From the NCBI RefSeq assembly GCF_021284765.1, contig NZ_CP089924.1:2560001-2624000 (forward strand): a stretch of 64,000 bases of DNA. Reading direction: 5' to 3'. Within the stretch, counting starts at the first letter, position 1; every line of letters begins with the position of its first letter. The notes below the pieces were generated by a model. The model worked only from the letters and a program-made list of their open reading frames with translations, searched no databases and had not been told where the DNA came from. This document shows positions 1 through 64,000 of the stretch, in pieces. A program made the position numbers and the translations under genes. This stretch comes from Lysobacter sp. 5GHs7-4. GTDB taxonomy: Bacteria; Pseudomonadota; Gammaproteobacteria; Xanthomonadales; Xanthomonadaceae.

Positions 1-205
1 GCTGCTTCTCGCGCCTGATCGCACTCTCGAACACGTCATGAAGCTCGAACCATACCAACTGATCGACGCCGTAGGTCTTGGTAAAACCCTCGGCGGCATG
101 TTCACGGTGTTCCCATGCGCGCCGAATCAGGTCTCCGGTGACCCCGATGTACAGGGTGCCGTTGCGTTCGCTGGCCATGATGTAGACGGCGGGTGATTTG
201 TTCAT
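1..205 (-). CDS. GIY-YIG nuclease family protein (3' end outside window)
   Basis: The first 68 codons are visible; the gene runs off the left edge. The start ATG is the complement of 203-205 and gives MNKSPAVYIMASERNGTLYIG. The VYIM...LYIGVT pattern is the GIY-YIG core, followed by RRAWEHREH and a conserved YGVDQLVWFE stretch, as in the small YhbQ/UPF0213-type single-domain proteins of about 90-100 residues. Members have a nuclease fold; the cellular job of this standalone group is not well settled. It follows the kynureninase gene on the same strand after 166 bases with a palindromic repeat, so it is probably a separate unit. Confidence 0.85.
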   Translation of the reverse strand, partial: MNKSPAVYIMASERNGTLYIGVTGDLIRRAWEHREHAAEGFTKTYGVDQLVWFELHDVFESAIRREKQ

Positions 206-221
206 CCTGCTTGGGAGCAAA

Positions 222-254
222 GTCGCTGGATTCCCGCGTTCGCGGGAATGACGG
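222..254. repeat. REP-like palindrome, copy 1
   Basis: A perfect 9-bp inverted repeat with a 2-base centre (ATTCCCGCG tt CGCGGGAAT, 230-249) sits in the frame GTCGCTGGAT...ATGACGG. The same frame, inverted, occurs twice near 61380 and 61490. This is a dispersed small palindromic element typical of Xanthomonad intergenic regions; it may also act as a weak transcription end for the operon to its right. Confidence 0.8.
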
Positions 255-371
255 TCTTGGAGTTACGCAGTCCTCCAGTTACCCGGAAACGCCGAGATCA
301 AACGGAACCCTCGTTCGCTGGAACAACGGCAGCGAGAGCAGCGTAGTGGCCATCGGCTTCGGTTCATAGGC

Positions 372-1658
372 TCACTTTCCGCGCCAACTCTCCACCACCT
401 CCACAAACCGCCACACCTCCGCATGCGTGTTGTACAACGGCGCCGGCGAGATCCGGATCACGTCCGGTTCGCGCCAGTCGCCCAGCACGCCCTGATCGGC
501 GAGGTACTCGAACAGCGCGCGGCCGGCGTCGCGGCCATGTAGGCCGCGGCCGCCGATCACGCGCAGCGACAGCTGGCAGCCGCGCTGGGCTGGGTCGGAC
601 GGGGTGGCGATCTGCAGTGTGTCGGAAAGGCGCTCGCGGATCAGCGCTTCCAGGTAGCCGGTCAGGCGCAGCGACTTGGCGCGCAAGGCCGGCATGCCGA
701 CGCGGTCGAACAGGTCCAACGAGGCGCGCAGCGGCGCCAGGCCGAGGATGGGCGGGTTGCTCAGCTGCCAGCCGTCGGCGCCGGGCGTGGGCACGAACTG
801 CGGCCCCATGCGGAAGCGGGTGGCCGCCTCATGGCCCCACCAGCCGGCGAAACGCGGGCGCTCGCTGTGGGCGTGGCGTTCGTGCACGAAGCAACCGGCG
901 ACCGCGCCGGGACCGGAATTCAGGTACTTGTAATGGCACCACACCGCGAAATCCACGCCGCTGTCGTGCAGCGCCAACTCGCGGTTGCCGACCGCGTGCG
1001 CCAGGTCGAAGCCGCAGACCGCGCCCTGCGCATGCGCCAGGCGCGCGATCGTGGCCGGGTCGAAGGCCTGGCCGCTGCGGTACTGGATGCCCGGCCACAG
1101 CACCAGCGCCAGACGCGGTCCGTGCTCGGCGATCGCGCGCGCTATCGCTTCGGTGGAATAGGTGCCGCCCGGCAGGTCGGGTTCGAGTTCGATCAGATCG
1201 GTGGCCGGGTCGAAGCCGTGGAACTGGATCTGCGAGGCCACGGCGTGGCGGTCGGACGGGAACGCGCCGGCCTCGATCAGGATCGCCGGGCGCTCGCGCG
1301 TAGGCCGGTAGAAGCTGACCATCATCAGGTGCAGGTTGGCGGTCAGCGAGTTCATCGCCACCACCTCCGCCGGCCGCGCACCGACCAGGCGCGCCAGCGG
1401 TTCGCGCACCAGCTCGTGATACGACATCCACTGCGCCTGGCCGGTGAAATGGCCTTCGACGGCTTCGTGCTCCCACTTGCTCAGCACCTCCTCGACGTGC
1501 GCGCGCGCGCCGCGCGGCTGCAGACCCAGCGAATTTCCGCAGAAATACGCTTGTTCGCGGCCGCCGTGACGCGGCAGCAGGAATTCGCCGCGCAGGCTCG
1601 GCAGCGGATCGGCGGCATCCAGGGCGAGGGCGTGGTGTTCGGAGTACGGATCGGTCAT
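372..1658 (-). CDS. kynU: kynureninase
   Basis: PLP enzyme of fold type I that cleaves kynurenine or 3-hydroxykynurenine to anthranilate or 3-hydroxyanthranilate plus alanine, in the cytoplasm. The 428-residue length is normal. The PLP lysine is K244 in HYKYLNSGPG and the cofactor-binding aspartate is D218 in FDLAHAVGN; YFCGNSLGLQP near residue 40 is the usual N-terminal signature. It is the last gene of the minus-strand operon, 82 bases after the ACMS decarboxylase stop, the widest gap in the operon. The neighbours act on 3-hydroxyanthranilate, so 3-hydroxykynurenine is the likely substrate. Confidence 0.97.
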   Translation of the reverse strand: MTDPYSEHHALALDAADPLPSLRGEFLLPRHGGREQAYFCGNSLGLQPRGARAHVEEVLSKWEHEAVEGHFTGQAQWMSYHELVREPLARLVGARPAEVVAMNSLTANLHLMMVSFYRPTRERPAILIEAGAFPSDRHAVASQIQFHGFDPATDLIELEPDLPGGTYSTEAIARAIAEHGPRLALVLWPGIQYRSGQAFDPATIARLAHAQGAVCGFDLAHAVGNRELALHDSGVDFAVWCHYKYLNSGPGAVAGCFVHERHAHSERPRFAGWWGHEAATRFRMGPQFVPTPGADGWQLSNPPILGLAPLRASLDLFDRVGMPALRAKSLRLTGYLEALIRERLSDTLQIATPSDPAQRGCQLSLRVIGGRGLHGRDAGRALFEYLADQGVLGDWREPDVIRISPAPLYNTHAEVWRFVEVVESWRGK

Positions 1659-1740
1659 GGATTCGGCGCGGTTTCGCGTTCGTAAGCGTGCAGGCGCAGG
1701 CGGTGCTGCACGAAGCAGTGAGGGGACGACATGGCCGCGA

Positions 1741-2751
1741 TCAGGTGAAGCGCGACAGCGGCAGGCCCAGCCATTCCAGCGCGGTGCCGTGGTACAGGCG
1801 CGCCTGGTCGGCCGGCGCCAGCGACAGCGAGGCGATGCCGGCGCCGGGTTCCTGTTCGCCCAGCGGGAACGGGTAGTCGGTGCCCAGCATCACCCGCGAC
1901 ACGCCGCAGGTGTCGAGCAAGTATTGCAGTGCGCGCGGGTCGGCCACCCAGGAGTCGAAATACATGCGTCCCAGGTACTCGCGCGGATTGCGCGGGTTGT
2001 CGGTGGCCACCAGGTCCGGGCGCATGTTGAAACCGTGCTCGATGCGGCCGATGGTGTAGGGGAAGCTGCCGCCGCCGTGGGCCATGCAGATCTTCAGCTT
2101 GGGCAGGCGTTCCAGCACGCCGCCGAACACCAGGCAGCAGGCCGCGCGCGATTGTTCGGCCGGCATGCCGACCAGCCACGGCAGCCAGTACTTGGGCATG
2201 CTGGCCGTGCCCATCATGTCCCAGGGGTGGACCAGGATCGCCGCGCCCAGGTCGCTGGCGGCCTGGAAGAACTCGAACAGTTCCGGCGCGTCCAGGTTCC
2301 AGTCGTTGACGTGGCTGCCGATCTGCACGCCTTGCAGGCCCAGCTGGTCCATGCAGCGTTCCAGCTCCTGCACCGCCAGCCGCGGCGACTGCAGCGGCAC
2401 GGTGCCGATGCCGGCGTAGTGGCGCGGGTGGGCGCGGCAGGTCTGCGCCATGTGGTCGTTGAGCGCCTGATGCAGTTCCAGCGCGTGATGCGGCTTGGCC
2501 CAGTAGCTGAACATCACCGGTACCGTGCTGATCACCTGCACCTGCACGCCGAAGCGCGCGTAGTCGTCGATGCGCTCCTGCGGATCCCAGGTCTTGGACC
2601 AGATTTCGCGGAAAAACTTGCCGTCCTTGTAGATGCGGTGGCGGCCGTCGTCGGTGTGATGGATCACCGGGAAGCGCTCGTCGCCGAACTTGCGCGCCAG
2701 GTCGGGCCAGTCGCGCGGCAGGTAATGGGCGTGGGTGTCGATCTTGAGCAT
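1741..2751 (-). CDS. nbaD: 2-amino-3-carboxymuconate-6-semialdehyde decarboxylase (ACMSD)
   Basis: Zinc enzyme of the amidohydrolase superfamily that removes CO2 from ACMS, steering ring-cleavage product away from quinolinate and towards 2-aminomuconate semialdehyde. The 336 residues match the family length. Metal ligands are visible at the expected spacing: H7 and H9 (DTHAHYLP), H175 (VHPWD), H225 (MAHGGG) and D292 (GTDYPFP). The start lies 9 bases after the amidohydrolase stop. The gene sits between the dioxygenase that makes its substrate and kynureninase, which supports the assignment strongly. Confidence 0.96.
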   Translation of the reverse strand: MLKIDTHAHYLPRDWPDLARKFGDERFPVIHHTDDGRHRIYKDGKFFREIWSKTWDPQERIDDYARFGVQVQVISTVPVMFSYWAKPHHALELHQALNDHMAQTCRAHPRHYAGIGTVPLQSPRLAVQELERCMDQLGLQGVQIGSHVNDWNLDAPELFEFFQAASDLGAAILVHPWDMMGTASMPKYWLPWLVGMPAEQSRAACCLVFGGVLERLPKLKICMAHGGGSFPYTIGRIEHGFNMRPDLVATDNPRNPREYLGRMYFDSWVADPRALQYLLDTCGVSRVMLGTDYPFPLGEQEPGAGIASLSLAPADQARLYHGTALEWLGLPLSRFT

Positions 2752-2760
2752 GCGCCGAGT

Positions 2761-4110
2761 CTACTTGGCCGGCTCCGCTGCTGGCGATCCCGGCGCGGCC
2801 TGGTCGCAGTCGCCCAGGCAGACCAGGCGCCCGCCCTGCATGACCATGCGCATGCGCAGCAGCTGCGAGACGTCGCGCTGGGGGTCGCCGTCGACCGCGA
2901 TCAGGTCGGCCCGGTGGCCCACGCGCAGCCGGCCGAGCTCGTCGCCCAGGCCCAGCGCGTCGGCGTTGCCGACGGTCGCGGCGCGCACCGCCTGCGGCAG
3001 CGGCACGCCGGATTCGACGTAGTAGCCGACCTCCAGCGCGGTCGCGGTCGGCTCGAAGCTGGGGCCGCCGTCGGTGCCCAGCGCCAACGGCACGCCGGCG
3101 CGCCAGGCGCGTCCGGGCACGGTCTTGGCCGCATCGGCCCAGGCGCGCAGCTCGTCGGCGGAACGGCCGTCGCGTCCGCCCGCGAACAGGTCCAGCCGGG
3201 ACGCGACATGGTGGGCGATGAAGACGGTGGGGACCAGGTAGGCGCGCTTGCGCTTGAACAGCGCCACCGATTCGTCGTCGAAGTAGCTGCCGTGTTCGAT
3301 GGTGCGCACGCCCGCGCGCAGCGCCAGATTGATCGCGGCGGTGCTGTGGGCGTGCGCCGCGACCGGGCGGTCGGCCTGGCGCGCGGCGGCCACCGCGTTG
3401 ACCACTTCGTCCTCGAACATGGCCGGCTCGGCCTGCGGGCGTCCGCCGGCTTCGCGTCCCGAGCCGGACACGGTCAGTTTGATCCAGTCGGCGCCGTCCT
3501 CGATGTTCTGGCGCACCGCGCGCCGGCACGATTCCGGGCCGTCGCAGGCCGCGGGCGAGTAGGGGATATGCCAGGACGGGGCGCGCTTGGCGCCGTGTCC
3601 GCCGGTGCGCGAGATGGTGCGGCCGCTGGCGAGGATGCGCGGCCCTTCGATCAGGCCGCTGTCGATCGCGTCGCGCACGGCGTAGGTCACGCCGGTGTTG
3701 TCGCTGGTATCGCGCACGGTGGTGACGCCGGCGCGCAGCAGCCGGCGCGCGTAGGACGCGGTGGCCAGCGCCAGCCGCGCCGGCGAGCCGTAAGTGTCCT
3801 CGTCCACGTCGGCCTTGGTCGACAGATGCATGTGCAGGTCGATCAGGCCCGGCAGCACGGTGGCCTGGGACAGGTCGAGCACGCGCGCGCCGGGCTCGAT
3901 GGCTGGATTCAGACCCGGTTCGATCCGCAGCAGCCGTTGCTCGCGTATCACCAGGGTGTGCGGGCCCAGGCTGGGCTCGCCGGGCTCGGCGATCAGCCGC
4001 CCGGCCAGCACCACGGTCGGCGCTGCCGCGGGCGTCGGCGCAGCGGCGGACGCGGCGCCCGAGGCCAGCGCGGCGGACAGGAGCAGCAGCGCGGTGGGTA
4101 GCGCAGGCAT
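2761..4110 (-). CDS. secreted metal-dependent amidohydrolase
   Basis: A 449-residue amidohydrolase-superfamily protein with an N-terminal signal peptide (hydrophobic LLLLSAALASG, cleavage probably after ASAA near residue 23). Metal-site motifs run in order: DLHMHLS, a lysine region (WIKLTVSG), AHAHST, IEHGSY and GTDGG, as in imidazolonepropionase-like and Xaa-Pro dipeptidase-like members. The substrate cannot be read from sequence. It lies 13 bases after the dioxygenase and 9 bases before ACMSD, so it is co-transcribed with a cytoplasmic pathway although it looks exported; it could release tryptophan or kynurenine from a conjugate or peptide, but that is only inference. Confidence 0.85.
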   Translation of the reverse strand: MPALPTALLLLSAALASGAASAAAPTPAAAPTVVLAGRLIAEPGEPSLGPHTLVIREQRLLRIEPGLNPAIEPGARVLDLSQATVLPGLIDLHMHLSTKADVDEDTYGSPARLALATASYARRLLRAGVTTVRDTSDNTGVTYAVRDAIDSGLIEGPRILASGRTISRTGGHGAKRAPSWHIPYSPAACDGPESCRRAVRQNIEDGADWIKLTVSGSGREAGGRPQAEPAMFEDEVVNAVAAARQADRPVAAHAHSTAAINLALRAGVRTIEHGSYFDDESVALFKRKRAYLVPTVFIAHHVASRLDLFAGGRDGRSADELRAWADAAKTVPGRAWRAGVPLALGTDGGPSFEPTATALEVGYYVESGVPLPQAVRAATVGNADALGLGDELGRLRVGHRADLIAVDGDPQRDVSQLLRMRMVMQGGRLVCLGDCDQAAPGSPAAEPAK

Positions 4111-4123
4111 GGGGCGCTGCGCG

Positions 4124-4669
4124 TCAGGTGTCGGGCATGGTGTAGCGCGCGGGCGCCGGATTGAGGTGCCCGCACTGTTTGCAGCTGCGGTGTTCGCGCG
4201 AGGCGTAGAAGCGGTCGAACACCGGCGGGAAGTCGGTCTCGATATTGCGCAGGTGGAAGTACTCTTCGTACAGCTTGTGGTTGCAGCGTTCGCAGAACCA
4301 CATCAGGCCGTCGTCCTCGTCCGCACGGCGGCGGCGCTCGATCACCAGCCCGATCGAATCGGGCATGCGCTGCGGCGAATGCGGCACGCACGGCGGCAGC
4401 AGGAAGGTTTCGCCGGCGCGGATCGGAATATCGCGCACCGCGCTGCTTCCATCAGGCATGGACTCCTGGATGCGCAGCACCATCTCGCCCTCGAGCTGGT
4501 AGAACCACTCCGCGCCCTCGTCCCAGTGATAGTCGGTGCGCTGGTTGGGGCCGCCGACCACCATCACGATGAAGTCGCCGGCGTAGATCACCTTGTTGCC
4601 CACCGGCGGCTTGAGCAGGTGGCGGTGCTCCTCGATCCAGGCCTGCAGGTTGATCGGTCCGGGCAGCAT
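4124..4669 (-). CDS. nbaC: 3-hydroxyanthranilate 3,4-dioxygenase
   Basis: Fe(II) cupin dioxygenase that opens the ring of 3-hydroxyanthranilate to ACMS. The 181-residue length is that of the bacterial enzyme. Active-site residues are seen as R44, H48 and E54 in [12 protein letters not shown], with H97 as the probable third iron ligand. The C-terminus has the rubredoxin-like second iron site, C126-x2-C129 and C163-x2-C166. The gene begins 3 bases after the RidA-family gene and ends 13 bases before the amidohydrolase. It makes the substrate for the ACMSD encoded two genes downstream. Confidence 0.97.
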
Positions 4670-4672
4670 GGC

Positions 4673-5107
4673 TTACTCCCCGTCGCGCGGCAGGCGCGCG
4701 ACGCATTTGAGTTCGATCGCGATCGGCGTCGGCAGCGCGGTGATGCCCAGGGTGGTGCGGCAGGGCGCGCGGTCGATGTCGGGAAAATACTCGGCCCACA
4801 CCGCGTTGTAGGCGGCGAAGTCGCGCGCCATGTCGGTGAGGTAGACGGTCACGTCGACCAGGTCGTCCCAGGACGCGCCGCTGGCTTCCAGCACGGTGCG
4901 CACGTTGGCGAACACGGCGTGGCATTGCAGGACGATGTCGTAGGCCAGCAGGCCGCCGTCGGCGTCGTGGACGTTGCCGGGGATGCCGTTGCTGGCCGGA
5001 TCGCGCGGGCCGATGCCGGACAGGAACAGCAGTTCGCCGACCCGGCGCGCGTGCGGGTACAGCCCGACCGGACGCGGCGCGGCATCGGCGCGGATGCTGT
5101 CGCTCAT
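4673..5107 (-). CDS. nbaF: RidA/YjgF family protein, probable 2-aminomuconate deaminase
   Basis: A 144-residue RidA-fold protein. The start is the ATG complementary to 5105-5107, which overlaps the carbonic anhydrase stop as ATGA; longer reading frames upstream are only shadows of that gene. The sequence has the family core (LFLSGIGPRDP, a conserved region around TVYLTDM, and an arginine in DRAPCRTTLG). In nitrobenzoate and tryptophan degraders the 2-aminomuconate deaminase is a RidA-family enzyme encoded next to nbaC, nbaD and nbaE, and that is the reason for the symbol. A generic enamine deaminase is the alternative. Confidence 0.82.
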   Translation of the reverse strand: MSDSIRADAAPRPVGLYPHARRVGELLFLSGIGPRDPASNGIPGNVHDADGGLLAYDIVLQCHAVFANVRTVLEASGASWDDLVDVTVYLTDMARDFAAYNAVWAEYFPDIDRAPCRTTLGITALPTPIAIELKCVARLPRDGE

Positions 5108-5784
5108 CGCGGCGAGCCGCCGTGGGTGGAGTGCACGCGCGCGGTCGCGCTGTCGTAGGCCGATTGCAGTTGCTCGTGCGCGGCGATGTCCATGCCCAGG
5201 TCGTTGACGCGGCCGTTGCGCAGGCTGTAGACCCAGCCGTGCACGGTCAGCGGCTGGCCGCGCGACCAGGCGTCGCGCACGATCGTGGTCAGGCAGACGT
5301 TCTGCACCTGCTCGATCACGTTGAGTTCGCACAAACGGTCGTGGCGCTCGTCCTGGTGGGCGTGGCTGATGCAGGACACGTGCTTGTCGGCGACATCGGT
5401 AACGTGGCGCAGCCAGTTGTCGACCAGGCCGTAGCGGTGGCCGTGCAGGGCCGCGTGCACGCCGCCGCAGCCGTAGTGGCCGACCACCAGGATGTGCTTG
5501 ACCTTGAGCACGTCGACCGCGAACTGGATCACCGACAGGCAGTTGAGGTCGGTGTGCACGACCACGTTGGCGATATTGCGGTGGACGAACACCTCGCCGG
5601 GCGCGAGGTCGATGATCTGGTTGGCCGGCACGCGCGAATCCGAACAGCCGATCCACAGATACTCCGGCGCCTGCTGACGCGACAGCCTGGCGAAAAACTC
5701 CGGGTCTTCGGCGCTGATCCGTTGCGACCATTCGCGGTTGCGGGCCAGCAGGTCTTCGAGTGAGTTCATAGGGGTTCGCGGCAA
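5104..5784 (-). CDS. can: beta-class carbonic anhydrase
   Basis: Zinc enzyme interconverting CO2 and bicarbonate in the cytoplasm. The 226 residues include the zinc ligands C47, H103 and C106 (CSDSRV and HYGCGG) and the D49-R51 dyad of the active site. Start ATG is 4 bases after the stop of the preceding secreted protein and the stop overlaps the RidA gene by 4 bases, so it is translationally coupled inside the kynurenine operon. Since the ACMSD of this operon releases CO2, a role in handling that CO2, as with cynT in cyanate operons, is a reasonable inference. Confidence 0.96.
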   Translation of the reverse strand: MPRTPMNSLEDLLARNREWSQRISAEDPEFFARLSRQQAPEYLWIGCSDSRVPANQIIDLAPGEVFVHRNIANVVVHTDLNCLSVIQFAVDVLKVKHILVVGHYGCGGVHAALHGHRYGLVDNWLRHVTDVADKHVSCISHAHQDERHDRLCELNVIEQVQNVCLTTIVRDAWSRGQPLTVHGWVYSLRNGRVNDLGMDIAAHEQLQSAYDSATARVHSTHGGSPR

Positions 5785-5788
5785 GGGA

Positions 5789-7162
5789 CTAGGGGGAAAC
5801 GGGTCGAGCGCAGGCGCGCGCCTGCGCCGCCTGCGCGGGCGTGCACACCTTCAGCAGGCGGCGCACGACCACGTCGCCGCGACCGTCACGCACGGTGAGG
5901 TCGTAACGCCCAGGCTTCAGATACAGGGGCAGATGACGTTCGGCCGCCGACAGCACCACGGTCTGGTCGGCCGGTACCGCGTCGTCGCTTTCCCGCACGT
6001 AGCGCGCTTGCAGCGCGCAGGGCAGGCGCGCCAGGCAAGGCTGCAGGTCGGCGGACAGATCGATCGGGTAGCGCTGTCCGCCCAGGCGCATCCAGTCGGG
6101 TCGGACGGTCGCGTCCGGCGTGTCGGGGAAGGCCATCGTGACGTCGTGGCGCTGCGGCCACAGCGCCCAGGCGCGCAGCGTGCCGCGCGCCACCAGCACG
6201 CTGGGCTGGGCCGGGCGGAATTCCGCCGCCAGACGGTCGGCGACCGATGGCGTCTCGCCCGGCGGCGCCGGCGACAGCAGCGCCTGATCCACGCTCAGCG
6301 GCTCGATGCCGCTCAGGCGCTGGAACTCCATCGCCATCGGCCGCGTGGTGGGCCCGAAACCGCCCGGCGCCTTGTCGATGTGGGCGTAACCGGCATGCAC
6401 CAGCAGCTTGGCGCGCGGGTTGGCGTGGAACACGCGCTCGATCAGATTCTGCGCCTGTCGGGTTTCGCGCTGTTGCTGGGTCTGGCCGGGAATGCCGACG
6501 GAGTCGTAAGGCACCAGCACGTAGCCCAGGCGCAGCGCGCTGCGGATGATTTCGGCGTAGATCGGATCGCCGCTGTAGTAACCGCTGCGCTGGTACAGCG
6601 GATAGCCGCGCCGCGTCAGCCCGGTGTCGGACGCATCCAGCGTTTCCAGCGCCAGGTGGGTGTAGCCCAATGCGCGCAGGCGCGGCAGCAGGGCCAGGGT
6701 CAGGCGACGGGTTTCGTTGCGGTGGTGCGCTTCGTTGATCATCACGGCGCGGCGGCCGGCGGCGCGCGCGACGATCCAGTCCGACGCGGGCACGGCGACG
6801 TCGTGTTGGCGGTTGGGCAGCACGAACGCGTCCGGCGTTTCCTCCCAGAACGGCATGCTGCGGTCGGCGTCGTTCGGGCGTCCGAAGAAGCCGTACTGGG
6901 TCGCCAGCATCTGTCCGACCTCGGCGGCCAGCGCTTCGTCGCCGCCGCTGTCGTAGCCGTAGGCCAGCAGGAAACGGCGGTACTCGTCGGGCTGGGCGTT
7001 GAACTGGCGGTAGAACTCGTCGATCGGATCCGGCGGCAGACCTTGCGCCTGCGCGAGGCCGGTGGCCGCGAGCAGCCAGGCCGCCAACAGGGCGAATACG
7101 CCTTTCAAGGACACGGGCGGCGTGGCGCGGATCGGCAGCGGCGACTTCATGTCAGGACTCAT
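5789..7162 (-). CDS. secreted ChaN/TraB/erythromycin-esterase-like protein, function unknown
   Basis: A 457-residue protein. Start chosen at the ATG complementary to 7160-7162, which overlaps the dehydrogenase stop (ATGA); an ATG four codons later is possible. Residues about 17-40 form a signal peptide ending in GLAQAQ. Motifs NEAHH (143-147), LETL (172-175), RETRQAQN (232-239) and LVHAGYAH (254-261) match the pattern of the ChaN/TraB/EreA group: an acidic-histidine motif, a Glu strand motif, an Arg-Glu helix and a terminal G-x-H. The reaction is unknown. A C-terminal domain of about 150 residues ending in a Cys pair (VCTPAQAAQARACA) has no obvious family. Confidence 0.7.
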   Translation of the reverse strand: MSPDMKSPLPIRATPPVSLKGVFALLAAWLLAATGLAQAQGLPPDPIDEFYRQFNAQPDEYRRFLLAYGYDSGGDEALAAEVGQMLATQYGFFGRPNDADRSMPFWEETPDAFVLPNRQHDVAVPASDWIVARAAGRRAVMINEAHHRNETRRLTLALLPRLRALGYTHLALETLDASDTGLTRRGYPLYQRSGYYSGDPIYAEIIRSALRLGYVLVPYDSVGIPGQTQQQRETRQAQNLIERVFHANPRAKLLVHAGYAHIDKAPGGFGPTTRPMAMEFQRLSGIEPLSVDQALLSPAPPGETPSVADRLAAEFRPAQPSVLVARGTLRAWALWPQRHDVTMAFPDTPDATVRPDWMRLGGQRYPIDLSADLQPCLARLPCALQARYVRESDDAVPADQTVVLSAAERHLPLYLKPGRYDLTVRDGRGDVVVRRLLKVCTPAQAAQARACARPVSP

Positions 7163-8586
7163 CCCAGGTGCAGGCCGACGTTCTTGGCCTCGGTGAAGAA
7201 ACGCATGGCTTCGATGCCGCCTTCGCGGCCCAGGCCGGAGGCGCCGACGCCGCCGAACGGCGTGCGCAGGTCGCGTTGCAGCCAGGTGTTGATCCAGACC
7301 ATGCCCACGCGCAACTGCGCGGCCAGGCGGTGGGCGCGGTTGAGGTCGCGCGTCCAGATCGAGGCCGACAGGCCGTAGTCGCCGGCGTTGGCCAGCGCCA
7401 GCGCGTGGCTGTCGTCGTCGAAGGGCTGCAGGGTCACGACCGGGCCGAAGATCTCCTCGCAGTTGCTCGCGCTGTCCGGGCCCAGGCCTTCGATCACGGT
7501 CGGCGCCACGTACCAGCCTTCGCGGTCCAAGGCCTGCCCGCCGCACAGGACCTGGCCGCCTTCCTCGCGGGCGCGCGCCAACGCACGCAGGACTTTGTCG
7601 TAATGCGCCTGCGACACCAGCGGGCCCAGGGTGGTGGTTTCGTCCGCGGGCGCGCCGGCGCGCAGCGCTTGCGCGCGCTCGACCATGGCCTGACGCACCT
7701 CGGCGTAGATCGGGCGCTCCACCAGCAGGCGCGAACCGCACAAGCAGATCTGCCCCGAGTTCTGGAACGCCGAGCGCACCAGGGTGTCGAGCTGCGCGCG
7801 CCAGTCGCTGTCGGCGAACACCAGGGTCGGGTTCTTGCCGCCCAGTTCCAGCGACACCTTCTTGAGTTTGGGCGCGGCCAGCGCGGCGATGCGCTGGCCG
7901 ACGACGGTGCTGCCGGTGAACGACACCGCGCGCACCGCGTCGTGGTTCACCAGCGGCTCGCCCACGTCCGGGCCCAGGCCGTGGACGATGTTGAGCACGC
8001 CCGGCGGAAAACCGATCTCGATCGCCAGCTCGCCCAGCATCGTCGCGGTGGCCGGCGTGATCTCCGACGGCTTGGCGACCACCGCGTTGCCGGCGGCCAG
8101 CGCGGGCGCGATCTTCCAGGTGAACAGGTACAGCGGCAGGTTCCACGGCGAGATCGTCGCGACCACGCCCAGCGGCGCGCGCAAGGTGTAGTTGAGCCCG
8201 GCCTGGCCGTGGTGGGATTCGCTGGCGAACTGGGTGGCGGCGTGGGCGAAGAAACGCAGGTTGGACACCGCGCGCGGGATCTCCGCCTCGCGCGCCAGCC
8301 GGATCGGCTTGCCGGCGTCTTCGGACTCGGCGCGTGCGAATGCGTCCAGGCGCGATTCCAGCGCGTCGGCCAACTTCTCCAGCCAGCGTGCGCGTTCGCT
8401 GTGGGGCAGGGCGGCCCAGGCCGGAAAAGCGCGGCGGGCGGCGGCGATGGCGGCCTCGACATCGGCGGCATCGCCGGCGGCGACTTTTGCATACGCCTGC
8501 GCATTGGCAGGGTCGTATACGTCTAGCCAACGGCCGCTGGCGGGGTCGCGGGACTGTCCGTCGATGCAGTGCCGGAAATATCGCAT
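7159..8586 (-). CDS. nbaE: 2-aminomuconate-6-semialdehyde dehydrogenase (aldehyde dehydrogenase family)
   Basis: NAD-dependent aldehyde dehydrogenase of 475 residues. N149 (SPWNLP), general base E247 (LELGGKNP) and catalytic C281 (GQICLCG) are present. The family includes 2-hydroxymuconic and 2-aminomuconic semialdehyde dehydrogenases; the position as first gene of a cluster with nbaC, nbaD and a RidA deaminase favours the aminomuconic substrate. It is the promoter-proximal gene of the minus-strand operon and faces the TldD locus across 306 bases. Confidence 0.9.
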   Translation of the reverse strand: MRYFRHCIDGQSRDPASGRWLDVYDPANAQAYAKVAAGDAADVEAAIAAARRAFPAWAALPHSERARWLEKLADALESRLDAFARAESEDAGKPIRLAREAEIPRAVSNLRFFAHAATQFASESHHGQAGLNYTLRAPLGVVATISPWNLPLYLFTWKIAPALAAGNAVVAKPSEITPATATMLGELAIEIGFPPGVLNIVHGLGPDVGEPLVNHDAVRAVSFTGSTVVGQRIAALAAPKLKKVSLELGGKNPTLVFADSDWRAQLDTLVRSAFQNSGQICLCGSRLLVERPIYAEVRQAMVERAQALRAGAPADETTTLGPLVSQAHYDKVLRALARAREEGGQVLCGGQALDREGWYVAPTVIEGLGPDSASNCEEIFGPVVTLQPFDDDSHALALANAGDYGLSASIWTRDLNRAHRLAAQLRVGMVWINTWLQRDLRTPFGGVGASGLGREGGIEAMRFFTEAKNVGLHLG

Positions 8587-8892
8587 CTGGCTAGCTTAAC
8601 GCGTGGGCCGTCCGGCGCGCATCGCGGTCATCGCGGCCGCGGCGAGGCGGTGACGAATGCGCCGTACCGACGGCGTCGACCCGGGTCGAGCGCGGTGCCG
8701 GTGTTACTGCCAAGTTACGCAAAGCTTGCACGCATGCGCGTCCCAGCTTTCGACATGGTCACCCATGACCCGGGCCTCTCGGCACTTGACGCGCCGGTTA
8801 GCGGCTCTGCACATTCGGTCGGACCCTTCTCATCCACGCCCGATGGCGGACGGCGACGTCGGCATGCGGGCCTCAACGGCGGAAGCATCAAC
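8587..8892. other. divergent intergenic region between the kynurenine operon and the TldD locus
   Basis: Non-coding stretch of 306 bases between two operons that start away from each other, so it must hold both promoters. On the plus strand TTGACG at 8786-8791 is a fair -35 but the hexamer 17 bases later (GCACAT) is a poor -10. No convincing operator palindrome or riboswitch was seen. Reading frames that extend the TldD gene leftward through this region have no support from the paralogue downstream. Confidence 0.5.
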
Positions 8893-10521
8893 GTGGACAG
8901 ACGCGATTTCCTGACGATGTCGGGCCTGGGCCTGGCCGGCCTCATGGTTCCCTACGGCAACCTCATCGCCGCCGAGGCCTTGCTCTCGCCGCTGGACGTG
9001 GCCAAGAAGAAGGCCTTGGCCGACGCCGCGCTGGGCGCGGCCACCGGTGCCGGCGCCTCGTATTGCGACGTGCGCATCGGCCGCTACCTGCGCCAGTTCG
9101 TGATCACGCGCGAGGACAAGGTCCAGAACGTGGTCAACACCGAATCCACCGGCATCGGCGTGCGCGTGCTGGTCAACGGCGCCTGGGGCTTCGCCGCCAC
9201 CAACCGCCTCACCAACGAAGGCGTGGTCCAGGCCGCCAAGCAGGCCGCCGCGATCGCGCGCGCCAACGCCAAGAGCCAGACCGCGCCGGTGCAGCTGGCC
9301 AAGGCGCCGGGCGTGGGCGAGGTGTCGTGGAAGACGCCGATCAAGAAGAACTCGATGGAAGTGCCGCTCAAGGACAAGGTCGATCTGCTGCTGGGCGTGA
9401 ACGCCGCGGCGATCAAGGCCGGCGCCGACTTCGTCAACTCGATGCTGTTCCTGGTCAACGAGCAGAAGTATTTCGCCTCCACCGACGGCTCCTACATCGA
9501 CCAGGACGTGCACCGCATCTGGGCGCCGATGACGGTGACCGCGATCGACAAGGCCAGCGGCAAGTTCCGCACCCGCGACGGCCTGTCCTCGCCGATGGGC
9601 ATGGGCTTCGAGTACCTCGACGGCGCCGCCTCGGGCAAGGTGGTCTCGCCCAACGGCGTAGTCAACTACAGCGATTCCTACGACATGCTCGAGGACGCGG
9701 TGGCCTCGGCCAAGCAGGCGCGGCAGAAGCTGACCGCGCCCTCGGTCAAGCCCGGCAAGTACGACCTGGTGCTGGACCCCTCGCACACCTGGCTGACCAT
9801 CCACGAATCGGTGGGCCACCCGCTGGAGTTGGACCGCGTGCTGGGCTACGAGGCCAACTACGCCGGCACCAGCTTCGCCACGCTGGATAAGCGCAACGAC
9901 AAGTTCCGCTACGGCAGCGACAACGTCACCCTGTTCGCCGACAAGACCCAGGTCGGCAGCCTGGGCGCGGTCGGCTACGACGACGAAGGCGTCAAGACCA
10001 AGCGCTGGAACCTGATCAAGGACGGCATCCTGGTCGACTACCAGACCATCCGCGATCAGGCCCACATCGTCGGCAAGACCGAGTCCGACGGCTGCTGCTA
10101 CGCCGACAGCTGGTCCAGCGTGCAATTCCAGCGCATGGCCAACGTTTCGCTGGCGCCGGGCAAGAACAAGCTCAGCGTCGCCGACATGATCAAGGACGTC
10201 GAGAACGGCATCTACATCATCGGCGACGGCTCGTTCTCGATCGACCAGCAGCGCTACAACGCCCAGTTCGGTGGCCAGCTGTTCTACGAGATCAAGAACG
10301 GCAAGATCACCGGCATGCTCGAGGACGTGGCCTACCAGATCCGCACGCCGGAGTTCTGGAACGCCTGCACCGCGGTCTGCGACGACAGCGATTACCGCCT
10401 CGGCGGCTCGTTCTTCGACGGCAAGGGCCAGCCGGGCCAGGTGTCGGCGGTCTCGCACGGCTCCAGCACGGCGCGCTTCAACGGCATCAACGTCATCAAC
10501 ACCGCCCGCAAGCTCGGCTGA
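8893..10521 (+). CDS. TldD-family metallopeptidase with Tat signal (paralogue 1)
   Basis: TldD-type zinc peptidase of 542 residues. The GTG at 8893 is chosen because it gives MDRRDFLTMSGLGLAGLMVP, aligned end to end with the paralogue at 11976, and GGCGGAAG lies just upstream. RRDFL plus a hydrophobic run is a twin-arginine signal, unusual since classical TldD is cytoplasmic. The zinc motif is HESVGH at 304-309, in the frame TIHESVGHPLELDR, and GYDDEGVKT follows about 80 residues later. TldD acts with TldE to process peptides such as microcin B17 precursor and CcdA; the substrate here is unknown. TldE follows after 20 bases. Confidence 0.9.
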   Translation: MDRRDFLTMSGLGLAGLMVPYGNLIAAEALLSPLDVAKKKALADAALGAATGAGASYCDVRIGRYLRQFVITREDKVQNVVNTESTGIGVRVLVNGAWGFAATNRLTNEGVVQAAKQAAAIARANAKSQTAPVQLAKAPGVGEVSWKTPIKKNSMEVPLKDKVDLLLGVNAAAIKAGADFVNSMLFLVNEQKYFASTDGSYIDQDVHRIWAPMTVTAIDKASGKFRTRDGLSSPMGMGFEYLDGAASGKVVSPNGVVNYSDSYDMLEDAVASAKQARQKLTAPSVKPGKYDLVLDPSHTWLTIHESVGHPLELDRVLGYEANYAGTSFATLDKRNDKFRYGSDNVTLFADKTQVGSLGAVGYDDEGVKTKRWNLIKDGILVDYQTIRDQAHIVGKTESDGCCYADSWSSVQFQRMANVSLAPGKNKLSVADMIKDVENGIYIIGDGSFSIDQQRYNAQFGGQLFYEIKNGKITGMLEDVAYQIRTPEFWNACTAVCDDSDYRLGGSFFDGKGQPGQVSAVSHGSSTARFNGINVINTARKLG

Positions 10522-10541
10522 GCGATCCAGGAGAATTCACC

Positions 10542-11876
10542 ATGAGTATGTTCAACGAAGCCGAAGCCCGGGCCCTGCTGGAGAAGGTCGTCAAGCTGTC
10601 CAAGGCCGACGAGTGCACCGCCACGCTGACCGGCTCGATCTCGGGCAACATCCGTTTCGCCCTCAACAACGTCTCCACCAGCGGCATCGTCGACGACGCC
10701 GACCTGGCGGTGCAGGTCGCGTTCGGCAACCGCGTCGGCGTGGCCACGATCAACGAGTTCGACGATGCGGCCCTGGAACGCGTGGTGCGCCGCGCCGAGG
10801 ACCTGGCCCGCCTGGCGCCGGAAAATCCCGAGTTCATGCCGGCGATCGACAAGCAGAACTACAAGGCCAGCGACACCTTCAGCGCCGCCACCGCCGCGAT
10901 CACGCCCGAGTACCGGGCCAAGGTCGCGTCCGACTCGATCGCGCCGTGCCGCGCCGACAAGCTGACCGCCGCCGGGTTCCTGGAGGACGGCCAGAGCTTC
11001 GTCGCCTTCGCCAACAGCAAGGGCAATTTCGGCTATCAGCGCGCGACCAACTTCAACTACACCTGCACCGTGCGCACCGATGACGGCCGCGGCTCGGGCT
11101 GGGTCGGCCGCAACCTGCAAAGCGCCGACGATTTCAAGGCCGACAGCGACGTGCGCACGGCGATGCGCAAGGCCACCGAATCGGCCGAGGCCAAGGCGCT
11201 GGAGCCGGGCAAGTACACGGTGATCCTGGAGCCGGCCGCGGCCGCGGGCCTGATCTCTTTCATGATGAACTTCTTCGACGCGCGCCAGGCCGACGAGGGC
11301 CGCAGCTTCTTGTCCAAGAAGGGCGGCGGCAACAAGCTGGGCGAGCAGGTCTACGACCCGCGCGTGAACATCGTCGCCGATCCCTGGGACGAGCGCGCCG
11401 CGGTCATGCCCTGGGACGGCGACGGCCTGCCGCGCGAGAAGATGGCGGTGGTCGAGAACGGCAAGATCGCCGCGCTGCGCTACTCGCGCTACTGGGCCAA
11501 GAAGCAGGGCAAGCGCGCGGTCGGCACGCCCGGCAACCTGCTGATGGCCGGCGGCGACAAGTCCACCGCCGAGCTGATCAAGGGCACGCAGAAGGGCATC
11601 CTGGTCACGCGCACCTGGTACATCCGCCTGGTCGATCCGCAGACCGTGCTGCTGACCGGCCTGACCCGCGACGGCACCTTCTACATCGAGAACGGCGTGA
11701 TCAAGCATCCGGTGAAGAATTTCCGCTTCAACGAATCGCCGGTGATCATGCTCAACAACATCGAGGAGCTGGGCAAGCCGGTGCGCGTGGCCGGCGACGA
11801 GTCCTCGTTCGTGATGATGATTCCGCCGATGAAGCTGCGCGATTTCACCTTCACCTCGCTGTCGGACGCGGTCTGA
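10542..11876 (+). CDS. TldE/PmbA-family protein
   Basis: A 444-residue partner subunit of the TldD/PmbA superfamily. It has the family layout but no HExxxH; the stretch corresponding to the metal site reads AAAAGLISFMMNFFDARQADEG, which lacks the zinc histidines, as is usual for TldE. An AGGAG-like site (CCAGGAGAATTCACC) precedes the ATG. No signal peptide is visible, in contrast to both TldD neighbours. It should form a heterodimer with one or both TldD proteins. It starts 20 bases after the first tldD and ends 99 bases before the second. Confidence 0.9.
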   Translation: MSMFNEAEARALLEKVVKLSKADECTATLTGSISGNIRFALNNVSTSGIVDDADLAVQVAFGNRVGVATINEFDDAALERVVRRAEDLARLAPENPEFMPAIDKQNYKASDTFSAATAAITPEYRAKVASDSIAPCRADKLTAAGFLEDGQSFVAFANSKGNFGYQRATNFNYTCTVRTDDGRGSGWVGRNLQSADDFKADSDVRTAMRKATESAEAKALEPGKYTVILEPAAAAGLISFMMNFFDARQADEGRSFLSKKGGGNKLGEQVYDPRVNIVADPWDERAAVMPWDGDGLPREKMAVVENGKIAALRYSRYWAKKQGKRAVGTPGNLLMAGGDKSTAELIKGTQKGILVTRTWYIRLVDPQTVLLTGLTRDGTFYIENGVIKHPVKNFRFNESPVIMLNNIEELGKPVRVAGDESSFVMMIPPMKLRDFTFTSLSDAV

Positions 11877-11975
11877 CGCCAGACGGCCAAGGCGGCGCCA
11901 CCGCTTGCCGGTGCGCCGCCCGCGCCGCGAAACACCCGCTACGACCGATCACCGCCACAGCCGAGTCCGCAAGCC

Positions 11976-13601
11976 GTGCAACGACGCGATTTTCTGAGTT
12001 TCACCGGCCTGGGCCTGGCCGGCCTCATGCTTCCCTACGGCCGCAGCATCGCCGCCGAGGCCCTGCTGGAACCGGTAGACACCGCGCGTCGCCGCGCTCT
12101 GGCCGATGCGGCCTTGAACGCGGCCCGCGAGGGCGGCGCCTCCTACTGCGACGTGCGTATCGGCCGTTATCTGCGCCAGTCGGTGATCACCCGCGAGGCG
12201 CAGGTACGCAACATCGTCAACGGCGAATCCGCCGGCGTCGGCATCCGCGTGCTCAGCGACGGCGCCTGGGGCTTCGCCGCCACCGCGCGCTCCACGCCCG
12301 ATGCGGTGGCCGCCGCCGCGCGTCAGGCGCTGGCGATCGCGCGCGCCAACGCCAAGGTGCTGACCCGCAAGGTCGAACTGGCGCCGGTGCAGGGCGTGGG
12401 CGAAGTGCGCTGGGCCACGCCGGTGCGCAAGAACGCGATGGCGGTGCCGATCAAGGACAAAGTCGAGCTGCTGCTGGGCGTGAACGCCGCGGCGATGAAG
12501 GCCGGTGCCGATTTCGTCAATTCCACCTTGTTCGTGATCAACGAACAAAAGTATTTCGCGTCCACCGACGGCAGCTACATCGATCAGGACGTGCACCGGA
12601 TCTGGCTGCCGCTGACCGCCACCGCGGTGGACAAGGCCAGCGGCAAGTTCCGCACCCGCGACGGCCTGTCGGCGCCGATGGGCATGGGCTACGAATACCT
12701 GGACGCCGATCCGGCCGGAAAGCACGCCTTGCCCGGCGGCATGACCGGCTACGGCAGTTCCTACGACGTGATGGAGGACGCGGTCGCGGCCGCCAAGCAC
12801 GCGCGCGCCAAGCTCAAGGCGCCCTCGGTCAAGCCCGGCAAGTACGACCTGGTGCTGGACCCGTCGAACATGTTTCTCACGATCCACGAGAACGTCGGCC
12901 ATCCGCTGGAACTGGACCGCGTGCTCGGCTACGAGGCCAACTACGCCGGCACCAGTTTCGCCACCCTGGACAAACGCGAACAGGGCTATCGCTACGGCAG
13001 CGAGGTGGTGAACTTCGTCGCCGACAAGACCCGCGCCGGCAGCCTGGGCGCGGTCGGCTACGACGACGAAGGCGTGAAGACGCGGCAGTGGGATCTGGTG
13101 CGCGACGGCATCCTGGTCGATTACCAGGCCACCCGCGACGAGGCCCTCATCCTCGGCCACAAGGAATCGCACGGTTGCAGCTATGCCGACAGCTGGTCCA
13201 GCGTGCAGTTCCAGCGCATGGCCAATGTCTCGCTGCTGCCGGGCAAGAAACCGCTGAGCGTGGCCGAGATGGTCAAGGGCGTGGAACGCGGCCTGTACGT
13301 GCACGGGCGCGGCTCGTATTCGATCGACCAGCAGCGCTACAACGCGCAGTTCGGCGGCCAGCTGTTCTTCGAGATCAAGAACGGCCAGGTCGTGGGCCTG
13401 GTCGAGGACGCGGCCTACCAGATCCGCACGCCGGAGTTCTGGAACGCCTGCGTGGCCGTCTGCGACCAGCGCGACTTCCGCCTCGGCGGTTCGTTCTTCG
13501 ACGGCAAGGGCCAGCCCAGCCAGGTGTCGGCGGTCTCGCACGGCTCCAGCACCGCGCGTTTCAACGGCGTGAACGTCATCAACACCGCGCGTTCGCTGTA
13601 G
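11976..13601 (+). CDS. TldD-family metallopeptidase with Tat signal (paralogue 2)
   Basis: A 541-residue TldD paralogue starting with GTG (MQRRDFLSFTGLGLAGLMLP). It is clearly homologous over its full length to the gene at 8893, with long identical blocks in the middle and at the C-terminus (GGSFFDGKGQPSQVSAVSHG). The twin-arginine motif is kept, and the zinc motif HENVGH falls at the same residue numbers, 304-309. The two probably arose by tandem duplication around tldE, with enough change to suggest distinct roles. The DUF4159 gene follows after 56 bases. Confidence 0.9.
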   Translation: MQRRDFLSFTGLGLAGLMLPYGRSIAAEALLEPVDTARRRALADAALNAAREGGASYCDVRIGRYLRQSVITREAQVRNIVNGESAGVGIRVLSDGAWGFAATARSTPDAVAAAARQALAIARANAKVLTRKVELAPVQGVGEVRWATPVRKNAMAVPIKDKVELLLGVNAAAMKAGADFVNSTLFVINEQKYFASTDGSYIDQDVHRIWLPLTATAVDKASGKFRTRDGLSAPMGMGYEYLDADPAGKHALPGGMTGYGSSYDVMEDAVAAAKHARAKLKAPSVKPGKYDLVLDPSNMFLTIHENVGHPLELDRVLGYEANYAGTSFATLDKREQGYRYGSEVVNFVADKTRAGSLGAVGYDDEGVKTRQWDLVRDGILVDYQATRDEALILGHKESHGCSYADSWSSVQFQRMANVSLLPGKKPLSVAEMVKGVERGLYVHGRGSYSIDQQRYNAQFGGQLFFEIKNGQVVGLVEDAAYQIRTPEFWNACVAVCDQRDFRLGGSFFDGKGQPSQVSAVSHGSSTARFNGVNVINTARSL

Positions 13602-13657
13602 GCCGTGCCGATGCGCGTCGCCGTCCCGCATGCCCCGGCGTTCCGACGCGCGGACGC

Positions 13658-14368
13658 ATGCGCATGAACCGCGCGCAGTTCCTGCGCCTGATGCTGGGCG
13701 GACTGGCCGGTGCGGCCTTGTCGCGGCCCTGGCAGGCGGCGTCGGCGGCGGCCGAGTACGACTTCTGGTTCACCCGCCTGAAGTACGACTCCGGCGACTG
13801 GGACGTGGACCAGCGCATGCCGGCCAACCTGATCACCTCGCTGATCGACTACACCAACCTGCGCGTGGACCCCAAGGAGCACGTGCTGGCGCTGGCCGAT
13901 CCGAAGATGCTGACCGCGCCGTTCTGCTACCTGGCCGGGCACAAGCTGGTCGAGTTCAATCCCGACGAGCGCCGCAACTTCGAGCGTTACGTGCGCAACG
14001 GCGGCTTCGTCTTCGTCGACGACTGCAACCACGACATCGACGGCCTGTTCGCGCGCTCCTTCGAATCGCAGATGGCGGCGATCTTCGGCCGCAAGGCGAT
14101 GAAGAAGCTGCCCAAGAACCATCCCCTCTACCGCAGCTTCTTCGTCTTCGACGGCCCGCCGGCGACCGGCTTCGAACTCAACGGCTGGGGCGACGACCTG
14201 GTCCACGAGTACCTGCAGGGCATCGAGATCGACGGCCGCCTGGGCGTGCTCTACAGCAACAAGGACTACGGCTGCGAGTGGGACTACGACTGGCGCAACA
14301 AGCGCTTCCTGGCCGAGGACAACACCAAGTTCGCGGTCAACATCGTCATGTACGCGCTGACCGCGTGA
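13658..14368 (+). CDS. DUF4159 domain protein with Tat-like leader
   Basis: A 236-residue protein beginning MRMNRAQFLRLMLGGLAGAAL; ATG at 13664 is an alternative start. The leader resembles a Tat signal with NR in place of RR (NRAQFLRLM, then a hydrophobic run ending near AASAAAEYDF). The mature part matches the DUF4159 pattern: an FTRLKYDSGDWDVD start, then an RNGGFVFVDDCNHD strand. In many genomes DUF4159 domains occur beside MoxR, DUF58 and BatA-like proteins, often as the C-terminal part of the membrane protein; here it is a separate exported protein. Function unknown. Confidence 0.82.
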   Translation: MRMNRAQFLRLMLGGLAGAALSRPWQAASAAAEYDFWFTRLKYDSGDWDVDQRMPANLITSLIDYTNLRVDPKEHVLALADPKMLTAPFCYLAGHKLVEFNPDERRNFERYVRNGGFVFVDDCNHDIDGLFARSFESQMAAIFGRKAMKKLPKNHPLYRSFFVFDGPPATGFELNGWGDDLVHEYLQGIEIDGRLGVLYSNKDYGCEWDYDWRNKRFLAEDNTKFAVNIVMYALTA

Positions 14369-14390
14369 ACGCATCCAGCAAGGGCACCCC

Positions 14391-15389
14391 ATGAGCCAGA
14401 CCCCCAGCGAATCCGACATCCAGGCCGAACTGGCCCAGCTGAGCACGCTGCGCAGCGCGATCGCGCAGGCCATCGTCGGCCAGGACGACGTGGTCGAGCA
14501 GTTGCTGATCGGCCTGCTGGCCGGCGGCCACTGCCTGCTCGAAGGCGTGCCCGGCCTGGGCAAGACCCTGCTGGTGCGCTCGCTGGGGCAGGCGCTGGAA
14601 CTGCAGTTCCGGCGCGTGCAGTTCACGCCCGACCTGATGCCCAGCGACATCCTCGGCACCGAGCTGCTGGAAGAGGATCACGGCACCGGTCATCGCCATT
14701 TCCGCTTCCAGCCCGGCCCGATCTTCACCAACCTGCTGCTGGCCGACGAGCTCAACCGCACGCCGCCCAAGACCCAGGCGGCGCTGCTGGAGGCGATGCA
14801 GGAACGCACGGTCAGCTACGCCGGCGTCACCCACACCCTGCCGTCGCCGTTCTTCGTGCTGGCCACGCAGAATCCTTTGGAACAGGCCGGCACCTATCCC
14901 TTGCCGGAGGCGCAGCTGGACCGCTTCCTGCTGCATATCCGCGTCGACTATCCGAGCGAGCGCGAGGAGCACGACATCCTGCAGCAGACCACCGGCGCGC
15001 ACAGCGCGCAGGTGCCGCGGGTGATGCACGGCGAGCAGGTGCTGGCCTTGCAGGCGCGCGTGCGCGAGGTCCATCTGGGCGACGATCTGCTGCTGTGGAT
15101 CACCCGCCTGGTGCGCGCCAGCCGGCCGCGCGACAGCGCCCTGGCCGAAGTGCGGCAATGGGTGAAGTGGGGCGCGGGCCCGCGTGCCGGTCAGTCGCTG
15201 GTGCTGGCGGCCAAGGCGCGCGCGCTGCTGCACGGCCGCTTGGCCGCGACGCGCGACGACGTGCTGGCGCTGGCGGCGCCGGTGATGCGTCACCGCCTGT
15301 TGCTGTCGTTCGCCGCGGAGGCCGAGCAGAAGAGCGCCGACGACGTGATCGCCGCGCTGGTGCGCGGCGTGCGGTTCGCCGGCGCCTGA
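14391..15389 (+). CDS. MoxR-family AAA+ ATPase
   Basis: A 332-residue AAA+ ATPase. Walker A is GVPGLGKT (52-59) and Walker B is LLLADE (115-120), followed by the MoxR signature LNRTPPKTQAALLEAMQE and a sensor region around LATQNPLEQAGTYPLPEAQ. MoxR proteins act as chaperone-like ATPases with von Willebrand A proteins to mature or insert cofactors into partner enzymes. Here the DUF58 protein encoded 25 bases downstream is the expected partner and the exported TldD/E or DUF4159 proteins are possible clients. Confidence 0.95.
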   Translation: MSQTPSESDIQAELAQLSTLRSAIAQAIVGQDDVVEQLLIGLLAGGHCLLEGVPGLGKTLLVRSLGQALELQFRRVQFTPDLMPSDILGTELLEEDHGTGHRHFRFQPGPIFTNLLLADELNRTPPKTQAALLEAMQERTVSYAGVTHTLPSPFFVLATQNPLEQAGTYPLPEAQLDRFLLHIRVDYPSEREEHDILQQTTGAHSAQVPRVMHGEQVLALQARVREVHLGDDLLLWITRLVRASRPRDSALAEVRQWVKWGAGPRAGQSLVLAAKARALLHGRLAATRDDVLALAAPVMRHRLLLSFAAEAEQKSADDVIAALVRGVRFAGA

Positions 15390-15414
15390 GCGCAGGGGCA
15401 GGGCGGCGATTGCG

Positions 15415-16311
15415 ATGAGCGGCGATCTGATCCCGGCGGCGGTGCGCGCGCGTCTGCGCAACCTGCGCCTGACCTCGCGGCGCGCGGTCGGCGCGCACGG
15501 GCTGGGCCTGCACCGCAGCCGCAGCCGCGGCGCCGGGTTGGAGTTCGCCCAGTACCGCGCCTACGAGCCCGGCGACGAACTGCGCCAGATCGATTGGAAG
15601 CTGTACGCGCGCTCGGACCGCTTCTTCGTGCGCGAGGCCGAACGCGAGAGTCCGCTGGCGGTGTGGCTGCTGCTGGACGCCAGCGCCTCGATGAACCAGG
15701 CCGATGCGGCGCGGCCGGGTTGGAGCCGCTTGGATGCGGCCAAGGCCCTGGTCGCCTGCGTGGCCGAGCTGGCCCTGCGCCAGGGCGATCGCTTCGGCCT
15801 GATCGCGTTGCGCGACGACGGCCTGCGCCTGCTCGCGCCGGCCAGCGGCCCGCGTCAACGCGACCGTCTGCTGCTGGAGCTGCAGGCGCTGTCGGCGCGC
15901 GGTAGCTGGCCCGGCAGCGAGCAATTGCGGCCGCTGTGGGAACGCATCCGCGCCGACGACCTGGTGCTGATGCTGGGCGACGGATTCGACGAGAGCGGCA
16001 TCGCCGTGGCCGAACGTCTGGCCGCGGCGCGGCGCGAGGTGCTGAGCCTGCGCATTCTCACCGCCGAAGAGCGCGACTTCCCGTATCAGGGCGGGCATCG
16101 TTTCCGCGATGCTGAAACCGGCGAAGAGCTGCTGGGCGACGGCGTCGCGCTGCGCGCCGAGTTCCTGGCCCGCTTCGCCGCGGCGCGCGCGCAGATCGAC
16201 GCGCGCCTGGACGCCTGCGGCATCCGCCACGCCGAATACGTGCTGGACCAGGAACTGGACCTGCCGCTGCGGCGCTTGTTCGGCGCCCGCGACGCCGCGG
16301 AGTACGCGTGA
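15415..16311 (+). CDS. DUF58 domain protein (von Willebrand A-like)
   Basis: A 298-residue protein with the DUF58 signature around residues 43-75 (FAQYRAYEPGDELRQIDWKLYARS) and a MIDAS-like DASAS at 88-92, so it has a vWA-like fold that could bind a metal. Proteins of this group pair with MoxR ATPases. No membrane segment is evident. Its stop overlaps the GTG start of the BatA-like gene by 4 bases, so the two are translationally coupled. Confidence 0.93.
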   Translation: MSGDLIPAAVRARLRNLRLTSRRAVGAHGLGLHRSRSRGAGLEFAQYRAYEPGDELRQIDWKLYARSDRFFVREAERESPLAVWLLLDASASMNQADAARPGWSRLDAAKALVACVAELALRQGDRFGLIALRDDGLRLLAPASGPRQRDRLLLELQALSARGSWPGSEQLRPLWERIRADDLVLMLGDGFDESGIAVAERLAAARREVLSLRILTAEERDFPYQGGHRFRDAETGEELLGDGVALRAEFLARFAAARAQIDARLDACGIRHAEYVLDQELDLPLRRLFGARDAAEYA

Positions 16312-17462
16312 ATTTCGCCCTGCTGCTGCCTGCCGCGCTGGCCGCGCTGACGGCCTTGCTGCTGCCGCTGCTGATCCATCTGGCGCGACGCAGCGAGCAG
16401 CGCCCGACCGACTTCGCCGCGTTGCGCTGGCTGCGCCAGAAGCCGCGCCCGCGCCATCGCATCCGCTTCGACGAGCGCTGGTTGCTGCTGCTGCGTCTGC
16501 TGTTGCTGGCCTTGTTGGCGCTATGGCTGGCGCGGCCGGCGATGTACGGCGGCGCCACCGTGCGGCCCTGGGTGGCGGTCGCGCCGGGTATCGATCCTCG
16601 GGCCCTGGACCTGCCCGCTGATGCGCGCGTGCGTTGGCTGGCGCCGGGCAGTCCGAGCATCGATACGCCGATGCCTGCGCGCGCGCAGCCGCTGGCCAGC
16701 CTGCTGCGCGAACTCGACGCGACTCTGCCGGCCGATGTGCCGCTGCAGGTGGTCGTGCCGGCGCAGTTGTCGGGCGCGGACGGCGAACGCCCGCGGCTGT
16801 CGCGGAAGGTCGAATGGCGCGTGGTGGCGGGTTCGAACGCAGCCGCATCGGTCGCCGCCGCGCAAGCGCCGGTCAAGGCCGCGATCCGCTATGCGCCCGA
16901 CCACGCGGCCGCCTTGCCGTATCTGCGCGCGGCCATCGCATCCTGGTCGCCGCAAGGCACCGCGGTGGACGCCGCCGTCGCAACCGCGGCCGCGCCCAGC
17001 GATCCCAAGGTCCGCAATCTGCTATGGCTCGCGCCCGGACCGCTGCCCGCACCCGTGCTGGAGTGGGCGGGCGCGGGCGGCACGCTGGTGCTGGCGGCCG
17101 ACACGCAGGCGCCTTCCCTGGCGTCCAGCCTGCCGCTGTGGCGCGACGGCGAGGGCCGGGTGCTGGCGGAAGGCGGGCGCTACCGCGAGGGCCGCGTGCT
17201 GCGTTTCACCCGCGCGCTCACGCCGCAGAGCCTGCCGCTGCTACTGGAACCGGAGTTTCCGCGCGGCCTGCGCGCTTTGCTGAGCGCACCCGTCGCGGCG
17301 CCGACGCTGACTTCGGCCGGCGATTACGCGCCGCGCCACGGCGGCCCGACTTACGACACGCCCGCGCGCGATCTCAAGCCCTGGCTGGCGCTGTTGATCG
17401 GCGCCTTGTTCGTGCTGGAGCGCTGGCTCGCCTGCCGTCCGCGTCGCGGTGGTGCGCCATGA
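16308..17462 (+). CDS. BatA-domain membrane protein
   Basis: A 384-residue protein starting at GTG (GTGA overlap with the DUF58 stop). It opens with the BatA/aerotolerance N-terminal layout: a membrane segment at about 3-22, the basic loop HLARRSEQRPTDFAALRWLRQ, and a second membrane segment near 57-76. A long Ala-rich periplasmic-type region follows and a last hydrophobic segment lies near residues 360-376 (WLALLIGALFVLERWLA). The stop overlaps the next gene as ATGA. It likely anchors the MoxR/DUF58 module in the inner membrane. Confidence 0.88.
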   Translation: MNFALLLPAALAALTALLLPLLIHLARRSEQRPTDFAALRWLRQKPRPRHRIRFDERWLLLLRLLLLALLALWLARPAMYGGATVRPWVAVAPGIDPRALDLPADARVRWLAPGSPSIDTPMPARAQPLASLLRELDATLPADVPLQVVVPAQLSGADGERPRLSRKVEWRVVAGSNAAASVAAAQAPVKAAIRYAPDHAAALPYLRAAIASWSPQGTAVDAAVATAAAPSDPKVRNLLWLAPGPLPAPVLEWAGAGGTLVLAADTQAPSLASSLPLWRDGEGRVLAEGGRYREGRVLRFTRALTPQSLPLLLEPEFPRGLRALLSAPVAAPTLTSAGDYAPRHGGPTYDTPARDLKPWLALLIGALFVLERWLACRPRRGGAP

Positions 17463-19645
17463 GCGCGGCGCAACGGCTGCAACGGCTGTTGCATGCGGCG
17501 CGCTGGCGAAGTGCGGCCGATGCGCTGCTCATCGGCGCGCCCTGGGTGTTGCTCGCTGCCTGCCTGGCGTGGCGGTGGAGCGGGGTGGGCACCGCGATTG
17601 CGGTGGCGGTGCTGGCGGCGGCCATCGTCGCGGCCATAGCCTGGCGCGTGTCGCTGCGCCTGGACACGGCCTGGCTGGTGCGCCGGCTCAATGCGCACCG
17701 CGCCGACATGGACGACAGCGCGGATCTGTTGTTCGCCGATGGCGCCAAGCTGGGTGCGCTGCAGAGCCTGCAGCGCGCCCGTCTGCAACGGCGCATCGAG
17801 GACGGTGCCACGCCCGACTTGCGCCCGGCCTGGTCGCTGCGACGCCTGGCTTGGTCCGGTTCGCTGGCGGTGCTGGCATTGTTGGCGATAGGCCTGTGGC
17901 CGCGCCCCAACGACCTGCCGCTGCACGAGCGGCTCGCCGATGCGGTCGGCCTGTCGCCGGCGCCCACGCAGACCCGTTTGAGCGACGCCGCGCTCGCGAT
18001 CGCTCCGCCTGCCTACACGCGCCTGCCTGCGCGCGAACAAGACCAGCTCGAAGCCAAGACCGTGCAGGGCGCGCGCCTGCGCTGGCGTTTGCGCTTCCAG
18101 CCGCAGCCGAACTCGGTCGAGCTGGTCTTTCACGACGGTCGCCGCGTGCCGCTGACGCGCGCAGGCGAGGACTGGTCGGCCAGCGCGGTGCTGGAAAAGT
18201 CCACGCTCTACCGCATCGTGCTGGATGCCAAAGCGCTGCCTTTGCAGCCGCGCCGTTTGTACCGAGTAGACCTTGCGCCCGACCGTGCACCGCAGCTGGG
18301 CGTGATCGAGCCCGACCGCGGCCTGAGCCTGCTCACCCCGGGCCAGCGCGTATGGCCGCTGGCCTTCGACGCCAGCGACGACTACGGCCTGGCCGCCAAT
18401 GCGATCTTGCGCATCACCCTGGCCCAGGGCTCGGGCGAAAACATCACCTTCCGCGAGCAGCGCATCAGCCTGCGCGGCAACGGCGGCGCCACCGCCAAGC
18501 GCTACGCGCACCGACTGGACCTGGCCGCGCTGGGCTTCGCGGTCGGCGACGACCTGATCGTACAGCTCAGCGTCGACGACAACCGCGCCCCGCAACCGCA
18601 AACCACGCGCAGCCCCAGCCTGATCCTGCGCTGGCCCGCCGATCTGGGCCAGGAGGCGACCGGCCTCGAGGGCCTGGTCAAGACCACGTTGCCCGCGTAC
18701 TTCCGCAGCCAGCGTCAGATCATCATCGACGCCGAAGCCTTGTACGCACAGCGCCGCAAACTCGCGGCCGCGACCTACGAGCAGCGCTCGGACGGGATCG
18801 GCGTGGACCAGCGCATCCTGCGCCTGCGCTACGGCCAGTTCCTGGGCGAGGAGTCCGAGGGCGAGCCCAAGCCGCCGCCGACCAACGACGCCGAAGACGT
18901 CGCCCACGCGGACGGCGAACACGACGATCATGCGCCGGCCGCGGCGGACGCCGACGCGCACGACGACCACGATCACGCGCCGGCGCAGACGCCCTCGCGC
19001 TTCGGCGATGCCGGCTCGTTGCTGGAGGAGTACGGCCACACCCACGACCACGCCGAAGCGGCGACGCTGCTGGATCCGGAAACCCGCAAGCTGCTCAAGG
19101 CCGCGCTGGACGAGATGTGGCAGTCGGAACTGCACCTGCGCCAGGCCCATCCCGAGCAGGCGCTGCCTTACGCCTATCGCGCCTTGCGCTACATCAAGCA
19201 GGTCCAGCAGGCCAGCCGCATCTACCTGGCGCGGGTCGGGCCGGAACTGCCGCCGATCGACGAGACCCGGCGCATGAGCGGCGAGCGCGAAGGCCTGGCG
19301 CGGCGCGCCGATGCGCTCAGCGCGACGGTCGCCACCGATACGCCTCTGGAAGCCTTGTGGGGCGCGCTGGAAACGGCGCCGGGCGCGCAGGGCGCGGGCA
19401 TCGACACCGCCGCCTTGGAGCGCTGGCTGAGCGAACACGAGTCGCGCGTGGCCGATCCGCTGGCGTTCGTGGCCGCGATCGACGCGCTGCGCGAACGGCC
19501 CGATTGCGTGCCGTGCCGGGCGCGCCTGCGCGGCCTGCTGTGGCCGCTGCTCAAGCGTCCGCCGGCGGCCTTGCCGCGACGCGAGGACGGCGGTGAGGAA
19601 GGTCGGCGTTATCTGGATGCCTTGCGGCGGGAGTCGGCGCCATGA
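17459..19645 (+). CDS. large membrane protein, DUF4175-like, with His/Asp-rich segment
   Basis: A 728-residue protein; the ATG at 17459 overlaps the previous stop by 4 bases. Three hydrophobic segments lie in the first 160 residues (about 23-40, 45-62 and 137-153), then a long soluble region. The layout fits the DUF4175-type membrane proteins found in MoxR/DUF58/BatA operons. A striking acidic and histidine-rich stretch lies at about 18886-19065, with GEHDDHAPAA, HDDHDHAP and GHTHDHAEA, which looks like a metal-binding linker. The C-terminus has a Cys pair, RPDCVPCRAR. Function unknown; the stop overlaps the next start as ATGA. Confidence 0.75.
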   Translation: MSAAQRLQRLLHAARWRSAADALLIGAPWVLLAACLAWRWSGVGTAIAVAVLAAAIVAAIAWRVSLRLDTAWLVRRLNAHRADMDDSADLLFADGAKLGALQSLQRARLQRRIEDGATPDLRPAWSLRRLAWSGSLAVLALLAIGLWPRPNDLPLHERLADAVGLSPAPTQTRLSDAALAIAPPAYTRLPAREQDQLEAKTVQGARLRWRLRFQPQPNSVELVFHDGRRVPLTRAGEDWSASAVLEKSTLYRIVLDAKALPLQPRRLYRVDLAPDRAPQLGVIEPDRGLSLLTPGQRVWPLAFDASDDYGLAANAILRITLAQGSGENITFREQRISLRGNGGATAKRYAHRLDLAALGFAVGDDLIVQLSVDDNRAPQPQTTRSPSLILRWPADLGQEATGLEGLVKTTLPAYFRSQRQIIIDAEALYAQRRKLAAATYEQRSDGIGVDQRILRLRYGQFLGEESEGEPKPPPTNDAEDVAHADGEHDDHAPAAADADAHDDHDHAPAQTPSRFGDAGSLLEEYGHTHDHAEAATLLDPETRKLLKAALDEMWQSELHLRQAHPEQALPYAYRALRYIKQVQQASRIYLARVGPELPPIDETRRMSGEREGLARRADALSATVATDTPLEALWGALETAPGAQGAGIDTAALERWLSEHESRVADPLAFVAAIDALRERPDCVPCRARLRGLLWPLLKRPPAALPRREDGGEEGRRYLDALRRESAP

Positions 19646-21510
19646 ACCCCGCGTACGCCACGCCCGAATTCGCGCTGGCCGCACTGCTCGCTCTGGCCGT
19701 GCTGCTGGCCTGGGCCGGCCTGATCCTGCGGCAGTCGCGCACGCCCAGGCACGAGCGCGCGCGCAGCTGGCGCCTGCTGTTGCTGCTGGCCGCGCAGCCC
19801 GTCGCCGCCGCGCTGCTGTACCTGACCCTGCTGCCGCCGACCTTGCCGGGCGAGGCGGGCACGATGCTAGTGGCGACGGCCGGCGCGCGCGATGTCGGCG
19901 ACAAAGCCGCCGGCGAGGTGCGGGTGATCCTGCCGGAAGCGCCGAATGACGCAGCGGGCGAACGCGTGCCCGATCTGGCCACCGCCTTGCGCCGCCACCC
20001 AGGCACGCGGCGCTTGCGCGTGATCGGCGCCGGTCTGGAAGCGCGCGATGCGGACGCCGCCCGCAGCCTGACGATCGAGTTCCAAGCCGCGCCCTTGCCG
20101 CGCGGACTCAGCGGCCTGTGGCTGCCGCGCCGCGTCGCGGCCGGCGACGATTTCTTGGTCCACGCGCAGGCGAGCGGACTGGACGGCGGCAGTGCGGAAT
20201 TGTTGGATCCGGCGGGACAGCGCGTCGATCGCGCTGCGCTGGATGCGGACGGCGCGTTCGCCCTGAGCGGCACCGCACGCGGCGCGGGGTTAAGCAACTT
20301 CACCCTGCGTCTGTTTGACGCGCAGCGCAAAACGGTGCAGGACATCGATCTGCCGCTGCAGACCACGGACGAACCCGCGCCGCGCATCCTGATCCTGGCC
20401 GGCGCGCCCAGCCCCGAACTCAAATACCTGCGCCGCTGGGCCGTGGACAGCGGCGCGCGGCTGCAGACCCAGATCAGCGTCGGCGGCGGCCTGCAGCTGG
20501 GCGACGCGCCCATCGCTCTCAATGCCGCCAGCCTGGGCGGTTACGATCTGGCGGTGCTGGACGAGCGCAGCTGGGACGGCCTGGGCGCGGCGCAACGCGC
20601 GTCGCTGATCGAAGCGGTGCGCGGCGGCCTGGGTCTGATCCTGCGCACTACCGGACCCTTGTCCGACGGCACGCGCGCGCAGTGGCGGTCGCTGGGCTTG
20701 AACGTCGACGCCGGCCGCGATGCCGCCAACGCCAAGCTGGCGCTGGACGGCGGCGCCGACGAGGACGCGATCCGCGCGCGCATCGGCCCGGGCAGCGCCG
20801 ATGCGCCGCGCGTGCGCGACGAGGCCGTGCCCGAGACGCCGGTACTGAGCCGGCGGGTGCTGCGCCTGGAATCGCCGCAGGTGCAAACCCTGCTGCGCGA
20901 CAGCAACGGCGTCGCGCTAGCGGTCTGGCGCGAGCAAGGGCGCGGCCGGGTCGCGCTGTGGACGCTGACCGACAGCTTCCGTCTGGCCCTGGGCGGCCGC
21001 GGCGATCTGCATGCGCGGATCTGGAACGATGCGCTGGCCGCGGTCGCGCGCGCGCAGCCCGGCGATGCGCCTCAGATCGACAGCGACGCGCGTCCGCACC
21101 AGCGCATGAGCCTGTGCGGGCTGAGCGCCGGTGCGCGCGTGACCGCACCCGACGGTCGCGAGCTGCCCTTGCTGATCGATCCGGCCAGCGGCGCGCGCCG
21201 TTGCGCGGGCTATTGGCCGCGTCTGCCGGGTTGGCACCGCCTGCGGCAGGGCGAGCGCGTATGGCCGTTTGCGGTGCGCCGCAGCGACGAAGCGCCGGGG
21301 CTGCACGCCAGCGCCTTGCGCGAGCGCACGCTGACGCTGGCCGCGCAACCGGCGTCGCCGTCGACTCTGGTCGCCGCCGATCCTAACCCCCGGCGCGGCC
21401 CGTCCTGGCCCTGGTTCCTGGCCTGGCTGTCGTTCGCTGCGGCGCTATGGTGGTTCGAACGCTCGCGCCTGGGGCGCGCCGTGCCGATTGCGGCGGAAAC
21501 GACGGGCTGA
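19642..21510 (+). CDS. putative membrane protein with periplasmic domain, end of MoxR/BatA operon
   Basis: A 622-residue protein. Two N-terminal membrane segments (about 11-28 and 43-65) and a C-terminal one near 590-605 (WPWFLAWLSFAAALWWFE) flank a large periplasmic-type region. The region around residue 240 (PRILILAGAPSPELKYLRRW) and GGLGLILRTTG resemble the glutamine-amidotransferase-like fold that follows the vWA/BatA part in related operons. I cannot name the family with certainty. It overlaps the previous gene by 4 bases and ends the plus-strand operon. Confidence 0.72.
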   Translation: MNPAYATPEFALAALLALAVLLAWAGLILRQSRTPRHERARSWRLLLLLAAQPVAAALLYLTLLPPTLPGEAGTMLVATAGARDVGDKAAGEVRVILPEAPNDAAGERVPDLATALRRHPGTRRLRVIGAGLEARDADAARSLTIEFQAAPLPRGLSGLWLPRRVAAGDDFLVHAQASGLDGGSAELLDPAGQRVDRAALDADGAFALSGTARGAGLSNFTLRLFDAQRKTVQDIDLPLQTTDEPAPRILILAGAPSPELKYLRRWAVDSGARLQTQISVGGGLQLGDAPIALNAASLGGYDLAVLDERSWDGLGAAQRASLIEAVRGGLGLILRTTGPLSDGTRAQWRSLGLNVDAGRDAANAKLALDGGADEDAIRARIGPGSADAPRVRDEAVPETPVLSRRVLRLESPQVQTLLRDSNGVALAVWREQGRGRVALWTLTDSFRLALGGRGDLHARIWNDALAAVARAQPGDAPQIDSDARPHQRMSLCGLSAGARVTAPDGRELPLLIDPASGARRCAGYWPRLPGWHRLRQGERVWPFAVRRSDEAPGLHASALRERTLTLAAQPASPSTLVAADPNPRRGPSWPWFLAWLSFAAALWWFERSRLGRAVPIAAETTG

Positions 21511-21530
21511 GCGCTGCGTCGCGCCTGCGC

Positions 21531-21590
21531 TCAGATCGACCGCACTCAGATCGACTGCACTCAGATTGACTGCACTCAGATTGACTGCAT
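21531..21590. repeat. four tandem 15-bp repeats covering the SDR stop codon
   Basis: Four nearly identical 15-base units start at 21531, 21546, 21561 and 21576 (consensus TCAGATYGACYGCAC). The last unit encodes, on the minus strand, the final residues and TGA stop of the SDR gene; the other three repeat that end beyond the stop, each with an in-frame TGA. This looks like slippage expansion of the gene end. Confidence 0.9.
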
Positions 21591-22361
21591 GCGTCCGCCG
21601 TCCACCGCCAGGCTCACGCCGTTGACGTAGGCGGCGGCGGGCGAGGCGAGGAAGGCGATGCTGGCGGCGATCTCCGCCGGCTGCGCGAAGCGGCCGACCG
21701 GCACGGTCTTGCGCATGCCTTCGACGATCGCCTCTTCCGATTGCCCGGACGTCCGCGCGCGATCGCCGATGATCTGCGCGATGCGGCCGGTCTCGGTGTA
21801 GCCGGGCAGCACGTTGTTGACGGTGATGCCGAACGGCGCCAGTTCGCGCGACAAGGTCTTGGCCCAGCTGGCGACCGCGCCGCGGATGGTGTTGGACACG
21901 CCCAGGCCGACGATGGGTTCCTTCACCGACGTCGAGATCACGTTGACGATGCGGCCCCAGCGCGCCGACTGCATGCCCGCCAGCACCGCCGCCACCAGGG
22001 TCTGGTTGGCGACCAGGTGACGTTGGAAGGCGTCCAGGTAGGCGTCGATCTGCGCGCTGTGGGCGGCGCCGCCGGGCGGACCGCCGGTGTTGTTGATCAG
22101 GATGTGCACGGGACGGCCGGCGGCCAGCGCCTCGACCTGCGCGCGCAGGCCGGCGCTGTCGGACACGTCGGCGGCGATCCAGCCGTGCTGCTGCGCCCCG
22201 CGCACGGGCAACGCCGCGACCACGGCCTGCAGCGCGTCGGGCCGGCGCGCCAGCACGGTCACGTCGGCGCCCAGCAAGGCCAATTCGTGCGCGGCGGCGC
22301 GGCCGATGCCGTCGGAACCGCCGCAGACCAGGGCGTGCTTGCCGGTGAGATCGAGGTCCAT
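21576..22361 (-). CDS. SDR family oxidoreductase, atypical active site
   Basis: A 261-residue Rossmann-fold short-chain dehydrogenase. The nucleotide motif is CGGSDGIGRA near residue 15 and the strand motif reads NNTGGPPGG in place of NNAG. The usual catalytic YxxxK is absent: the aligned region reads GLGVSNTIRGAVASWAKTL, with no Tyr at the expected place. This fits a divergent SDR subgroup with the NNTGGPP signature; the reaction is unknown. The C-terminus (YVNGVSLAVDGGRMQSI) is normal. It lies 37 bases after the PaiB-like gene on the same strand. Confidence 0.88.
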   Translation of the reverse strand: MDLDLTGKHALVCGGSDGIGRAAAHELALLGADVTVLARRPDALQAVVAALPVRGAQQHGWIAADVSDSAGLRAQVEALAAGRPVHILINNTGGPPGGAAHSAQIDAYLDAFQRHLVANQTLVAAVLAGMQSARWGRIVNVISTSVKEPIVGLGVSNTIRGAVASWAKTLSRELAPFGITVNNVLPGYTETGRIAQIIGDRARTSGQSEEAIVEGMRKTVPVGRFAQPAEIAASIAFLASPAAAYVNGVSLAVDGGRMQSI

Positions 22362-22398
22362 GGCGGGTCTCCGGAACGGTGTGGCGGAAGGGAAAGAG

Positions 22399-23022
22399 TC
22401 AGCCCGGGGGCAGGCCGGTGCGCATCAGCGCGGCGACCGCGCGCGCGTTTTCGCCGCCTTGCGCGTCCAACCGCTCGGCCACGGCAATGCGGTTGGCCAG
22501 CGGATGGTTCTGACTGAACTTGAACTTGAGCGTGGCGCGCTCGACCTCGAAACGGAACCCGACGATGCCGCGCAACTGCCGGCGCAGTTCTTCGCGCTCG
22601 AACTCGAAACGCCAGTCGCTGCCGACGCGCGCCTCGTGCTGCCGGCTCAAGTCGTCGACCAGACGCGCCAGTTCGGCCTCGTCCTCGAACAGGTCCAGGC
22701 GCCCGTGCAGATGCGCGACCGCGTAGTTCCAGGTCGGCACGCGCGCGGCTTCTTCCTTGTCGGTGTACCAGCCCGGCGAAACGTAGGCCTGCGGGCCGTG
22801 CACCACCACCAGCGCAGCGCCGGCGTGGGTGGCCTGCGGATTGGGCTTGGCCCAATGGCCGCGCAACTGGATGCGATCGCCGTCGCGGCGGTACAGCACC
22901 GGCAGGTGCGAGACGGTCGGCTCGCCGTCGCGCACGGTGGTCAGGCTGATGAAGTTGTCGCGCGCGATCAGCGCGTCGAGCGCGGCCAGGTCGGTCTCGG
23001 CGAAGGCACGCGGCAGGTACAT
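22399..23022 (-). CDS. PaiB-like FMN-binding protein
   Basis: A 207-residue FMN-binding split-barrel protein of the PaiB/negative transcriptional regulator family. The N-terminus (MYLPRAFAETD) and blocks GEPTVSHLPVL, LRGHWAKPNPQ, YVSPGWY and VPTWNYAVAHLHG are the family signature. PaiB in Bacillus affects sporulation and protease genes; in most bacteria the role is unproven. The start at 23022 sits 5 bases after the stop of the small acidic protein at 23028. Confidence 0.88.
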   Translation of the reverse strand: MYLPRAFAETDLAALDALIARDNFISLTTVRDGEPTVSHLPVLYRRDGDRIQLRGHWAKPNPQATHAGAALVVVHGPQAYVSPGWYTDKEEAARVPTWNYAVAHLHGRLDLFEDEAELARLVDDLSRQHEARVGSDWRFEFEREELRRQLRGIVGFRFEVERATLKFKFSQNHPLANRIAVAERLDAQGGENARAVAALMRTGLPPG

Positions 23023-23027
23023 CGGAC

Positions 23028-23366
23028 TCAGTGCCGCTGCGGCAGCTTGCGCACCATCAGATCGCGCAGGGCGGCATCGTCGTCGGCGCGCGGCGGGATC
23101 AGTTCGTCGACCGCGAAACCGCGTTCGGCCGCGTCCTCGTCGTCCAGGCCGTCCAGCGACACGAACTCGGCATCCATCAGCGCGGCGCGGGCGCTGTCCT
23201 CGCTGTCGTAGGGCAGGGTGTTGCCGTCGCTGTCGAAGACCTCGGCGGTGCCGGCCTCCAGCACGCGCAAGCGCGCCCAGATCACGGTGCGCCCCAGGGT
23301 CGCCAGCCACCATTCCTCGCGCAGGGCTTCGTTCATCGGGGTATCGCTCATAGGTTCGTCGCTCAT
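23028..23366 (-). CDS. small acidic protein, function unknown
   Basis: A 112-residue hypothetical protein, rich in Asp and Glu (SLDGLDDEDAAERG), with no membrane segment. The first ATG of MSDEPMSDTPMNEALREEW is used because it overlaps the upstream stop as ATGA; the two later Mets are possible. The motif EVFDSDGNTLPYDSEDSARAALMDAEFV is conserved-looking, but I do not recognise a named family. It is coupled to the membrane protein at 23363. Confidence 0.78.
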   Translation of the reverse strand: MSDEPMSDTPMNEALREEWWLATLGRTVIWARLRVLEAGTAEVFDSDGNTLPYDSEDSARAALMDAEFVSLDGLDDEDAAERGFAVDELIPPRADDDAALRDLMVRKLPQRH

Positions 23367-23668
23367 GGCAGCACCGCCGACAAGGCCCACAGCAGGCCGG
23401 CGCAGACCAGGCCGGCGATGATGGTCAGCAGCGACAGCCGCGCCGGATTGGCCAGACCATCGAGATTGCGGTCGTCGGCGCTGCGGTAGCCGCGCGCCAG
23501 CAGCCAGCGCCAGGCGCTGGGATTGGCGAACGCACCCGCGCCGAGTTCCTGCTGCAGCTGCGGGTGGCGGTCGCGGATATGCACCAGCGACAAGGGCCAG
23601 AAGATCGCGAAGGCGCAGAAGCCGGCGATGGCGACGGCGACGAACAGCAGGGCTAGAAACAGGATCAC
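23363..23668 (-). CDS. small inner-membrane protein, function unknown
   Basis: A 101-residue protein with two membrane segments, about 2-24 and 80-98, joined by a loop containing PQLQQELGAGAFANPSAWRW and RSADDRNLDGL. No named domain is recognised. It is 3 bases downstream of the gene at 23672 and overlaps the next gene by 4 bases, so it belongs to the asnS-linked operon. Confidence 0.78.
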   Translation of the reverse strand: MILFLALLFVAVAIAGFCAFAIFWPLSLVHIRDRHPQLQQELGAGAFANPSAWRWLLARGYRSADDRNLDGLANPARLSLLTIIAGLVCAGLLWALSAVLP

Positions 23669-23671
23669 AGG

Positions 23672-24028
23672 CTACTCGGACGCGGGCGCGCGGTACTCGC
23701 CGATGACTTCGATCGTCCCGACGATATGGTCGTTGAGCTGCTCGAGTTCCTCGGCCGGCACCCACCACTCGGTGTGGTGCGCGCCGCCGACCTTCTGGAT
23801 CGGATAGCGCGCCATGAAGCCGGCGTCGACCTCGAAGCGGGTCACATAGCCCACGCCGCTGTCCTTGATGTTCCACTGGGTGGCGATGTCGATCGCGTAC
23901 TGCTCGTTGGTCACCGGGTAGAAAATCGGCTGCTCGGGCAGGCGCGGCGGCCAGCGACGGAAGCCGCTGGCTTCGACCAGGGCCAGTTCTTGTGGGCCGG
24001 TCGGCCGATACAGGGTCACGGTTGCCAT
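23672..24028 (-). CDS. small conserved protein, possible crystallin-J1-like remnant, function unknown
   Basis: A 118-residue soluble protein. Proteins of this size with a TLYRPTGPQELALVEASGFRRWPPRL type start and a TRFEVDAGFMARYPIQKVGG middle are annotated in many proteobacteria as ADP-ribosylation/crystallin J1, but the catalytic motifs of ADP-ribosylglycohydrolases are not present here. Function unknown. It lies 10 bases downstream of asnS. Confidence 0.75.
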   Translation of the reverse strand: MATVTLYRPTGPQELALVEASGFRRWPPRLPEQPIFYPVTNEQYAIDIATQWNIKDSGVGYVTRFEVDAGFMARYPIQKVGGAHHTEWWVPAEELEQLNDHIVGTIEVIGEYRAPASE

Positions 24029-24038
24029 GCGTGCCGCC

Positions 24039-25439
<1,401 letters not shown>

Positions 25440-25555
25440 GAGATTCCTGCCTTGGAACGCTGTTCGATAAGAACCCGGAATGATAGCGGATCGGCGCCAC
25501 CCGAAGCGTCCGGGCCGCCGCTACACTCGGGCTCGAATCGGGCAGGGGAGCGGGC

Positions 25556-26641
25556 ATGAGACGAGTCTGGATGGCGGCGCTGCTGTGGCTGTGCGCCGCG
25601 AGCGCCTGGGCGCAGGCGCCGGCGACGCTGGACGAGGCCCGGGCCGGGCGCTTCGCCAAGCTGGCCCTGGAGTGCGTGCAGCGCGAATACCCGAACAAGG
25701 TCTCGCATCAGCTGCGCAGCGACGCCGACGTGCAGGCGCCGCGCAAGCTGTATCCGGCGTTTTACGGCTGCTACGACTGGCACTCCTCGGTGCACGGCCA
25801 CTGGCTGCTGGTGCGCCTGCTGCAGCGCTATCCGCAGGCCGAGTTCGCCGCACCGGCGCGACGCGCCCTGGCCGCCAATCTGACCGCCGCCAACATCGCC
25901 GGCGAGCTGGCCTACCTGCGCGCGGGCAGCGACGACTCCTTCGAACGCCCCTACGGCCTGGCCTGGCTGCTGCAACTGGGCGCGCAGCTGCGCGGCTGGG
26001 ACGACCCGCAGGGCCGCGAATGGGCCGCGGCGCTGGAGCCGCTGGAACGCGAGGCCGCCGCGCGCCTGCTGCGCTGGCTGCCCAAGCTGACCATGCCGAT
26101 CCGGGTCGGCGAGCATTCGCAGACCGCGTTCGCGTTCGGCCTGGCCCTGGATTGGACGCAGCGCAGCGGCGACGCGCGCCTGCGCGAAGCCTTGCTGGCG
26201 CGCGTGCGCCAGTTCCATCTGAACGACCGCGACTGTCCGATCGCCTACGAGCCCTCGGGTCAGGACTTCCTCTCGCCCTGCCTGGCCGAAGCCGACCTGA
26301 TGCGGCGCGTGCTGGCGCCGGCCGAGTACGCACGCTGGCTGAAGGCCTTCCTGCCCGGCATCCCGCGCAAGGCCGACGCCGGCTGGCTGAGCCCGGGCGT
26401 GGTGCTGGACCCCACCGACGGCAAGCTCGCCCATCTCGACGGCTTGAACCTGAGCCGCGCCTGGATGCTGGAGGGCATGGCGCGCGGCCTGCCGCCCGGC
26501 GACCGCCGCATCCCGGCGCTGCGTGCCGCCGCCGCGCGGCATCGCGACAGCGGCCTGGCCGCGGTCAGCGACGTGCACTATGCGGGCGCGCATTGGCTCG
26601 GCAGTTTCGCGACCTACCTGCTGGCGCCGCCGGAAACTTGA
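25556..26641 (+). CDS. DUF2891 domain protein with signal peptide
   Basis: A 361-residue protein with a signal peptide (MRRVWMAALLWLCAASAWAQA, cleavage near 20). The mature region has the DUF2891 pattern: FAKLALECVQREYPNK, then YGCYDWHSSVHGHW, SFERPYGLAWLLQL, and later HLDGLNLSRAW and YAGAHWLGSFATYLL. These suggest an alpha/alpha toroid fold. No reaction is known. GGGGAG lies 8 bases before the ATG. It stands alone on the plus strand, divergent from asnS. Confidence 0.88.
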   Translation: MRRVWMAALLWLCAASAWAQAPATLDEARAGRFAKLALECVQREYPNKVSHQLRSDADVQAPRKLYPAFYGCYDWHSSVHGHWLLVRLLQRYPQAEFAAPARRALAANLTAANIAGELAYLRAGSDDSFERPYGLAWLLQLGAQLRGWDDPQGREWAAALEPLEREAAARLLRWLPKLTMPIRVGEHSQTAFAFGLALDWTQRSGDARLREALLARVRQFHLNDRDCPIAYEPSGQDFLSPCLAEADLMRRVLAPAEYARWLKAFLPGIPRKADAGWLSPGVVLDPTDGKLAHLDGLNLSRAWMLEGMARGLPPGDRRIPALRAAAARHRDSGLAAVSDVHYAGAHWLGSFATYLLAPPET

Positions 26642-26732
26642 AACGCTGTGTCGCGGCGCCATATCGGCTGGGCCAGGGCCGTCGTAACGGCGCCCCTGGT
26701 ACCATGACCGCCTGAGCCACGAGATCCGTCCG

Positions 26733-27071
26733 ATGTCCGTCACCCTCGCTCCCGCCGCCTTCGACCGTGTCCGCCACTTCCTGGCCGAGACGCCCGACGC
26801 CCTGGGCCTGCGTTTCGGCGTGACCCGCACCGGCTGCTCGGGCTGGCAGCACATCGCCGACCTGGCGCGCGAGCAGCGCGAGGGCGACACGGTGTTCGAG
26901 CAGGACGGCGTGCGCATCTTCGTCGATCCGATCAGCCTGCCGCTGGTCGACGGCACCCGCATCGAGTTCATCAAGCAGGGCCTGGGCGAGCAGTTCGTGT
27001 TCCAGAACCCGAACGTGAGCGCCGAGTGCGGCTGCGGCGAGAGCTTCACCACGGCCGCCGACGCGGCCTGA
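26733..27071 (+). CDS. iscA: iron-sulfur cluster assembly protein IscA
   Basis: A-type Fe-S carrier of 112 residues. The three cluster cysteines are in RTGCSG and in ECGCGESF near the C-terminus, with the family NPNVSAECGCGESF block intact. It is not in an isc operon here: the DUF2891 gene precedes it and the DUF885 gene follows after 219 bases, so it is a standalone copy, as in other Xanthomonads. ErpA is the other possible name. Confidence 0.92.
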   Translation: MSVTLAPAAFDRVRHFLAETPDALGLRFGVTRTGCSGWQHIADLAREQREGDTVFEQDGVRIFVDPISLPLVDGTRIEFIKQGLGEQFVFQNPNVSAECGCGESFTTAADAA

Positions 27072-27290
27072 GTCCGCGCGGTCCTTCCGGGCCGGGGCAT
27101 CGACGATTCCGCATGACACCGCCGCTGAGCGGCGGGTCGGCGCGCGGCTGTCTCACCCGCATGCGACACGTGTCGGCATGAACCCGGCCACCTGTCCCAA
27201 TCGGTCCGCTAGTGCCGACAACGACTTTTGGCCTAGCGCGGGTACGCAAGTCGGGGGCTAGACTCGGGGGCAGTTCCCTGGGGATAGCGC

Positions 27291-29051
27291 ATGTTCCGCA
27301 CACTCGTGTTCGCCGCGGCCGCCGCGGCCGTGTTCGTCGTCGCGCCCGCCCGCGCGCAGGACGCCAATGCCCGACTCAAGGGCTATTTCGAAGCCGAATG
27401 GGAACGCGGCCTGGTCGAGAGCCCAGAAGGCGCCAGCTACAACGGCGACAACCGTTTCAACGACCGCTGGACCGACCGCAGCCTGGCCGCGATCGCGCAG
27501 CGCGAAGCCGCCGACCGCGATGCGCTCGCGCGCCTGAAGGCGATCGATCGCGGCACCTTGTCGGCCGACAGCCAGCTCGACTACGACACCTACGTCTGGA
27601 ACCTGGAACGCAACATCGAGCGGCAGAAGTTCCGCGAATACCTGCAGCCGGTCGGCCACCAGGGCGGCGTGCAGACCGCCGACGGCATCGCCGAGGTGCT
27701 GCCGTTCGCCAGCATCAAGGACTACCGCGACTGGCTGGCGCGCTTGAACGCCTTGCCGACCGTGATCGAACAGACCACGGCGCTGATGCGTGAAGGGTTG
27801 AAGCAGGGCAACACGCCGCCGCGCGTATTGATGCAGCGCGTGCCGGCGCAGATCGCCTCGCAATTGGTCGTCGATCCTGTCAAGAGCGCGTTCTACCGCC
27901 CGTTCCTGCGTTTCCCGGCCGCGGTGCCCGAGTCCGAGCGCGCGGCGCTGCAGGCGCAGGCGCGACAGGTCATCAGCGCACGCATCGTGCCGGCCTATCG
28001 CGCCTTCGCCGCGTTCTTCAACGACGAGTACCTGCCCAAGACCCGCACCGGCATCGCCGTGGCCGAGCAGCCGGACGGCAAGGCCTACTACGACTTCCTG
28101 GCGCGCTACTACACCACCACCGACCTCAGCGCCGAGCAGATCCATCAGACCGGTTTGCAGGAAGTCGCGCGCATCCGCGCGCAGATGGAGCAGGTCAAGA
28201 CCGAGGTCGGATTCAAGGGCACGCTGCCGGAATTCTTCGCCTACCTGCGCAGCGATCCGCAGTTCTTCTACAAGACGCCGCAGGAACTGCTGACCGCGTA
28301 CCGCGCGCTGTCCAAGCGCATCGATCCGGAACTGGTGAAGGTGTTCCACACCATCCCGCGCCAGCCCTACGGCGTGCGTCCGATTCCGGACAACATCGCG
28401 CCCGACACCACCACTGCTTATTACCAGCCCGGCGCCGTCGACGGCAGCCGCGCCGGCTTCTACTACGTGAATCTGTACAAGCCCGAGGTGCGCCCGATCT
28501 GGGAAATGATGGCGCTGTCGCTGCACGAGGCGGTGCCCGGCCACCACTTCCAGTTCGCGCGCGGCCTGGAACTGCCGGAGCGGCCGATGTTCCGCCGCAC
28601 CGCCTACTTCGTCGCCTACGGCGAAGGCTGGGGCCTGTACGCCGAGCAACTGGGCTACGACATGGGCCTGTACGACGATCCCTACGATCGCTTCGGCCAG
28701 CTCACCTACGAGATGTGGCGCGCGGTGCGGCTGGTGGTCGACACCGGCATGCACGCCAAGGGCTGGAGCCGCGAGCGCGCGATCGCCTACTTCAAGGACA
28801 ACGCCGCCAAGACCGACCAGGACATCGTCAACGAAGTCGACCGCTACATCGGCACGCCGGGGCAGGCGCTGGCTTACAAGATCGGCCAGCTAAAGATCTC
28901 GGCGCTGCGCGCCAAGGCCAAGGCGGCGCTGGGCGAGCGCTTCGACCTGCGTGCGTTCAACGACGAAGTGCTGGCGACGGGCTCGGTGCCGCTGCAGGCG
29001 CTGGAGGCGCATATCGATGCGTGGATCGCGGCGGAGCAGAAGAAAGGCTGA
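27291..29051 (+). CDS. DUF885 family protein, putative secreted metallopeptidase
   Basis: A 586-residue protein with a signal peptide (residues 1-22, ending ARAQDA). The key motif is LHEAVPGHHFQ, an HExxxGHH zinc-site-like sequence that marks DUF885, with GEGWGLYAEQLG further on as the likely third-ligand helix. By fold the family resembles M32/gluzincin-type peptidases, so a periplasmic peptidase or carboxypeptidase role is inferred. It stands alone and is followed by a strong inverted repeat shared with the convergent traB gene. Confidence 0.88.
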   Translation: MFRTLVFAAAAAAVFVVAPARAQDANARLKGYFEAEWERGLVESPEGASYNGDNRFNDRWTDRSLAAIAQREAADRDALARLKAIDRGTLSADSQLDYDTYVWNLERNIERQKFREYLQPVGHQGGVQTADGIAEVLPFASIKDYRDWLARLNALPTVIEQTTALMREGLKQGNTPPRVLMQRVPAQIASQLVVDPVKSAFYRPFLRFPAAVPESERAALQAQARQVISARIVPAYRAFAAFFNDEYLPKTRTGIAVAEQPDGKAYYDFLARYYTTTDLSAEQIHQTGLQEVARIRAQMEQVKTEVGFKGTLPEFFAYLRSDPQFFYKTPQELLTAYRALSKRIDPELVKVFHTIPRQPYGVRPIPDNIAPDTTTAYYQPGAVDGSRAGFYYVNLYKPEVRPIWEMMALSLHEAVPGHHFQFARGLELPERPMFRRTAYFVAYGEGWGLYAEQLGYDMGLYDDPYDRFGQLTYEMWRAVRLVVDTGMHAKGWSRERAIAYFKDNAAKTDQDIVNEVDRYIGTPGQALAYKIGQLKISALRAKAKAALGERFDLRAFNDEVLATGSVPLQALEAHIDAWIAAEQKKG

Positions 29052-29075
29052 GCTTGGGAGACTGCTCAGAGCAAC

Positions 29076-29186
29076 AGCAAATCCCCCTGGCCCCCTCTAC
29101 AAAGGGGGGAACCGTCGGCTTCGGAACGGTCGGCGCTCATCGCTGGTCTTCCCCCTTTGTAGAGGGGGATTGAGGGGGATTTGCTC
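29076..29186. repeat. long inverted repeat between convergent genes (possible bidirectional terminator or small MITE)
   Basis: Left arm 29076-29110 (AGCAAATCCCCCT...CTCTACAAAGGGGG) and right arm about 29149-29186 are near-perfect inverted copies over about 33 bases, with a 40-base centre. It lies between the converging DUF885 and TraB genes. Each arm also folds on itself through the CCCCCT...AGGGGG blocks. A degraded relative is seen at about 48110-48240. Confidence 0.85.
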
Positions 29187-29205
29187 TACCCGCCGCGTCG
29201 ATCGA

Positions 29206-30411
29206 TCAGCCGATCAACTTACCCAACATCCTCAACCCACCCGTCCACACGCCGATCGCGGTGCCCAGGCTGGTCAGGAAGAAGTTCAGCAGCACGCGTG
29301 CGACGCGGTTGCGCCACCAGCCGCGCCAGGTCTGCACGTCGTCGCGCAGGGCCATGAAGTCGGCGTAGGTCGGCTTGCGCACCCAGGCCTCGGTGAGCGC
29401 GCTGAGCGTGCCCGAGGCCAGCGCCGGATGCAGCGGGGTGATCGGCGAGGCCACGAACGCGACCAGGATGCTGAGCGGATGGCCGCCGGCGATCGCGCAG
29501 CCGATCGCGCCTAGCACGCCGGTGGCCAGCACCCACTGCAGCAGCAGGTCGGAGCCCACGTCGATGCCGCCGCGCCAGAAGCCCCAGGCGAAGCCGCCGA
29601 GCACGAACACCGACAGGAAGATGGTGAACCAGGGCACCGAGCTCTTCTTCGGCAGCGATTCGAGTTCTTCGCGCACGGCCGCCGGCGCGCGCGTTTCCTC
29701 GCGCAGGTGCTGGGCCAGGCCGGCCAGGTGGCCGGCGCCGACCACGGCCAGCACTTCGCGCGCGTCGCCGTGCGATTCGCGCAGGCGCGCGGCCATGTAG
29801 CGGTCGCGTTCGGCGATCACGCTTTCGTACAGCTGCGGGCTCTCGCTGGCGAACTCGCCGAAGCTGGATTCGAGCAGGTCGCCCTGCTTGAGCTTCTCGA
29901 TCTCGTCCTCGCCGACTTCCTCGTCGACGAACAGCGCCGTCAGCAGGCCGCCGCCGAGCTTGGCCCGGCCCCACCAGCCCAGCTTGCTGGAGGCGCGCTT
30001 GAAGGTCAGGCCGACCTCGCGGTCGATCAGGTGCACCGGCAGTTCGCGCTGGCGCGCTTCCATCACCGCGCGCTTGAGCTCGGCGCCGGGCTCGATGCCC
30101 AGCTGCTCGGCCAGCCGGCGTTGATACGCGGCCAGGGCCAGGTTGGCGGCGAACAGCGCGGTCTTGCCGGTGCGCAGCACCTGGATCAGGTCCAGCCGCG
30201 CGAGTGCGTCGGGATCGGTGAGCGCCTGCAGGCGCTGCGGGTCCAGCTCCACCGCGACCGCGTCGTAGGCGCCGCTGCCGATCGCGTCGCGTACCGCTTC
30301 CACGCTGGCCTGCGACACGTGCGCGGTGCCCAGCAGGGTGTAGCGGACGCCGTCGCGTTCGACGATGGCATGGGGCTGGCCGTTCAGGCCGTCGGTCATC
30401 GGATCATTCAT
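29206..30411 (-). CDS. TraB/PrgY family membrane protein
   Basis: A 401-residue protein. The N-terminal TraB domain has LLGTAHVS (27-34), an ELDP motif, an ERDRYMA helix and VVGAGHLAG before residue 225. The C-terminal part carries about four membrane segments (from FTIFLSVFVLGGFAWGF onward). PrgY/TraB in enterococci limits pheromone activity; in proteobacteria the role is not known, though the fold suggests a peptidase-like activity. The last membrane segments lie close to the long inverted repeat that follows the gene. Confidence 0.92.
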   Translation of the reverse strand: MNDPMTDGLNGQPHAIVERDGVRYTLLGTAHVSQASVEAVRDAIGSGAYDAVAVELDPQRLQALTDPDALARLDLIQVLRTGKTALFAANLALAAYQRRLAEQLGIEPGAELKRAVMEARQRELPVHLIDREVGLTFKRASSKLGWWGRAKLGGGLLTALFVDEEVGEDEIEKLKQGDLLESSFGEFASESPQLYESVIAERDRYMAARLRESHGDAREVLAVVGAGHLAGLAQHLREETRAPAAVREELESLPKKSSVPWFTIFLSVFVLGGFAWGFWRGGIDVGSDLLLQWVLATGVLGAIGCAIAGGHPLSILVAFVASPITPLHPALASGTLSALTEAWVRKPTYADFMALRDDVQTWRGWWRNRVARVLLNFFLTSLGTAIGVWTGGLRMLGKLIG

Positions 30412-30546
30412 TCGGTGGTTGGGCGCCGTACGGGGGCTGGCACAGGAAGGCCGGCAGGATAGAGGCTGGGGGGGATAGCGGCAAACCGCCCTGATCCGAC
30501 CGCGTCCGCGGCCGGAAGTGCCCGGCGCGAGACCGATCCGGTGCCG

Positions 30547-31287
30547 TCACTCGTCGCGGGCGGCGAACGGCGCCTTGTACCAGGCCACCAGGCCGATCGC
30601 GAGCAAGGCCGCGCCCAGCCATTGCAGCCAGCGCGGCCAGGCCGGGGCCGGCCGCAACAGGTCCAGCTGGCTGACGAACAGCGTCTCGCAGGCGCCGTTG
30701 CCGGTGTCGTCGCGCGACAGCGAGGTGCCGCGTTCGTAGTTCAGGCCGACGTTGTGCTTGTACACGGCCAACTGGCCGCGCAGGCGCACCTGGTCGCCCA
30801 CGCGCAGGCCGCGGATGCGTTCGGCGATGTCGCTGCGCTCGGTCAGCAGGTGGTTGTTGGACAGGGCGCGGATGTGTTCGGGCCCGATCGGCGCAGCGCC
30901 GCCGTAACGGAAGTTGCAGGTCCATTGGCCGTTCCAGAACGCCATGTGCTCGTAGGCGCCGTCGCTGGCATTGGCGCCCCAGACCAGGCACAGGTCGGCG
31001 ATATTGAGGTGGTCGTTGTAGCGCGAATGGAAGCGGTCCCAGAACGTGTCCGAGTCGTGCCGGCTCACCACCAGGCCGGTGATGTCGTAGTCGGCGACCG
31101 GTTCGATGCGGTAGTCGACCTCGCCGGCGCGCACCGAGAACGGCGTGTCCTTATGCAGTCGCTGACGCGGTTCGGTGCGCACCTCGGGCAGCAGTTCGAC
31201 GGGCGCGGGCAGGGTCTCGCGCTTGAGCCAGCCGAACGCAAGCAGGCCGGCGCCGAGGATCAGCAACAACCGCACCGGCGAGATCAT
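30547..31287 (-). CDS. membrane protein with GIDE-like middle domain, function unknown
   Basis: A 246-residue protein; ATG at 31287 is chosen because it directly precedes a membrane segment (MISPVRLLLILGAGLLAFGW). A second one lies near the C-terminus (WLQWLGAALLAIGLVAWY). Between them is a beta-rich region (DYDITGLVVSRHD, VRLRGQLAVYKHNVGLNYERGTSLSRDDTG) that resembles the periplasmic part of GIDE-like proteins. The name is uncertain. It sits 135 bases upstream of the traB gene on the same strand. Confidence 0.75.
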   Translation of the reverse strand: MISPVRLLLILGAGLLAFGWLKRETLPAPVELLPEVRTEPRQRLHKDTPFSVRAGEVDYRIEPVADYDITGLVVSRHDSDTFWDRFHSRYNDHLNIADLCLVWGANASDGAYEHMAFWNGQWTCNFRYGGAAPIGPEHIRALSNNHLLTERSDIAERIRGLRVGDQVRLRGQLAVYKHNVGLNYERGTSLSRDDTGNGACETLFVSQLDLLRPAPAWPRWLQWLGAALLAIGLVAWYKAPFAARDE

Positions 31288-31563
31288 GCGGCCGCGCCCC
31301 GTCCTGCGTCCGGGCGTGCGCCGCGGGCGTGCGTATGCCGAGTCCGATCCACCGACGTTCCCCTGAGTGCGTCGCGGCCTGCGGCCGCAAGCGCGCAGAG
31401 TAGAAGCAAGCGCGGCGTGCGAACAAGGGGCGCGGGTGCGGCAGGCGCATGCGGCTTCGTCGGCATGCACGCGTCGGCATGGCCTGCTTTGCGCATCGTC
31501 TCGACGTGCGCGGGCGCTGCGCCTCTTCATCGCCGCGCCCGCAACGCAGGCGCGGCGAGGCCG

Positions 31564-32490
31564 TCACGCCCAGCCGTAGGGCAGGTTGGGGCTGGACACC
31601 ATGCGGTCGCCGACGCGTTCGCCCTGCAGGAAGCGCAGACCGGCCTCGATCACGCTGCGGTCCTCGAGCACGCGCCGGTGGCCCAGCCCGCGCGTGCTGA
31701 GCAGGCGCGAATCCGGCCAATAGCGCGCGTAGCGCTCGCCTTCCGACCAGGGCACTTCGCGGTCGCCCAGGTCGTGCACGATCAGGGCCGGGCTGGCGAT
31801 GGCCGGGGCGTTGAGATGGGCCTGCTGTTCCTGGAAGCCGATGCCGATGCGCGCCTCGAAGTAGGCGAACATGCGCCGGCACAGGTGCTCGCCGACCCAG
31901 ACCAGATCGGCGAAGCGGTACGCCGCCGCGACCGGGTCGGCGGCCGGCGCGATCAGCACCGCGCGTTCGGCGCGCAGGCCGCGCGCCATCGCCAGCAGGG
32001 TCGCCGCACCGCCCAGCGAATGCCCGATCACCGCGGCCGCCGGGCCGTAGTGGCGGCCGACCGCGAGCAGGTGGTGGGTGAAGTCGGGCAGGGTGCTTTG
32101 GCGGCCGCCGCTCTTGCCGTGCGCGGGCTGGTCGAAGGCGACCACGGCATAGCCGTTGGCGCGCAGCGCGTCCAGCCACGGCGCGATGCGGGTGCCATGG
32201 CTGGACCAGCCGTGCGCGAACAGCACATAGGGCTGCGCCTGCGGATCGCCCCAGACGTAGGTGGCGATGCGCTGGCCGTCGATCTCCAGTGCGCCCTCGC
32301 GCGCGCCATGGCTGGGCGCGGCGAGCGCGCGGCTGCGCGAGGACGCGAACGGCGTGCAGAACAGGCGCGCCGCGCGGCGCATGGTCGCCTCGGGCGCGAG
32401 CCAGCGGCCCAGTCCGAAGCTGAGCCGAACGCCGTATAGCTTCATAAAACTACGAACGGTCGTGCTAATTTTGGAGATAAGCGGGTACAT
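31564..32490 (-). CDS. alpha/beta hydrolase
   Basis: A 308-residue alpha/beta-hydrolase. Oxyanion strand FAHGWSSHG (91-99), nucleophile S158 in GHSLGG, acid probably in VHDLGDREVPW, and histidine in GLGHRRVL. The ATG at 32490 has AGAGAGG about 10 bases upstream, so it is preferred; an internal ATG at 32445 (MKLYGVRL) is the alternative and would place a putative operator immediately before it. It follows the TetR gene by 22 bases and is probably controlled by it. Substrate unknown; an esterase or lipase-like role is likely. Confidence 0.88.
   Translation of the reverse strand: MYPLISKISTTVRSFMKLYGVRLSFGLGRWLAPEATMRRAARLFCTPFASSRSRALAAPSHGAREGALEIDGQRIATYVWGDPQAQPYVLFAHGWSSHGTRIAPWLDALRANGYAVVAFDQPAHGKSGGRQSTLPDFTHHLLAVGRHYGPAAAVIGHSLGGAATLLAMARGLRAERAVLIAPAADPVAAAYRFADLVWVGEHLCRRMFAYFEARIGIGFQEQQAHLNAPAIASPALIVHDLGDREVPWSEGERYARYWPDSRLLSTRGLGHRRVLEDRSVIEAGLRFLQGERVGDRMVSSPNLPYGWA
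32443..32466 (-). promoter_or_regulatory. candidate TetR operator, copy in hydrolase leader or 5' end
   Basis: On the minus strand this reads AGCACGACCGTTCGTAGTTTTATG. It matches AGCACGCTCGTTCGTTTTATG just upstream of the tetR gene (33136-33156). The core ACGACCGTTCGT is a near-palindrome. It lies inside the first codons of the hydrolase if the 32490 start is right. Confidence 0.4.
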
Positions 32491-32512
32491 GGCGGAGCCT
32501 CTCTGCGCGAGC

Positions 32513-33124
32513 TCAGGCGGTGGGGGAGGAGTAGGAGCGGATCAGGCGTTCGAACGCGCGTTGGCCGCGCTCGACGCTGGTTTCGAAGCCGAACAGGCCG
32601 GCGTCGTGGTGCACGACCAGGGCCAGCCCGTAGATCTCGAACGCCAGCTGGTGGGCGTCGGTGTCGGTCTGCAGTTCGCCGGCGTCGACCGCCATCTGCA
32701 CCGCGCGGGCGATGTCGTCGCGCCAGCGCGTCTCGTGCTGCACGACGCGGTCGCGCAGCGGGCCGGGGCGGTCGTCGTATTCGTTGACGGCCGACAACAG
32801 CACGCAGCCGCCGGAGGTATGGCGGGCCCAATCGAACCAGGCCGCGACGATCGCGCGCAGGCGCGGCAGGCCGCGCTTGGCCTTCAGGGCCGGCAGCAGC
32901 ACGTATTCGAGGAAGCGCTGGCCGGCGGCGTCCAGCACTGCCAGCTGCAGGTCTTCGCGCGAGCCGAAGTGGGCGAACACGCCGCTCTTGGACATGCCCA
33001 CCGCCTGCGCCAGCGGGCCGATCGACAGGCTTTCGACCCCGCCGCCGACGGCGATGCTGTAGGCCCGGTCGATGATCGCGTCGCGGGTGGCGGCGCCTTT
33101 GCCGGTGGCGGTGAGATTGGACAT
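32513..33124 (-). CDS. TetR/AcrR family regulator of the adjacent hydrolase
   Basis: A 203-residue repressor. The helix-turn-helix is at about 32-52 (SIGPLAQAVGMSKSGVFAHFGSRE), and the rest is a helical ligand-binding domain with YSSPTA at the end. It lies 22 bases upstream of the alpha/beta hydrolase, so the pair is one unit that is probably autoregulated. The effector is not predictable; repressors of this type next to an esterase often sense lipophilic esters. Confidence 0.93.
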   Translation of the reverse strand: MSNLTATGKGAATRDAIIDRAYSIAVGGGVESLSIGPLAQAVGMSKSGVFAHFGSREDLQLAVLDAAGQRFLEYVLLPALKAKRGLPRLRAIVAAWFDWARHTSGGCVLLSAVNEYDDRPGPLRDRVVQHETRWRDDIARAVQMAVDAGELQTDTDAHQLAFEIYGLALVVHHDAGLFGFETSVERGQRAFERLIRSYSSPTA

Positions 33125-33135
33125 GAGCGGAAAAT

Positions 33136-33156
33136 AGCACGCTCGTTCGTTTTATG
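33136..33156 (+). promoter_or_regulatory. candidate TetR operator, copy upstream of tetR
   Basis: AGCACGCTCGTTCGTTTTATG lies 12 bases upstream of the tetR start. It shares the pattern AGCACGNNCGTTCGT with the site near the hydrolase start. The ACGAACGAGCGT core on the other strand is a partial dyad. Confidence 0.45.
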
Positions 33157-33206
33157 TCTACCGTCTGTCGGTCGAATGTGCGCGAATGGCACCTGGAACG
33201 TGCAGA

Positions 33207-33740
33207 TCAGGCCGGCGGTTCGGCGTCGCCTGGCCCCAGCGGCCGCAGCATCTGCACCGTATCCAGCCAGCGCCCGTGCTTGCGGCCCAGGCCGCGGAAT
33301 ACGCCGACGGTGCGAAAACCCAGGCGCTCGTGCAGCGCCACCGAGGCGGTGTTGGTGCCGTCGCCGATCACCGCCACCATCTGCCGGTAGCCGCGCGCCT
33401 GACAGTCGTCGATCAGCGCCTGCAGCAGGGCGCGGCCGACGCCGCGTCCCTGGCGCCCGGGCTGGACATAGACCGTGTCTTCGACCGTCCAGCGGTAGCC
33501 CTCGCGGCTGCGGTAGCTGCTGGCGTAGGCGTAGCCGGCGAAGGCGCCGTCGAGTTCGGCGACCAGATAGGGGTAGCCCTGGGCCAGCACGGCCAGCCAG
33601 CGCCGGCTCATCTCGGCCTGATCGGGCACGGCGTATTCGTAAGTGGCCACGCCCTCGCGCACTTCCAGCGCGTACAGCTGCGCGATTGCCGGCAGGTCGT
33701 TGGCGACCGCGGCGCGGACCACGACGGGCGCGGCGCTCAC
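33207..33740 (-). CDS. GNAT N-acetyltransferase, phosphinothricin-acetyltransferase-like
   Basis: A 177-residue GNAT protein. The acetyl-CoA loop is VQPGRQGRGVGRALL, and ATYEYAVPDQAEMSRRW near residue 33 and SRHEYRW-like REGYRWTVEDTVYV are the signature of the PAT/BAR group (amine acetyltransferases). The start is 4 bases after the aguB stop, so it is co-transcribed with a polyamine gene and may acetylate a related amine; that link is inference. Confidence 0.9.
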   Translation of the reverse strand: MSAAPVVVRAAVANDLPAIAQLYALEVREGVATYEYAVPDQAEMSRRWLAVLAQGYPYLVAELDGAFAGYAYASSYRSREGYRWTVEDTVYVQPGRQGRGVGRALLQALIDDCQARGYRQMVAVIGDGTNTASVALHERLGFRTVGVFRGLGRKHGRWLDTVQMLRPLGPGDAEPPA

Positions 33741-33744
33741 CGGC

Positions 33745-34632
33745 TCAGTCGCGGTAGCGCTTGAGCAGGTCGCCGTAGGCGTCGATGCGACGGTCGCGCA
33801 GGAACGGCCAGATCCGGCGCACGTGCTCGCTGCGGCCCAGGTCGACCTCGGCCATCAGGATCTCGGGTTCGGCCTTGGCCGACTGCGCCAGGAACTCGCC
33901 CTGCGGCCCCAGCACGTGGCTGGTGCCCCAGAAGTCGATGCCGGCCGCATCCATCGGCGACTGCTCGTGGCCGACGCGGTTGCAGCTCAGCACCGGCAGC
34001 CCGTTGGCGACCGCGTGGCCGCGGTGGCTGAGCACCCAGGCGTCGCGCTGGCGGTCCTTCTCGGCCTGCTCGTCGGTCGGGTCCCAGCCGATCGCGGTCG
34101 GGTACAGCAGCAGCTCGGCGCCGGCCAGCGCCATCAGGCGCGCACCTTCCGGGTACCACTGGTCCCAGCACACCAGCACGCCGAGGCGGCCGACCGAGGT
34201 CTGGATCGGCTCGAAGCCGATATCACCGGGGGTGAAGTAGAACTTCTCGTAGAAGCCCGGATCGTCCGGGATGTGCATCTTGCGGTACTTGCCGGCGGTG
34301 GAGCCGTCGGCGTCGAACACCACCGCGGTGTTGTGGTACAGCCCGGCCGCGCGACGCTCGAACAGCGAGCTGACCAGGACCACGCCGTGCTGCTTGGCCA
34401 GCGCGCCCAGGCGCTGCGTGCTGGGGCCGGGGATGGTCTCGGCCAGGTCGAACTCGGCCACCGACTCGTGCTGGCAGAAATACGGCCCGTTGTGCAGTTC
34501 CTGCAGCAGGACCAGCTTGGCGCCGCGCTTGGCGGCCTCGCCCACGCGGTCCTCGATATTGGCCAGATTGGCCTCGCGCGAGCCGTGGTCGCGGTCCTGG
34601 ATCAGGGCGACGGGGAGGGTGGTTTTCTTCAT
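33745..34632 (-). CDS. aguB: N-carbamoylputrescine amidase
   Basis: Nitrilase-superfamily enzyme of 295 residues that converts N-carbamoylputrescine to putrescine, CO2 and ammonia. The ATG at 34632 (MKKTTLPVALIQ) is the family start; a longer frame exists but adds an unrelated tail. The catalytic triad is E45 (LQELHNG), K118 (YRKMHIPDD) and C155 (VCWDQWYPE). It works after agmatine deiminase, encoded 730 bases upstream on the same strand but separated by a membrane protein gene and repeats. Confidence 0.96.
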   Translation of the reverse strand: MKKTTLPVALIQDRDHGSREANLANIEDRVGEAAKRGAKLVLLQELHNGPYFCQHESVAEFDLAETIPGPSTQRLGALAKQHGVVLVSSLFERRAAGLYHNTAVVFDADGSTAGKYRKMHIPDDPGFYEKFYFTPGDIGFEPIQTSVGRLGVLVCWDQWYPEGARLMALAGAELLLYPTAIGWDPTDEQAEKDRQRDAWVLSHRGHAVANGLPVLSCNRVGHEQSPMDAAGIDFWGTSHVLGPQGEFLAQSAKAEPEILMAEVDLGRSEHVRRIWPFLRDRRIDAYGDLLKRYRD

Positions 34633-35034
34633 ATCGGTCGGCGAAGCATCGGCTGCGGCGGATGCGCGCATTGTACGTTGGGTGGTCGCCTATCGCTTCG
34701 ATCACTGCGTGCGTGAACTGAGTCTATCGCGTGCGTCGCCTTGTAGCGGGTCGCTTTTCCTGACCCGTCGCTGGCTCGGCCAGAGCTCCGCCTGACTAGC
34801 TCGTCCGCGCAACGGCCTCCGACGCTCTTTGTAAGAGCGATGCGAGTCGCGACATCGCGACTCCGCTCACGACGAATCGCGGCTCACGCCGCTCCCACAG
34901 AAGGCGGCGGCTCCAGCTCGAATCGCACAAGGCGGTTGCTTTGCTGACCAGCAAGGAGATTGCTGGACTGGAAGGCGCAACGGTCTTCGTTGGGCTATCG
35001 CGCACGCAAGCTGTGCTGCCGAGGCTACCCTGCG
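34633..35034. other. intergenic region with REP-like palindromes
   Basis: About 400 bases between aguB and the small membrane protein gene. The middle (34827-34900) is a composite palindrome; the flanks have no credible gene. Short reading frames here are made of repeat sequence and lack a ribosome binding site. Confidence 0.6.
34827..34900 (-). repeat. REP-like element of the TGTGGGAGCGGCGTGAGCCGCGA family
   Basis: On the minus strand it starts CTGTGGGAGCGGCGTGAGCC and ends with a related, inverted half. Inside is a perfect 9-bp hairpin, GAGTCGCGA ca TCGCGACTC, at 34844-34863. A partial copy (GTAGGAGCGGCGTGAGCCGC) is at about 48021-48042. Confidence 0.8.
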
Positions 35035-35361
35035 TCAGGACTCACGTGCGGCGGCATTGGCGCCGTCCACGACCCAGGCGATGAAGTTGGCGGCCAGGGC
35101 GGTCACAAACACCGTTGTCGCCGAGCTCGAGCGCACTCCGATCAGGTCGCAGACGATCAACGCAATCACGCAGAAGACGAACAGAACCTGCACGGTCGCG
35201 CCGCCGCGGCTGGCGCGCAGGCCGCCCCGCCAGCGCGGCCTGAACACCCACCATCGCTGCAGCGCCGGCTTCCACCACAGTGCCGACAGCATGCCAAGGC
35301 CCCAAGCCGCCAGTAGCGCGGCGAAGACGATCTTAAGAACCTGCGAGTAGGGCGCCGTCAC
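35035..35361 (-). CDS. small membrane protein, function unknown
   Basis: A 108-residue protein with three membrane segments, about 8-27, 57-75 and 82-100. A basic loop (FRPRWRGGLRASRGG) lies between the first two. No family is recognised. It starts 4 bases after the aguA stop, so it is co-transcribed with agmatine deiminase. Confidence 0.75.
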   Translation of the reverse strand: MTAPYSQVLKIVFAALLAAWGLGMLSALWWKPALQRWWVFRPRWRGGLRASRGGATVQVLFVFCVIALIVCDLIGVRSSSATTVFVTALAANFIAWVVDGANAAARES

Positions 35362-35365
35362 CGGC

Positions 35366-36418
35366 TCAGCCTGCCACCACGCCCCGCGGCAGCTGCATCG
35401 TGATGCAATGCAGGCTGCCGTTCTGCCAGATCAGCGCGCGGCAGGGCACGGGCACGATCTCGCGATCCGGGAAGGCCTGGGCCAGCACGGCCTGGGCCTG
35501 GACGTCGGCGACATCGCCGTAGGCCGGCATCAGCACGGCGCCGTTGACGATGAGGAAGTTGGCGTAACTCGCTGCCAGTCTTCGGTTTTCACCTTGCTCA
35601 TTTGCGTCGATGACCGGTTGCGGCCAGGGCAGTGCGAACAGCCGGTAGGGCTGGCCGTCGCGGGTGCGTAGCGCCGCCAGCTCGGCGGCCATGGCCTGCA
35701 GCTCGGCGTAATGGCTGTCGGCCGGGTCGTCGCAGCCCTGGTAAACGATGGCGTCGGGAGCGGCGAAACGGGCCAGGGTGTCGATGTGGGCGTCGGTGTC
35801 GTCGCCTTCGAGATAGCCGTGATCCAGCCACAGCACGCGGTCCTGGCGCAGCCAGTCCGACAGCTGGGCGGTGATCTGCTCGCGGCTGGCGTCCGGGTGG
35901 CGCTCGTGCAGGCACTGCCAGGTGCTCAACAGGGTGCCCGCGCCGTCGGTTTCGATGGCGCCGCCTTCCAAAGCGAAATCAATGCTTTGGCGATCACTGT
36001 TCAAGAAGATTCCCTGGTCGTGCAGGCGCTCGACCAGCAGATCGTCCTGGCTGGCGTCGAACTTGCCGCCCCAGCCGGTGAAGCGGAAATCGAGCAGGCG
36101 GAAGCCGTTGCCGTCGCGCAAGCTGATCGGGCCGGAATCGCGCAGCCAGGTGTCGTCGTAGGGCGCTTCGACGAAACGCACCCGGTCCATGTCGATGCGG
36201 GCCGAGGACAGGCGCGCGCGCGCATAGGCCTGCACGTCGTCGTCGGCGACGCAGACGATCGCCGGCTGGAAGCGGGTGATCGCCGCGACCAGGGCGATGT
36301 AGGTCTCTTCGACCTCGCCCAGGCGCTCGGCCCAGTCGGTGTCGGCGTTCGGCCAGGCGATCAGGACCGCGGACTGGGGTTCCCACTCCGCGGGGAAGCG
36401 CAATGCTTGCTCGGTCAA
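35366..36418 (-). CDS. aguA: agmatine deiminase
   Basis: Peptidylarginine-deiminase-fold enzyme that turns agmatine into N-carbamoylputrescine and ammonia. Start chosen as TTG at 36418 (TTG-ACC-GAG-CAA), about 8 bases after GAGAG; this gives 350 residues, the family size, and MTEQALRFPAEWEPQSAVLI is the usual N-terminus. Motifs: WLRDSGP, LEGGAIETDG, and the nucleophile C338 in NGSLHC. The aguB gene is downstream, completing the two-step route from agmatine to putrescine. Confidence 0.96.
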   Translation of the reverse strand: MTEQALRFPAEWEPQSAVLIAWPNADTDWAERLGEVEETYIALVAAITRFQPAIVCVADDDVQAYARARLSSARIDMDRVRFVEAPYDDTWLRDSGPISLRDGNGFRLLDFRFTGWGGKFDASQDDLLVERLHDQGIFLNSDRQSIDFALEGGAIETDGAGTLLSTWQCLHERHPDASREQITAQLSDWLRQDRVLWLDHGYLEGDDTDAHIDTLARFAAPDAIVYQGCDDPADSHYAELQAMAAELAALRTRDGQPYRLFALPWPQPVIDANEQGENRRLAASYANFLIVNGAVLMPAYGDVADVQAQAVLAQAFPDREIVPVPCRALIWQNGSLHCITMQLPRGVVAG

Positions 36419-36441
36419 AACTACGCTCTCGTTCGGCGGCG

Positions 36442-36777
36442 TCAGCGCACGGGCGGCTTGGGCCCGATTTCCTGCGCGTCGGCCTTGTTGGCGACCACGT
36501 CGACCACCTTGTTCTTCTCGAAGTACACGGTGAACGCCGGGTAGACCCAACGGTTGATGGTGGGCCACTGGCGCTTCTGGCCGCCGCGCGGATCCAGGCG
36601 CTCGGCCGGGGCACCGTAGCGGGACTCGACCTGGGCCATGGTCTGGCCGCGGACGGGCATGGCCGCCTTGTTCTCTTCGGACACGCGCTCGATCAGCAGG
36701 GTGTCGGCGGAGGCGGCGGCGGACAGGAGCAGCAGGGCGGCAAACACTAGTGCGGCGGGAGCGGTGCGGGACGTCAT
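36442..36777 (-). CDS. small periplasmic protein, SmpA/OmlA-like, function unknown
   Basis: A 111-residue protein; ATG at 36777 gives a signal peptide (about 1-24, ending ASADT). The mature part has RGQTMAQVESRYGAPAERL, like the SmpA/BamE-type strand-helix motif, and INRWVYPAFTVYFEKNKVV. It ends with KPPVR. The stop is 23 bases from the aguA start. Function unknown; a lipoprotein cysteine is not present. Confidence 0.8.
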   Translation of the reverse strand: MTSRTAPAALVFAALLLLSAAASADTLLIERVSEENKAAMPVRGQTMAQVESRYGAPAERLDPRGGQKRQWPTINRWVYPAFTVYFEKNKVVDVVANKADAQEIGPKPPVR

Positions 36778-36897
36778 GGGTGCAACCTCGCTGGTGGACG
36801 CGAGATTGTACGCACAAGCCCCGATGCCACGGCAGCACGCGGCCGTCACGTTTTCGCGATCCGGCCGGGGCGGCCGGGACGCGTCGGCGCAACGCAG

Positions 36898-36920
36898 AAA
36901 GGCCGCCTCGCGGCGGCCTT
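36898..36920 (-). terminator. intrinsic terminator of rpmJ
   Basis: AAGGCCGCC tcgc GGCGGCCTT (36899-36920) is a perfect 9-bp stem with a 4-base loop. It is followed on the minus strand by TTTC. It lies about 40 bases beyond the rpmJ stop. Confidence 0.85.
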
Positions 36921-36961
36921 CCAGTCGAACTGCCGGGGCGCGAGCGCCCGCGGACGGCTGC

Positions 36962-37087
36962 TTAGCGCTGACGCGCCTTGAAGCGGGGGTTCGACTTGCA
37001 GATCACGAAGACCTTGCCACGGCGGCGAACGACTTTGCAGTCGCGGTGACGGTTCTTCGCCGACTTCAGGGAGGACAGGACCTTCAT
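36962..37087 (-). CDS. rpmJ: 50S ribosomal protein L36, short 41-residue type
   Basis: [20 protein letters not shown] begins a 41-residue L36. It has the C-minus (zinc-free, YkgO-like) pattern, with only scattered Cys (positions 17 and 30) and no full zinc site. A standalone gene with its own promoter and terminator. In Gammaproteobacteria the zinc-free form is often used under zinc shortage, but in Xanthomonads it is the ordinary copy. Confidence 0.97.
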
Positions 37088-37126
37088 GACAGACCTCGGC
37101 AACAGGATTGAATTAGACAGCCCGCG

Positions 37127-37156
37127 ATCATAGCGGGTATTTCCCACTACGATCAA
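37127..37156 (-). promoter_or_regulatory. sigma-70 promoter of rpmJ
   Basis: On the minus strand TTGATC (37156-37151) and TATGAT (37132-37127) are separated by 18 bases, close to consensus. The transcript would begin about 40 bases before the rpmJ ATG at 37087. Confidence 0.75.
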
Positions 37157-37275
37157 GTGCTTGCACGAAAAAAGTTGCGCGCGGCCAGGGCCGGCCGTTT
37201 TCGGCGGCCCCGCTGAGGGCCGATCAGGGCCTGCACGGGCGGCGGCTGGGGCGCGTCGGCGTTCATAATAGCGGC

Positions 37276-37962
37276 ATGACCAACTCCCACGACAGCGCCA
37301 TCCCCGTCCTCACCATCGACGGCCCCTCCGGTTCCGGCAAGGGCACCATCAGCCGCCTGGTCGCCCAGTCCCTGGGCTGGCATTACCTGGATTCCGGCGC
37401 CCTCTACCGCGCGGTCGGCGTGGCCGCCGGCTGGGCCGACCTGGACCTGGCCGACCCGGCCGCCCTGGTGCGCTGCGCCTTCGATACCCGCATCGGCTTC
37501 CGCGACGACGAGCGCGGCGAGCTGCGGGTGCTGGTCAACGACCAGGACGCCACCGACGAGCTGCGCACCGAGACCGCCGGCGCCGCCGCGTCCGCCATCG
37601 CCGCCATCCCCGAGGTCCGGGCCGCGCTCAAGGACCGCCAGCGCGCCTTCCGCCAGCCGCCGGGCCTGGTCGCCGACGGCCGCGACATGGGCACGGTGAT
37701 CTTCCCCGACGCCGCCTATAAGGTCTTCCTGACCGCCAGCGCCGAGGAGAGGGCCGAAAGGCGCTATAAGCAGTTGAAAGACAAAGGGGTTTCCGTTACT
37801 TTAGACGGTCTGCTGCGGGAGATTCTCGCCCGCGACGCCCGCGACGCACAGCGTGCGGTGGCACCGCTGCGCCCGGCCGACGACGCCGTACGCATCGATA
37901 CCACCGGCCTGGGCATCGCGCAGGTGGTCGAACGCGTGCTGGCCTTGTTGCCGGCGCGCTGA
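37276..37962 (+). CDS. cmk: cytidylate kinase
   Basis: Phosphorylates CMP and dCMP with ATP. It has 228 residues; P-loop GPSGSGKGT (16-24), [14 protein letters not shown], and the CMP-binding RPPG-like [18 protein letters not shown] region. The short insert type I layout is normal. The rpsA gene follows after 207 bases, the common cmk-rpsA-ihf order in Gammaproteobacteria. Confidence 0.97.
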
Positions 37963-38009
37963 CGTTTCCGCAAACGCGGATCGAACGCCGCAGAACAACC
38001 GCAGTAAAC

Positions 38010-38169
38010 CAACCAGCCCCATCGCAATCCCGCGATGGGATCCACAACGACACATGGCGCAGCGTCACCGCGCCACATAACGGGTGGGTCGACCACGCGC
38101 TGCTTGCGTCGCCATGACGGCGACGATGCCAGCCGGTGCGGCCCGTGTGTTCAACAGAGTATTCAACTA
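38010..38169 (+). promoter_or_regulatory. structured rpsA leader
   Basis: The leader has hairpins CCCATCGC/GCGATGGG (38018-38039, 6-base loop) and GTCGCC/GGCGAC (38108-38124, 5-base loop). No good Shine-Dalgarno precedes the rpsA ATG (AACAGAGTATTCAACTA). In E. coli the rpsA leader is structured, lacks a strong SD and mediates S1 autoregulation; the same logic is inferred here. Confidence 0.5.
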
Positions 38170-39861
38170 ATGACCGAATCATTTGCCGAGCTGTTCGAAC
38201 AGAGCCAGCAGTACCTGGCCAAGCTGAAGCCGGGCGCCATCGTCACCGGCGTAGTCGTGGAAGTCCGCGGCGACGTGGTGGTGATTAACGCCGGCCTGAA
38301 GTCCGAAGGCATCGTGCCGATCGAACAGTTCCGTAACGACGCCGGCGAGATCGACGTTGCCGAAGGCGACGAAGTCAAGGTCGCCCTCGACTCGATCGAG
38401 AACGGCTTCGGCGAAACCGTGCTGTCCCGCGAGAAGGCCAAGCGCGCGATGGTGTGGGACGAGCTCGAAGAGGCGCTCGAAAAGAACGAGACCATCACCG
38501 GCCGCATCAGCGGCAAGGTCAAGGGTGGTTTCACCGTCGACATCAAGGATGTCCGCGGCTTCCTGCCGGGTTCGCTGGTGGACGTGCGCCCCGTGCGCGA
38601 CTCCGCCTACCTGGAAGGCAAGGAACTCGAGTTCAAGCTCATCAAGCTCGATCGCAAGCGCAATAACATCGTCGTCTCCCGCCGTGCGGTGGTCGAGAGC
38701 GAGTACAGCGTCGAGCGCGAGCAGCTGATGGAGAAGCTGCAGGAAGGCGCGATCCTGAAGGGCGTCGTCAAGAACCTCACCGATTACGGTGCGTTCGTCG
38801 ACCTCGGCGGCATCGACGGCCTGCTGCACATCACCGACATGGCGTGGAAGCGCGTGCGTCACCCGTCGGAAGTCGTGGAAGTCGGCCAGGAGCTGGACGT
38901 CCGCGTGCTCAAGTACGACCGCGAGCGCAACCGCGTCAGCCTCGGCCTCAAGCAGCTGGGCGAGGATCCGTGGGACAACATCGCGCGCCGCTACCCGGCC
39001 GACACCCGCGTGTTCGGCAAGGTCAGCAACGTCACCGATTACGGCGCGTTCGTCGAGATCGAGCCGGGCGTCGAAGGCCTGGTCCACGTCTCCGAAATGG
39101 ATTGGACCAACAAGAACGTCAACCCGTCCAAGATCGTGCAGGTCGGCGACGAAGTTCAGGTCATGGTGCTGGACGTCGATGAAGAGCGTCGCCGTATCTC
39201 GCTGGGCATGAAGCAGGTCACCTCGAACCCGTGGGAGACCTTCGCGGCCATCCACAAGAAGGGCGACAAGGTCGAAGGCCAGATCAAGTCGATCACCGAC
39301 TTCGGCATCTTCATCGGCCTGGACGGCGGCATCGACGGCCTGGTCCACCTGTCCGACATCAGCTGGAACACCACCGGCGAAGACGTGGTCCGCAACTACA
39401 AGAAGGGCGACACCCTGGAAGCCGTCGTCCTGGCCGTGGATCCGGAGCGCGAGCGCATCAGCCTGGGCGTCAAGCAGCTGGAGCAGGACCCGATGGGTCA
39501 GTACGTCGCCTCCAACGCCAAGGGCTCGATCGTCAAGGGCGTGGTGAAGGAAGTCGACGCCAAGGGCGCCACCATCGAGCTGGCCGACGGCATCGAAGGC
39601 TACGTCGCCGCGCGCGACATCGCCAAGGAGCGCGTCGAGGACGCCACCCAGTACCTCAAGGTGGGTCAGGAAGTCGAAGCCAAGATCGTCGGCACGGACC
39701 GCAAGGGCCGTTCCATGCAGCTGTCGATCAAGGCCAAGGACGAAGCCGAGCAGCAGGAGGCCCTGGCCGACTACAACCGCGCGGCCTCGGAAGCTTCCAG
39801 CGGCACCACCAAGCTGGGCGCGCTGCTGCGCGAGCAGCTGAGCGGCAACAAGTCCGAGTAA
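38170..39861 (+). CDS. rpsA: 30S ribosomal protein S1
   Basis: RNA-binding ribosomal protein that brings mRNA to the 30S subunit. The ATG at 38170 gives [20 protein letters not shown] and 563 residues, the expected size; the longer upstream frame is not supported. Six S1/OB repeats can be traced, with four strong copies carrying [36 protein letters not shown] or [21 protein letters not shown] perfect palindrome follows the gene. Confidence 0.98.
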
Positions 39862-39871
39862 TGGCAACACC

Positions 39872-39901
39872 CATGCCGCGCCGGGCGACCGGCGCGGCAT
39901 G
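39872..39901. terminator. long perfect hairpin after rpsA
   Basis: CATGCCGCGCCGG gcga CCGGCGCGGCATG is a perfect 13-bp stem with a tetraloop starting 10 bases after the rpsA stop. It has no T tract, so it may be an mRNA-stabilising hairpin or a weak terminator rather than a full intrinsic terminator. A second near-palindrome (about 39918-39941) follows. Confidence 0.6.
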
Positions 39902-40018
39902 CAGGCACTACCGCGGAGGCGGCCCGGTCAGCCGGGTCGCCTTCGATTTGTGGCACCGTCGCGGCGCCGTGGTACCGGCACCGTTCCGACATCCCAGTAC
40001 AGAGCCAGCGCAGCGCCC

Positions 40019-40324
40019 ATGACCAAGTCCGAACTCATCGAGATCCTTTCCCAGCGTCAGGCCCACCTGAAGGGCGACGACGTGGATCTGGCGGTGAAGG
40101 CCCTGCTCGAAATGATGGGCGGCGCGTTGTCGGTGGGCGAGCGCATCGAGATCCGCGGCTTCGGCAGCTTCTCGCTGCATTTCCGTCCGCCGCGCCTGGG
40201 CCGCAACCCCAAGACTGGCGAGTCGGTGGCATTGCCCGGCAAGCACGTCCCGCATTTCAAGCCCGGCAAGGAACTGCGCGAACGCGTCAGCGGCGTGTCG
40301 CCGCTGGACGACGACGCGGCCTGA
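40019..40324 (+). CDS. ihfB: integration host factor subunit beta
   Basis: DNA-bending HU/IHF protein, the beta subunit. ATG at 40019 gives 101 residues starting [14 protein letters not shown]; the IHF signature [24 protein letters not shown] stretch ([20 protein letters not shown]) and [10 protein letters not shown] are intact. The proline that intercalates DNA is in the GRNPKTGE arm. Follows rpsA by 157 bases, the usual arrangement. Confidence 0.97.
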
Positions 40325-40511
40325 GCGCGCGCCGGCGTTACCCGATCGCCGTCCCGGAACGGGGCAGGGCGAACCTCTCTTATCTGTGTACGCTAGCCGT
40401 CGCCGTTTTCGCGTGCGCGTCGCCAGCGCCTGCGCTCCCGCCATCCACCGCTTAACCGCTGCGCTGCGCCTCCGCTAAGCTAGGGGCGACACCGCGGACG
40501 CCGGAACCCCC

Positions 40512-40766
40512 ATGCGCCTGATCCGTTTCCTCATCGCCTTCGTCTGCCTCGCGGCCGGCGCCACCGTCGGCGCGCTCAACCGGCAGATCGTGCCCATCGA
40601 CCTGGGCTTCGGCACCTTTCCCACCACCCTGGGCGTGGCCCTGATCGTGTCCTTGCTGATCGGCGTGCTCGCCGGCGGCCTGGCGATCACCGCCAGCCTG
40701 GTGCTGCCGCTGCGCCGCCGCCTGGCGCGCGCCGAGCGCAGCGCCGCCCTGCCGCGCGAGGCCTGA
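40512..40766 (+). CDS. lapA: LapA-domain membrane protein
   Basis: An 84-residue inner-membrane protein with two membrane segments (about 4-22 and 36-60), like the LapA/DUF1049 family. LapA works with LapB (next gene, 3 bases on) in controlling lipopolysaccharide synthesis by FtsH-dependent LpxC turnover. The symbol rests on the pairing with LapB and the family. Confidence 0.9.
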   Translation: MRLIRFLIAFVCLAAGATVGALNRQIVPIDLGFGTFPTTLGVALIVSLLIGVLAGGLAITASLVLPLRRRLARAERSAALPREA

Positions 40767-40769
40767 CGC

Positions 40770-41945
40770 ATGGCCTTCATCAGCGAATGGTTCTGGTTCT
40801 TCCTGCTGCTGCCGATCGCGGCCATCAGCGGCTGGGTGATCGGCCGCCGCGGCGGCGAGCGCCACAGCGACAACCAGGTCAGCCATCTCTCGACCACCTA
40901 CTTCCGCGGCTTGAACTACCTGCTCAACGAGCAGCCCGACAAGGCGATCGAGATCTTCCTGCACATCGCCGAACTGGATAAGGACACCTTCGAGACTCAA
41001 GTCGCGCTGGGCCACCTGTTCCGCCGCCGCGGCGAGGTCGACCGCGCGATCCGCCTGCACCAGGCGCTGGTGCAGCGCCCGGGCCTGAGCGACCAGCAGA
41101 AGGTCCAGGCGCTGCTGGCGCTGGGCGAGGACTACATGCGCTCGGGCCTGCTCGACCGCGCCGAGACCGTGTTCAGCGATCTGGTCGCTCTGGACATGGC
41201 GCCGCTGGCGCTGCGCCACCTGATCGGCATCTATCAGTCCGAACGCGACTGGGACAAGGCGATCGAGAACGCGCGCCGCTACGAGGCCGCCACCGGCGAG
41301 CCGATGGGCAAGCTGATCGCGCAGTTCGAATGCGAGCTGGCCGACCGCCAGCGCGCCGCCGGCGACGTCGACGCCGCGCGCGCCGCGGTCAAGCGCGCCT
41401 ATGAGGCCGACGCCAACTCCGTGCGCGCCGGCATGCTGGAGGGCCGCATCGAGGTCGACGCCGGCCACGACGCCGCCGCGATCCGCGCGTTCGAGCGCGT
41501 GGCCCGCGCCGACCCCGACTACCTGCCGGAAGTGCTGCCCTCGCTGCTGAGCTGCTACGAGCGCGACGGCGACCCGACCGGCGCGCGCGCGTTCCTGGCC
41601 GAGATGTGCGAGCACTACCGCGGCATCGCTCCGGTACTGGCCCTGACCCGCATGGTCGAGGCCGAGGACGGCGTGCCGGCCGCGCGCGCCTACCTCGCAC
41701 GCCAGCTCAAGGACCGTCCCTCGGTGCGCGGCGAGGCCGCCCTGATCGACCTGACCCTGGCCGAGGGCGCCGATCCGCTGGCGACTCTGCACGACCTCAA
41801 GCACATCACCGACCAGTTGCTGGTGCGCAACCCCAGCTACCGCTGCAACCGCTGCGGTTTCGGCGCGCGCAGCCACCACTGGCAATGCCCCAGTTGCAAG
41901 GAATGGGGAACGGTCAAGCCGCTGCTGAACTACGCGGTGGTCTGA
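40770..41945 (+). CDS. lapB: LPS assembly protein LapB
   Basis: A 391-residue protein: an N-terminal membrane anchor (about 6-22), about nine TPR-like helical hairpins, and a C-terminal rubredoxin-type metal site, C359-x2-C362 and C373-x2-C376. LapB recruits LpxC to FtsH and coordinates LPS assembly at the inner membrane. Directly preceded by lapA, as in many Gammaproteobacteria, and followed 3 bases on by a polyprenyl-phosphate sugar transferase. Confidence 0.96.
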   Translation: MAFISEWFWFFLLLPIAAISGWVIGRRGGERHSDNQVSHLSTTYFRGLNYLLNEQPDKAIEIFLHIAELDKDTFETQVALGHLFRRRGEVDRAIRLHQALVQRPGLSDQQKVQALLALGEDYMRSGLLDRAETVFSDLVALDMAPLALRHLIGIYQSERDWDKAIENARRYEAATGEPMGKLIAQFECELADRQRAAGDVDAARAAVKRAYEADANSVRAGMLEGRIEVDAGHDAAAIRAFERVARADPDYLPEVLPSLLSCYERDGDPTGARAFLAEMCEHYRGIAPVLALTRMVEAEDGVPAARAYLARQLKDRPSVRGEAALIDLTLAEGADPLATLHDLKHITDQLLVRNPSYRCNRCGFGARSHHWQCPSCKEWGTVKPLLNYAVV

Positions 41946-41948
41946 ACT

Positions 41949-42929
41949 ATGACGAGTTGGCTGATGACCCACCTGCTGATCGGTGCGGTCGGCACTTGGC
42001 TGGCGCGCTGGTACGCGCTGCGCATCCAGCTGATTGACCAGCCCGGCGAACGTCGCAGCCACAGCGTGGCGACCCCGCGCGGCGGCGGCATCGCGCTGGT
42101 GATCTCCCTGCTGGTGGCCACCCTGGCGCTGGCGGTGCGCCTGCCGGCGCAGGCGCCGCTGCTGGCCGCGTTCGGCCTGGGCCTGGCGCTGGTCGCCGGG
42201 GTCGGGCTGATCGACGACCACCGGCCGCTGTCGGCGCGGCTGCGCCTGGGCGTGCACGCGCTGGCGGCGGCGATCTTCGCCTACGCGGTCTGGCACGTGC
42301 TGGACGCGCCCTGGCTGGCCCTGGGCGCGTTCGTGGCGGCGCTGGTGCTGACCAACGTCTGCAACTTCATGGACGGCATCAACGGCCTGGCCGCCAGTCA
42401 GGCCGCACTGGCCGCCCTGGCCCTGGGCTGGCTGGCCGGAGCGCCCGGTCTGTGGCTGGGGCTGGCCCTGGCCGCGGCCTGCCTGGGTTTCCTGCCGTTC
42501 AACTTCCCGCGTGCGCGGATCTTCATGGGCGATGTCGGCAGCGGTGCGCTGGGTTTCGCCCTGGCCGGGCTGGCGGTGTTCGCCGCGGCCGGACTGGGCA
42601 GCCGATCAGCGGTCGTGCTGATGCCGCTGTCGGCGTTCCTTGTCGACGCGGGCTTGACACTGTTGCGACGCATGCTGCGACGGGAGTCATGGTGGACGGC
42701 ACACGCACAGCACACTTATCAGGTGTGGGCCAGGAGGGTGGGGCACACCAAAGTCACCATCGCCTACGCCATACATACGCTCTTAGCTGTGCTGTCGCTC
42801 CCAGTCCTGTTGCGGATGGGAATGGCTTTCATGCTGTGTACGGTTCTGGCGTGGTATATGTCCGGCGCTTTTTTGTGGTGGTGGCTGCAGCGCTCCGGCT
42901 CCGAGCCGGTTTCGGATTCTCCCGGCTAG
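41949..42929 (+). CDS. WecA-like polyprenyl-phosphate sugar-1-phosphate transferase
   Basis: MraY/WecA-family membrane enzyme that transfers a sugar phosphate to undecaprenyl phosphate to start O-antigen or exopolysaccharide synthesis. It has 326 residues with about ten hydrophobic segments. Motifs: RRSHSVATPRGGG, GLIDDHRPLS, NVCNFMDGINGLA and FPRARIFMGDVGSGALGF. The last 80 codons are less GC-rich than the rest. It starts 3 bases after lapB and precedes a WbpM-like gene by 16 bases. Confidence 0.93.
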   Translation: MTSWLMTHLLIGAVGTWLARWYALRIQLIDQPGERRSHSVATPRGGGIALVISLLVATLALAVRLPAQAPLLAAFGLGLALVAGVGLIDDHRPLSARLRLGVHALAAAIFAYAVWHVLDAPWLALGAFVAALVLTNVCNFMDGINGLAASQAALAALALGWLAGAPGLWLGLALAAACLGFLPFNFPRARIFMGDVGSGALGFALAGLAVFAAAGLGSRSAVVLMPLSAFLVDAGLTLLRRMLRRESWWTAHAQHTYQVWARRVGHTKVTIAYAIHTLLAVLSLPVLLRMGMAFMLCTVLAWYMSGAFLWWWLQRSGSEPVSDSPG

Positions 42930-42945
42930 GTCTTACTGTTCAAAT

Positions 42946-44871
42946 ATGGGGCATGGAATGAGCTCATGGCGCGATCGTCTTAAAGGTGCACTGCCGCGCA
43001 TGGCGGTAGTCGCGCACGATCTCGCGATGGTGTGGTTGGTCTGGCAGGCGCTGTACCGCCTGCGCTTCGGCATCATCCCCGCGCCGGTGCCGCTGCCGCT
43101 GTGGTCGACCGAGATCGCGTTGGTGATGGTGGCTCAGGGCCTGGTGTTCTGGCAGGTCGGTTTGTACCGCGGCCTGTGGCGCTTCGCCGGCGTGCCCGAT
43201 CTTTGGAACATCTTCAAAGCCTGCATGCTCGGTCTGTTCGCGATCGTGCTGGTGCTGTTCCTGTACAACCGTCTCGATACGACCATGCCGCGCACGGTGC
43301 TGGTGCTGTATCCGGTGGTGCTGGTCGGCATGCTGGGCGCGCCGCGCCTGCTGTACCGCGCCTGGAAGGACAGCCGCGTCGAGCGCACCAGCACCTCCTC
43401 GGTGCGCATCCTGATCCTCGGCGCCGGCCGCGCCGGCGAAGCCTTGGTGCGCGACCTGCGCCGCTTCGGCACTTACGAACCGGTCGGCTTCCTCGACGAC
43501 GCCGCGCGTCTGCGCGGCAGCAAGGTGCAGGGCGTGCCGGTGCTGGGCCGCGTGCCGGAAGTGGCCGAGATCGCGCGCGAGACCGCCGCCAAGCTGCTGG
43601 TGATCGCGATGCCTTCGGCCGACGCCAATGCGCTGCAGCGCGTGGTCATCGCCTGCGAACGCACCGGCCTGCCGTTCCGCATGGTGCCGCGCCTGCAGGA
43701 CGTACTGGAAGGCCGTTCGCTGCCGGGCGAGCTGAAGGAAGTGGCGATCGAGGATTTGCTCGGCCGCAAGCCGGTGCTGCCGGACTGGAAGGCGATCCGC
43801 GGCTGGTTGGGCGCGCGTTCGGTGCTGGTCACCGGCGCCGGCGGTTCGATCGGTTCCGAGCTGTGCCGCCAGTGCGCGCGCCATGGTGCGCGCCGCATCG
43901 CCCTGATCGAAATCGACGAGCTTGCGCTGACCCAGACCGAGGCCGCGCTGCGCCGCGATTTCCCGGATCTGGAATACATCCCGATCCTGGGCGACTGCGG
44001 CGACCCGGCGGTGATCGCCTTCGCGCTGGACCAGTCCGAGCCCGACGCGGTCTTCCACGCCGCCGCCTACAAGCAGGTGCCGCTGCTGGAAGCGCAGCTG
44101 CGCGAGGCGGTGCGCAACAACGTGCTGTCCACCGCCACCGTGGCCAAGGCCTGCCGCGAGGCCGGCGTCGGCACCTTCGTGCTGATCTCCACCGACAAGG
44201 CGGTGGACCCGGTCAACGTGTTGGGCGCGACCAAACGCCTGGCCGAAATGACCTGCCAGTCGCTGGCCGACCAGCGCTCGACCCGTTTCGTGACCGTGCG
44301 CTTCGGCAACGTGCTGGACTCGGCCGGCAGCGTGGTGCCGCTGTTCCGCGAACAGATCCGCAGCGGCGGCCCGGTCACGGTCACCGATCCGGAAGTCACG
44401 CGCTTCTTCATGACCATTCCCGAGGCCTGCCAGCTGATCCTGCAGGCCTCCGCGATCGGCACCCACGAGGCGATCTACACCCTCGACATGGGCGAGCCGG
44501 TGCCGATCCGTCTGCTCGCCGAGCAGATGATCCGCCTGGCCGGCAAGCAGCCGGGCCGCGACGTGGCGATCATCTACACCGGTCTGCGCCCGGGCGAGAA
44601 GCTGCACGAGACGCTGTTCCACGCCGACGAGCGCTACCGCCCGACCCAGCATCCGAAGATCCTGCAGGCCGAGCCGCGCGACGTGTCCGCGCACGCGATC
44701 GAGTCGGCCATCGCGCAGCTGCGCGAGGCCTCGGCGCGCTACGACCGCGACCTGCTCAACCAGCTGCTGCGCCAGGCCGTGCCCGAGTTCGCGCCGGTCG
44801 GCGAGCATCCCGATTACGTCGAGTCCGCCACCGTGGTGGCGTTCCCCGCACGCAACGCCAGGAAGGTTTGA
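42946..44871 (+). CDS. WbpM/CapD-like nucleotide-sugar 4,6-dehydratase
   Basis: A 641-residue membrane-anchored SDR. An N-terminal four-segment membrane region (to about residue 130), a first Rossmann motif (GAGRAGEAL, near residue 156), and the catalytic domain beginning GAGGSIGSELCR near residue 303. The TDKAVDPVNVLGATKR block marks the UDP-GlcNAc 4,6-dehydratase group (FlaA1/WbpM). It likely makes the precursor for an O-antigen sugar. ATG 42958 is a possible alternative start. The stop overlaps the galU start by one base (TGATG). Confidence 0.94.
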   Translation: MGHGMSSWRDRLKGALPRMAVVAHDLAMVWLVWQALYRLRFGIIPAPVPLPLWSTEIALVMVAQGLVFWQVGLYRGLWRFAGVPDLWNIFKACMLGLFAIVLVLFLYNRLDTTMPRTVLVLYPVVLVGMLGAPRLLYRAWKDSRVERTSTSSVRILILGAGRAGEALVRDLRRFGTYEPVGFLDDAARLRGSKVQGVPVLGRVPEVAEIARETAAKLLVIAMPSADANALQRVVIACERTGLPFRMVPRLQDVLEGRSLPGELKEVAIEDLLGRKPVLPDWKAIRGWLGARSVLVTGAGGSIGSELCRQCARHGARRIALIEIDELALTQTEAALRRDFPDLEYIPILGDCGDPAVIAFALDQSEPDAVFHAAAYKQVPLLEAQLREAVRNNVLSTATVAKACREAGVGTFVLISTDKAVDPVNVLGATKRLAEMTCQSLADQRSTRFVTVRFGNVLDSAGSVVPLFREQIRSGGPVTVTDPEVTRFFMTIPEACQLILQASAIGTHEAIYTLDMGEPVPIRLLAEQMIRLAGKQPGRDVAIIYTGLRPGEKLHETLFHADERYRPTQHPKILQAEPRDVSAHAIESAIAQLREASARYDRDLLNQLLRQAVPEFAPVGEHPDYVESATVVAFPARNARKV

Positions 44872-45770
44872 TGGCAGCCCGTATCCGCAAAGCGGTATTC
44901 CCGGTCGCAGGGCTGGGAACCCGGTTCCTGCCCGCGACCAAGACCGTTCCCAAAGAAATGCTGCCGATCGTCGATCGGCCCCTGATCCAGTACGCCGTGG
45001 ACGAGGCCATCGAGGCCGGCTGCGACACGCTGATCTTCGTCACCAACCGCTACAAGCACGCGGTGGCCGACTATTTCGACAAGGCCTACGAGCTGGAACA
45101 GAAGCTCGAGCGCAGCGGCAAGACCGAGCAGTTGGAACTGGTGCGCAACGTGCTGCCCGAAGGCGTGCGCGCGGTGTTCGTGACCCAGGCCGAGGCGCTG
45201 GGCCTGGGCCATGCGGTGCTGTGCGCCAAACCGGTGGTCGGCGACGAGCCGTTCGCGGTGGTGTTGCCGGACGATCTGATCTGGAACCGTGGGCCGGGCG
45301 CGTTGCGGCAGATGGCCGACGCGGCCGAGCAGTCCGGCGCCAGCGTGATCGCGGTGCAGGACGTGCCGCGCGAACAGACCGGCAGCTACGGCATTGTCGC
45401 CACCGACGGCTTCGCCGCGCGCCAGGGCCGCATCCGCGCGATCGTCGAAAAGCCCAAGCCCGAAGTCGCGCCCAGCAATCTGGCCGTGGTTGGTCGTTAC
45501 GTGCTCAACCCGCGCATTTTCTCGCTGCTGGAGAACACCACGCCCGGCGCCGGCGGCGAGATCCAGCTCACCGACGCGATCGCGTCCCTGCTCGCGGAAG
45601 AGGCCGTCAACGCCTATCGCTTCCAGGGCACGCGCTTCGACTGCGGCACCCACCTGGGCCTGATCGAGGCCACGATCCGCTTCGCCCTCGACCACGAGGT
45701 GCTCAGCGACTCGGCACGCCAGCTGATGCAGAACGCGCTGGCGGAACTGGGCGTGGCCGATCTGGAATAA
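44871..45770 (+). CDS. galU: UTP-glucose-1-phosphate uridylyltransferase
   Basis: Makes UDP-glucose from UTP and glucose 1-phosphate. The ATG at 44871 gives 299 residues, the normal length; GLGTRFLPATKTVPKEMLPI is the nucleotide-binding signature, followed by VEKPKPE and the GGEIQLTDAI site. Translationally coupled to the preceding dehydratase gene. It feeds LPS and exopolysaccharide synthesis. Confidence 0.97.
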   Translation: MAARIRKAVFPVAGLGTRFLPATKTVPKEMLPIVDRPLIQYAVDEAIEAGCDTLIFVTNRYKHAVADYFDKAYELEQKLERSGKTEQLELVRNVLPEGVRAVFVTQAEALGLGHAVLCAKPVVGDEPFAVVLPDDLIWNRGPGALRQMADAAEQSGASVIAVQDVPREQTGSYGIVATDGFAARQGRIRAIVEKPKPEVAPSNLAVVGRYVLNPRIFSLLENTTPGAGGEIQLTDAIASLLAEEAVNAYRFQGTRFDCGTHLGLIEATIRFALDHEVLSDSARQLMQNALAELGVADLE

Positions 45771-45812
45771 GGGATCGCCGCGCCGCTTGGCCGACCGCGC
45801 AGTGATCGCGGG

Positions 45813-46253
45813 TCAGCGGGCGCCGGTGAAAAAACCGTAGGTCGCCAGCGCGACCAGCACGCAGACCACGGCCAGCGCCGTCGCCGTCGTGGCCAGACCG
45901 CGCACGCGGCCGATCCAGCTCGCCGCGATCGGCCCGCGCAGCACCCGCACATCGCGCAGCGTGCGCCACTCGCGCGGCGGGAAGCGCTGTTCGGCCTGCG
46001 CGGCCGTGGCCAGCCGGCGCAGACTGCGCGCGAACAACCACAGCGGCACCACCGGCAGCAGCGCCAGCCCGACCAGCAAGCCGCGCAGCCAGCGCCGCGT
46101 GTAGTCCAGGTCGCCGCCCTGGGCCAGACGCGGCAGCACCTCGCCCAGCCAGCCGTTGAGTTGCCACAGGCCGAGCGCGCACAACACCGCGATCGCGGCC
46201 ATGATGCGCAGGCTGCGCCTACGATAGGCTAGGTCGGCGGGGTGGATTTCCAT
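45813..46253 (-). CDS. small membrane protein, function unknown
   Basis: A 146-residue protein; ATG at 46253 is used (MEIHPADLAYRRRSLRI), as the longer frame overlaps the promoter region of the divergent gene. Three hydrophobic segments are visible, about 19-36, 62-80 and 122-142. No named family. It lies convergent to galU and divergent from the FAD oxidoreductase. Confidence 0.72.
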   Translation of the reverse strand: MEIHPADLAYRRRSLRIMAAIAVLCALGLWQLNGWLGEVLPRLAQGGDLDYTRRWLRGLLVGLALLPVVPLWLFARSLRRLATAAQAEQRFPPREWRTLRDVRVLRGPIAASWIGRVRGLATTATALAVVCVLVALATYGFFTGAR

Positions 46254-46364
46254 ATCGCGCACCGTGTCCGCCTGCGGCTGGCGTCCTTCGGCGTATTCCA
46301 GCAAACCCCAAAGCGGGAATCCACAGCCGTTCGTCTACTGCCGCCCGTCCATGCCCCTGCGTCC

Positions 46365-47651
46365 ATGACCGCCAGCTACTACCGCGCCACCTTGCCGCCC
46401 ATCGCCGAACGGCCCGCGCTGTCCGGCCGTGCCGAGGCCGAGGTCTGCGTGATCGGCGGCGGCTTCGCCGGCCTCAACACCGCGCTGGGCCTGGCCGAGC
46501 GCGGCGTCGCCGGCGTGCGCCTGATCGAGGCCCAGGCGCTGGGCCACGGCGCCTCGGGCCGTAACGGCGGCTTCGTGTTCGGCGGCTATTCGCGCGGCGA
46601 GGACGCGTTGCTGCGCGAACTGGGGCCAGAACGGGCGCGGGCGCTGTACGCCGGCACCATCGACGCGGTCGAACTGATCCGCTCGCGCATCCACCGCCAC
46701 CGCATCGACTGCGACGCCGTCGAGGCCGGGGTGATCTGGGCCAACTGGTTCCGCGACCCCGAGGTGCTGCGTTCGCGCCAGCGCCTGCTGGCCGAGCGCT
46801 ACAGCGCCGACTGGCAATGGCTGGCTCAGGCGCAACTGCGCGAGCAAGTGCGCAGCACGCGCTACCACGACGGCCTGTTCGAACCGCAGGCCTTCCATTT
46901 CCACCCGCTCAAGTACGCCTACGGCCTGGCCGAGCTGGCCGAGCGTGCCGGCGTCGTCTTGCACGAACGCACGCCGGCCGTCGCGCTGCGCCGCGACGGC
47001 GCGCAGTGGCGGGTAAGTACGCCGCAGGGCGAGATCGCCGCGCGCCAAGTGGTGCTGGCCTGCGGGGGTTACCTGGCCGGACTGAGCGCGCGCGTGGACG
47101 CGGGCGTGATGCCGATCGCGACCTACGTGATGGTCACCGAGCCGCTGCACCAGCGCCTCGACGACGTCCTGCGCACGCGCGCGGCGGTCTACGACACGCG
47201 TTTCGCGTTCGACTACTACCGGCCGCTGCCGGACACGCGCCTGCTATGGGGCGGACGGATCTCGGTGCTGGACCGCTCGCCGCAGGCGGTGGAGCGCCTG
47301 TTGCGGCGCGACTTGCTGAAGGTGTTTCCGCAGCTGGAAGGCGTGCGTATCGAACAGGCCTGGTCGGGCCTGATGAGCTACGCGCGCCACCAGATGCCGC
47401 AGATCGGCCAGGTCGAGGACGGCTTGTGGCTGGCCCAGGCCTTCGGCGGCCATGGCGTGGCGCCGACCACCCACGCCGGCGAGGTTCTGGCCGCGGCGAT
47501 CGCGCAGGGCGATCCGCGCTGGCGCGAGTTCGGGCATTACGGGCTGGTGTCGGCGCTGAAGCCGGCCGGCCTGCTGGGCGCGCAGTTGAGTTACAGCTGG
47601 GCGCAATTCAAGGACATGTGGAAGGACTGGAACGAGGGCCGGCGCGCATGA
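46365..47651 (+). CDS. FAD-dependent oxidoreductase (PuuB/glycine-oxidase-like)
   Basis: A 428-residue DAO-family flavoenzyme. ATG at 46365 (MTASYYRATLPPIAERPALSG) is supported by the N-terminal YYRATLPP and the FAD motif VCVIGGGFAGLNTALGLAE, then GASGRNGGFVFGG and a C-terminal GHGVAPTTHAGEVLA. It resembles gamma-glutamylputrescine oxidases; substrate not certain. Stop overlaps the CsaA-like gene as ATGA. Confidence 0.88.
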   Translation: MTASYYRATLPPIAERPALSGRAEAEVCVIGGGFAGLNTALGLAERGVAGVRLIEAQALGHGASGRNGGFVFGGYSRGEDALLRELGPERARALYAGTIDAVELIRSRIHRHRIDCDAVEAGVIWANWFRDPEVLRSRQRLLAERYSADWQWLAQAQLREQVRSTRYHDGLFEPQAFHFHPLKYAYGLAELAERAGVVLHERTPAVALRRDGAQWRVSTPQGEIAARQVVLACGGYLAGLSARVDAGVMPIATYVMVTEPLHQRLDDVLRTRAAVYDTRFAFDYYRPLPDTRLLWGGRISVLDRSPQAVERLLRRDLLKVFPQLEGVRIEQAWSGLMSYARHQMPQIGQVEDGLWLAQAFGGHGVAPTTHAGEVLAAAIAQGDPRWREFGHYGLVSALKPAGLLGAQLSYSWAQFKDMWKDWNEGRRA

Positions 47652-48007
47652 GCGAGCAGCAGGAAACGGTCGCCTACGGCGATCTGAGTTGGAGCGAGTT
47701 CGAGAAAGTGATGCTGTGCGCGGGCACGGTGCTGCAGGTCGAGGAGTTCCCCGAGGCGCGCAAGCCGGCCTGGAAGCTGTGGGTGGATTTCGGCCCGCAC
47801 GGCGTGCGCAAGACCAGCGCCCAGGTCAAACAGCTGTACACGGCGCAGGAGCTGATCGGCCGCCAGATCGTCGGCGTGATCAATTTTCCGGCCAAGCAGA
47901 TCGGGCCGTTCCGCTCCGAGTTCCTGCTCACCGGCTTTCCGACGCAGGAGGGCGTGGTGATCACCGCGATCGAGCGCCCGGTTCCGAACGGTACGCGTTT
48001 GGCTTGA
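47648..48007 (+). CDS. CsaA-like tRNA-binding protein
   Basis: A 119-residue OB-fold protein. The region DFEKVMLC-like FEKVMLCAGTVLQVEEFPEARKPAWKLWVDFG and KQIGPFRSEFLLTGFP matches the CsaA/EMAPII-type tRNA-binding domain, with the latter block being the nucleic-acid loop. CsaA has been described as a chaperone or export factor in Bacillus. It is coupled to the FAD enzyme by a 4-base overlap. Confidence 0.9.
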   Translation: MSEQQETVAYGDLSWSEFEKVMLCAGTVLQVEEFPEARKPAWKLWVDFGPHGVRKTSAQVKQLYTAQELIGRQIVGVINFPAKQIGPFRSEFLLTGFPTQEGVVITAIERPVPNGTRLA

Positions 48008-48292
48008 TTCTTCCGCCGTGGGGTAGGAGCGGCGTGAGCCGCGACCGGAAGTCCCGGCGACCGCAGCTGCAGCTCTCCGGTTCTGATTGTCACCAAACTC
48101 CCGTGTCGCGCTCTAAGCTCCCTCCTTTGACAAAGGGTGAAGCCGTGCGCTTACGAACCGCAGGTTCGTGCACGGGTGAACGACAACAGGCTGTGCCTGT
48201 TGGCCGGGCGGGTTGGGGAGGATTTGCTTTTGTTCTTGCTCTGTTGCTTCTGACCGAAGGTCAACGGCTTCCGCCTGCTGCGCATGCGGGTC

Positions 48293-48320
48293 ACTTTCTC
48301 TTGCTGACCCAAGAGAAAGT
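48293..48320. repeat. perfect 11-bp hairpin, AGAGAAAGTAACCAAAGAG repeat family
   Basis: ACTTTCTCTTG ctgacc CAAGAGAAAGT, followed by AACCAAAGAGAAGG. This is a widespread intergenic repeat in high-GC proteobacteria. Confidence 0.8.
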
Positions 48321-48379
48321 AACCAAAGAGAAGGGTCTGAGCCAGAAGCTCCCGTGTGGCTTCGGAACTTGCGCCGGGA

Positions 48380-48413
48380 TTTTTCGATAGGACATCCCTG
48401 TCCTATCGAAAAA
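48380..48413. terminator. bidirectional terminator-like hairpin
   Basis: TTTTTCGATAGGAC atccct GTCCTATCGAAAAA is a perfect 14-bp stem with a 6-base loop; the A and T ends make it a possible rho-independent terminator in both directions. Confidence 0.65.
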
Positions 48414-48497
48414 CGGCGCGCGTCCTGCGCGCCGCCCTCCGGGTCTGGGAATGGTCGTGTGGCTTCGGGTCTATGGATTTGAATGCCGGAGCAAACT

Positions 48498-48641
<144 letters not shown>

Positions 48642-48799
48642 CGGCGGCTATTGCGGGGGGATCTGCTTTCTGTGGGAGCTTCTACCCCACAGCCTGCGGC
48701 AGATTACAAATCGTTAATCCCGCGCCCAGACATCGGTAGTCCAACGCCGCCTAGCCTGCAATCGCGACCGCATGGGTCGCGCATTCGGGAGAGGACGCC
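48642..48799. other. spacer between microsatellite and small secreted protein gene
   Basis: GC-rich non-coding sequence apart from the tail of the poly-glutamine frame. It holds a short inverted repeat CTGTGGG agcttctac CCCACAG (48670-48692), which resembles the start of the REP family. A GAGAGGACG ribosome binding site for the next gene is at 48789-48797. Confidence 0.55.
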
Positions 48800-49033
48800 A
48801 TGGTCCGCGCATCGCTGATTCCAGTCGCCACCGCCTTGCTGTTGCTGAGTCTGGGCGCCGTCGCCGCGTCGCCCGCAACGGCCACGCAACCCGCCGCGGC
48901 GAAATCCGCCCCGGCCAAGACCGCGGCCGGGCATTGCCGCGACAGCAAGGGCCAGTTCGTGTCCTGCGAAAAGAAGGCCGAAGCCAAGCACTGCCGCAAC
49001 GCCCAAGGCAAGTTCACCGCCTGTCCGAAGTAG
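48800..49033 (+). CDS. small secreted protein with duplicated Cys motif
   Basis: A 77-residue protein with a signal peptide (about 1-22, ending GAVAASPA), an Ala/Lys-rich linker, and two copies of a motif: HCRDSKGQFVSC and HCRNAQGKFTAC, each with Cys-x9-Cys. A GAGAGG site precedes the ATG by 5 bases. I know of no function; the four Cys may make two disulfides or bind a metal. Confidence 0.75.
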   Translation: MVRASLIPVATALLLLSLGAVAASPATATQPAAAKSAPAKTAAGHCRDSKGQFVSCEKKAEAKHCRNAQGKFTACPK

Positions 49034-49157
49034 TCCCGTCGCGGGCGCCGCAGCGGCCGGCTACCGTGGGTCGGTCGCGCGCGCCGTCGATCTCGTTGTC
49101 CACGTCCAGGGCAGCAGGACCGCGCTGGGCGTGGACGCGGGGCGGTATCGTTACGAA

Positions 49158-49595
49158 TTACTCGTCCTCGAGTTGCCGCATTTCGCGTAAATCCGCGAAT
49201 GCCGCGCCCACGACGACGATCATCAGCACGTGGAACAAACCGCTCCACAGCAACAGGTTGAAAACATCGCCGATGCCGTCGATCTCGTCGCCGTAGACCT
49301 CGCCGAGAATGAGCCAGAGCGACAGGCACAGCAGCAGCGGCCCGGCGACCAACCACCATCCTGAGCGATGGAACGCGGCGATCAACAGCACGACGATGCC
49401 CAGCCAGCCCAGGCTGGCGCCGAGCGAGCCCTGCGTCAGCATCATGCCGACCACGCCCATGCCGTGGCCGGCCAGCAGCGGCACCGTGCCGTAGGCCAGG
49501 ATCAAGGCCAGGCCCAGCCAGAAACGTGGCGCTCTGAATCGCACGGCGGTCCCCTCGTCACCCAGTCCGCCGTCATCATGCGCGATGCGGGCCAC
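49158..49595 (-). CDS. membrane protein, function unknown
   Basis: A 145-residue protein with about four membrane segments (WLGLALILAYGTVPLL, then GASLGWLGIVVLLIAAF, WLVAGPLLLCLSLWLIL, and NLLLWSGLFHVLMIVVVG). No family is recognised. It may begin at an internal GTG nearer RFRAPRFW rather than at 49595. It is separated from the fadA gene by two hairpins. Confidence 0.6.
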   Translation of the reverse strand: MARIAHDDGGLGDEGTAVRFRAPRFWLGLALILAYGTVPLLAGHGMGVVGMMLTQGSLGASLGWLGIVVLLIAAFHRSGWWLVAGPLLLCLSLWLILGEVYGDEIDGIGDVFNLLLWSGLFHVLMIVVVGAAFADLREMRQLEDE

Positions 49596-49601
49596 TCAAC
49601 G

Positions 49602-49629
49602 CATCAGGGCGGCCGTAGCCGCCCTGATG
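49602..49629. terminator. perfect hairpin after fadA
   Basis: CATCAGGGCGGC cgta GCCGCCCTGATG is a 12-bp stem with a 4-base loop, 33 bases beyond the fadA stop. A smaller hairpin CGCGGCTAAGCCGCG (49637-49651) lies next to it. There is no T tract, so termination strength is uncertain. Confidence 0.65.
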
Positions 49630-49662
49630 GGAGTCCCGCGGCTAAGCCGCGAGCGGGTCGCT

Positions 49663-50868
49663 TCAGAGCGCCTCGAACACGCCCGCCGCGCCCATGCCGG
49701 TGCCGATGCACATGGTCACCAGGCCGTACTTCTGCTGGCGACGGCGCAGGCCGTGGACGAGGGTGGCGGTGCGGATCGCACCGGTCGCACCCAGCGGATG
49801 GCCCAGCGCGATCGCGCCGCCCAGCGGGTTGACTTTGGACGGGTCCAGGCCGCTGTCGCGGATCACCGCCAGCGCCTGCGCGGCGAAGGCTTCGTTGAGT
49901 TCGATCCAGTCGATCTGGTCCTGGGTCAGGCCGGCCTGCTTGAGCGCCTTGGGAATGGCCGCGATCGGGCCGATGCCCATCACTTCCGGACGCACGCCGG
50001 CGACCGAGAAGCTGACGAAACGCGCCAGCGGGGTCAGACCGTAGTCCTTGACCGCCTGGCCCGAGGCCAGCAGCACCGCGGCCGCGCCGTCGCTCATCTG
50101 CGAGGCGGTGCCGGCGGTGACGGTGCCGCCGAACTGGCCGTTGCGGAACACCGGCTTGAGCTTGGCCAGCGCCTCCAGCGAGGCGTCGGCGCGCGGGCCT
50201 TCGTCCAGCTCGATCAGGCTCTTGCGCAGCTTGATGGTGTTGCCGGCCAGGTCGGGCACGTGCGACAGCACCTCGTAGGGGCTGATCTCGGCCTTGAACT
50301 CGCCGGCCTGCTGCGCGGCGATCGCCTTCTGATGCGAAGCCAGCGCGAACGCGTCCTGGTCCTCGCGCGAGATCTTCCATTCCTCGGCGACCTTCTCGGC
50401 GGTGATGCCCATGCCGTAGGCGATGGCGACATGGTCGTCCTTGAACACGCTGGGGCTCAGCGCGACCTTGTTGCCCATCATCGGCACCATCGACATCGAC
50501 TCGGTGCCGCCGGCCAGGACCAGGTCGGAATTGCCCAGACGGATCTCGTTGGCGGCCAGCGCCACGGCCTGCAGGCCCGACGAGCAGAAGCGGTTGATGG
50601 TCTGCGCGGCGATGGTGTTGGGCAGGCCGGCCAGCAGCACGCCGATGCGCGCCACGTTCATGCCTTGCTCGCCCTCGGGCATGGCGCAGCCGATGATGGC
50701 GTCGTCGATGCGATTGAGGTCGATGCCCGGGGCCTGCGCCACCACCGACTTGAGCACGTGGGCGAGCATGTCGTCGGGACGGGTATTGCGGAACACGCCG
50801 CGCGGGGCCTTGCCGACCGGGGTACGGGTGGCCGCGACGATGTAGGCGTCTTGAACTTGCTTGGTCAT
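49663..50868 (-). CDS. fadA: acetyl-CoA C-acyltransferase (3-ketoacyl-CoA thiolase)
   Basis: Last step of fatty-acid beta-oxidation: splits 3-ketoacyl-CoA to acetyl-CoA and a shortened acyl-CoA. It has 401 residues; nucleophile C95 in [10 protein letters not shown]357 in GHPLGATG, and C387 in MCIGTGMG complete the thiolase set. The start is 26 bases after the fadN stop. Co-transcribed with the multifunctional fadN enzyme and its TetR regulator. Confidence 0.97.
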
Positions 50869-50894
50869 GTCTGTGTGTCCTATGTCGTCGGCGC

Positions 50895-53270
50895 TTAGTT
50901 ACGGAGCGGCTTGCCGGTCTTGAGCATGTGCGCGATGCGCTCCTGCGTCTTGGGCATCTGCGCCAGCGCGACGAAGTGCTCGCGCTCCAGCTTGAGCAGC
51001 CATTCCTCGTCGACCAGCGCGCCGCGGTCGACTTCGCCGCCGCAGATCACGGTGGCGATGCGGCTGGCGATCTCGTAGTCGTGCGGGGAGATGAAGCGGC
51101 CTTCCAGCATGTTGACCAGCAGCATCTTGAAGGTCGCGATGCCGACGTCGCCGGCGACCTGGACGCGGCGGCCGGGCAGGGGCGGGCGGTAGCCGCTTTC
51201 GGCCAGGGCGCGGGCCTGGGCCTTGGCCACGTGCAGCAGTTCGTAGGCGTTGAACACCACCGCGTCGCCGTCGCGCGCCAGCTTGAGCTCGCGCGCCTCG
51301 AAGGCCGAGGTCGAGACCTTGCCCATGGCCACGGATTCGAACGCGGTCTTGAGCTGGGCGAACACGTCGCCGCCCGGACCGGCCGCGTCGGACGCGCGCA
51401 CCGCGAACTCCTTCAGTCCGCCGCCGGCCGGCAGCAGGCCGACGCCGGCCTCGACCAGGCCGATGTAGCTTTCCAGCGCGAACACCGACTTGGCCGCGTG
51501 CATCTGGAACTCGCAGCCGCCGCCCAGGGCCAGGCCGCGCACCGCCGCGACCACCGGCACCAGCGCGTACTTGATGCGCTGGCTGGTGGCCTGGAAGTTG
51601 GCGACCATGGCCTCGAAGCCCTTGAGGTCGCCGGCCTGCAGCAGGCCCAGCGCACCGGACAGGTCGGCGCCGGCCGAGAACGGCTCCTTGGACTGCCAGA
51701 TCACCACGCCCTTGAACTTCTTCTCGGCGATGCCGATCGCTTCCTGGATGCCGTTGAGCACGTGGTCGTTGACCGTGTGCATCTTGGTCTTGAAGCTGAT
51801 CACCGCGATGTCGTCGCCGTCGTCGGCCCACAGGCGGATGCCGTCGTTCTCGAACACGGTCTGGCCCTGCGAGAACTTCTCGCCGAGCAGCGCGTCGGGG
51901 AAGCGTTGGCGCGCGTAGACCGGATTGGACGAGCGCGCGACCTTGGCGTTGCGGCCCGGGCTGTAGCTGCCGTCGCTGCCGTGCACGCCGTCGCGGCCGT
52001 CGAACACCCAGTTCGGCAACGGCGCGGGCGCCATCGCCTTGCCGGCGACGATGTCCTCGGCGATCCAGTCGGCGACCTGCTTCCAGCCCGCGGCCTGCCA
52101 GGTCTCGAACGGACCCAGCGACCAGCCGTAGCCCCAGCGCATCGCGAAGTCGATGTCGCGCGCGGTGTCGGCGATAGCCTCAAGATGGAACGCGCTGTAG
52201 TGGAAGCTGTCGCGGAACACCGCCCACAGGAACTGCGCCTGCGGATGCTCGCTGGCGCGCAAGGCGGCGAACTTCTTGGCCGGGTCGCGCTCCTTCAGCA
52301 GCGCCGCCACGTCGGCGTCGAGCTCGCCGGCCGAGACGCGGTAATCCTGCGCCTTCAGGTCCAGCACCAGGATGTCTTTGCCGCGCTTGGTGTACACGCC
52401 GGCGCCGGTCTTCTGGCCCAGCGCGCCCTTCTCGATCAGCGCCGCCAGCCACTTGGGCGCCTTGAAGTAGGCGTGCCACGGGTCCTCGGGCAGGGTGTCG
52501 GCCATGGTCTTGATGACGTGGGCCATGGTGTCCAGGCCGACCACGTCCGCGGTGCGGTAGGTCGCCGACTTGGGGCGGCCGATCGCCGGGCCGGTCAGGG
52601 CGTCGACGGTGTCGAAGCCCAGGCCGAACTGCTCGGTGTGGTGCATCGCGGCCAGCATCGAGAACACGCCGATGCGGTTGCCGATGAAGTTCGGGGTGTC
52701 CTTGGCGATCACCACGCCCTTGCCCAGGGTGGTGGTCAGGAAGGTTTCCAGGCCTTCCAACACGCTGGCGTCGGTGCTGCGCGCCGGGATCAGCTCGGCC
52801 AGGTGCATGTAGCGCGGCGGGTTGAAGAAATGCACGCCCAGGAAGCGGTGGCGCAGCTCCTCGGGCAGCACCTCGGCCAGCTTGTTGATGCCCAGGCCGG
52901 AGGTGTTGGAAGCCAGCACGGTGTGCGCGGCCACGAACGGCGCGATCTTCTTGTACAGGTCCTGCTTCCAGTCCATGCGCTCGGCGATGGCCTCGATGAT
53001 CAGGTCGCAGTCGCGCAGCTGTTCCAGGCCGGTCTCGTAATTGGCCGCGCCGATGCGCTCGGCCAGGCCCTTGGCGGCGAGCGGAGCGGGGCTGAGCTTG
53101 CCCAGGTTGGCGATCGCCTTGGCGACGATGCCGTTGGGGTCGCCCTCCTTGGCCGGCAGGTCGAACAGCACCGTGTCGACGCCGGCGTTGGTCAGGTGCG
53201 CGGCGATCTGCGCGCCCATGACGCCGGCGCCCAGGACCGCGACCCGACGGACAAGTAAATTATTAGACAT
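50895..53270 (-). CDS. fadN: 3-hydroxyacyl-CoA dehydrogenase/enoyl-CoA hydratase, FadN type
   Basis: A 791-residue beta-oxidation multienzyme. The order is dehydrogenase first (VAVLGAGVMGAQIA at the N-terminus, then the C-terminal dehydrogenase domain) and enoyl-CoA hydratase last (around residue 470-700, with GADLSGA-like SAGADLSGALGL and ALGGGCEFQMHA). This is the reverse of E. coli FadB and matches the FadN type. Hydratase glutamates cannot be placed with certainty by eye. It lies 116 bases after the regulator gene. Confidence 0.94.
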   Translation of the reverse strand: MSNNLLVRRVAVLGAGVMGAQIAAHLTNAGVDTVLFDLPAKEGDPNGIVAKAIANLGKLSPAPLAAKGLAERIGAANYETGLEQLRDCDLIIEAIAERMDWKQDLYKKIAPFVAAHTVLASNTSGLGINKLAEVLPEELRHRFLGVHFFNPPRYMHLAELIPARSTDASVLEGLETFLTTTLGKGVVIAKDTPNFIGNRIGVFSMLAAMHHTEQFGLGFDTVDALTGPAIGRPKSATYRTADVVGLDTMAHVIKTMADTLPEDPWHAYFKAPKWLAALIEKGALGQKTGAGVYTKRGKDILVLDLKAQDYRVSAGELDADVAALLKERDPAKKFAALRASEHPQAQFLWAVFRDSFHYSAFHLEAIADTARDIDFAMRWGYGWSLGPFETWQAAGWKQVADWIAEDIVAGKAMAPAPLPNWVFDGRDGVHGSDGSYSPGRNAKVARSSNPVYARQRFPDALLGEKFSQGQTVFENDGIRLWADDGDDIAVISFKTKMHTVNDHVLNGIQEAIGIAEKKFKGVVIWQSKEPFSAGADLSGALGLLQAGDLKGFEAMVANFQATSQRIKYALVPVVAAVRGLALGGGCEFQMHAAKSVFALESYIGLVEAGVGLLPAGGGLKEFAVRASDAAGPGGDVFAQLKTAFESVAMGKVSTSAFEARELKLARDGDAVVFNAYELLHVAKAQARALAESGYRPPLPGRRVQVAGDVGIATFKMLLVNMLEGRFISPHDYEIASRIATVICGGEVDRGALVDEEWLLKLEREHFVALAQMPKTQERIAHMLKTGKPLRN

Positions 53271-53386
53271 CGTCTACAACTCCTTGGATTAATTGCATTT
53301 ATGTCGCTGCGCCGCAGGCGGGAGCGGGCGGGGTGCCGACCGATGGGGTCGCCCGGGCGCGATAGGAAAGGGCGTTGCGCGCCGGC

Positions 53387-54007
53387 TCAGCTCTTGAAGC
53401 CGGCGGCGGCGAAACGGATCAGCTCGCGGCCGGCGCGCTCACGATGCGCCGCCTCGGTGACACCGGCGGGTCGCTTGATCAGGCCGAAGTCGGCCATGGC
53501 GTAGGTCAGCGCGCCGGCCAGGAAGTCCAGGCGCCAGTACAGCTCTTCCTTGCTCAAGCCGGGCACCGCGGCCGCGATCGCCTTGGCGAACTCGCGCAGC
53601 ACGTGGCCGTAGTGGTCGGACAGGAACTTGCGCAGGCTGTCGTTCTTCTCGGCGTAGGCGCGGGCGACCACGCGCACGAAGGCGGCGCCGCCGTGACGGT
53701 CCTGGGCCAGCGCCAGGGCCGGTTCCACGAACGCCGCCAGGATCGGCTCCAGCTCGCCCGGATGCTGCTGCACGGCCTCCTGCAGGGCGCTCAGGCGCTG
53801 CCGGCTCATGTCGTCCATGCGGCGGCGGAACACCTCGTTGACCAGGTTTTCCTTGCTGCCGAAGTGGTAGTTGACCGCGGCGATGTTGACGTCGGCGCGG
53901 CTGGTCACCTGGCGCAGCGACGTGCCGGTGAAGCCGAACTGGGCGAACAGCTCCTCGGCGGCGCCGAGAATGCGGTCCTTGGTGGAGAAGTGGGCGGTGG
54001 CGGCCAT
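53387..54007 (-). CDS. psrA: TetR-family regulator, PsrA-like, of beta-oxidation genes
   Basis: A 206-residue repressor. The HTH is about 30-50 (SLRQVTSRADVNIAAVNYHFGSKE). The C-terminal domain resembles the long-chain fatty-acid sensor of PsrA (DDMSRQRLSAL, LAALVEP-type helices). A 16-bp palindrome of the PsrA type lies 22 bases upstream of its start. Being directly ahead of fadN and fadA, it probably represses all three until fatty acids bind. Confidence 0.9.
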   Translation of the reverse strand: MAATAHFSTKDRILGAAEELFAQFGFTGTSLRQVTSRADVNIAAVNYHFGSKENLVNEVFRRRMDDMSRQRLSALQEAVQQHPGELEPILAAFVEPALALAQDRHGGAAFVRVVARAYAEKNDSLRKFLSDHYGHVLREFAKAIAAAVPGLSKEELYWRLDFLAGALTYAMADFGLIKRPAGVTEAAHRERAGRELIRFAAAGFKS

Positions 54008-54027
54008 GGGGCTCCCGGGTGGACTGA

Positions 54028-54045
54028 ATCAAACGCTTGTTTGAT
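54028..54045. promoter_or_regulatory. PsrA-type operator
   Basis: ATCAAACGCTTGTTTGAT is a near-perfect palindrome (TCAAAC gctt GTTTGA) 21 bases upstream of the psrA-like start. It fits the (G/C)AAAC N2-4 GTTTG pattern known for PsrA. Confidence 0.75.
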
Positions 54046-54139
54046 CGTAGTCCCGGCCCGACCGGATCGTCAACGGATTTTCAGCACAACCGTGCAAATC
54101 GGCTGACCGATCCGGTAGAATTACCGTAGCCATATTGGC

Positions 54140-54168
54140 TAAACCCGCGTCCTGTCGCGGGTTTTCTG
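54140..54168 (+). terminator. orphan intrinsic terminator upstream of ndk
   Basis: AAACCCGCG tcctgt CGCGGGTTT, then TTCTGTT: a 9-bp stem with a T tract, on the plus strand, about 60 bases before ndk. No plus-strand gene ends just before it, because the regulator is on the minus strand, so it ends a short leader or ncRNA transcript. A possible -10 (TAGAAT, 54116-54121) lies just before it. Confidence 0.7.
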
Positions 54169-54225
54169 TTATTCTCGGGCCCCTCGCAAGGAAGCAGCAG
54201 CGGCCCGCCTACCCGGAGAATTTCC

Positions 54226-54651
54226 ATGGCGCTGGAGCGCACCCTGTCCATCATCAAGCCCGACGCCGTCGCCAAGAACGTCATCGGTGAGATCTACACG
54301 CGTTTCGAGAAGGCCGGCCTCAAGGTCGTCGCCTCCAAGATGAAGCACCTCTCGAAGCAGGAAGCCGAAGGCTTCTACGCCGTGCACCGCGAGCGTCCGT
54401 TCTTCGCCGCGCTGGTCGAGTTCATGATCAGCGGCCCGGTGGTGATCCAGGCGCTGCAGGGCGAGAACGCCGTGCTCAAGCACCGCGAACTGATGGGCGC
54501 GACCAATCCGAAGGACGCAGCGCCGGGCACCATCCGCGCCGACTTCGCCGACAGCATCGACGCCAACGCCGTGCACGGTTCCGACAGCCTGGAGAACGCC
54601 GCGATCGAGATCGCGTACTTCTTCCCGGCCACCGACGTCTACGCGCGCTGA
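54226..54651 (+). CDS. ndk: nucleoside diphosphate kinase
   Basis: Moves the gamma-phosphate among NTPs and NDPs. 141 residues; phosphohistidine H117 in NAVHGSDS, and the signature [14 protein letters not shown]. The ATG is preceded by GGAGA. First gene of the rlmN block; GTG of rlmN follows after 6 bases. Confidence 0.98.
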
Positions 54652-54657
54652 ACCGCC

Positions 54658-55945
<1,288 letters not shown>

Positions 55946-55956
<11 letters not shown>

Positions 55957-56791
55957 TGCGCGCGCGACGTGGGCGAGGGCAGCGGTGCTGGCGACGGTCG
56001 CGGTACTGGGCCTGAGCCTGTTGAGCGGTTGCAAGCGCCTGACCTTCGTCCGGCCCAATTTCGACAAGACCAATTACGAGCACACCGGACCGGACTACAA
56101 AGTCCGCGACGACAAGCGCAGCAAGGACGCCGCCTCCGCGCGCACGCGCGTGCAGCTGGCCCAGGCCGCGTTGCGCAACGGCGACCTGGACGGCGCCGAC
56201 CGCGACGCCCGCCTGGCGCTGAAGGCCGACGCGCACTCGGCCGATGCCCTGACCATCCTGGGGGCGGTGGCCGAACGCCGCGGCGACATGGCCGGCGCCG
56301 GGCAGCACTACAAGAAGGCCGTCGACCTCGCCCCCGAGCGCGGCGCCTACCTCAACAACTACGGCACCTGGCTGTGCGCCAGCGGCCGCGCCGCCGAATC
56401 GCTGAGCTGGTTCGAGCGCGCCCTGGCCGACAGCAGCTACGCCACGCCCAGCGCCGCCCTGGCCAATGCCGGCAGCTGCGCCGCCAGCGCCGGCCAAAGC
56501 GAACGCGCCGAACGCGACCTGCGCACCGCGTTGGCCCTGGACGCCAACAACGCCTTGGCCCTGGGTGGGCTGGCGCGGATCGAACTGCAGAAGGGCAACG
56601 CCTTCGAGGCACGGGCCTTTTCTGAACGCAGGCTGGCTGCCGCTCCGGCAGACCCGGATGCGCTTGTGCTTGCGTCACAAATCGAACAAAAACTCGGCGA
56701 CATGGCAGCCGCCGCAAGATACGTTCAGCGTCTACGGGCGGAGTTCCCTGACGCGCAGGGCTCCGGGACAGGGGATGACGGTAAGCGATGA
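55946..56791 (+). CDS. pilW: type IV pilus biogenesis lipoprotein PilW/PilF
   Basis: A 281-residue outer-membrane lipoprotein: lipobox LLSGC with C29, then TPR helices (about 70-260). PilF/PilW helps the PilQ secretin ring form. It lies between rlmN and rodZ, where pilF/pilW usually is. The stop overlaps the rodZ start as ATGA. Confidence 0.93.
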
Positions 56792-57600
56792 TGCTTTCTA
56801 ACGAAGTCGCGCCTGACGGCGGGGGGAACTGTGGCGCGCGCTTGAAACTCGCGCGCGAACAGGCCGGCCTGTCGCATGCGGACGTGTCCGCACGTCTTAA
56901 GATGCCGACCCGCGTGGTCCAGGCCTTGGAAGAGAACGACCTGGAGCGCATCGGCGCGCCGGTGTTCGTGCGCGGTCAGCTGCGCAGCTACGCGCGCCTG
57001 CTCGGCGTGGATCTGGAACCCGAACTCGACCGCGTCGCCGTCGCCCAACTGGCGCCGTCGCAACTGGTCAGCCACACCCACACGCCGCGCTACCGCCGCG
57101 TGTTCGAACAGGCCACCCGCCGCGCGATCTACATCGTGCTGACCGCCGCCATCGCGGTGCCGGTCTGGCTGGCCACGCGTCCGCACCTGGACAGCAACCT
57201 GGCGGTGCAGTCGCTGGACGTGCCGGCCGCATCGCTGGCCGCGGGCGCCGCGCCCGCCGCCGAACCCGCCGCGCCGCCGCAGCGCACGCCGCTGATCGCC
57301 TCGATGGCGCCGCTGCCGGCCGCCGCCGCGCAGCGCAACGCCTTGTCGCTGAACTTCACCGGCGACAGCTGGGTGCAGGTCTACGCCGCCGACGGCAGCA
57401 CCCTGGAACAGGGCCTGCTCGGTGCGGGCCAGCGCCGCGACTACGCCGCCGGCGAAGTCGCACGCGTGGTGTTGGGCAACTCCTCCGCGGTGCAGGTGCA
57501 GCAGGCGGGCCAACCCGTCGATCTGGCGCCGTTCAGCCGCGCGAACGTCGCGCGCTTTACGCTATCCTCTGACGGTTCCCTCGCGCCGGTCTCCGACTGA
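56788..57600 (+). CDS. rodZ: RodZ-like cytoskeletal membrane protein
   Basis: A 270-residue protein: a Cro/CI-type HTH (about 20-80, KLAREQAGLSHADVSARLKM), one membrane segment (about 112-128, IYIVLTAAIAVPVWLA), and a periplasmic DUF4115-like domain. RodZ links MreB to the cell-wall machinery. Followed by three small hairpins, the last a terminator. Confidence 0.94.
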   Translation: MMLSNEVAPDGGGNCGARLKLAREQAGLSHADVSARLKMPTRVVQALEENDLERIGAPVFVRGQLRSYARLLGVDLEPELDRVAVAQLAPSQLVSHTHTPRYRRVFEQATRRAIYIVLTAAIAVPVWLATRPHLDSNLAVQSLDVPAASLAAGAAPAAEPAAPPQRTPLIASMAPLPAAAAQRNALSLNFTGDSWVQVYAADGSTLEQGLLGAGQRRDYAAGEVARVVLGNSSAVQVQQAGQPVDLAPFSRANVARFTLSSDGSLAPVSD

Positions 57601-57669
57601 CCCGCGACGCGGGTCTGCGCATGCCCCGATAGGCATGTCCCACACTGGCCCGCAGCGCGGGCCGGTTTT
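57601..57669 (+). terminator. rodZ terminator in a series of hairpins
   Basis: Three stems: CCCGCGACGCGGG (57601-57613), GCATGCC...GGCATG (57619-57636), and GGCCCGC agc GCGGGCC then GGTTTTATT (57647-57669). Only the last has a T tract. Confidence 0.75.
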
Positions 57670-57710
57670 ATTCCTTTGGGCTCCAGCCGGTCGGCGGGGC
57701 GAGACGAACG

Positions 57711-58340
57711 ATGGCGATCGACGATCTAGCTGACGAACACGAACAAAGCGAACGCGTACTCGAATGGCTGCGCCGCAACGGCGCCGGACTGATCGGCGGC
57801 ATCGCCCTGGGTCTGGCCGCGATCGGCGGCTGGAAGTGGTGGGAGAACCATCAGGCGCAGCAGCAGACCCAGATCGCCAACCAGTACCAGGCCGCGGTCG
57901 ACGCGATCGAAGCCAAGGACAAGGGCGCCGAGGCCAAGGTCAAGGCGCTGGGTCAGAACACCTACCACACGCTCGCCGCGCTGCGCCTGGCGCAGTCGCA
58001 GGTGACGGCCAATCAGCGCGATGCCGCGATCGCCACGCTGCGTTCGATCAAGAGCGACGACGCCGCGATCGCCGAGATCGTGAACCTGCGTCTGGCGCGT
58101 CTGCTGATCGACGCCAAGCAGGCCGACGCCGCGCTCAAGCTGCTGACCAACGCCGCCACGCCCAGCGCGATCGCGGTGCGCGGCGACGCCCAACTGGCCC
58201 TGGGCCAGCGCGCCAAGGCGCAGGAAGCGTACACGCAGGCCATGACCAAGCTCGACGTGGCGTCGCCGCAGCGTCGCCTGCTCGAACTCAAGCTCACCGA
58301 AGCCGGCGGCACGCCGGTCAAGCCCGAGGCCAAGTCTTGA
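57711..58340 (+). CDS. yfgM: YfgM-like tetratricopeptide membrane protein
   Basis: A 209-residue protein: a short cytoplasmic part, a membrane segment (about 25-42, GLIGGIALGLAAIGGWKW), and a periplasmic TPR domain. YfgM binds SecYEG and periplasmic chaperones in E. coli. The stop overlaps the bamB ATG (TGATG). In E. coli the order is ispG-hisS-yfgM-bamB-der; here ispG and hisS are missing. Confidence 0.93.
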   Translation: MAIDDLADEHEQSERVLEWLRRNGAGLIGGIALGLAAIGGWKWWENHQAQQQTQIANQYQAAVDAIEAKDKGAEAKVKALGQNTYHTLAALRLAQSQVTANQRDAAIATLRSIKSDDAAIAEIVNLRLARLLIDAKQADAALKLLTNAATPSAIAVRGDAQLALGQRAKAQEAYTQAMTKLDVASPQRRLLELKLTEAGGTPVKPEAKS

Positions 58341-59590
58341 TGAAGGTTGCCATGACCCCCAGCCGCACTGTGGTTCGCGCTACTACGAAGCATGCCACCG
58401 CCGTTCTGTTGTGCGCCTTCGCGCTGGCCGGCTGCTCCACCGTCAAGGGCTGGTTCGGCGGCGGCAAGAAGGACGACGGCAAGCCCAACGAACCGGTCGA
58501 GCTGACCGACATCACCCCCACCGCCAACGTCGCCAAGCTGTGGTCGGCGCAGGCCGGCAAGGGCGAGGACCGCATGGGTGTGCGCCAGGGCCCGGTGATC
58601 GCCGACGGCCGCGTTTACGCAGCAGCCATCGAAGGCGGTGTGCACGCATACGACCTGCAGACCGGCAAGACCGTGTGGGACTACCAGCCCATGCGTCAGC
58701 AGGGCGAGGACAGCGGCAAGAAGGACAAGGACATCCGTCTGTCCGGCGGTCCCGGCGTGGGCGAAGGCCTGGTCGTGATCGGCAGCCTGGAGGGCGAGGT
58801 GATCGCGCTCGACGCCGCCAGCGGCGCCGAAAAGTGGCGCGCCAAGGTCGGCAACGAAGTCATCGCCGCGCCGGCGATTGGCATGGGCATGGTGTTCGTG
58901 CGCTCCAACGACGGCCGTCTGAGCGCGTTCGACGCCGCCAGCGGCGAGCGCCGCTGGTTCTGGACCCGCGACGTGCCGATGCTGTCGGTGCGCGGCAACG
59001 ACTCGCCGGTGCTGGGCCCGGGCTTCGTGTTCGTCGGCAACGACGACGGCAGCGTGGTGGCCCTGTCGGCCACCGACGGCCGCCCGATGTGGGAGCAGGC
59101 CGTGGCGCAGGCCGAAGGCCGCACCGAGCTGGACCGCATGGCCGACATCGACGGCACCCCGGTGCTGGAAGGCAGCACGCTGTACGCCAGCAGCTTCAAG
59201 AAGCAGACCCTGGCCATCGACGGTCCCAGCGGCCGCCCGATGTGGAGCAGCGAGCACGGCGGTGCCGGCCGCATCGGCGTCAGCGCCGACCGCCTGGTGG
59301 TCACCGACCCCACCGGCACCGTGTTCGGTCTGGACAAGGCCGGCGGCAGCGCGATGTGGCAGCAGGCCGGCCTGGCCCGCCGCAACGTCACCGGCGCCGC
59401 GGTGCAGGGCGACTATGCGGTGGTCGGCGATTTCGACGGCTACGTGCACTGGCTGAAGCTCGACAACGGCGAGTTCGCCGCGCGTCAGCGCGTCGGCGGC
59501 AAGGCCCTGCGCGCCGCGCCGGTGGTCTCCGATGGCGTGCTGGTGGTGCAGAACGTCGAAGGCGAACTGACCGCGTTCAAGCTGCAGTAA
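58340..59590 (+). CDS. bamB: outer-membrane protein assembly factor BamB
   Basis: Lipoprotein of the BAM complex. ATG at 58340 gives 416 residues; lipobox LAGC with C32; then a PQQ-type 8-bladed beta-propeller (repeats such as ALDAASGAEKWRAKVGNEVIAAPAIG, AFDAASGERRWFW and ALSATDGRPMWEQAV). Coupled to yfgM. A terminator follows the gene. Confidence 0.96.
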   Translation: MKVAMTPSRTVVRATTKHATAVLLCAFALAGCSTVKGWFGGGKKDDGKPNEPVELTDITPTANVAKLWSAQAGKGEDRMGVRQGPVIADGRVYAAAIEGGVHAYDLQTGKTVWDYQPMRQQGEDSGKKDKDIRLSGGPGVGEGLVVIGSLEGEVIALDAASGAEKWRAKVGNEVIAAPAIGMGMVFVRSNDGRLSAFDAASGERRWFWTRDVPMLSVRGNDSPVLGPGFVFVGNDDGSVVALSATDGRPMWEQAVAQAEGRTELDRMADIDGTPVLEGSTLYASSFKKQTLAIDGPSGRPMWSSEHGGAGRIGVSADRLVVTDPTGTVFGLDKAGGSAMWQQAGLARRNVTGAAVQGDYAVVGDFDGYVHWLKLDNGEFAARQRVGGKALRAAPVVSDGVLVVQNVEGELTAFKLQ

Positions 59591-59911
59591 GGCGTCGCGT
59601 CGCGCTCCGGAGCGGCCTGCGCGGCCGCCCGGTTGCGGCGACCCAGTGGTACCCGCGGCCCGGATCGGCTGATCGCCGAGCCGGGCCGTTCGTTTGATCC
59701 CCAGCCTGTCGCCGGCCCGCGCCGGCACCGGTTCGCGGGCGCCGCCACGCGGTGACCCCGGCCCGCCATCCGGCCGCCGAAGGCGCCGTCGCGGGCGCTC
59801 TGGCACTATGGCGGCCTGTCGCAGCTCCGCGCTCGCGGGCGCCGGCCCCGTATTCCGTATCGCGGCGGCGTTCCGCCCGGTCCCCTTCCGTTCCTTTTTC
59901 GGTTTCGTCTC
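59591..59911. other. intergenic region between bamB and der
   Basis: GC-rich non-coding sequence of 321 bases. A hairpin CGGCCCGG...CCGGGCCG (59656-59688) precedes a T-rich stretch. No other gene, repeat or operator was seen. The der promoter is presumably in the last part, near CGTTCCTTTTTCGG. Confidence 0.55.
59656..59693 (+). terminator. probable bamB terminator
   Basis: CGGCCCGG atcggctgatcgccgag CCGGGCCG, with an inner ATCGGC/GCCGAG pairing, then TTCGTTT. Located 66 bases after the bamB stop. Confidence 0.65.
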
Positions 59912-61312
59912 ATGCTTCCGTTAGTTGCCCTCGTTGGCCGCCCCAACGTCGGAAAATCCACCTTGTTCAACGCGCTCACGCGCAGCCGCGACGCCCTGGT
60001 CCACGACCAGCCCGGCGTCACGCGCGACCGTCACTACGGCGTCTGCCGCCCCGAGGGCCTGCGCCCGTTCGCGGTGGTCGACACCGGTGGCATCGCCGGC
60101 GAGGACGAGGGCCTGGCCGGCGCGACCGCGCGCCAGGCGCGCGCCGCCGCCGAAGAGGCCGACCTGGTGCTGTTCATCGTCGACGGCCGCGAAGGCGCCT
60201 CGGCCTTGGACGACGACATCCTCAAGTGGCTGCGCAAGACCGCGCGTCCGACCCTGTTGGTGGTCAACAAGACCGACGGCATCGACGTCCAGGCCGCGCT
60301 CAACGACTTCGCCCGCTACGGCTTCGCCGACCGCGTGGCGGTGTCTTCGGCGCACCGGCAGGGCATCGACCGCCTGCTCGAGGAAGTGCTGTCCAAGCTG
60401 CCGGAAGAGGGCACTCAGACCGAACTCGACAGCGATCCCTCGCGCATCCGTGTGGCCTTCATCGGCCGCCCCAACGTCGGCAAGTCGACCCTGGTCAATC
60501 GCCTGCTCGGCGAGGAACGCATGATCGCCTCCGAAGTGCCGGGCACTACCCGCGATTCGGTCGCCATCGACATGGAACGCGACGGTCGCCTGTACCGGCT
60601 GATCGACACCGCCGGCCTGCGCCGCAAGTCGCGCGTCGACGAGGCGGTGGAAAAGTTCTCCATCATCAAGACCCTGCAGGCGATCGAGCAGTGCCAGGTC
60701 GCGGTGGTGATGCTGGACGCGGGCGAGGGCGTGACCGACCAGGACGCCAGCGTGCTGGGCTATGCGCTGGACGCCGGCCGCGCGTTGGTGGTGGCGGTCA
60801 ACAAGTGGGACGGGCAGACCGACTACCAGCGCCAACAGACCGAGGCGCTGCTGGTGCGCAAGCTGGCCTTCGTCGACTGGGCCGAAGCGGTGCGCATCAG
60901 CGCCAAGCACGGCTCCGGCATGCGCGAGCTGTTCAAGGCCGTGCACCGCGCGCACGATTCGGCGACCCGCGAGTTCGCCACCGCCGAGGTCACCAAGGCC
61001 CTGGAAATCGCCTACGAAACCAACCCGCCGCCGGTGGTGCGCGGCCACGTCGCCAAGCTGCGCTACGCCCATCCCGCGGCCAGCAATCCGCCCACCTTCG
61101 TCGTCCACGGCACGCGCCTGCGCACCCTGGCCGACAGCTACAAGCGCTATCTGGAGAACTTCTTCCGCAAGCGCTTCAAGCTGGTCGGCACGCCGGTGCG
61201 TTTCATCTTCAAGGAAGGCAACAACCCTTACGAGGGCAAGAAGAACGTGCTGACCGAGAAGCAGGTGGCGAAGAAGCGCCGTCTGATCCGGCATGTGAAG
61301 CGCGGCAAGTGA
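59912..61312 (+). CDS. der: ribosome biogenesis GTPase Der
   Basis: A 466-residue double-GTPase needed for 50S assembly. Both G1 motifs are GRPNVGKST (about residues 8-16 and 186-194), each followed by DTGG/DTAG; the NKTD and NKWD motifs and a C-terminal KH-like region ([21 protein letters not shown]) are intact. ATG at 59912. Confidence 0.98.
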
Positions 61313-61364
61313 GCTGGCGCGCCGTGCGCTTTGCGCACGGCTTTGGTGGTGGGTCGTCTCCGTG

Positions 61365-61419
61365 ACACCCCGATCCGTCATCCCCGCGAAGGCGGGGATC
61401 CAGTGACTTCAGCCGGTAC
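61365..61419. repeat. REP-like palindrome, copy 2
   Basis: A 55-base unit with hairpin ATCCCCGC gaag GCGGGGAT at 61380-61399. It is inverted relative to copy 1 at 222-254 and direct to copy 3 at 61472-61526. Confidence 0.85.
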
Positions 61420-61471
61420 TGCCGCAGCCTCGTCCGGCCACGAAGAACAGCATCGAACCAAGCTTGCATCG

Positions 61472-61526
61472 ACGCCCCGATCCGTCATCCCCGCGAAGGC
61501 GCGGATCCAGTAGCTTCAGCCGGTAG
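61472..61526. repeat. REP-like palindrome, copy 3
   Basis: A 55-base unit (ACGCCCCGATCCGTCATCCC...) about 107 bases after copy 2, with 5 or so changes, one of which (GCGCGGAT) breaks the hairpin stem. The pair lies between der and mobA. Confidence 0.85.
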
Positions 61527-61581
61527 TCTCATCAGCAGACCCGCCGCAACGCAGCCATCCGAAGCCTCTGGTTCCGACGTC

Positions 61582-62190
61582 ATGCAAGCCGCTGCGCCCA
61601 CCACCGCCATCCCGCCCTCCGACCTGACCCTAGGCCTGCTAGCCGGTGGCCGCGCCAGCCGCCTGGGCGGGCTCGACAAGGCCTGGCTGTTGCGCGACGG
61701 CCAGCCGCAGGTGCTGTCGCTGGCCCAGCGCTACGCGGCCCAGGCCAGCGCCGTGCTGGTCAGCGCCAATCGCGATCCCGACCGTTACGCCGCACACGGC
61801 CTGCGCGCCGTGCCCGACCTGCGCCCGGACCTCGGCCCGCTGGGTGGATTGCAGGCGCTGGCGACCGCCTGCGCCACGCCCTGGCTGCTGACCCTGCCGG
61901 TGGACGCGCTGGACCCGCCCGAGGATCTGCTCGCGCGCCTGAGCGTCGCGGGTGCGCACGGCGCCTGCGCGATCGACGCCGACGGCGTGCAGCCGTTGTT
62001 CGCGCTGTGGCGCGTGGTGGCGCTGCGGCCCGTGCTGGCGCAGGCGCTCGCTCACGGCCGACTCTCCGTGCAGGCCTTGCAGACCGAACTGGGCATGGCG
62101 CGCGTGCGCTGCGATGGCCTACGCTTCGGCAATCTCAACACGCGCGAGGATCTGGCCGCGGCCGGTATCGACGCGCCACTATGCGACTGA
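61582..62190 (+). CDS. mobA: molybdenum cofactor guanylyltransferase
   Basis: Adds GMP to molybdopterin to form Mo-bis-MGD. A 202-residue protein with the nucleotidyltransferase motif LLAGGRASRLGGLDKAWL; VPDLRPDLGPLGGLQAL, and a TLPVDALDPP metal-site block follow. The stop is 4 bases before the moeA start, so the two are co-transcribed. Confidence 0.93.
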   Translation: MQAAAPTTAIPPSDLTLGLLAGGRASRLGGLDKAWLLRDGQPQVLSLAQRYAAQASAVLVSANRDPDRYAAHGLRAVPDLRPDLGPLGGLQALATACATPWLLTLPVDALDPPEDLLARLSVAGAHGACAIDADGVQPLFALWRVVALRPVLAQALAHGRLSVQALQTELGMARVRCDGLRFGNLNTREDLAAAGIDAPLCD

Positions 62191-62194
62191 AGAC

Positions 62195-63409
62195 ATGCAC
62201 GAGTTTCCGACCGGCCTGAGCTTCGACGAGGCGCTCGCCATCGTCGCCGAGGTCGCCGCCGCGCACCGTCTGGACACCGAAACCCTGGCCCTGCCGCGCA
62301 GCCACGGCCGCGTGCTGGCGCAGGACGTGGACGCGCCGCTGGCGCTGCCGCCGTTCGACAACAGCGCGATGGACGGCTACGCCTTCCGCCACGCCGACCT
62401 GCTCGGCACCGGCGCCGGCCTGCGCCTGGCCGGCGAGCAGTTCGCGGGCGCCGCGCTGGCGCCGGCGCTGGCCATCGGCGAATGCCTGCGCATCACCACC
62501 GGCGCGCCGCTGCCGGCCGGTGCCGATACGGTCGCGATCAAGGAAAACGTGAGCCTGGAAGGCGAGCGCGTGCGTATCCCGACCGACACCCCGCGCGGCG
62601 CCAACGTGCGCTACGCCGGCGAGGACGTGCGCCTCGGCGACCGCGTGCTGCATGCGGGGCAGGCGCTCACACCCGCGCGCGTGTCCCTGGCCGCGTCCCT
62701 GGGGCTGCCGTCGCTGACGGTGGCGCGCCGCCCGACGGTGGCGGTGTTCACCACCGGCGACGAGCTGATCGAACCCGGGCTGCCGTTGGGCCCCGGCCAG
62801 ATCCACGACAGCAACCGCGACCTGTTGATGGGGCTGCTGCGCGCCGACGGCCTGGAGCCGACCGCGTGGCCGCGCCTGCCAGACGACCCGCGCCAGGTCG
62901 AAATCGCGCTGCGCGACGCCGCCTGCGCCTTCGACCTGATCCTGACCTGCGGCGCGGTCTCGGCCGGCGAGAAGGACCACGTGCCGGCGGTGCTGGCCGC
63001 GTTCGGACGCACGCATTTCTGGAAGGTGCGCATGAAGCCCGGCATGCCGCTGCTGTTCGGCAGTCTGGACCAGGCGCGCTTCCTCGGCCTGCCGGGCAAT
63101 CCGGTGTCGGTGATGGCGACCTACCTGACCTTCGGGCGCGCCCTGATCGACGGCCTACAGGGGCGCCAGGAACCGCGCCCGCGCTGGCGCGCGCGCCTCA
63201 CCGACGCCATCGACAAGACCCATGTGCGCCGCGAGTTCATCCGCGCGCGCCTGTCGGCGGGCGAGGACGGCGCGCTGTACGCCGACCCCAATCCCGCCAC
63301 CGGCTCGCACCGCCTGCGCGCGGCCGCCGAGTCCAATGCCCTGATCGTGATCGAGGAAGGGCCGCGCACACTGGCCGCTGGCGCCGTGGTCGAGGTGCTG
63401 CCGTACTGA
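62195..63409 (+). CDS. moeA: molybdopterin molybdenumtransferase
   Basis: Inserts molybdate into molybdopterin-AMP. 404 residues; ATG at 62195; motifs DNSAMDGYAFR, FTTGDEL, GQIHDSNRDLL, TCGAVSAGEKD and KPGMPLLFGSLD-, FLGLPGNPVSVM are the MoeA family signature. Preceded by mobA and followed by moeB after 64 bases. Confidence 0.96.
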   Translation: MHEFPTGLSFDEALAIVAEVAAAHRLDTETLALPRSHGRVLAQDVDAPLALPPFDNSAMDGYAFRHADLLGTGAGLRLAGEQFAGAALAPALAIGECLRITTGAPLPAGADTVAIKENVSLEGERVRIPTDTPRGANVRYAGEDVRLGDRVLHAGQALTPARVSLAASLGLPSLTVARRPTVAVFTTGDELIEPGLPLGPGQIHDSNRDLLMGLLRADGLEPTAWPRLPDDPRQVEIALRDAACAFDLILTCGAVSAGEKDHVPAVLAAFGRTHFWKVRMKPGMPLLFGSLDQARFLGLPGNPVSVMATYLTFGRALIDGLQGRQEPRPRWRARLTDAIDKTHVRREFIRARLSAGEDGALYADPNPATGSHRLRAAAESNALIVIEEGPRTLAAGAVVEVLPY

Positions 63410-63473
63410 CGCGCGCAACGCAGCGTCGCCGGTGCCGCCGCACAGCGCCGGCGCGAAGGCGGATAATCGCCGC

Positions 63474-64000
63474 ATGAGCATCGAACGCATCACTCCCGCC
63501 GAAGCGCTGCGCCGGCAACGTGCAGGCGCCTTGCTGATCGACGTGCGCGAGGCCGTCGAGCGCGCCGCCGGCCGCGCCGAGCACGCGCTGGGCGTGGCCC
63601 GTACGGAACTGGAAACCGACCCGCGCGCCAGCATCGCCGACGCCGCCACCGAGGTGCTGCTGATCTGCCAATCCGGTGCGCGCTCGCTGCTGGCCGCGCA
63701 GGCTCTGCTCGACGCCGGCTACACGCGCGTGGCCTCGGTCGATGGCGGTACCGCGCGCTGGATCGCCGAGGGCCTGCCACTGGCGCCGCCCGACGCCGAT
63801 GCCGACTTCTACGACCGCTATTCGCGCCATCTGCGCCTGCCCGAAGTCGGCGAGGCCGGCCAGCGCCGCCTGCAGGCCGCGCGCGTGGCCCTGGTCGGCG
63901 CTGGCGGGCTGGGATCGCCGGCGGCCTACTATCTGGCCGCCGCGGGCATCGGCACCCTGGTGCTGGCCGACGACGACCGTGTCGACCGCAGCAACCTGCA
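63474..64000 (+). CDS. moeB: rhodanese-MoeB fusion, molybdopterin-synthase adenylyltransferase (3' end outside window)
   Basis: The first 175 codons are visible, running off the right edge. Residues 1-105 are a rhodanese domain (LIDVREAVER; the catalytic loop is CQSGARS with C65). A ThiF/MoeB domain follows: YSRHLRLPEVGEAGQRRL, then the nucleotide loop VGAGGLGSPAAYYLAAAG. The rhodanese is N-terminal, the reverse of the MOCS3/UBA4 order. It adenylates MoaD and may pass sulfur to it. Confidence 0.92.
   Translation, partial: MSIERITPAEALRRQRAGALLIDVREAVERAAGRAEHALGVARTELETDPRASIADAATEVLLICQSGARSLLAAQALLDAGYTRVASVDGGTARWIAEGLPLAPPDADADFYDRYSRHLRLPEVGEAGQRRLQAARVALVGAGGLGSPAAYYLAAAGIGTLVLADDDRVDRSNL

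Follow-up and report, generated by a model that had tools for sequence, protein, structure and literature searches.

TldD and TldE of the E. coli type are located in the cytoplasm. According to the sections of PMC5810440 drawn on here, activity of the E. coli pair requires both subunits, Cys454 of TldD is a metal ligand, the third of the site, and recombinant TldD carried about one metal per monomer after purification. The same sections report that the complex cuts the leader off the modified precursor of microcin B17; by term counts, that work mentions no signal peptide and no periplasm. The complex is proposed to trim unfolded peptides from their N-termini within a closed shell. A second set of described systems pairs a MoxR ATPase with a von Willebrand factor type A (VWA) or DUF58 partner. 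MoxR–DUF58 membrane operons have known envelope phenotypes but no known job: in the parts of PMC3893208 and PMC5700661 used, rhizobial mutants of the RL3499–RL3502 operon (Rhizobium leguminosarum; cmdA–cmdD), which is of the broad MoxR–DUF58 type, have envelope and shape defects.

In the window, the whole 64,000-nt stretch of Lysobacter sp. 5GHs7-4 DNA analysed here, both kinds of system lie in nine open frames, all on the + strand and separated by 20, 99, 56, 22, 25, −4, −4 and −4 bases. The tightly spaced run of nine genes in one direction described in the first-pass annotation is therefore real, with gaps from 99 down to −4 bases, and Pfam supports the identities that it gave to the first seven (TldD, TldE, TldD, DUF4159, MoxR, DUF58 and the BatA N terminus; 183 bits for DUF4159 in the fourth gene). 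Its name for the eighth, DUF4175-like, found support in neither Pfam nor NCBIfam, and we call this protein p8. The features are as follows.

8893–10521, + strand: TldD1, 542 aa, with a GTG start, VDRRDFL leader, HESVGH metal motif and Asp509
8893–8976, + strand: predicted Tat leader of TldD1 (RRDFL, hydrophobic stretch, A-A-E-A; 3′ boundary by eye)
10417–10419, + strand: Asp509 codon of TldD1 (FFDGKGQP), where E. coli TldD has its metal ligand Cys454
10542–11876, + strand: TldE, 444 aa, without HExxxH, leader or in-frame upstream start
11976–13601, + strand: TldD2, 541 aa, with a GTG start, VQRRDFL leader, HENVGH and Asp509
13500–13502, + strand: Asp509 codon of TldD2
13658–14368, + strand: stand-alone DUF4159 protein, 236 aa, with an N-terminal leader without twin arginine
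14391–15389, + strand: MoxR AAA+ ATPase, 332 aa (Pfam AAA_3)
15415–16311, + strand: DUF58/VWA protein, 298 aa, with the DASAS stretch of a MIDAS motif
16308–17462, + strand: BatA N-terminal double-anchor protein, 384 aa, its centre probably periplasmic on a positive-inside reading
17459–19645, + strand: p8 membrane protein, 728 aa, with predicted beta-sandwich domains and a His/Asp-rich loop
18854–19051, + strand: His/Asp-rich loop and EYGHTHDH motif of p8 (residues 466–531)
19642–21510, + strand: p9 membrane protein, 622 aa, a profile relative of the fourth protein of fused-type loci
20374–21054, + strand: class I glutamine-amidotransferase/ThuA-like domain of p9 (residues 245–471), without cysteine

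A search of the literature that left most subscription papers outside, and covered much by title or the opening of the abstract, returned no account of an exported TldD or of TldD linked to MoxR/DUF58, and likewise returned no account of the DUF4159 family. TldD and twin-arginine terms do occur together in literature on a hot-spring metagenome.

A predicted-exported TldD clade

The window pair shares with E. coli TldD/E (PDB 5nj5) the TldD domains, the HExxxH motif and a partner TldE that lacks it. The first, second and third PmbA_TldD domains score above Pfam cut-offs in TldD1, TldE and TldD2, and HExxxH, as HExxGH, is present in both TldDs and missing from TldE. Common to the window and E. 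coli-type TldDs are also the Glu/Asp that come after HExxxH, the E. coli-type row of our 63-row alignment being the genome's own canonical TldD. The window TldDs differ from that of E. coli by a twin-arginine leader, an Asp in place of Cys454 and an extra Cys492.

The RRDFL start noted on first pass reads V-x-RRDFL in both TldDs and is followed, by motif and by eye, by a hydrophobic stretch and a cleavage-like site, the traits of Tat substrates; the genome encodes TatC. A twin-arginine motif occurs in 174 of 175 TldD frames from 101 sequences. Among 240 database TldDs, 16 lack the two arginines, and their N termini resemble internal starts. Export of TldD is thus strongly predicted from its leader.

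The leader goes together with the changed metal site. Every twin-arginine TldD frame with a readable metal motif (173/173) has Asp at the third-ligand position, and the one frame of the 175 without the leader motif, L147, is also the only Cys frame in that set and is not linked to the module. Over 252 collected TldD frames, with rows that overlap between loci, the position reads Asp in 206 and Cys in 31, and is unreadable or unrelated in 15: all readable twin-arginine, module-linked TldDs are of the Asp type, and the remaining TldDs read are of the Cys type. One of these, from genome G564, is 44% identical, without leader or module. By alignment, Asp509 would act as a metal ligand, His-His-Asp replacing His-His-Cys, and with a third ligand unlike that of E. 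coli TldD, zinc is left in doubt as the TldD metal. Cys492, present in 62 of 63 alignment rows, is nearly clade-specific (the exception is the Cys-type L147, and the other Cys-type rows are non-Cys here), and could be an alternative metal ligand or a disulphide partner. Cys496 was considered as a substitute ligand and ruled out, being Ala or Gly in 17 of the 63 rows.

The Asp-type TldDs form a single clade, on one side of a branch with support of 100 and 99 in two trees, and L147 is placed as their sister (support 99/96), with a long-branch warning. A motif filter had dropped L147, L144, L156, L157 and L159 from the first tree; the second took in these five and went without the rows of eight further loci, of which five had near-copies present and three had long branches. 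By sequence, the closest large group is the CGKGEP type, with 29–37% identity (23 rows from 274 Gammaproteobacteria), labelled archaeal-type because, among NCBIfam models, the window's TldDs match NF040952 best, TldD1 scoring 122 bits against it, where the cut-off is 635. The two groups share HESxGHPLELDRxLG and a GH after the third ligand, but the CGKGEP type has Cys at the metal position and lies on the other side of the tree. The result is a wide clade of TldDs, predicted to be exported, with a changed residue at a metal-ligand position.

Only TldD has this leader within the pair. No start codon lies 5′ of the homologous TldE start in 83 of 101 frames, and in all 101 a twin-arginine motif is missing within 40 residues of it; the motif does show in eight, all in upstream extensions of the frame, and in none of the 83 others. 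Since TldE has no leader of its own, it probably hitch-hikes out on TldD. For the DUF4159 protein, the Tat-like leader first proposed stands as an exported-looking leader and falls as a twin-arginine one, the start reading MRMNRAQFL. Among 94 relatives, 40 have two adjacent arginines within the first 14 residues by the start choice made here; in four, by the rule applied here, the leader is weak or missing, clearly so in L144 and perhaps through start choice in L062, L068 and L085.

Linkage to a MoxR–DUF58 membrane module

Unlike the E. coli genes, the window's TldD/E genes come with a fixed membrane module and, in 68 of 80 named loci (the best 80 of 574 relatives), with two TldD genes. The nine-gene set is in order in all 69 untruncated named Lysobacteraceae-type loci among these best 80 of 574, by a check that takes no account of TldD positions, and the 17 Asp-type loci of more distant genomes that are not truncated all keep the gene set in order too; these come from several orders and from two classes or more. 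An arrangement held in 69/69 and 17/17 loci is not due to chance. Furthermore, among 398 genomes, all from Pseudomonadota, Asp-type TldD, stand-alone DUF4159 and a strong p8 match occur in the same 13, within about 10 kb in each. Outside the 13, p8 gave one weak partial match (G461, E = 1.2 × 10⁻⁸), in a genome without an Asp-type TldD. The first-pass annotation had made its proposal depend on gene order in other genomes; these counts bear it out, and strongly support that the two halves, TldD/E and the membrane module, belong together. In many proteobacteria, a fixed gene set apparently sends TldD, whose known relatives are intracellular, into the envelope alongside a membrane machine driven by ATP. 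A passive neighbourhood was also considered and is ruled out by the co-occurrence over the 398 genomes.

The p8 loop has at least four His in all 85 readable p8 frames, a count that leaves out L141, L142, the truncated L154 and L085 (in two pieces), and His makes up a fraction of 0.096 of the loop versus 0.013 of the rest of p8. The loop is probably periplasmic and makes p8 a candidate metal-binding partner of TldD. By eye, the L141 and L142 sequences likewise have His-containing loops. In p9, the domain matched a ThuA/GATase1-like fold, and identity falls to 22–29% in nine loci with the gene order unchanged.

The module core (MoxR, DUF58, BatA, DUF4159 and p9) resembles the RL3499–RL3502 operon, with which it shares adjacent MoxR and DUF58 genes. 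A set of loci that we call fused-type is, by gene content, probably of the RL3499–RL3502 type. They share with the window MoxR, DUF58, the BatA N terminus, DUF4159 and, by profile comparison, a p9-like protein encoded by their fourth gene (hhalign probability 97.1 over 367 columns), but they carry BatA and DUF4159 in one protein of 792–1118 aa, where the window has two genes. At E 1e-3, the DUF4159 profile that we built detected the domain in one of the 20 fused loci, and Pfam in all; profile–profile comparison recovered it. In a MoxR tree, 27 module-linked and 20 fused-type sequences split at 100/100, and profiles found no p8, TldD or TldE within 20 kb in any of the 20 fused-type loci examined. 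Two other systems share parts of the module. Bat (Bacteroides aerotolerance) operons also have MoxR, DUF58 and a BatA-type double anchor (as listed in the part of PMC5700661 used), but the VWA domain of their BatA was not found in the window's BatA-like protein (Pfam up to E 0.1). NorQ/NorD likewise couples MoxR to a VWA partner; in the window, DUF58 replaces NorD, and none of the nine genes encodes a nitric oxide reductase.

A proposed joint role for peptidase and module

We favour, at about an even chance, a single functional unit in which a periplasmic TldD/E-type metallopeptidase is coupled to an inner-membrane machine driven by MoxR/DUF58; most likely, periplasmic TldD/E was added to an envelope machine. 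TldD and the leaderless TldE would fold together in the cytoplasm, and TldD's leader would take the heterodimer across the membrane through Tat. In the envelope, it would trim unfolded peptides from their N termini in a closed shell, at a His-His-Asp metal site. The His-rich loop of p8 may bind metal, with p8 docking or charging the peptidase, and BatA, p9 and the DUF4159 protein may form a scaffold that MoxR/DUF58 reshapes from the cytoplasmic side, the unit serving envelope quality control or peptide turnover. Because the core exists without TldD nearby, a direct link of the peptidase to the machine is postulated from gene linkage. One branch of MoxR–DUF58 would thereby be tied to a named enzyme and a candidate metal-binding partner, giving a biochemical handle on the family.

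Strict linkage of TldD/E to MoxR/DUF58 would also be expected if the latter were a cytoplasmic metal-insertion or assembly chaperone maturing TldD/E before export, with the membrane proteins as accessories, a possible though doubtful reading. Tat transports folded, cofactor-loaded proteins, which counts for it, as does the proposal that NorQ/NorD loads its target with metal (in the part of PMC13036017 used). The related core without TldD nearby in 20/20 fused-type loci weakens it; the core is therefore not solely for TldD maturation. To our knowledge, E. coli TldD has no MoxR requirement, and the E. coli protein came with about one metal per monomer when purified (sections used of PMC5810440). 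Conversely, TldD/E could mature the module or a dedicated envelope peptide, trimming the tail of DUF4159, BatA or p9 or removing a leader as it does from the modified microcin B17 precursor (PMC5810440, same sections). This we think quite unlikely: when 841 flanking ORFs (at least 60 aa, within 4.5 kb) of 27 loci were clustered, no conserved extra or substrate gene stood out, matching the earlier failure to see one, and the only cluster common to at least four loci comprised four, a LysR-type regulator by eye. That two unrelated functions are simply co-inherited in one operon is highly improbable. The named loci, as the best 80 of 574, are mostly close relatives, as co-inheritance would have it, but the 13 co-occurring genomes cover at least two classes and hardly share flanks, and the order holds in loci whose p9 proteins have diverged to the low identities given above.

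A stronger form of the favoured coupling is an ATP-powered periplasmic protease, which we consider unlikely. Here the cytoplasmic MoxR ring, acting via DUF58 and the membrane proteins BatA, p8 and p9, would feed or gate the Tat-exported TldD/E shell. The change from Cys to Asp would have rebuilt the metal site to suit the oxidising periplasm, and p8 would supply this site through its His-rich loop. If so, energy would cross the membrane to allow protein turnover where ATP is absent.

Conservation of the nine-gene order

The window (C1:2560001-2624000 of the 4.71 Mb genome) holds nine plus-strand genes separated by short gaps or 4-base overlaps, flanked by minus-strand genes whose identities we presume by eye:

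7159-8586, minus: presumably an aldehyde dehydrogenase
8893..21510, plus: in order, TldD1, TldE, TldD2, DUF4159, MoxR, DUF58, a BatA-type double anchor, p8 and p9
21576-22361, minus: presumably a short-chain dehydrogenase
24039-25439, minus: presumably an asparaginyl-tRNA synthetase

The two twin-arginine TldD proteins, TldD1 and TldD2, enclose the leaderless TldE, and the module from DUF4159 onwards ends with two membrane proteins, p8 (728 aa) and p9 (622 aa). Pfam bears out the identities given in the first-pass annotation for seven of the nine; p8 and p9 lack Pfam support. PF01523 has two further matches in this genome outside the set, one of them a canonical TldD and the other, judged by its position, probably the TldE of that protein; the window's set is therefore an addition and not the housekeeping pair. 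The closest database relatives of the window's TldDs are from Lysobacter.

The same gene order, which had been proposed as a check on the linkage, recurs in other genomes. A search with TldD1 supplied 80 named loci, the 80 best of 574. In 69 of them TldE, DUF4159, MoxR, DUF58, BatA, p8 and p9 were all matched in this order on one strand, and the remaining 11 run off a contig. In a sample of 20 loci from more distant genomes, found by searching 121 genomes in the order and 398 in the phylum, 17 were complete at E 1e-3, two (L148 and L154) were truncated and one (L147) lacked the module; at E 1e-10 a divergent BatA or p9 was lost in 4 of the 17. The order is kept even in nine loci where p9 identity falls to 22-29%. 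Both the presence and the position of the second TldD vary: in the same best 80 of 574, two TldD frames precede TldE in 58 loci, one precedes it in 12, one lies on each side in 9, and no TldE was seen in 1.

Individual loci vary further. In L141 (genome G745) the second TldD (5355-6986) is encoded on the opposite strand and sits beyond the module genes, adjoining p9; L144 and L157 each hold two TldE copies, in L144 one for each TldD; and in L152 (G282) several gaps of the module contain apparent dispersed-repeat copies, recognized by recurring similar translations, with the order intact.

Leaders and the TldD metal site

An RR-x-[F/V]-[L/I/M/V] motif lies near the start of 174 of 175 TldD frames from 101 sequences, the exception being L147, and within the first 35 residues of 224 of 240 database TldDs (two lists). 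The annotated starts of the other 16 resemble internal codons; the window's TldDs begin with GTG, a possible cause of such misannotation. TldE carries no leader and probably crosses the membrane together with TldD. In 83 of 101 TldE frames the homologous start has no start codon ahead of it. The remaining 18 have room for an extension of 18-731 residues, mostly Arg-rich, and in 8 of these a twin-arginine string lies near the far end of the extension; none of the 101 has one 40 residues or less from the homologous start. For DUF4159, to which a Tat-like leader had been ascribed, the N-terminus is leader-like by our own rule in 90 of 94 frames; the window's motif has a single R, and RR occurs in 40 of 94, with a single R in most others. 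The DUF4159 protein of L144 apparently has no leader. TatC is encoded in the window's genome. By a positive-inside reading, the large parts of BatA, p8 and p9 are predicted to be periplasmic, and in the structural models of p8 and p9 helices of membrane length occur where they would be expected.

According to PMC5810440, the metal ligands of Escherichia coli TldD are the two His of HExxxH and Cys454. This Cys is retained, as CGK, in the aligned TldDs of the canonical type (two), of the CGKGEP type (three) and of L147. At its place the module-type alignment has Asp in 62 of its 63 rows (Asp509 in the window, within FFDGKG[Q/E]P), the sole Cys being L147; Cys492 accompanies this Asp, and Cys496 is not persistent. 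Across 252 collected frames, which overlap between loci, 206 are Asp type, 31 Cys type and 15 unreadable or unrelated. Maximum-likelihood analysis of 66 selected rows places all 37 Asp rows on one side of a 100/99 branch. A second tree of 59 rows, which took in L147 and other rows that a filter had left out of the first, again groups all its 32 Asp rows at 100/99, with L147 as their sister (99/96), the program warning of the long branch of L147. The L147 TldD (G564:C6:4050000-4069999; 12709-14169, minus) is 42-44% identical, has TldE beside it and a Cys-type site, and lacks both an RR leader and a neighbouring module; leader, Asp and module thus appear together in the Asp clade. CGKGEP-type TldDs (L088-L110) occur in a number of Gammaproteobacteria alongside the canonical E. 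coli type.

Close TldD1 relatives (E <= 1e-58) occur in 14 of 398 Pseudomonadota genomes, 13 of them with the Asp type, a count outside which more divergent Asp types could fall at this threshold. PF13709 was matched in 106 of the 398: 12 genomes with short open frames (229-299 aa) and G000, where a 236-aa gene lies inside a longer open frame, together are the 13 Asp-type genomes, and the other 93 carry the domain within open frames of 578-1253 aa. The p8 alignment matched the same 13 and, weakly, G461. In each of the 13, the TldD, PF13709 and p8 matches share a contig and fall inside a stretch of about 10 kb. Within the window's own family, 14 of 19 listed genomes matched, the window's included. 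Names among 120 proteins listed include Colwellia, Thalassotalea, Alteromonas, Aliikangiella and the alphaproteobacterium Kordiimonas.

The MoxR-DUF58 core and p8

We sampled 20 of the 93 genomes with long PF13709 frames, from 18 families. In all 20 of these fused-type loci, MoxR-DUF58 is followed by a large frame of 792-1118 aa, and in 19 the next frame is 679-785 aa (417 aa in L199); the choice of frame may be wrong in a few cases, L199 and L206 among them. Profile comparison maps BatA to the N-terminus of the large protein (95.7%, 81 columns), DUF4159 to its C-terminus (95.3%) and p9 to the protein that follows (97.1%, 367 columns); p8 has no counterpart in these loci by this comparison (at most 6.9%), and profiles found no TldD, TldE or p8 within 20 kb of any of the 20. 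The linked system thus comprises that core, its BatA and DUF4159 parts being two genes, together with TldD, TldE and p8. A MoxR tree splits 27 linked from 20 fused rows at 100/100. G564, home of L147, also holds a fused-type locus elsewhere (L203).

We take the fused-type loci to match the RL3499-RL3502 operon in gene content. On that reading, the linked system would share with that type the MoxR, DUF58, BatA, DUF4159 and p9-like parts, and would differ from it in having BatA and DUF4159 as two proteins and in the extra TldD, TldE and p8. Mutants of RL3499-RL3502 have envelope and morphology defects, as cited in PMC3893208 and PMC5700661.

The extra protein p8 carries a His-rich loop with at least 4 His in all 85 readable cases. 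Histidine accounts for a fraction of 0.096 of the loop, against 0.013 of the remainder of p8 and 0.004-0.023 of five neighbouring proteins that were measured; these figures are descriptive and not a blind test, as the loop was picked after inspection. After the loop, an HxH[D/G] motif is kept in nine p8 proteins of 26-33% identity. The simplest reading would be a periplasmic metal-binding role. A Cys pair at p8 residues 683/686 is nearly invariant in the p8 alignment, and another at p9 residues 492/521 is invariant in the p9 alignment; these pairs could possibly form disulphides or a CxxC metal site.
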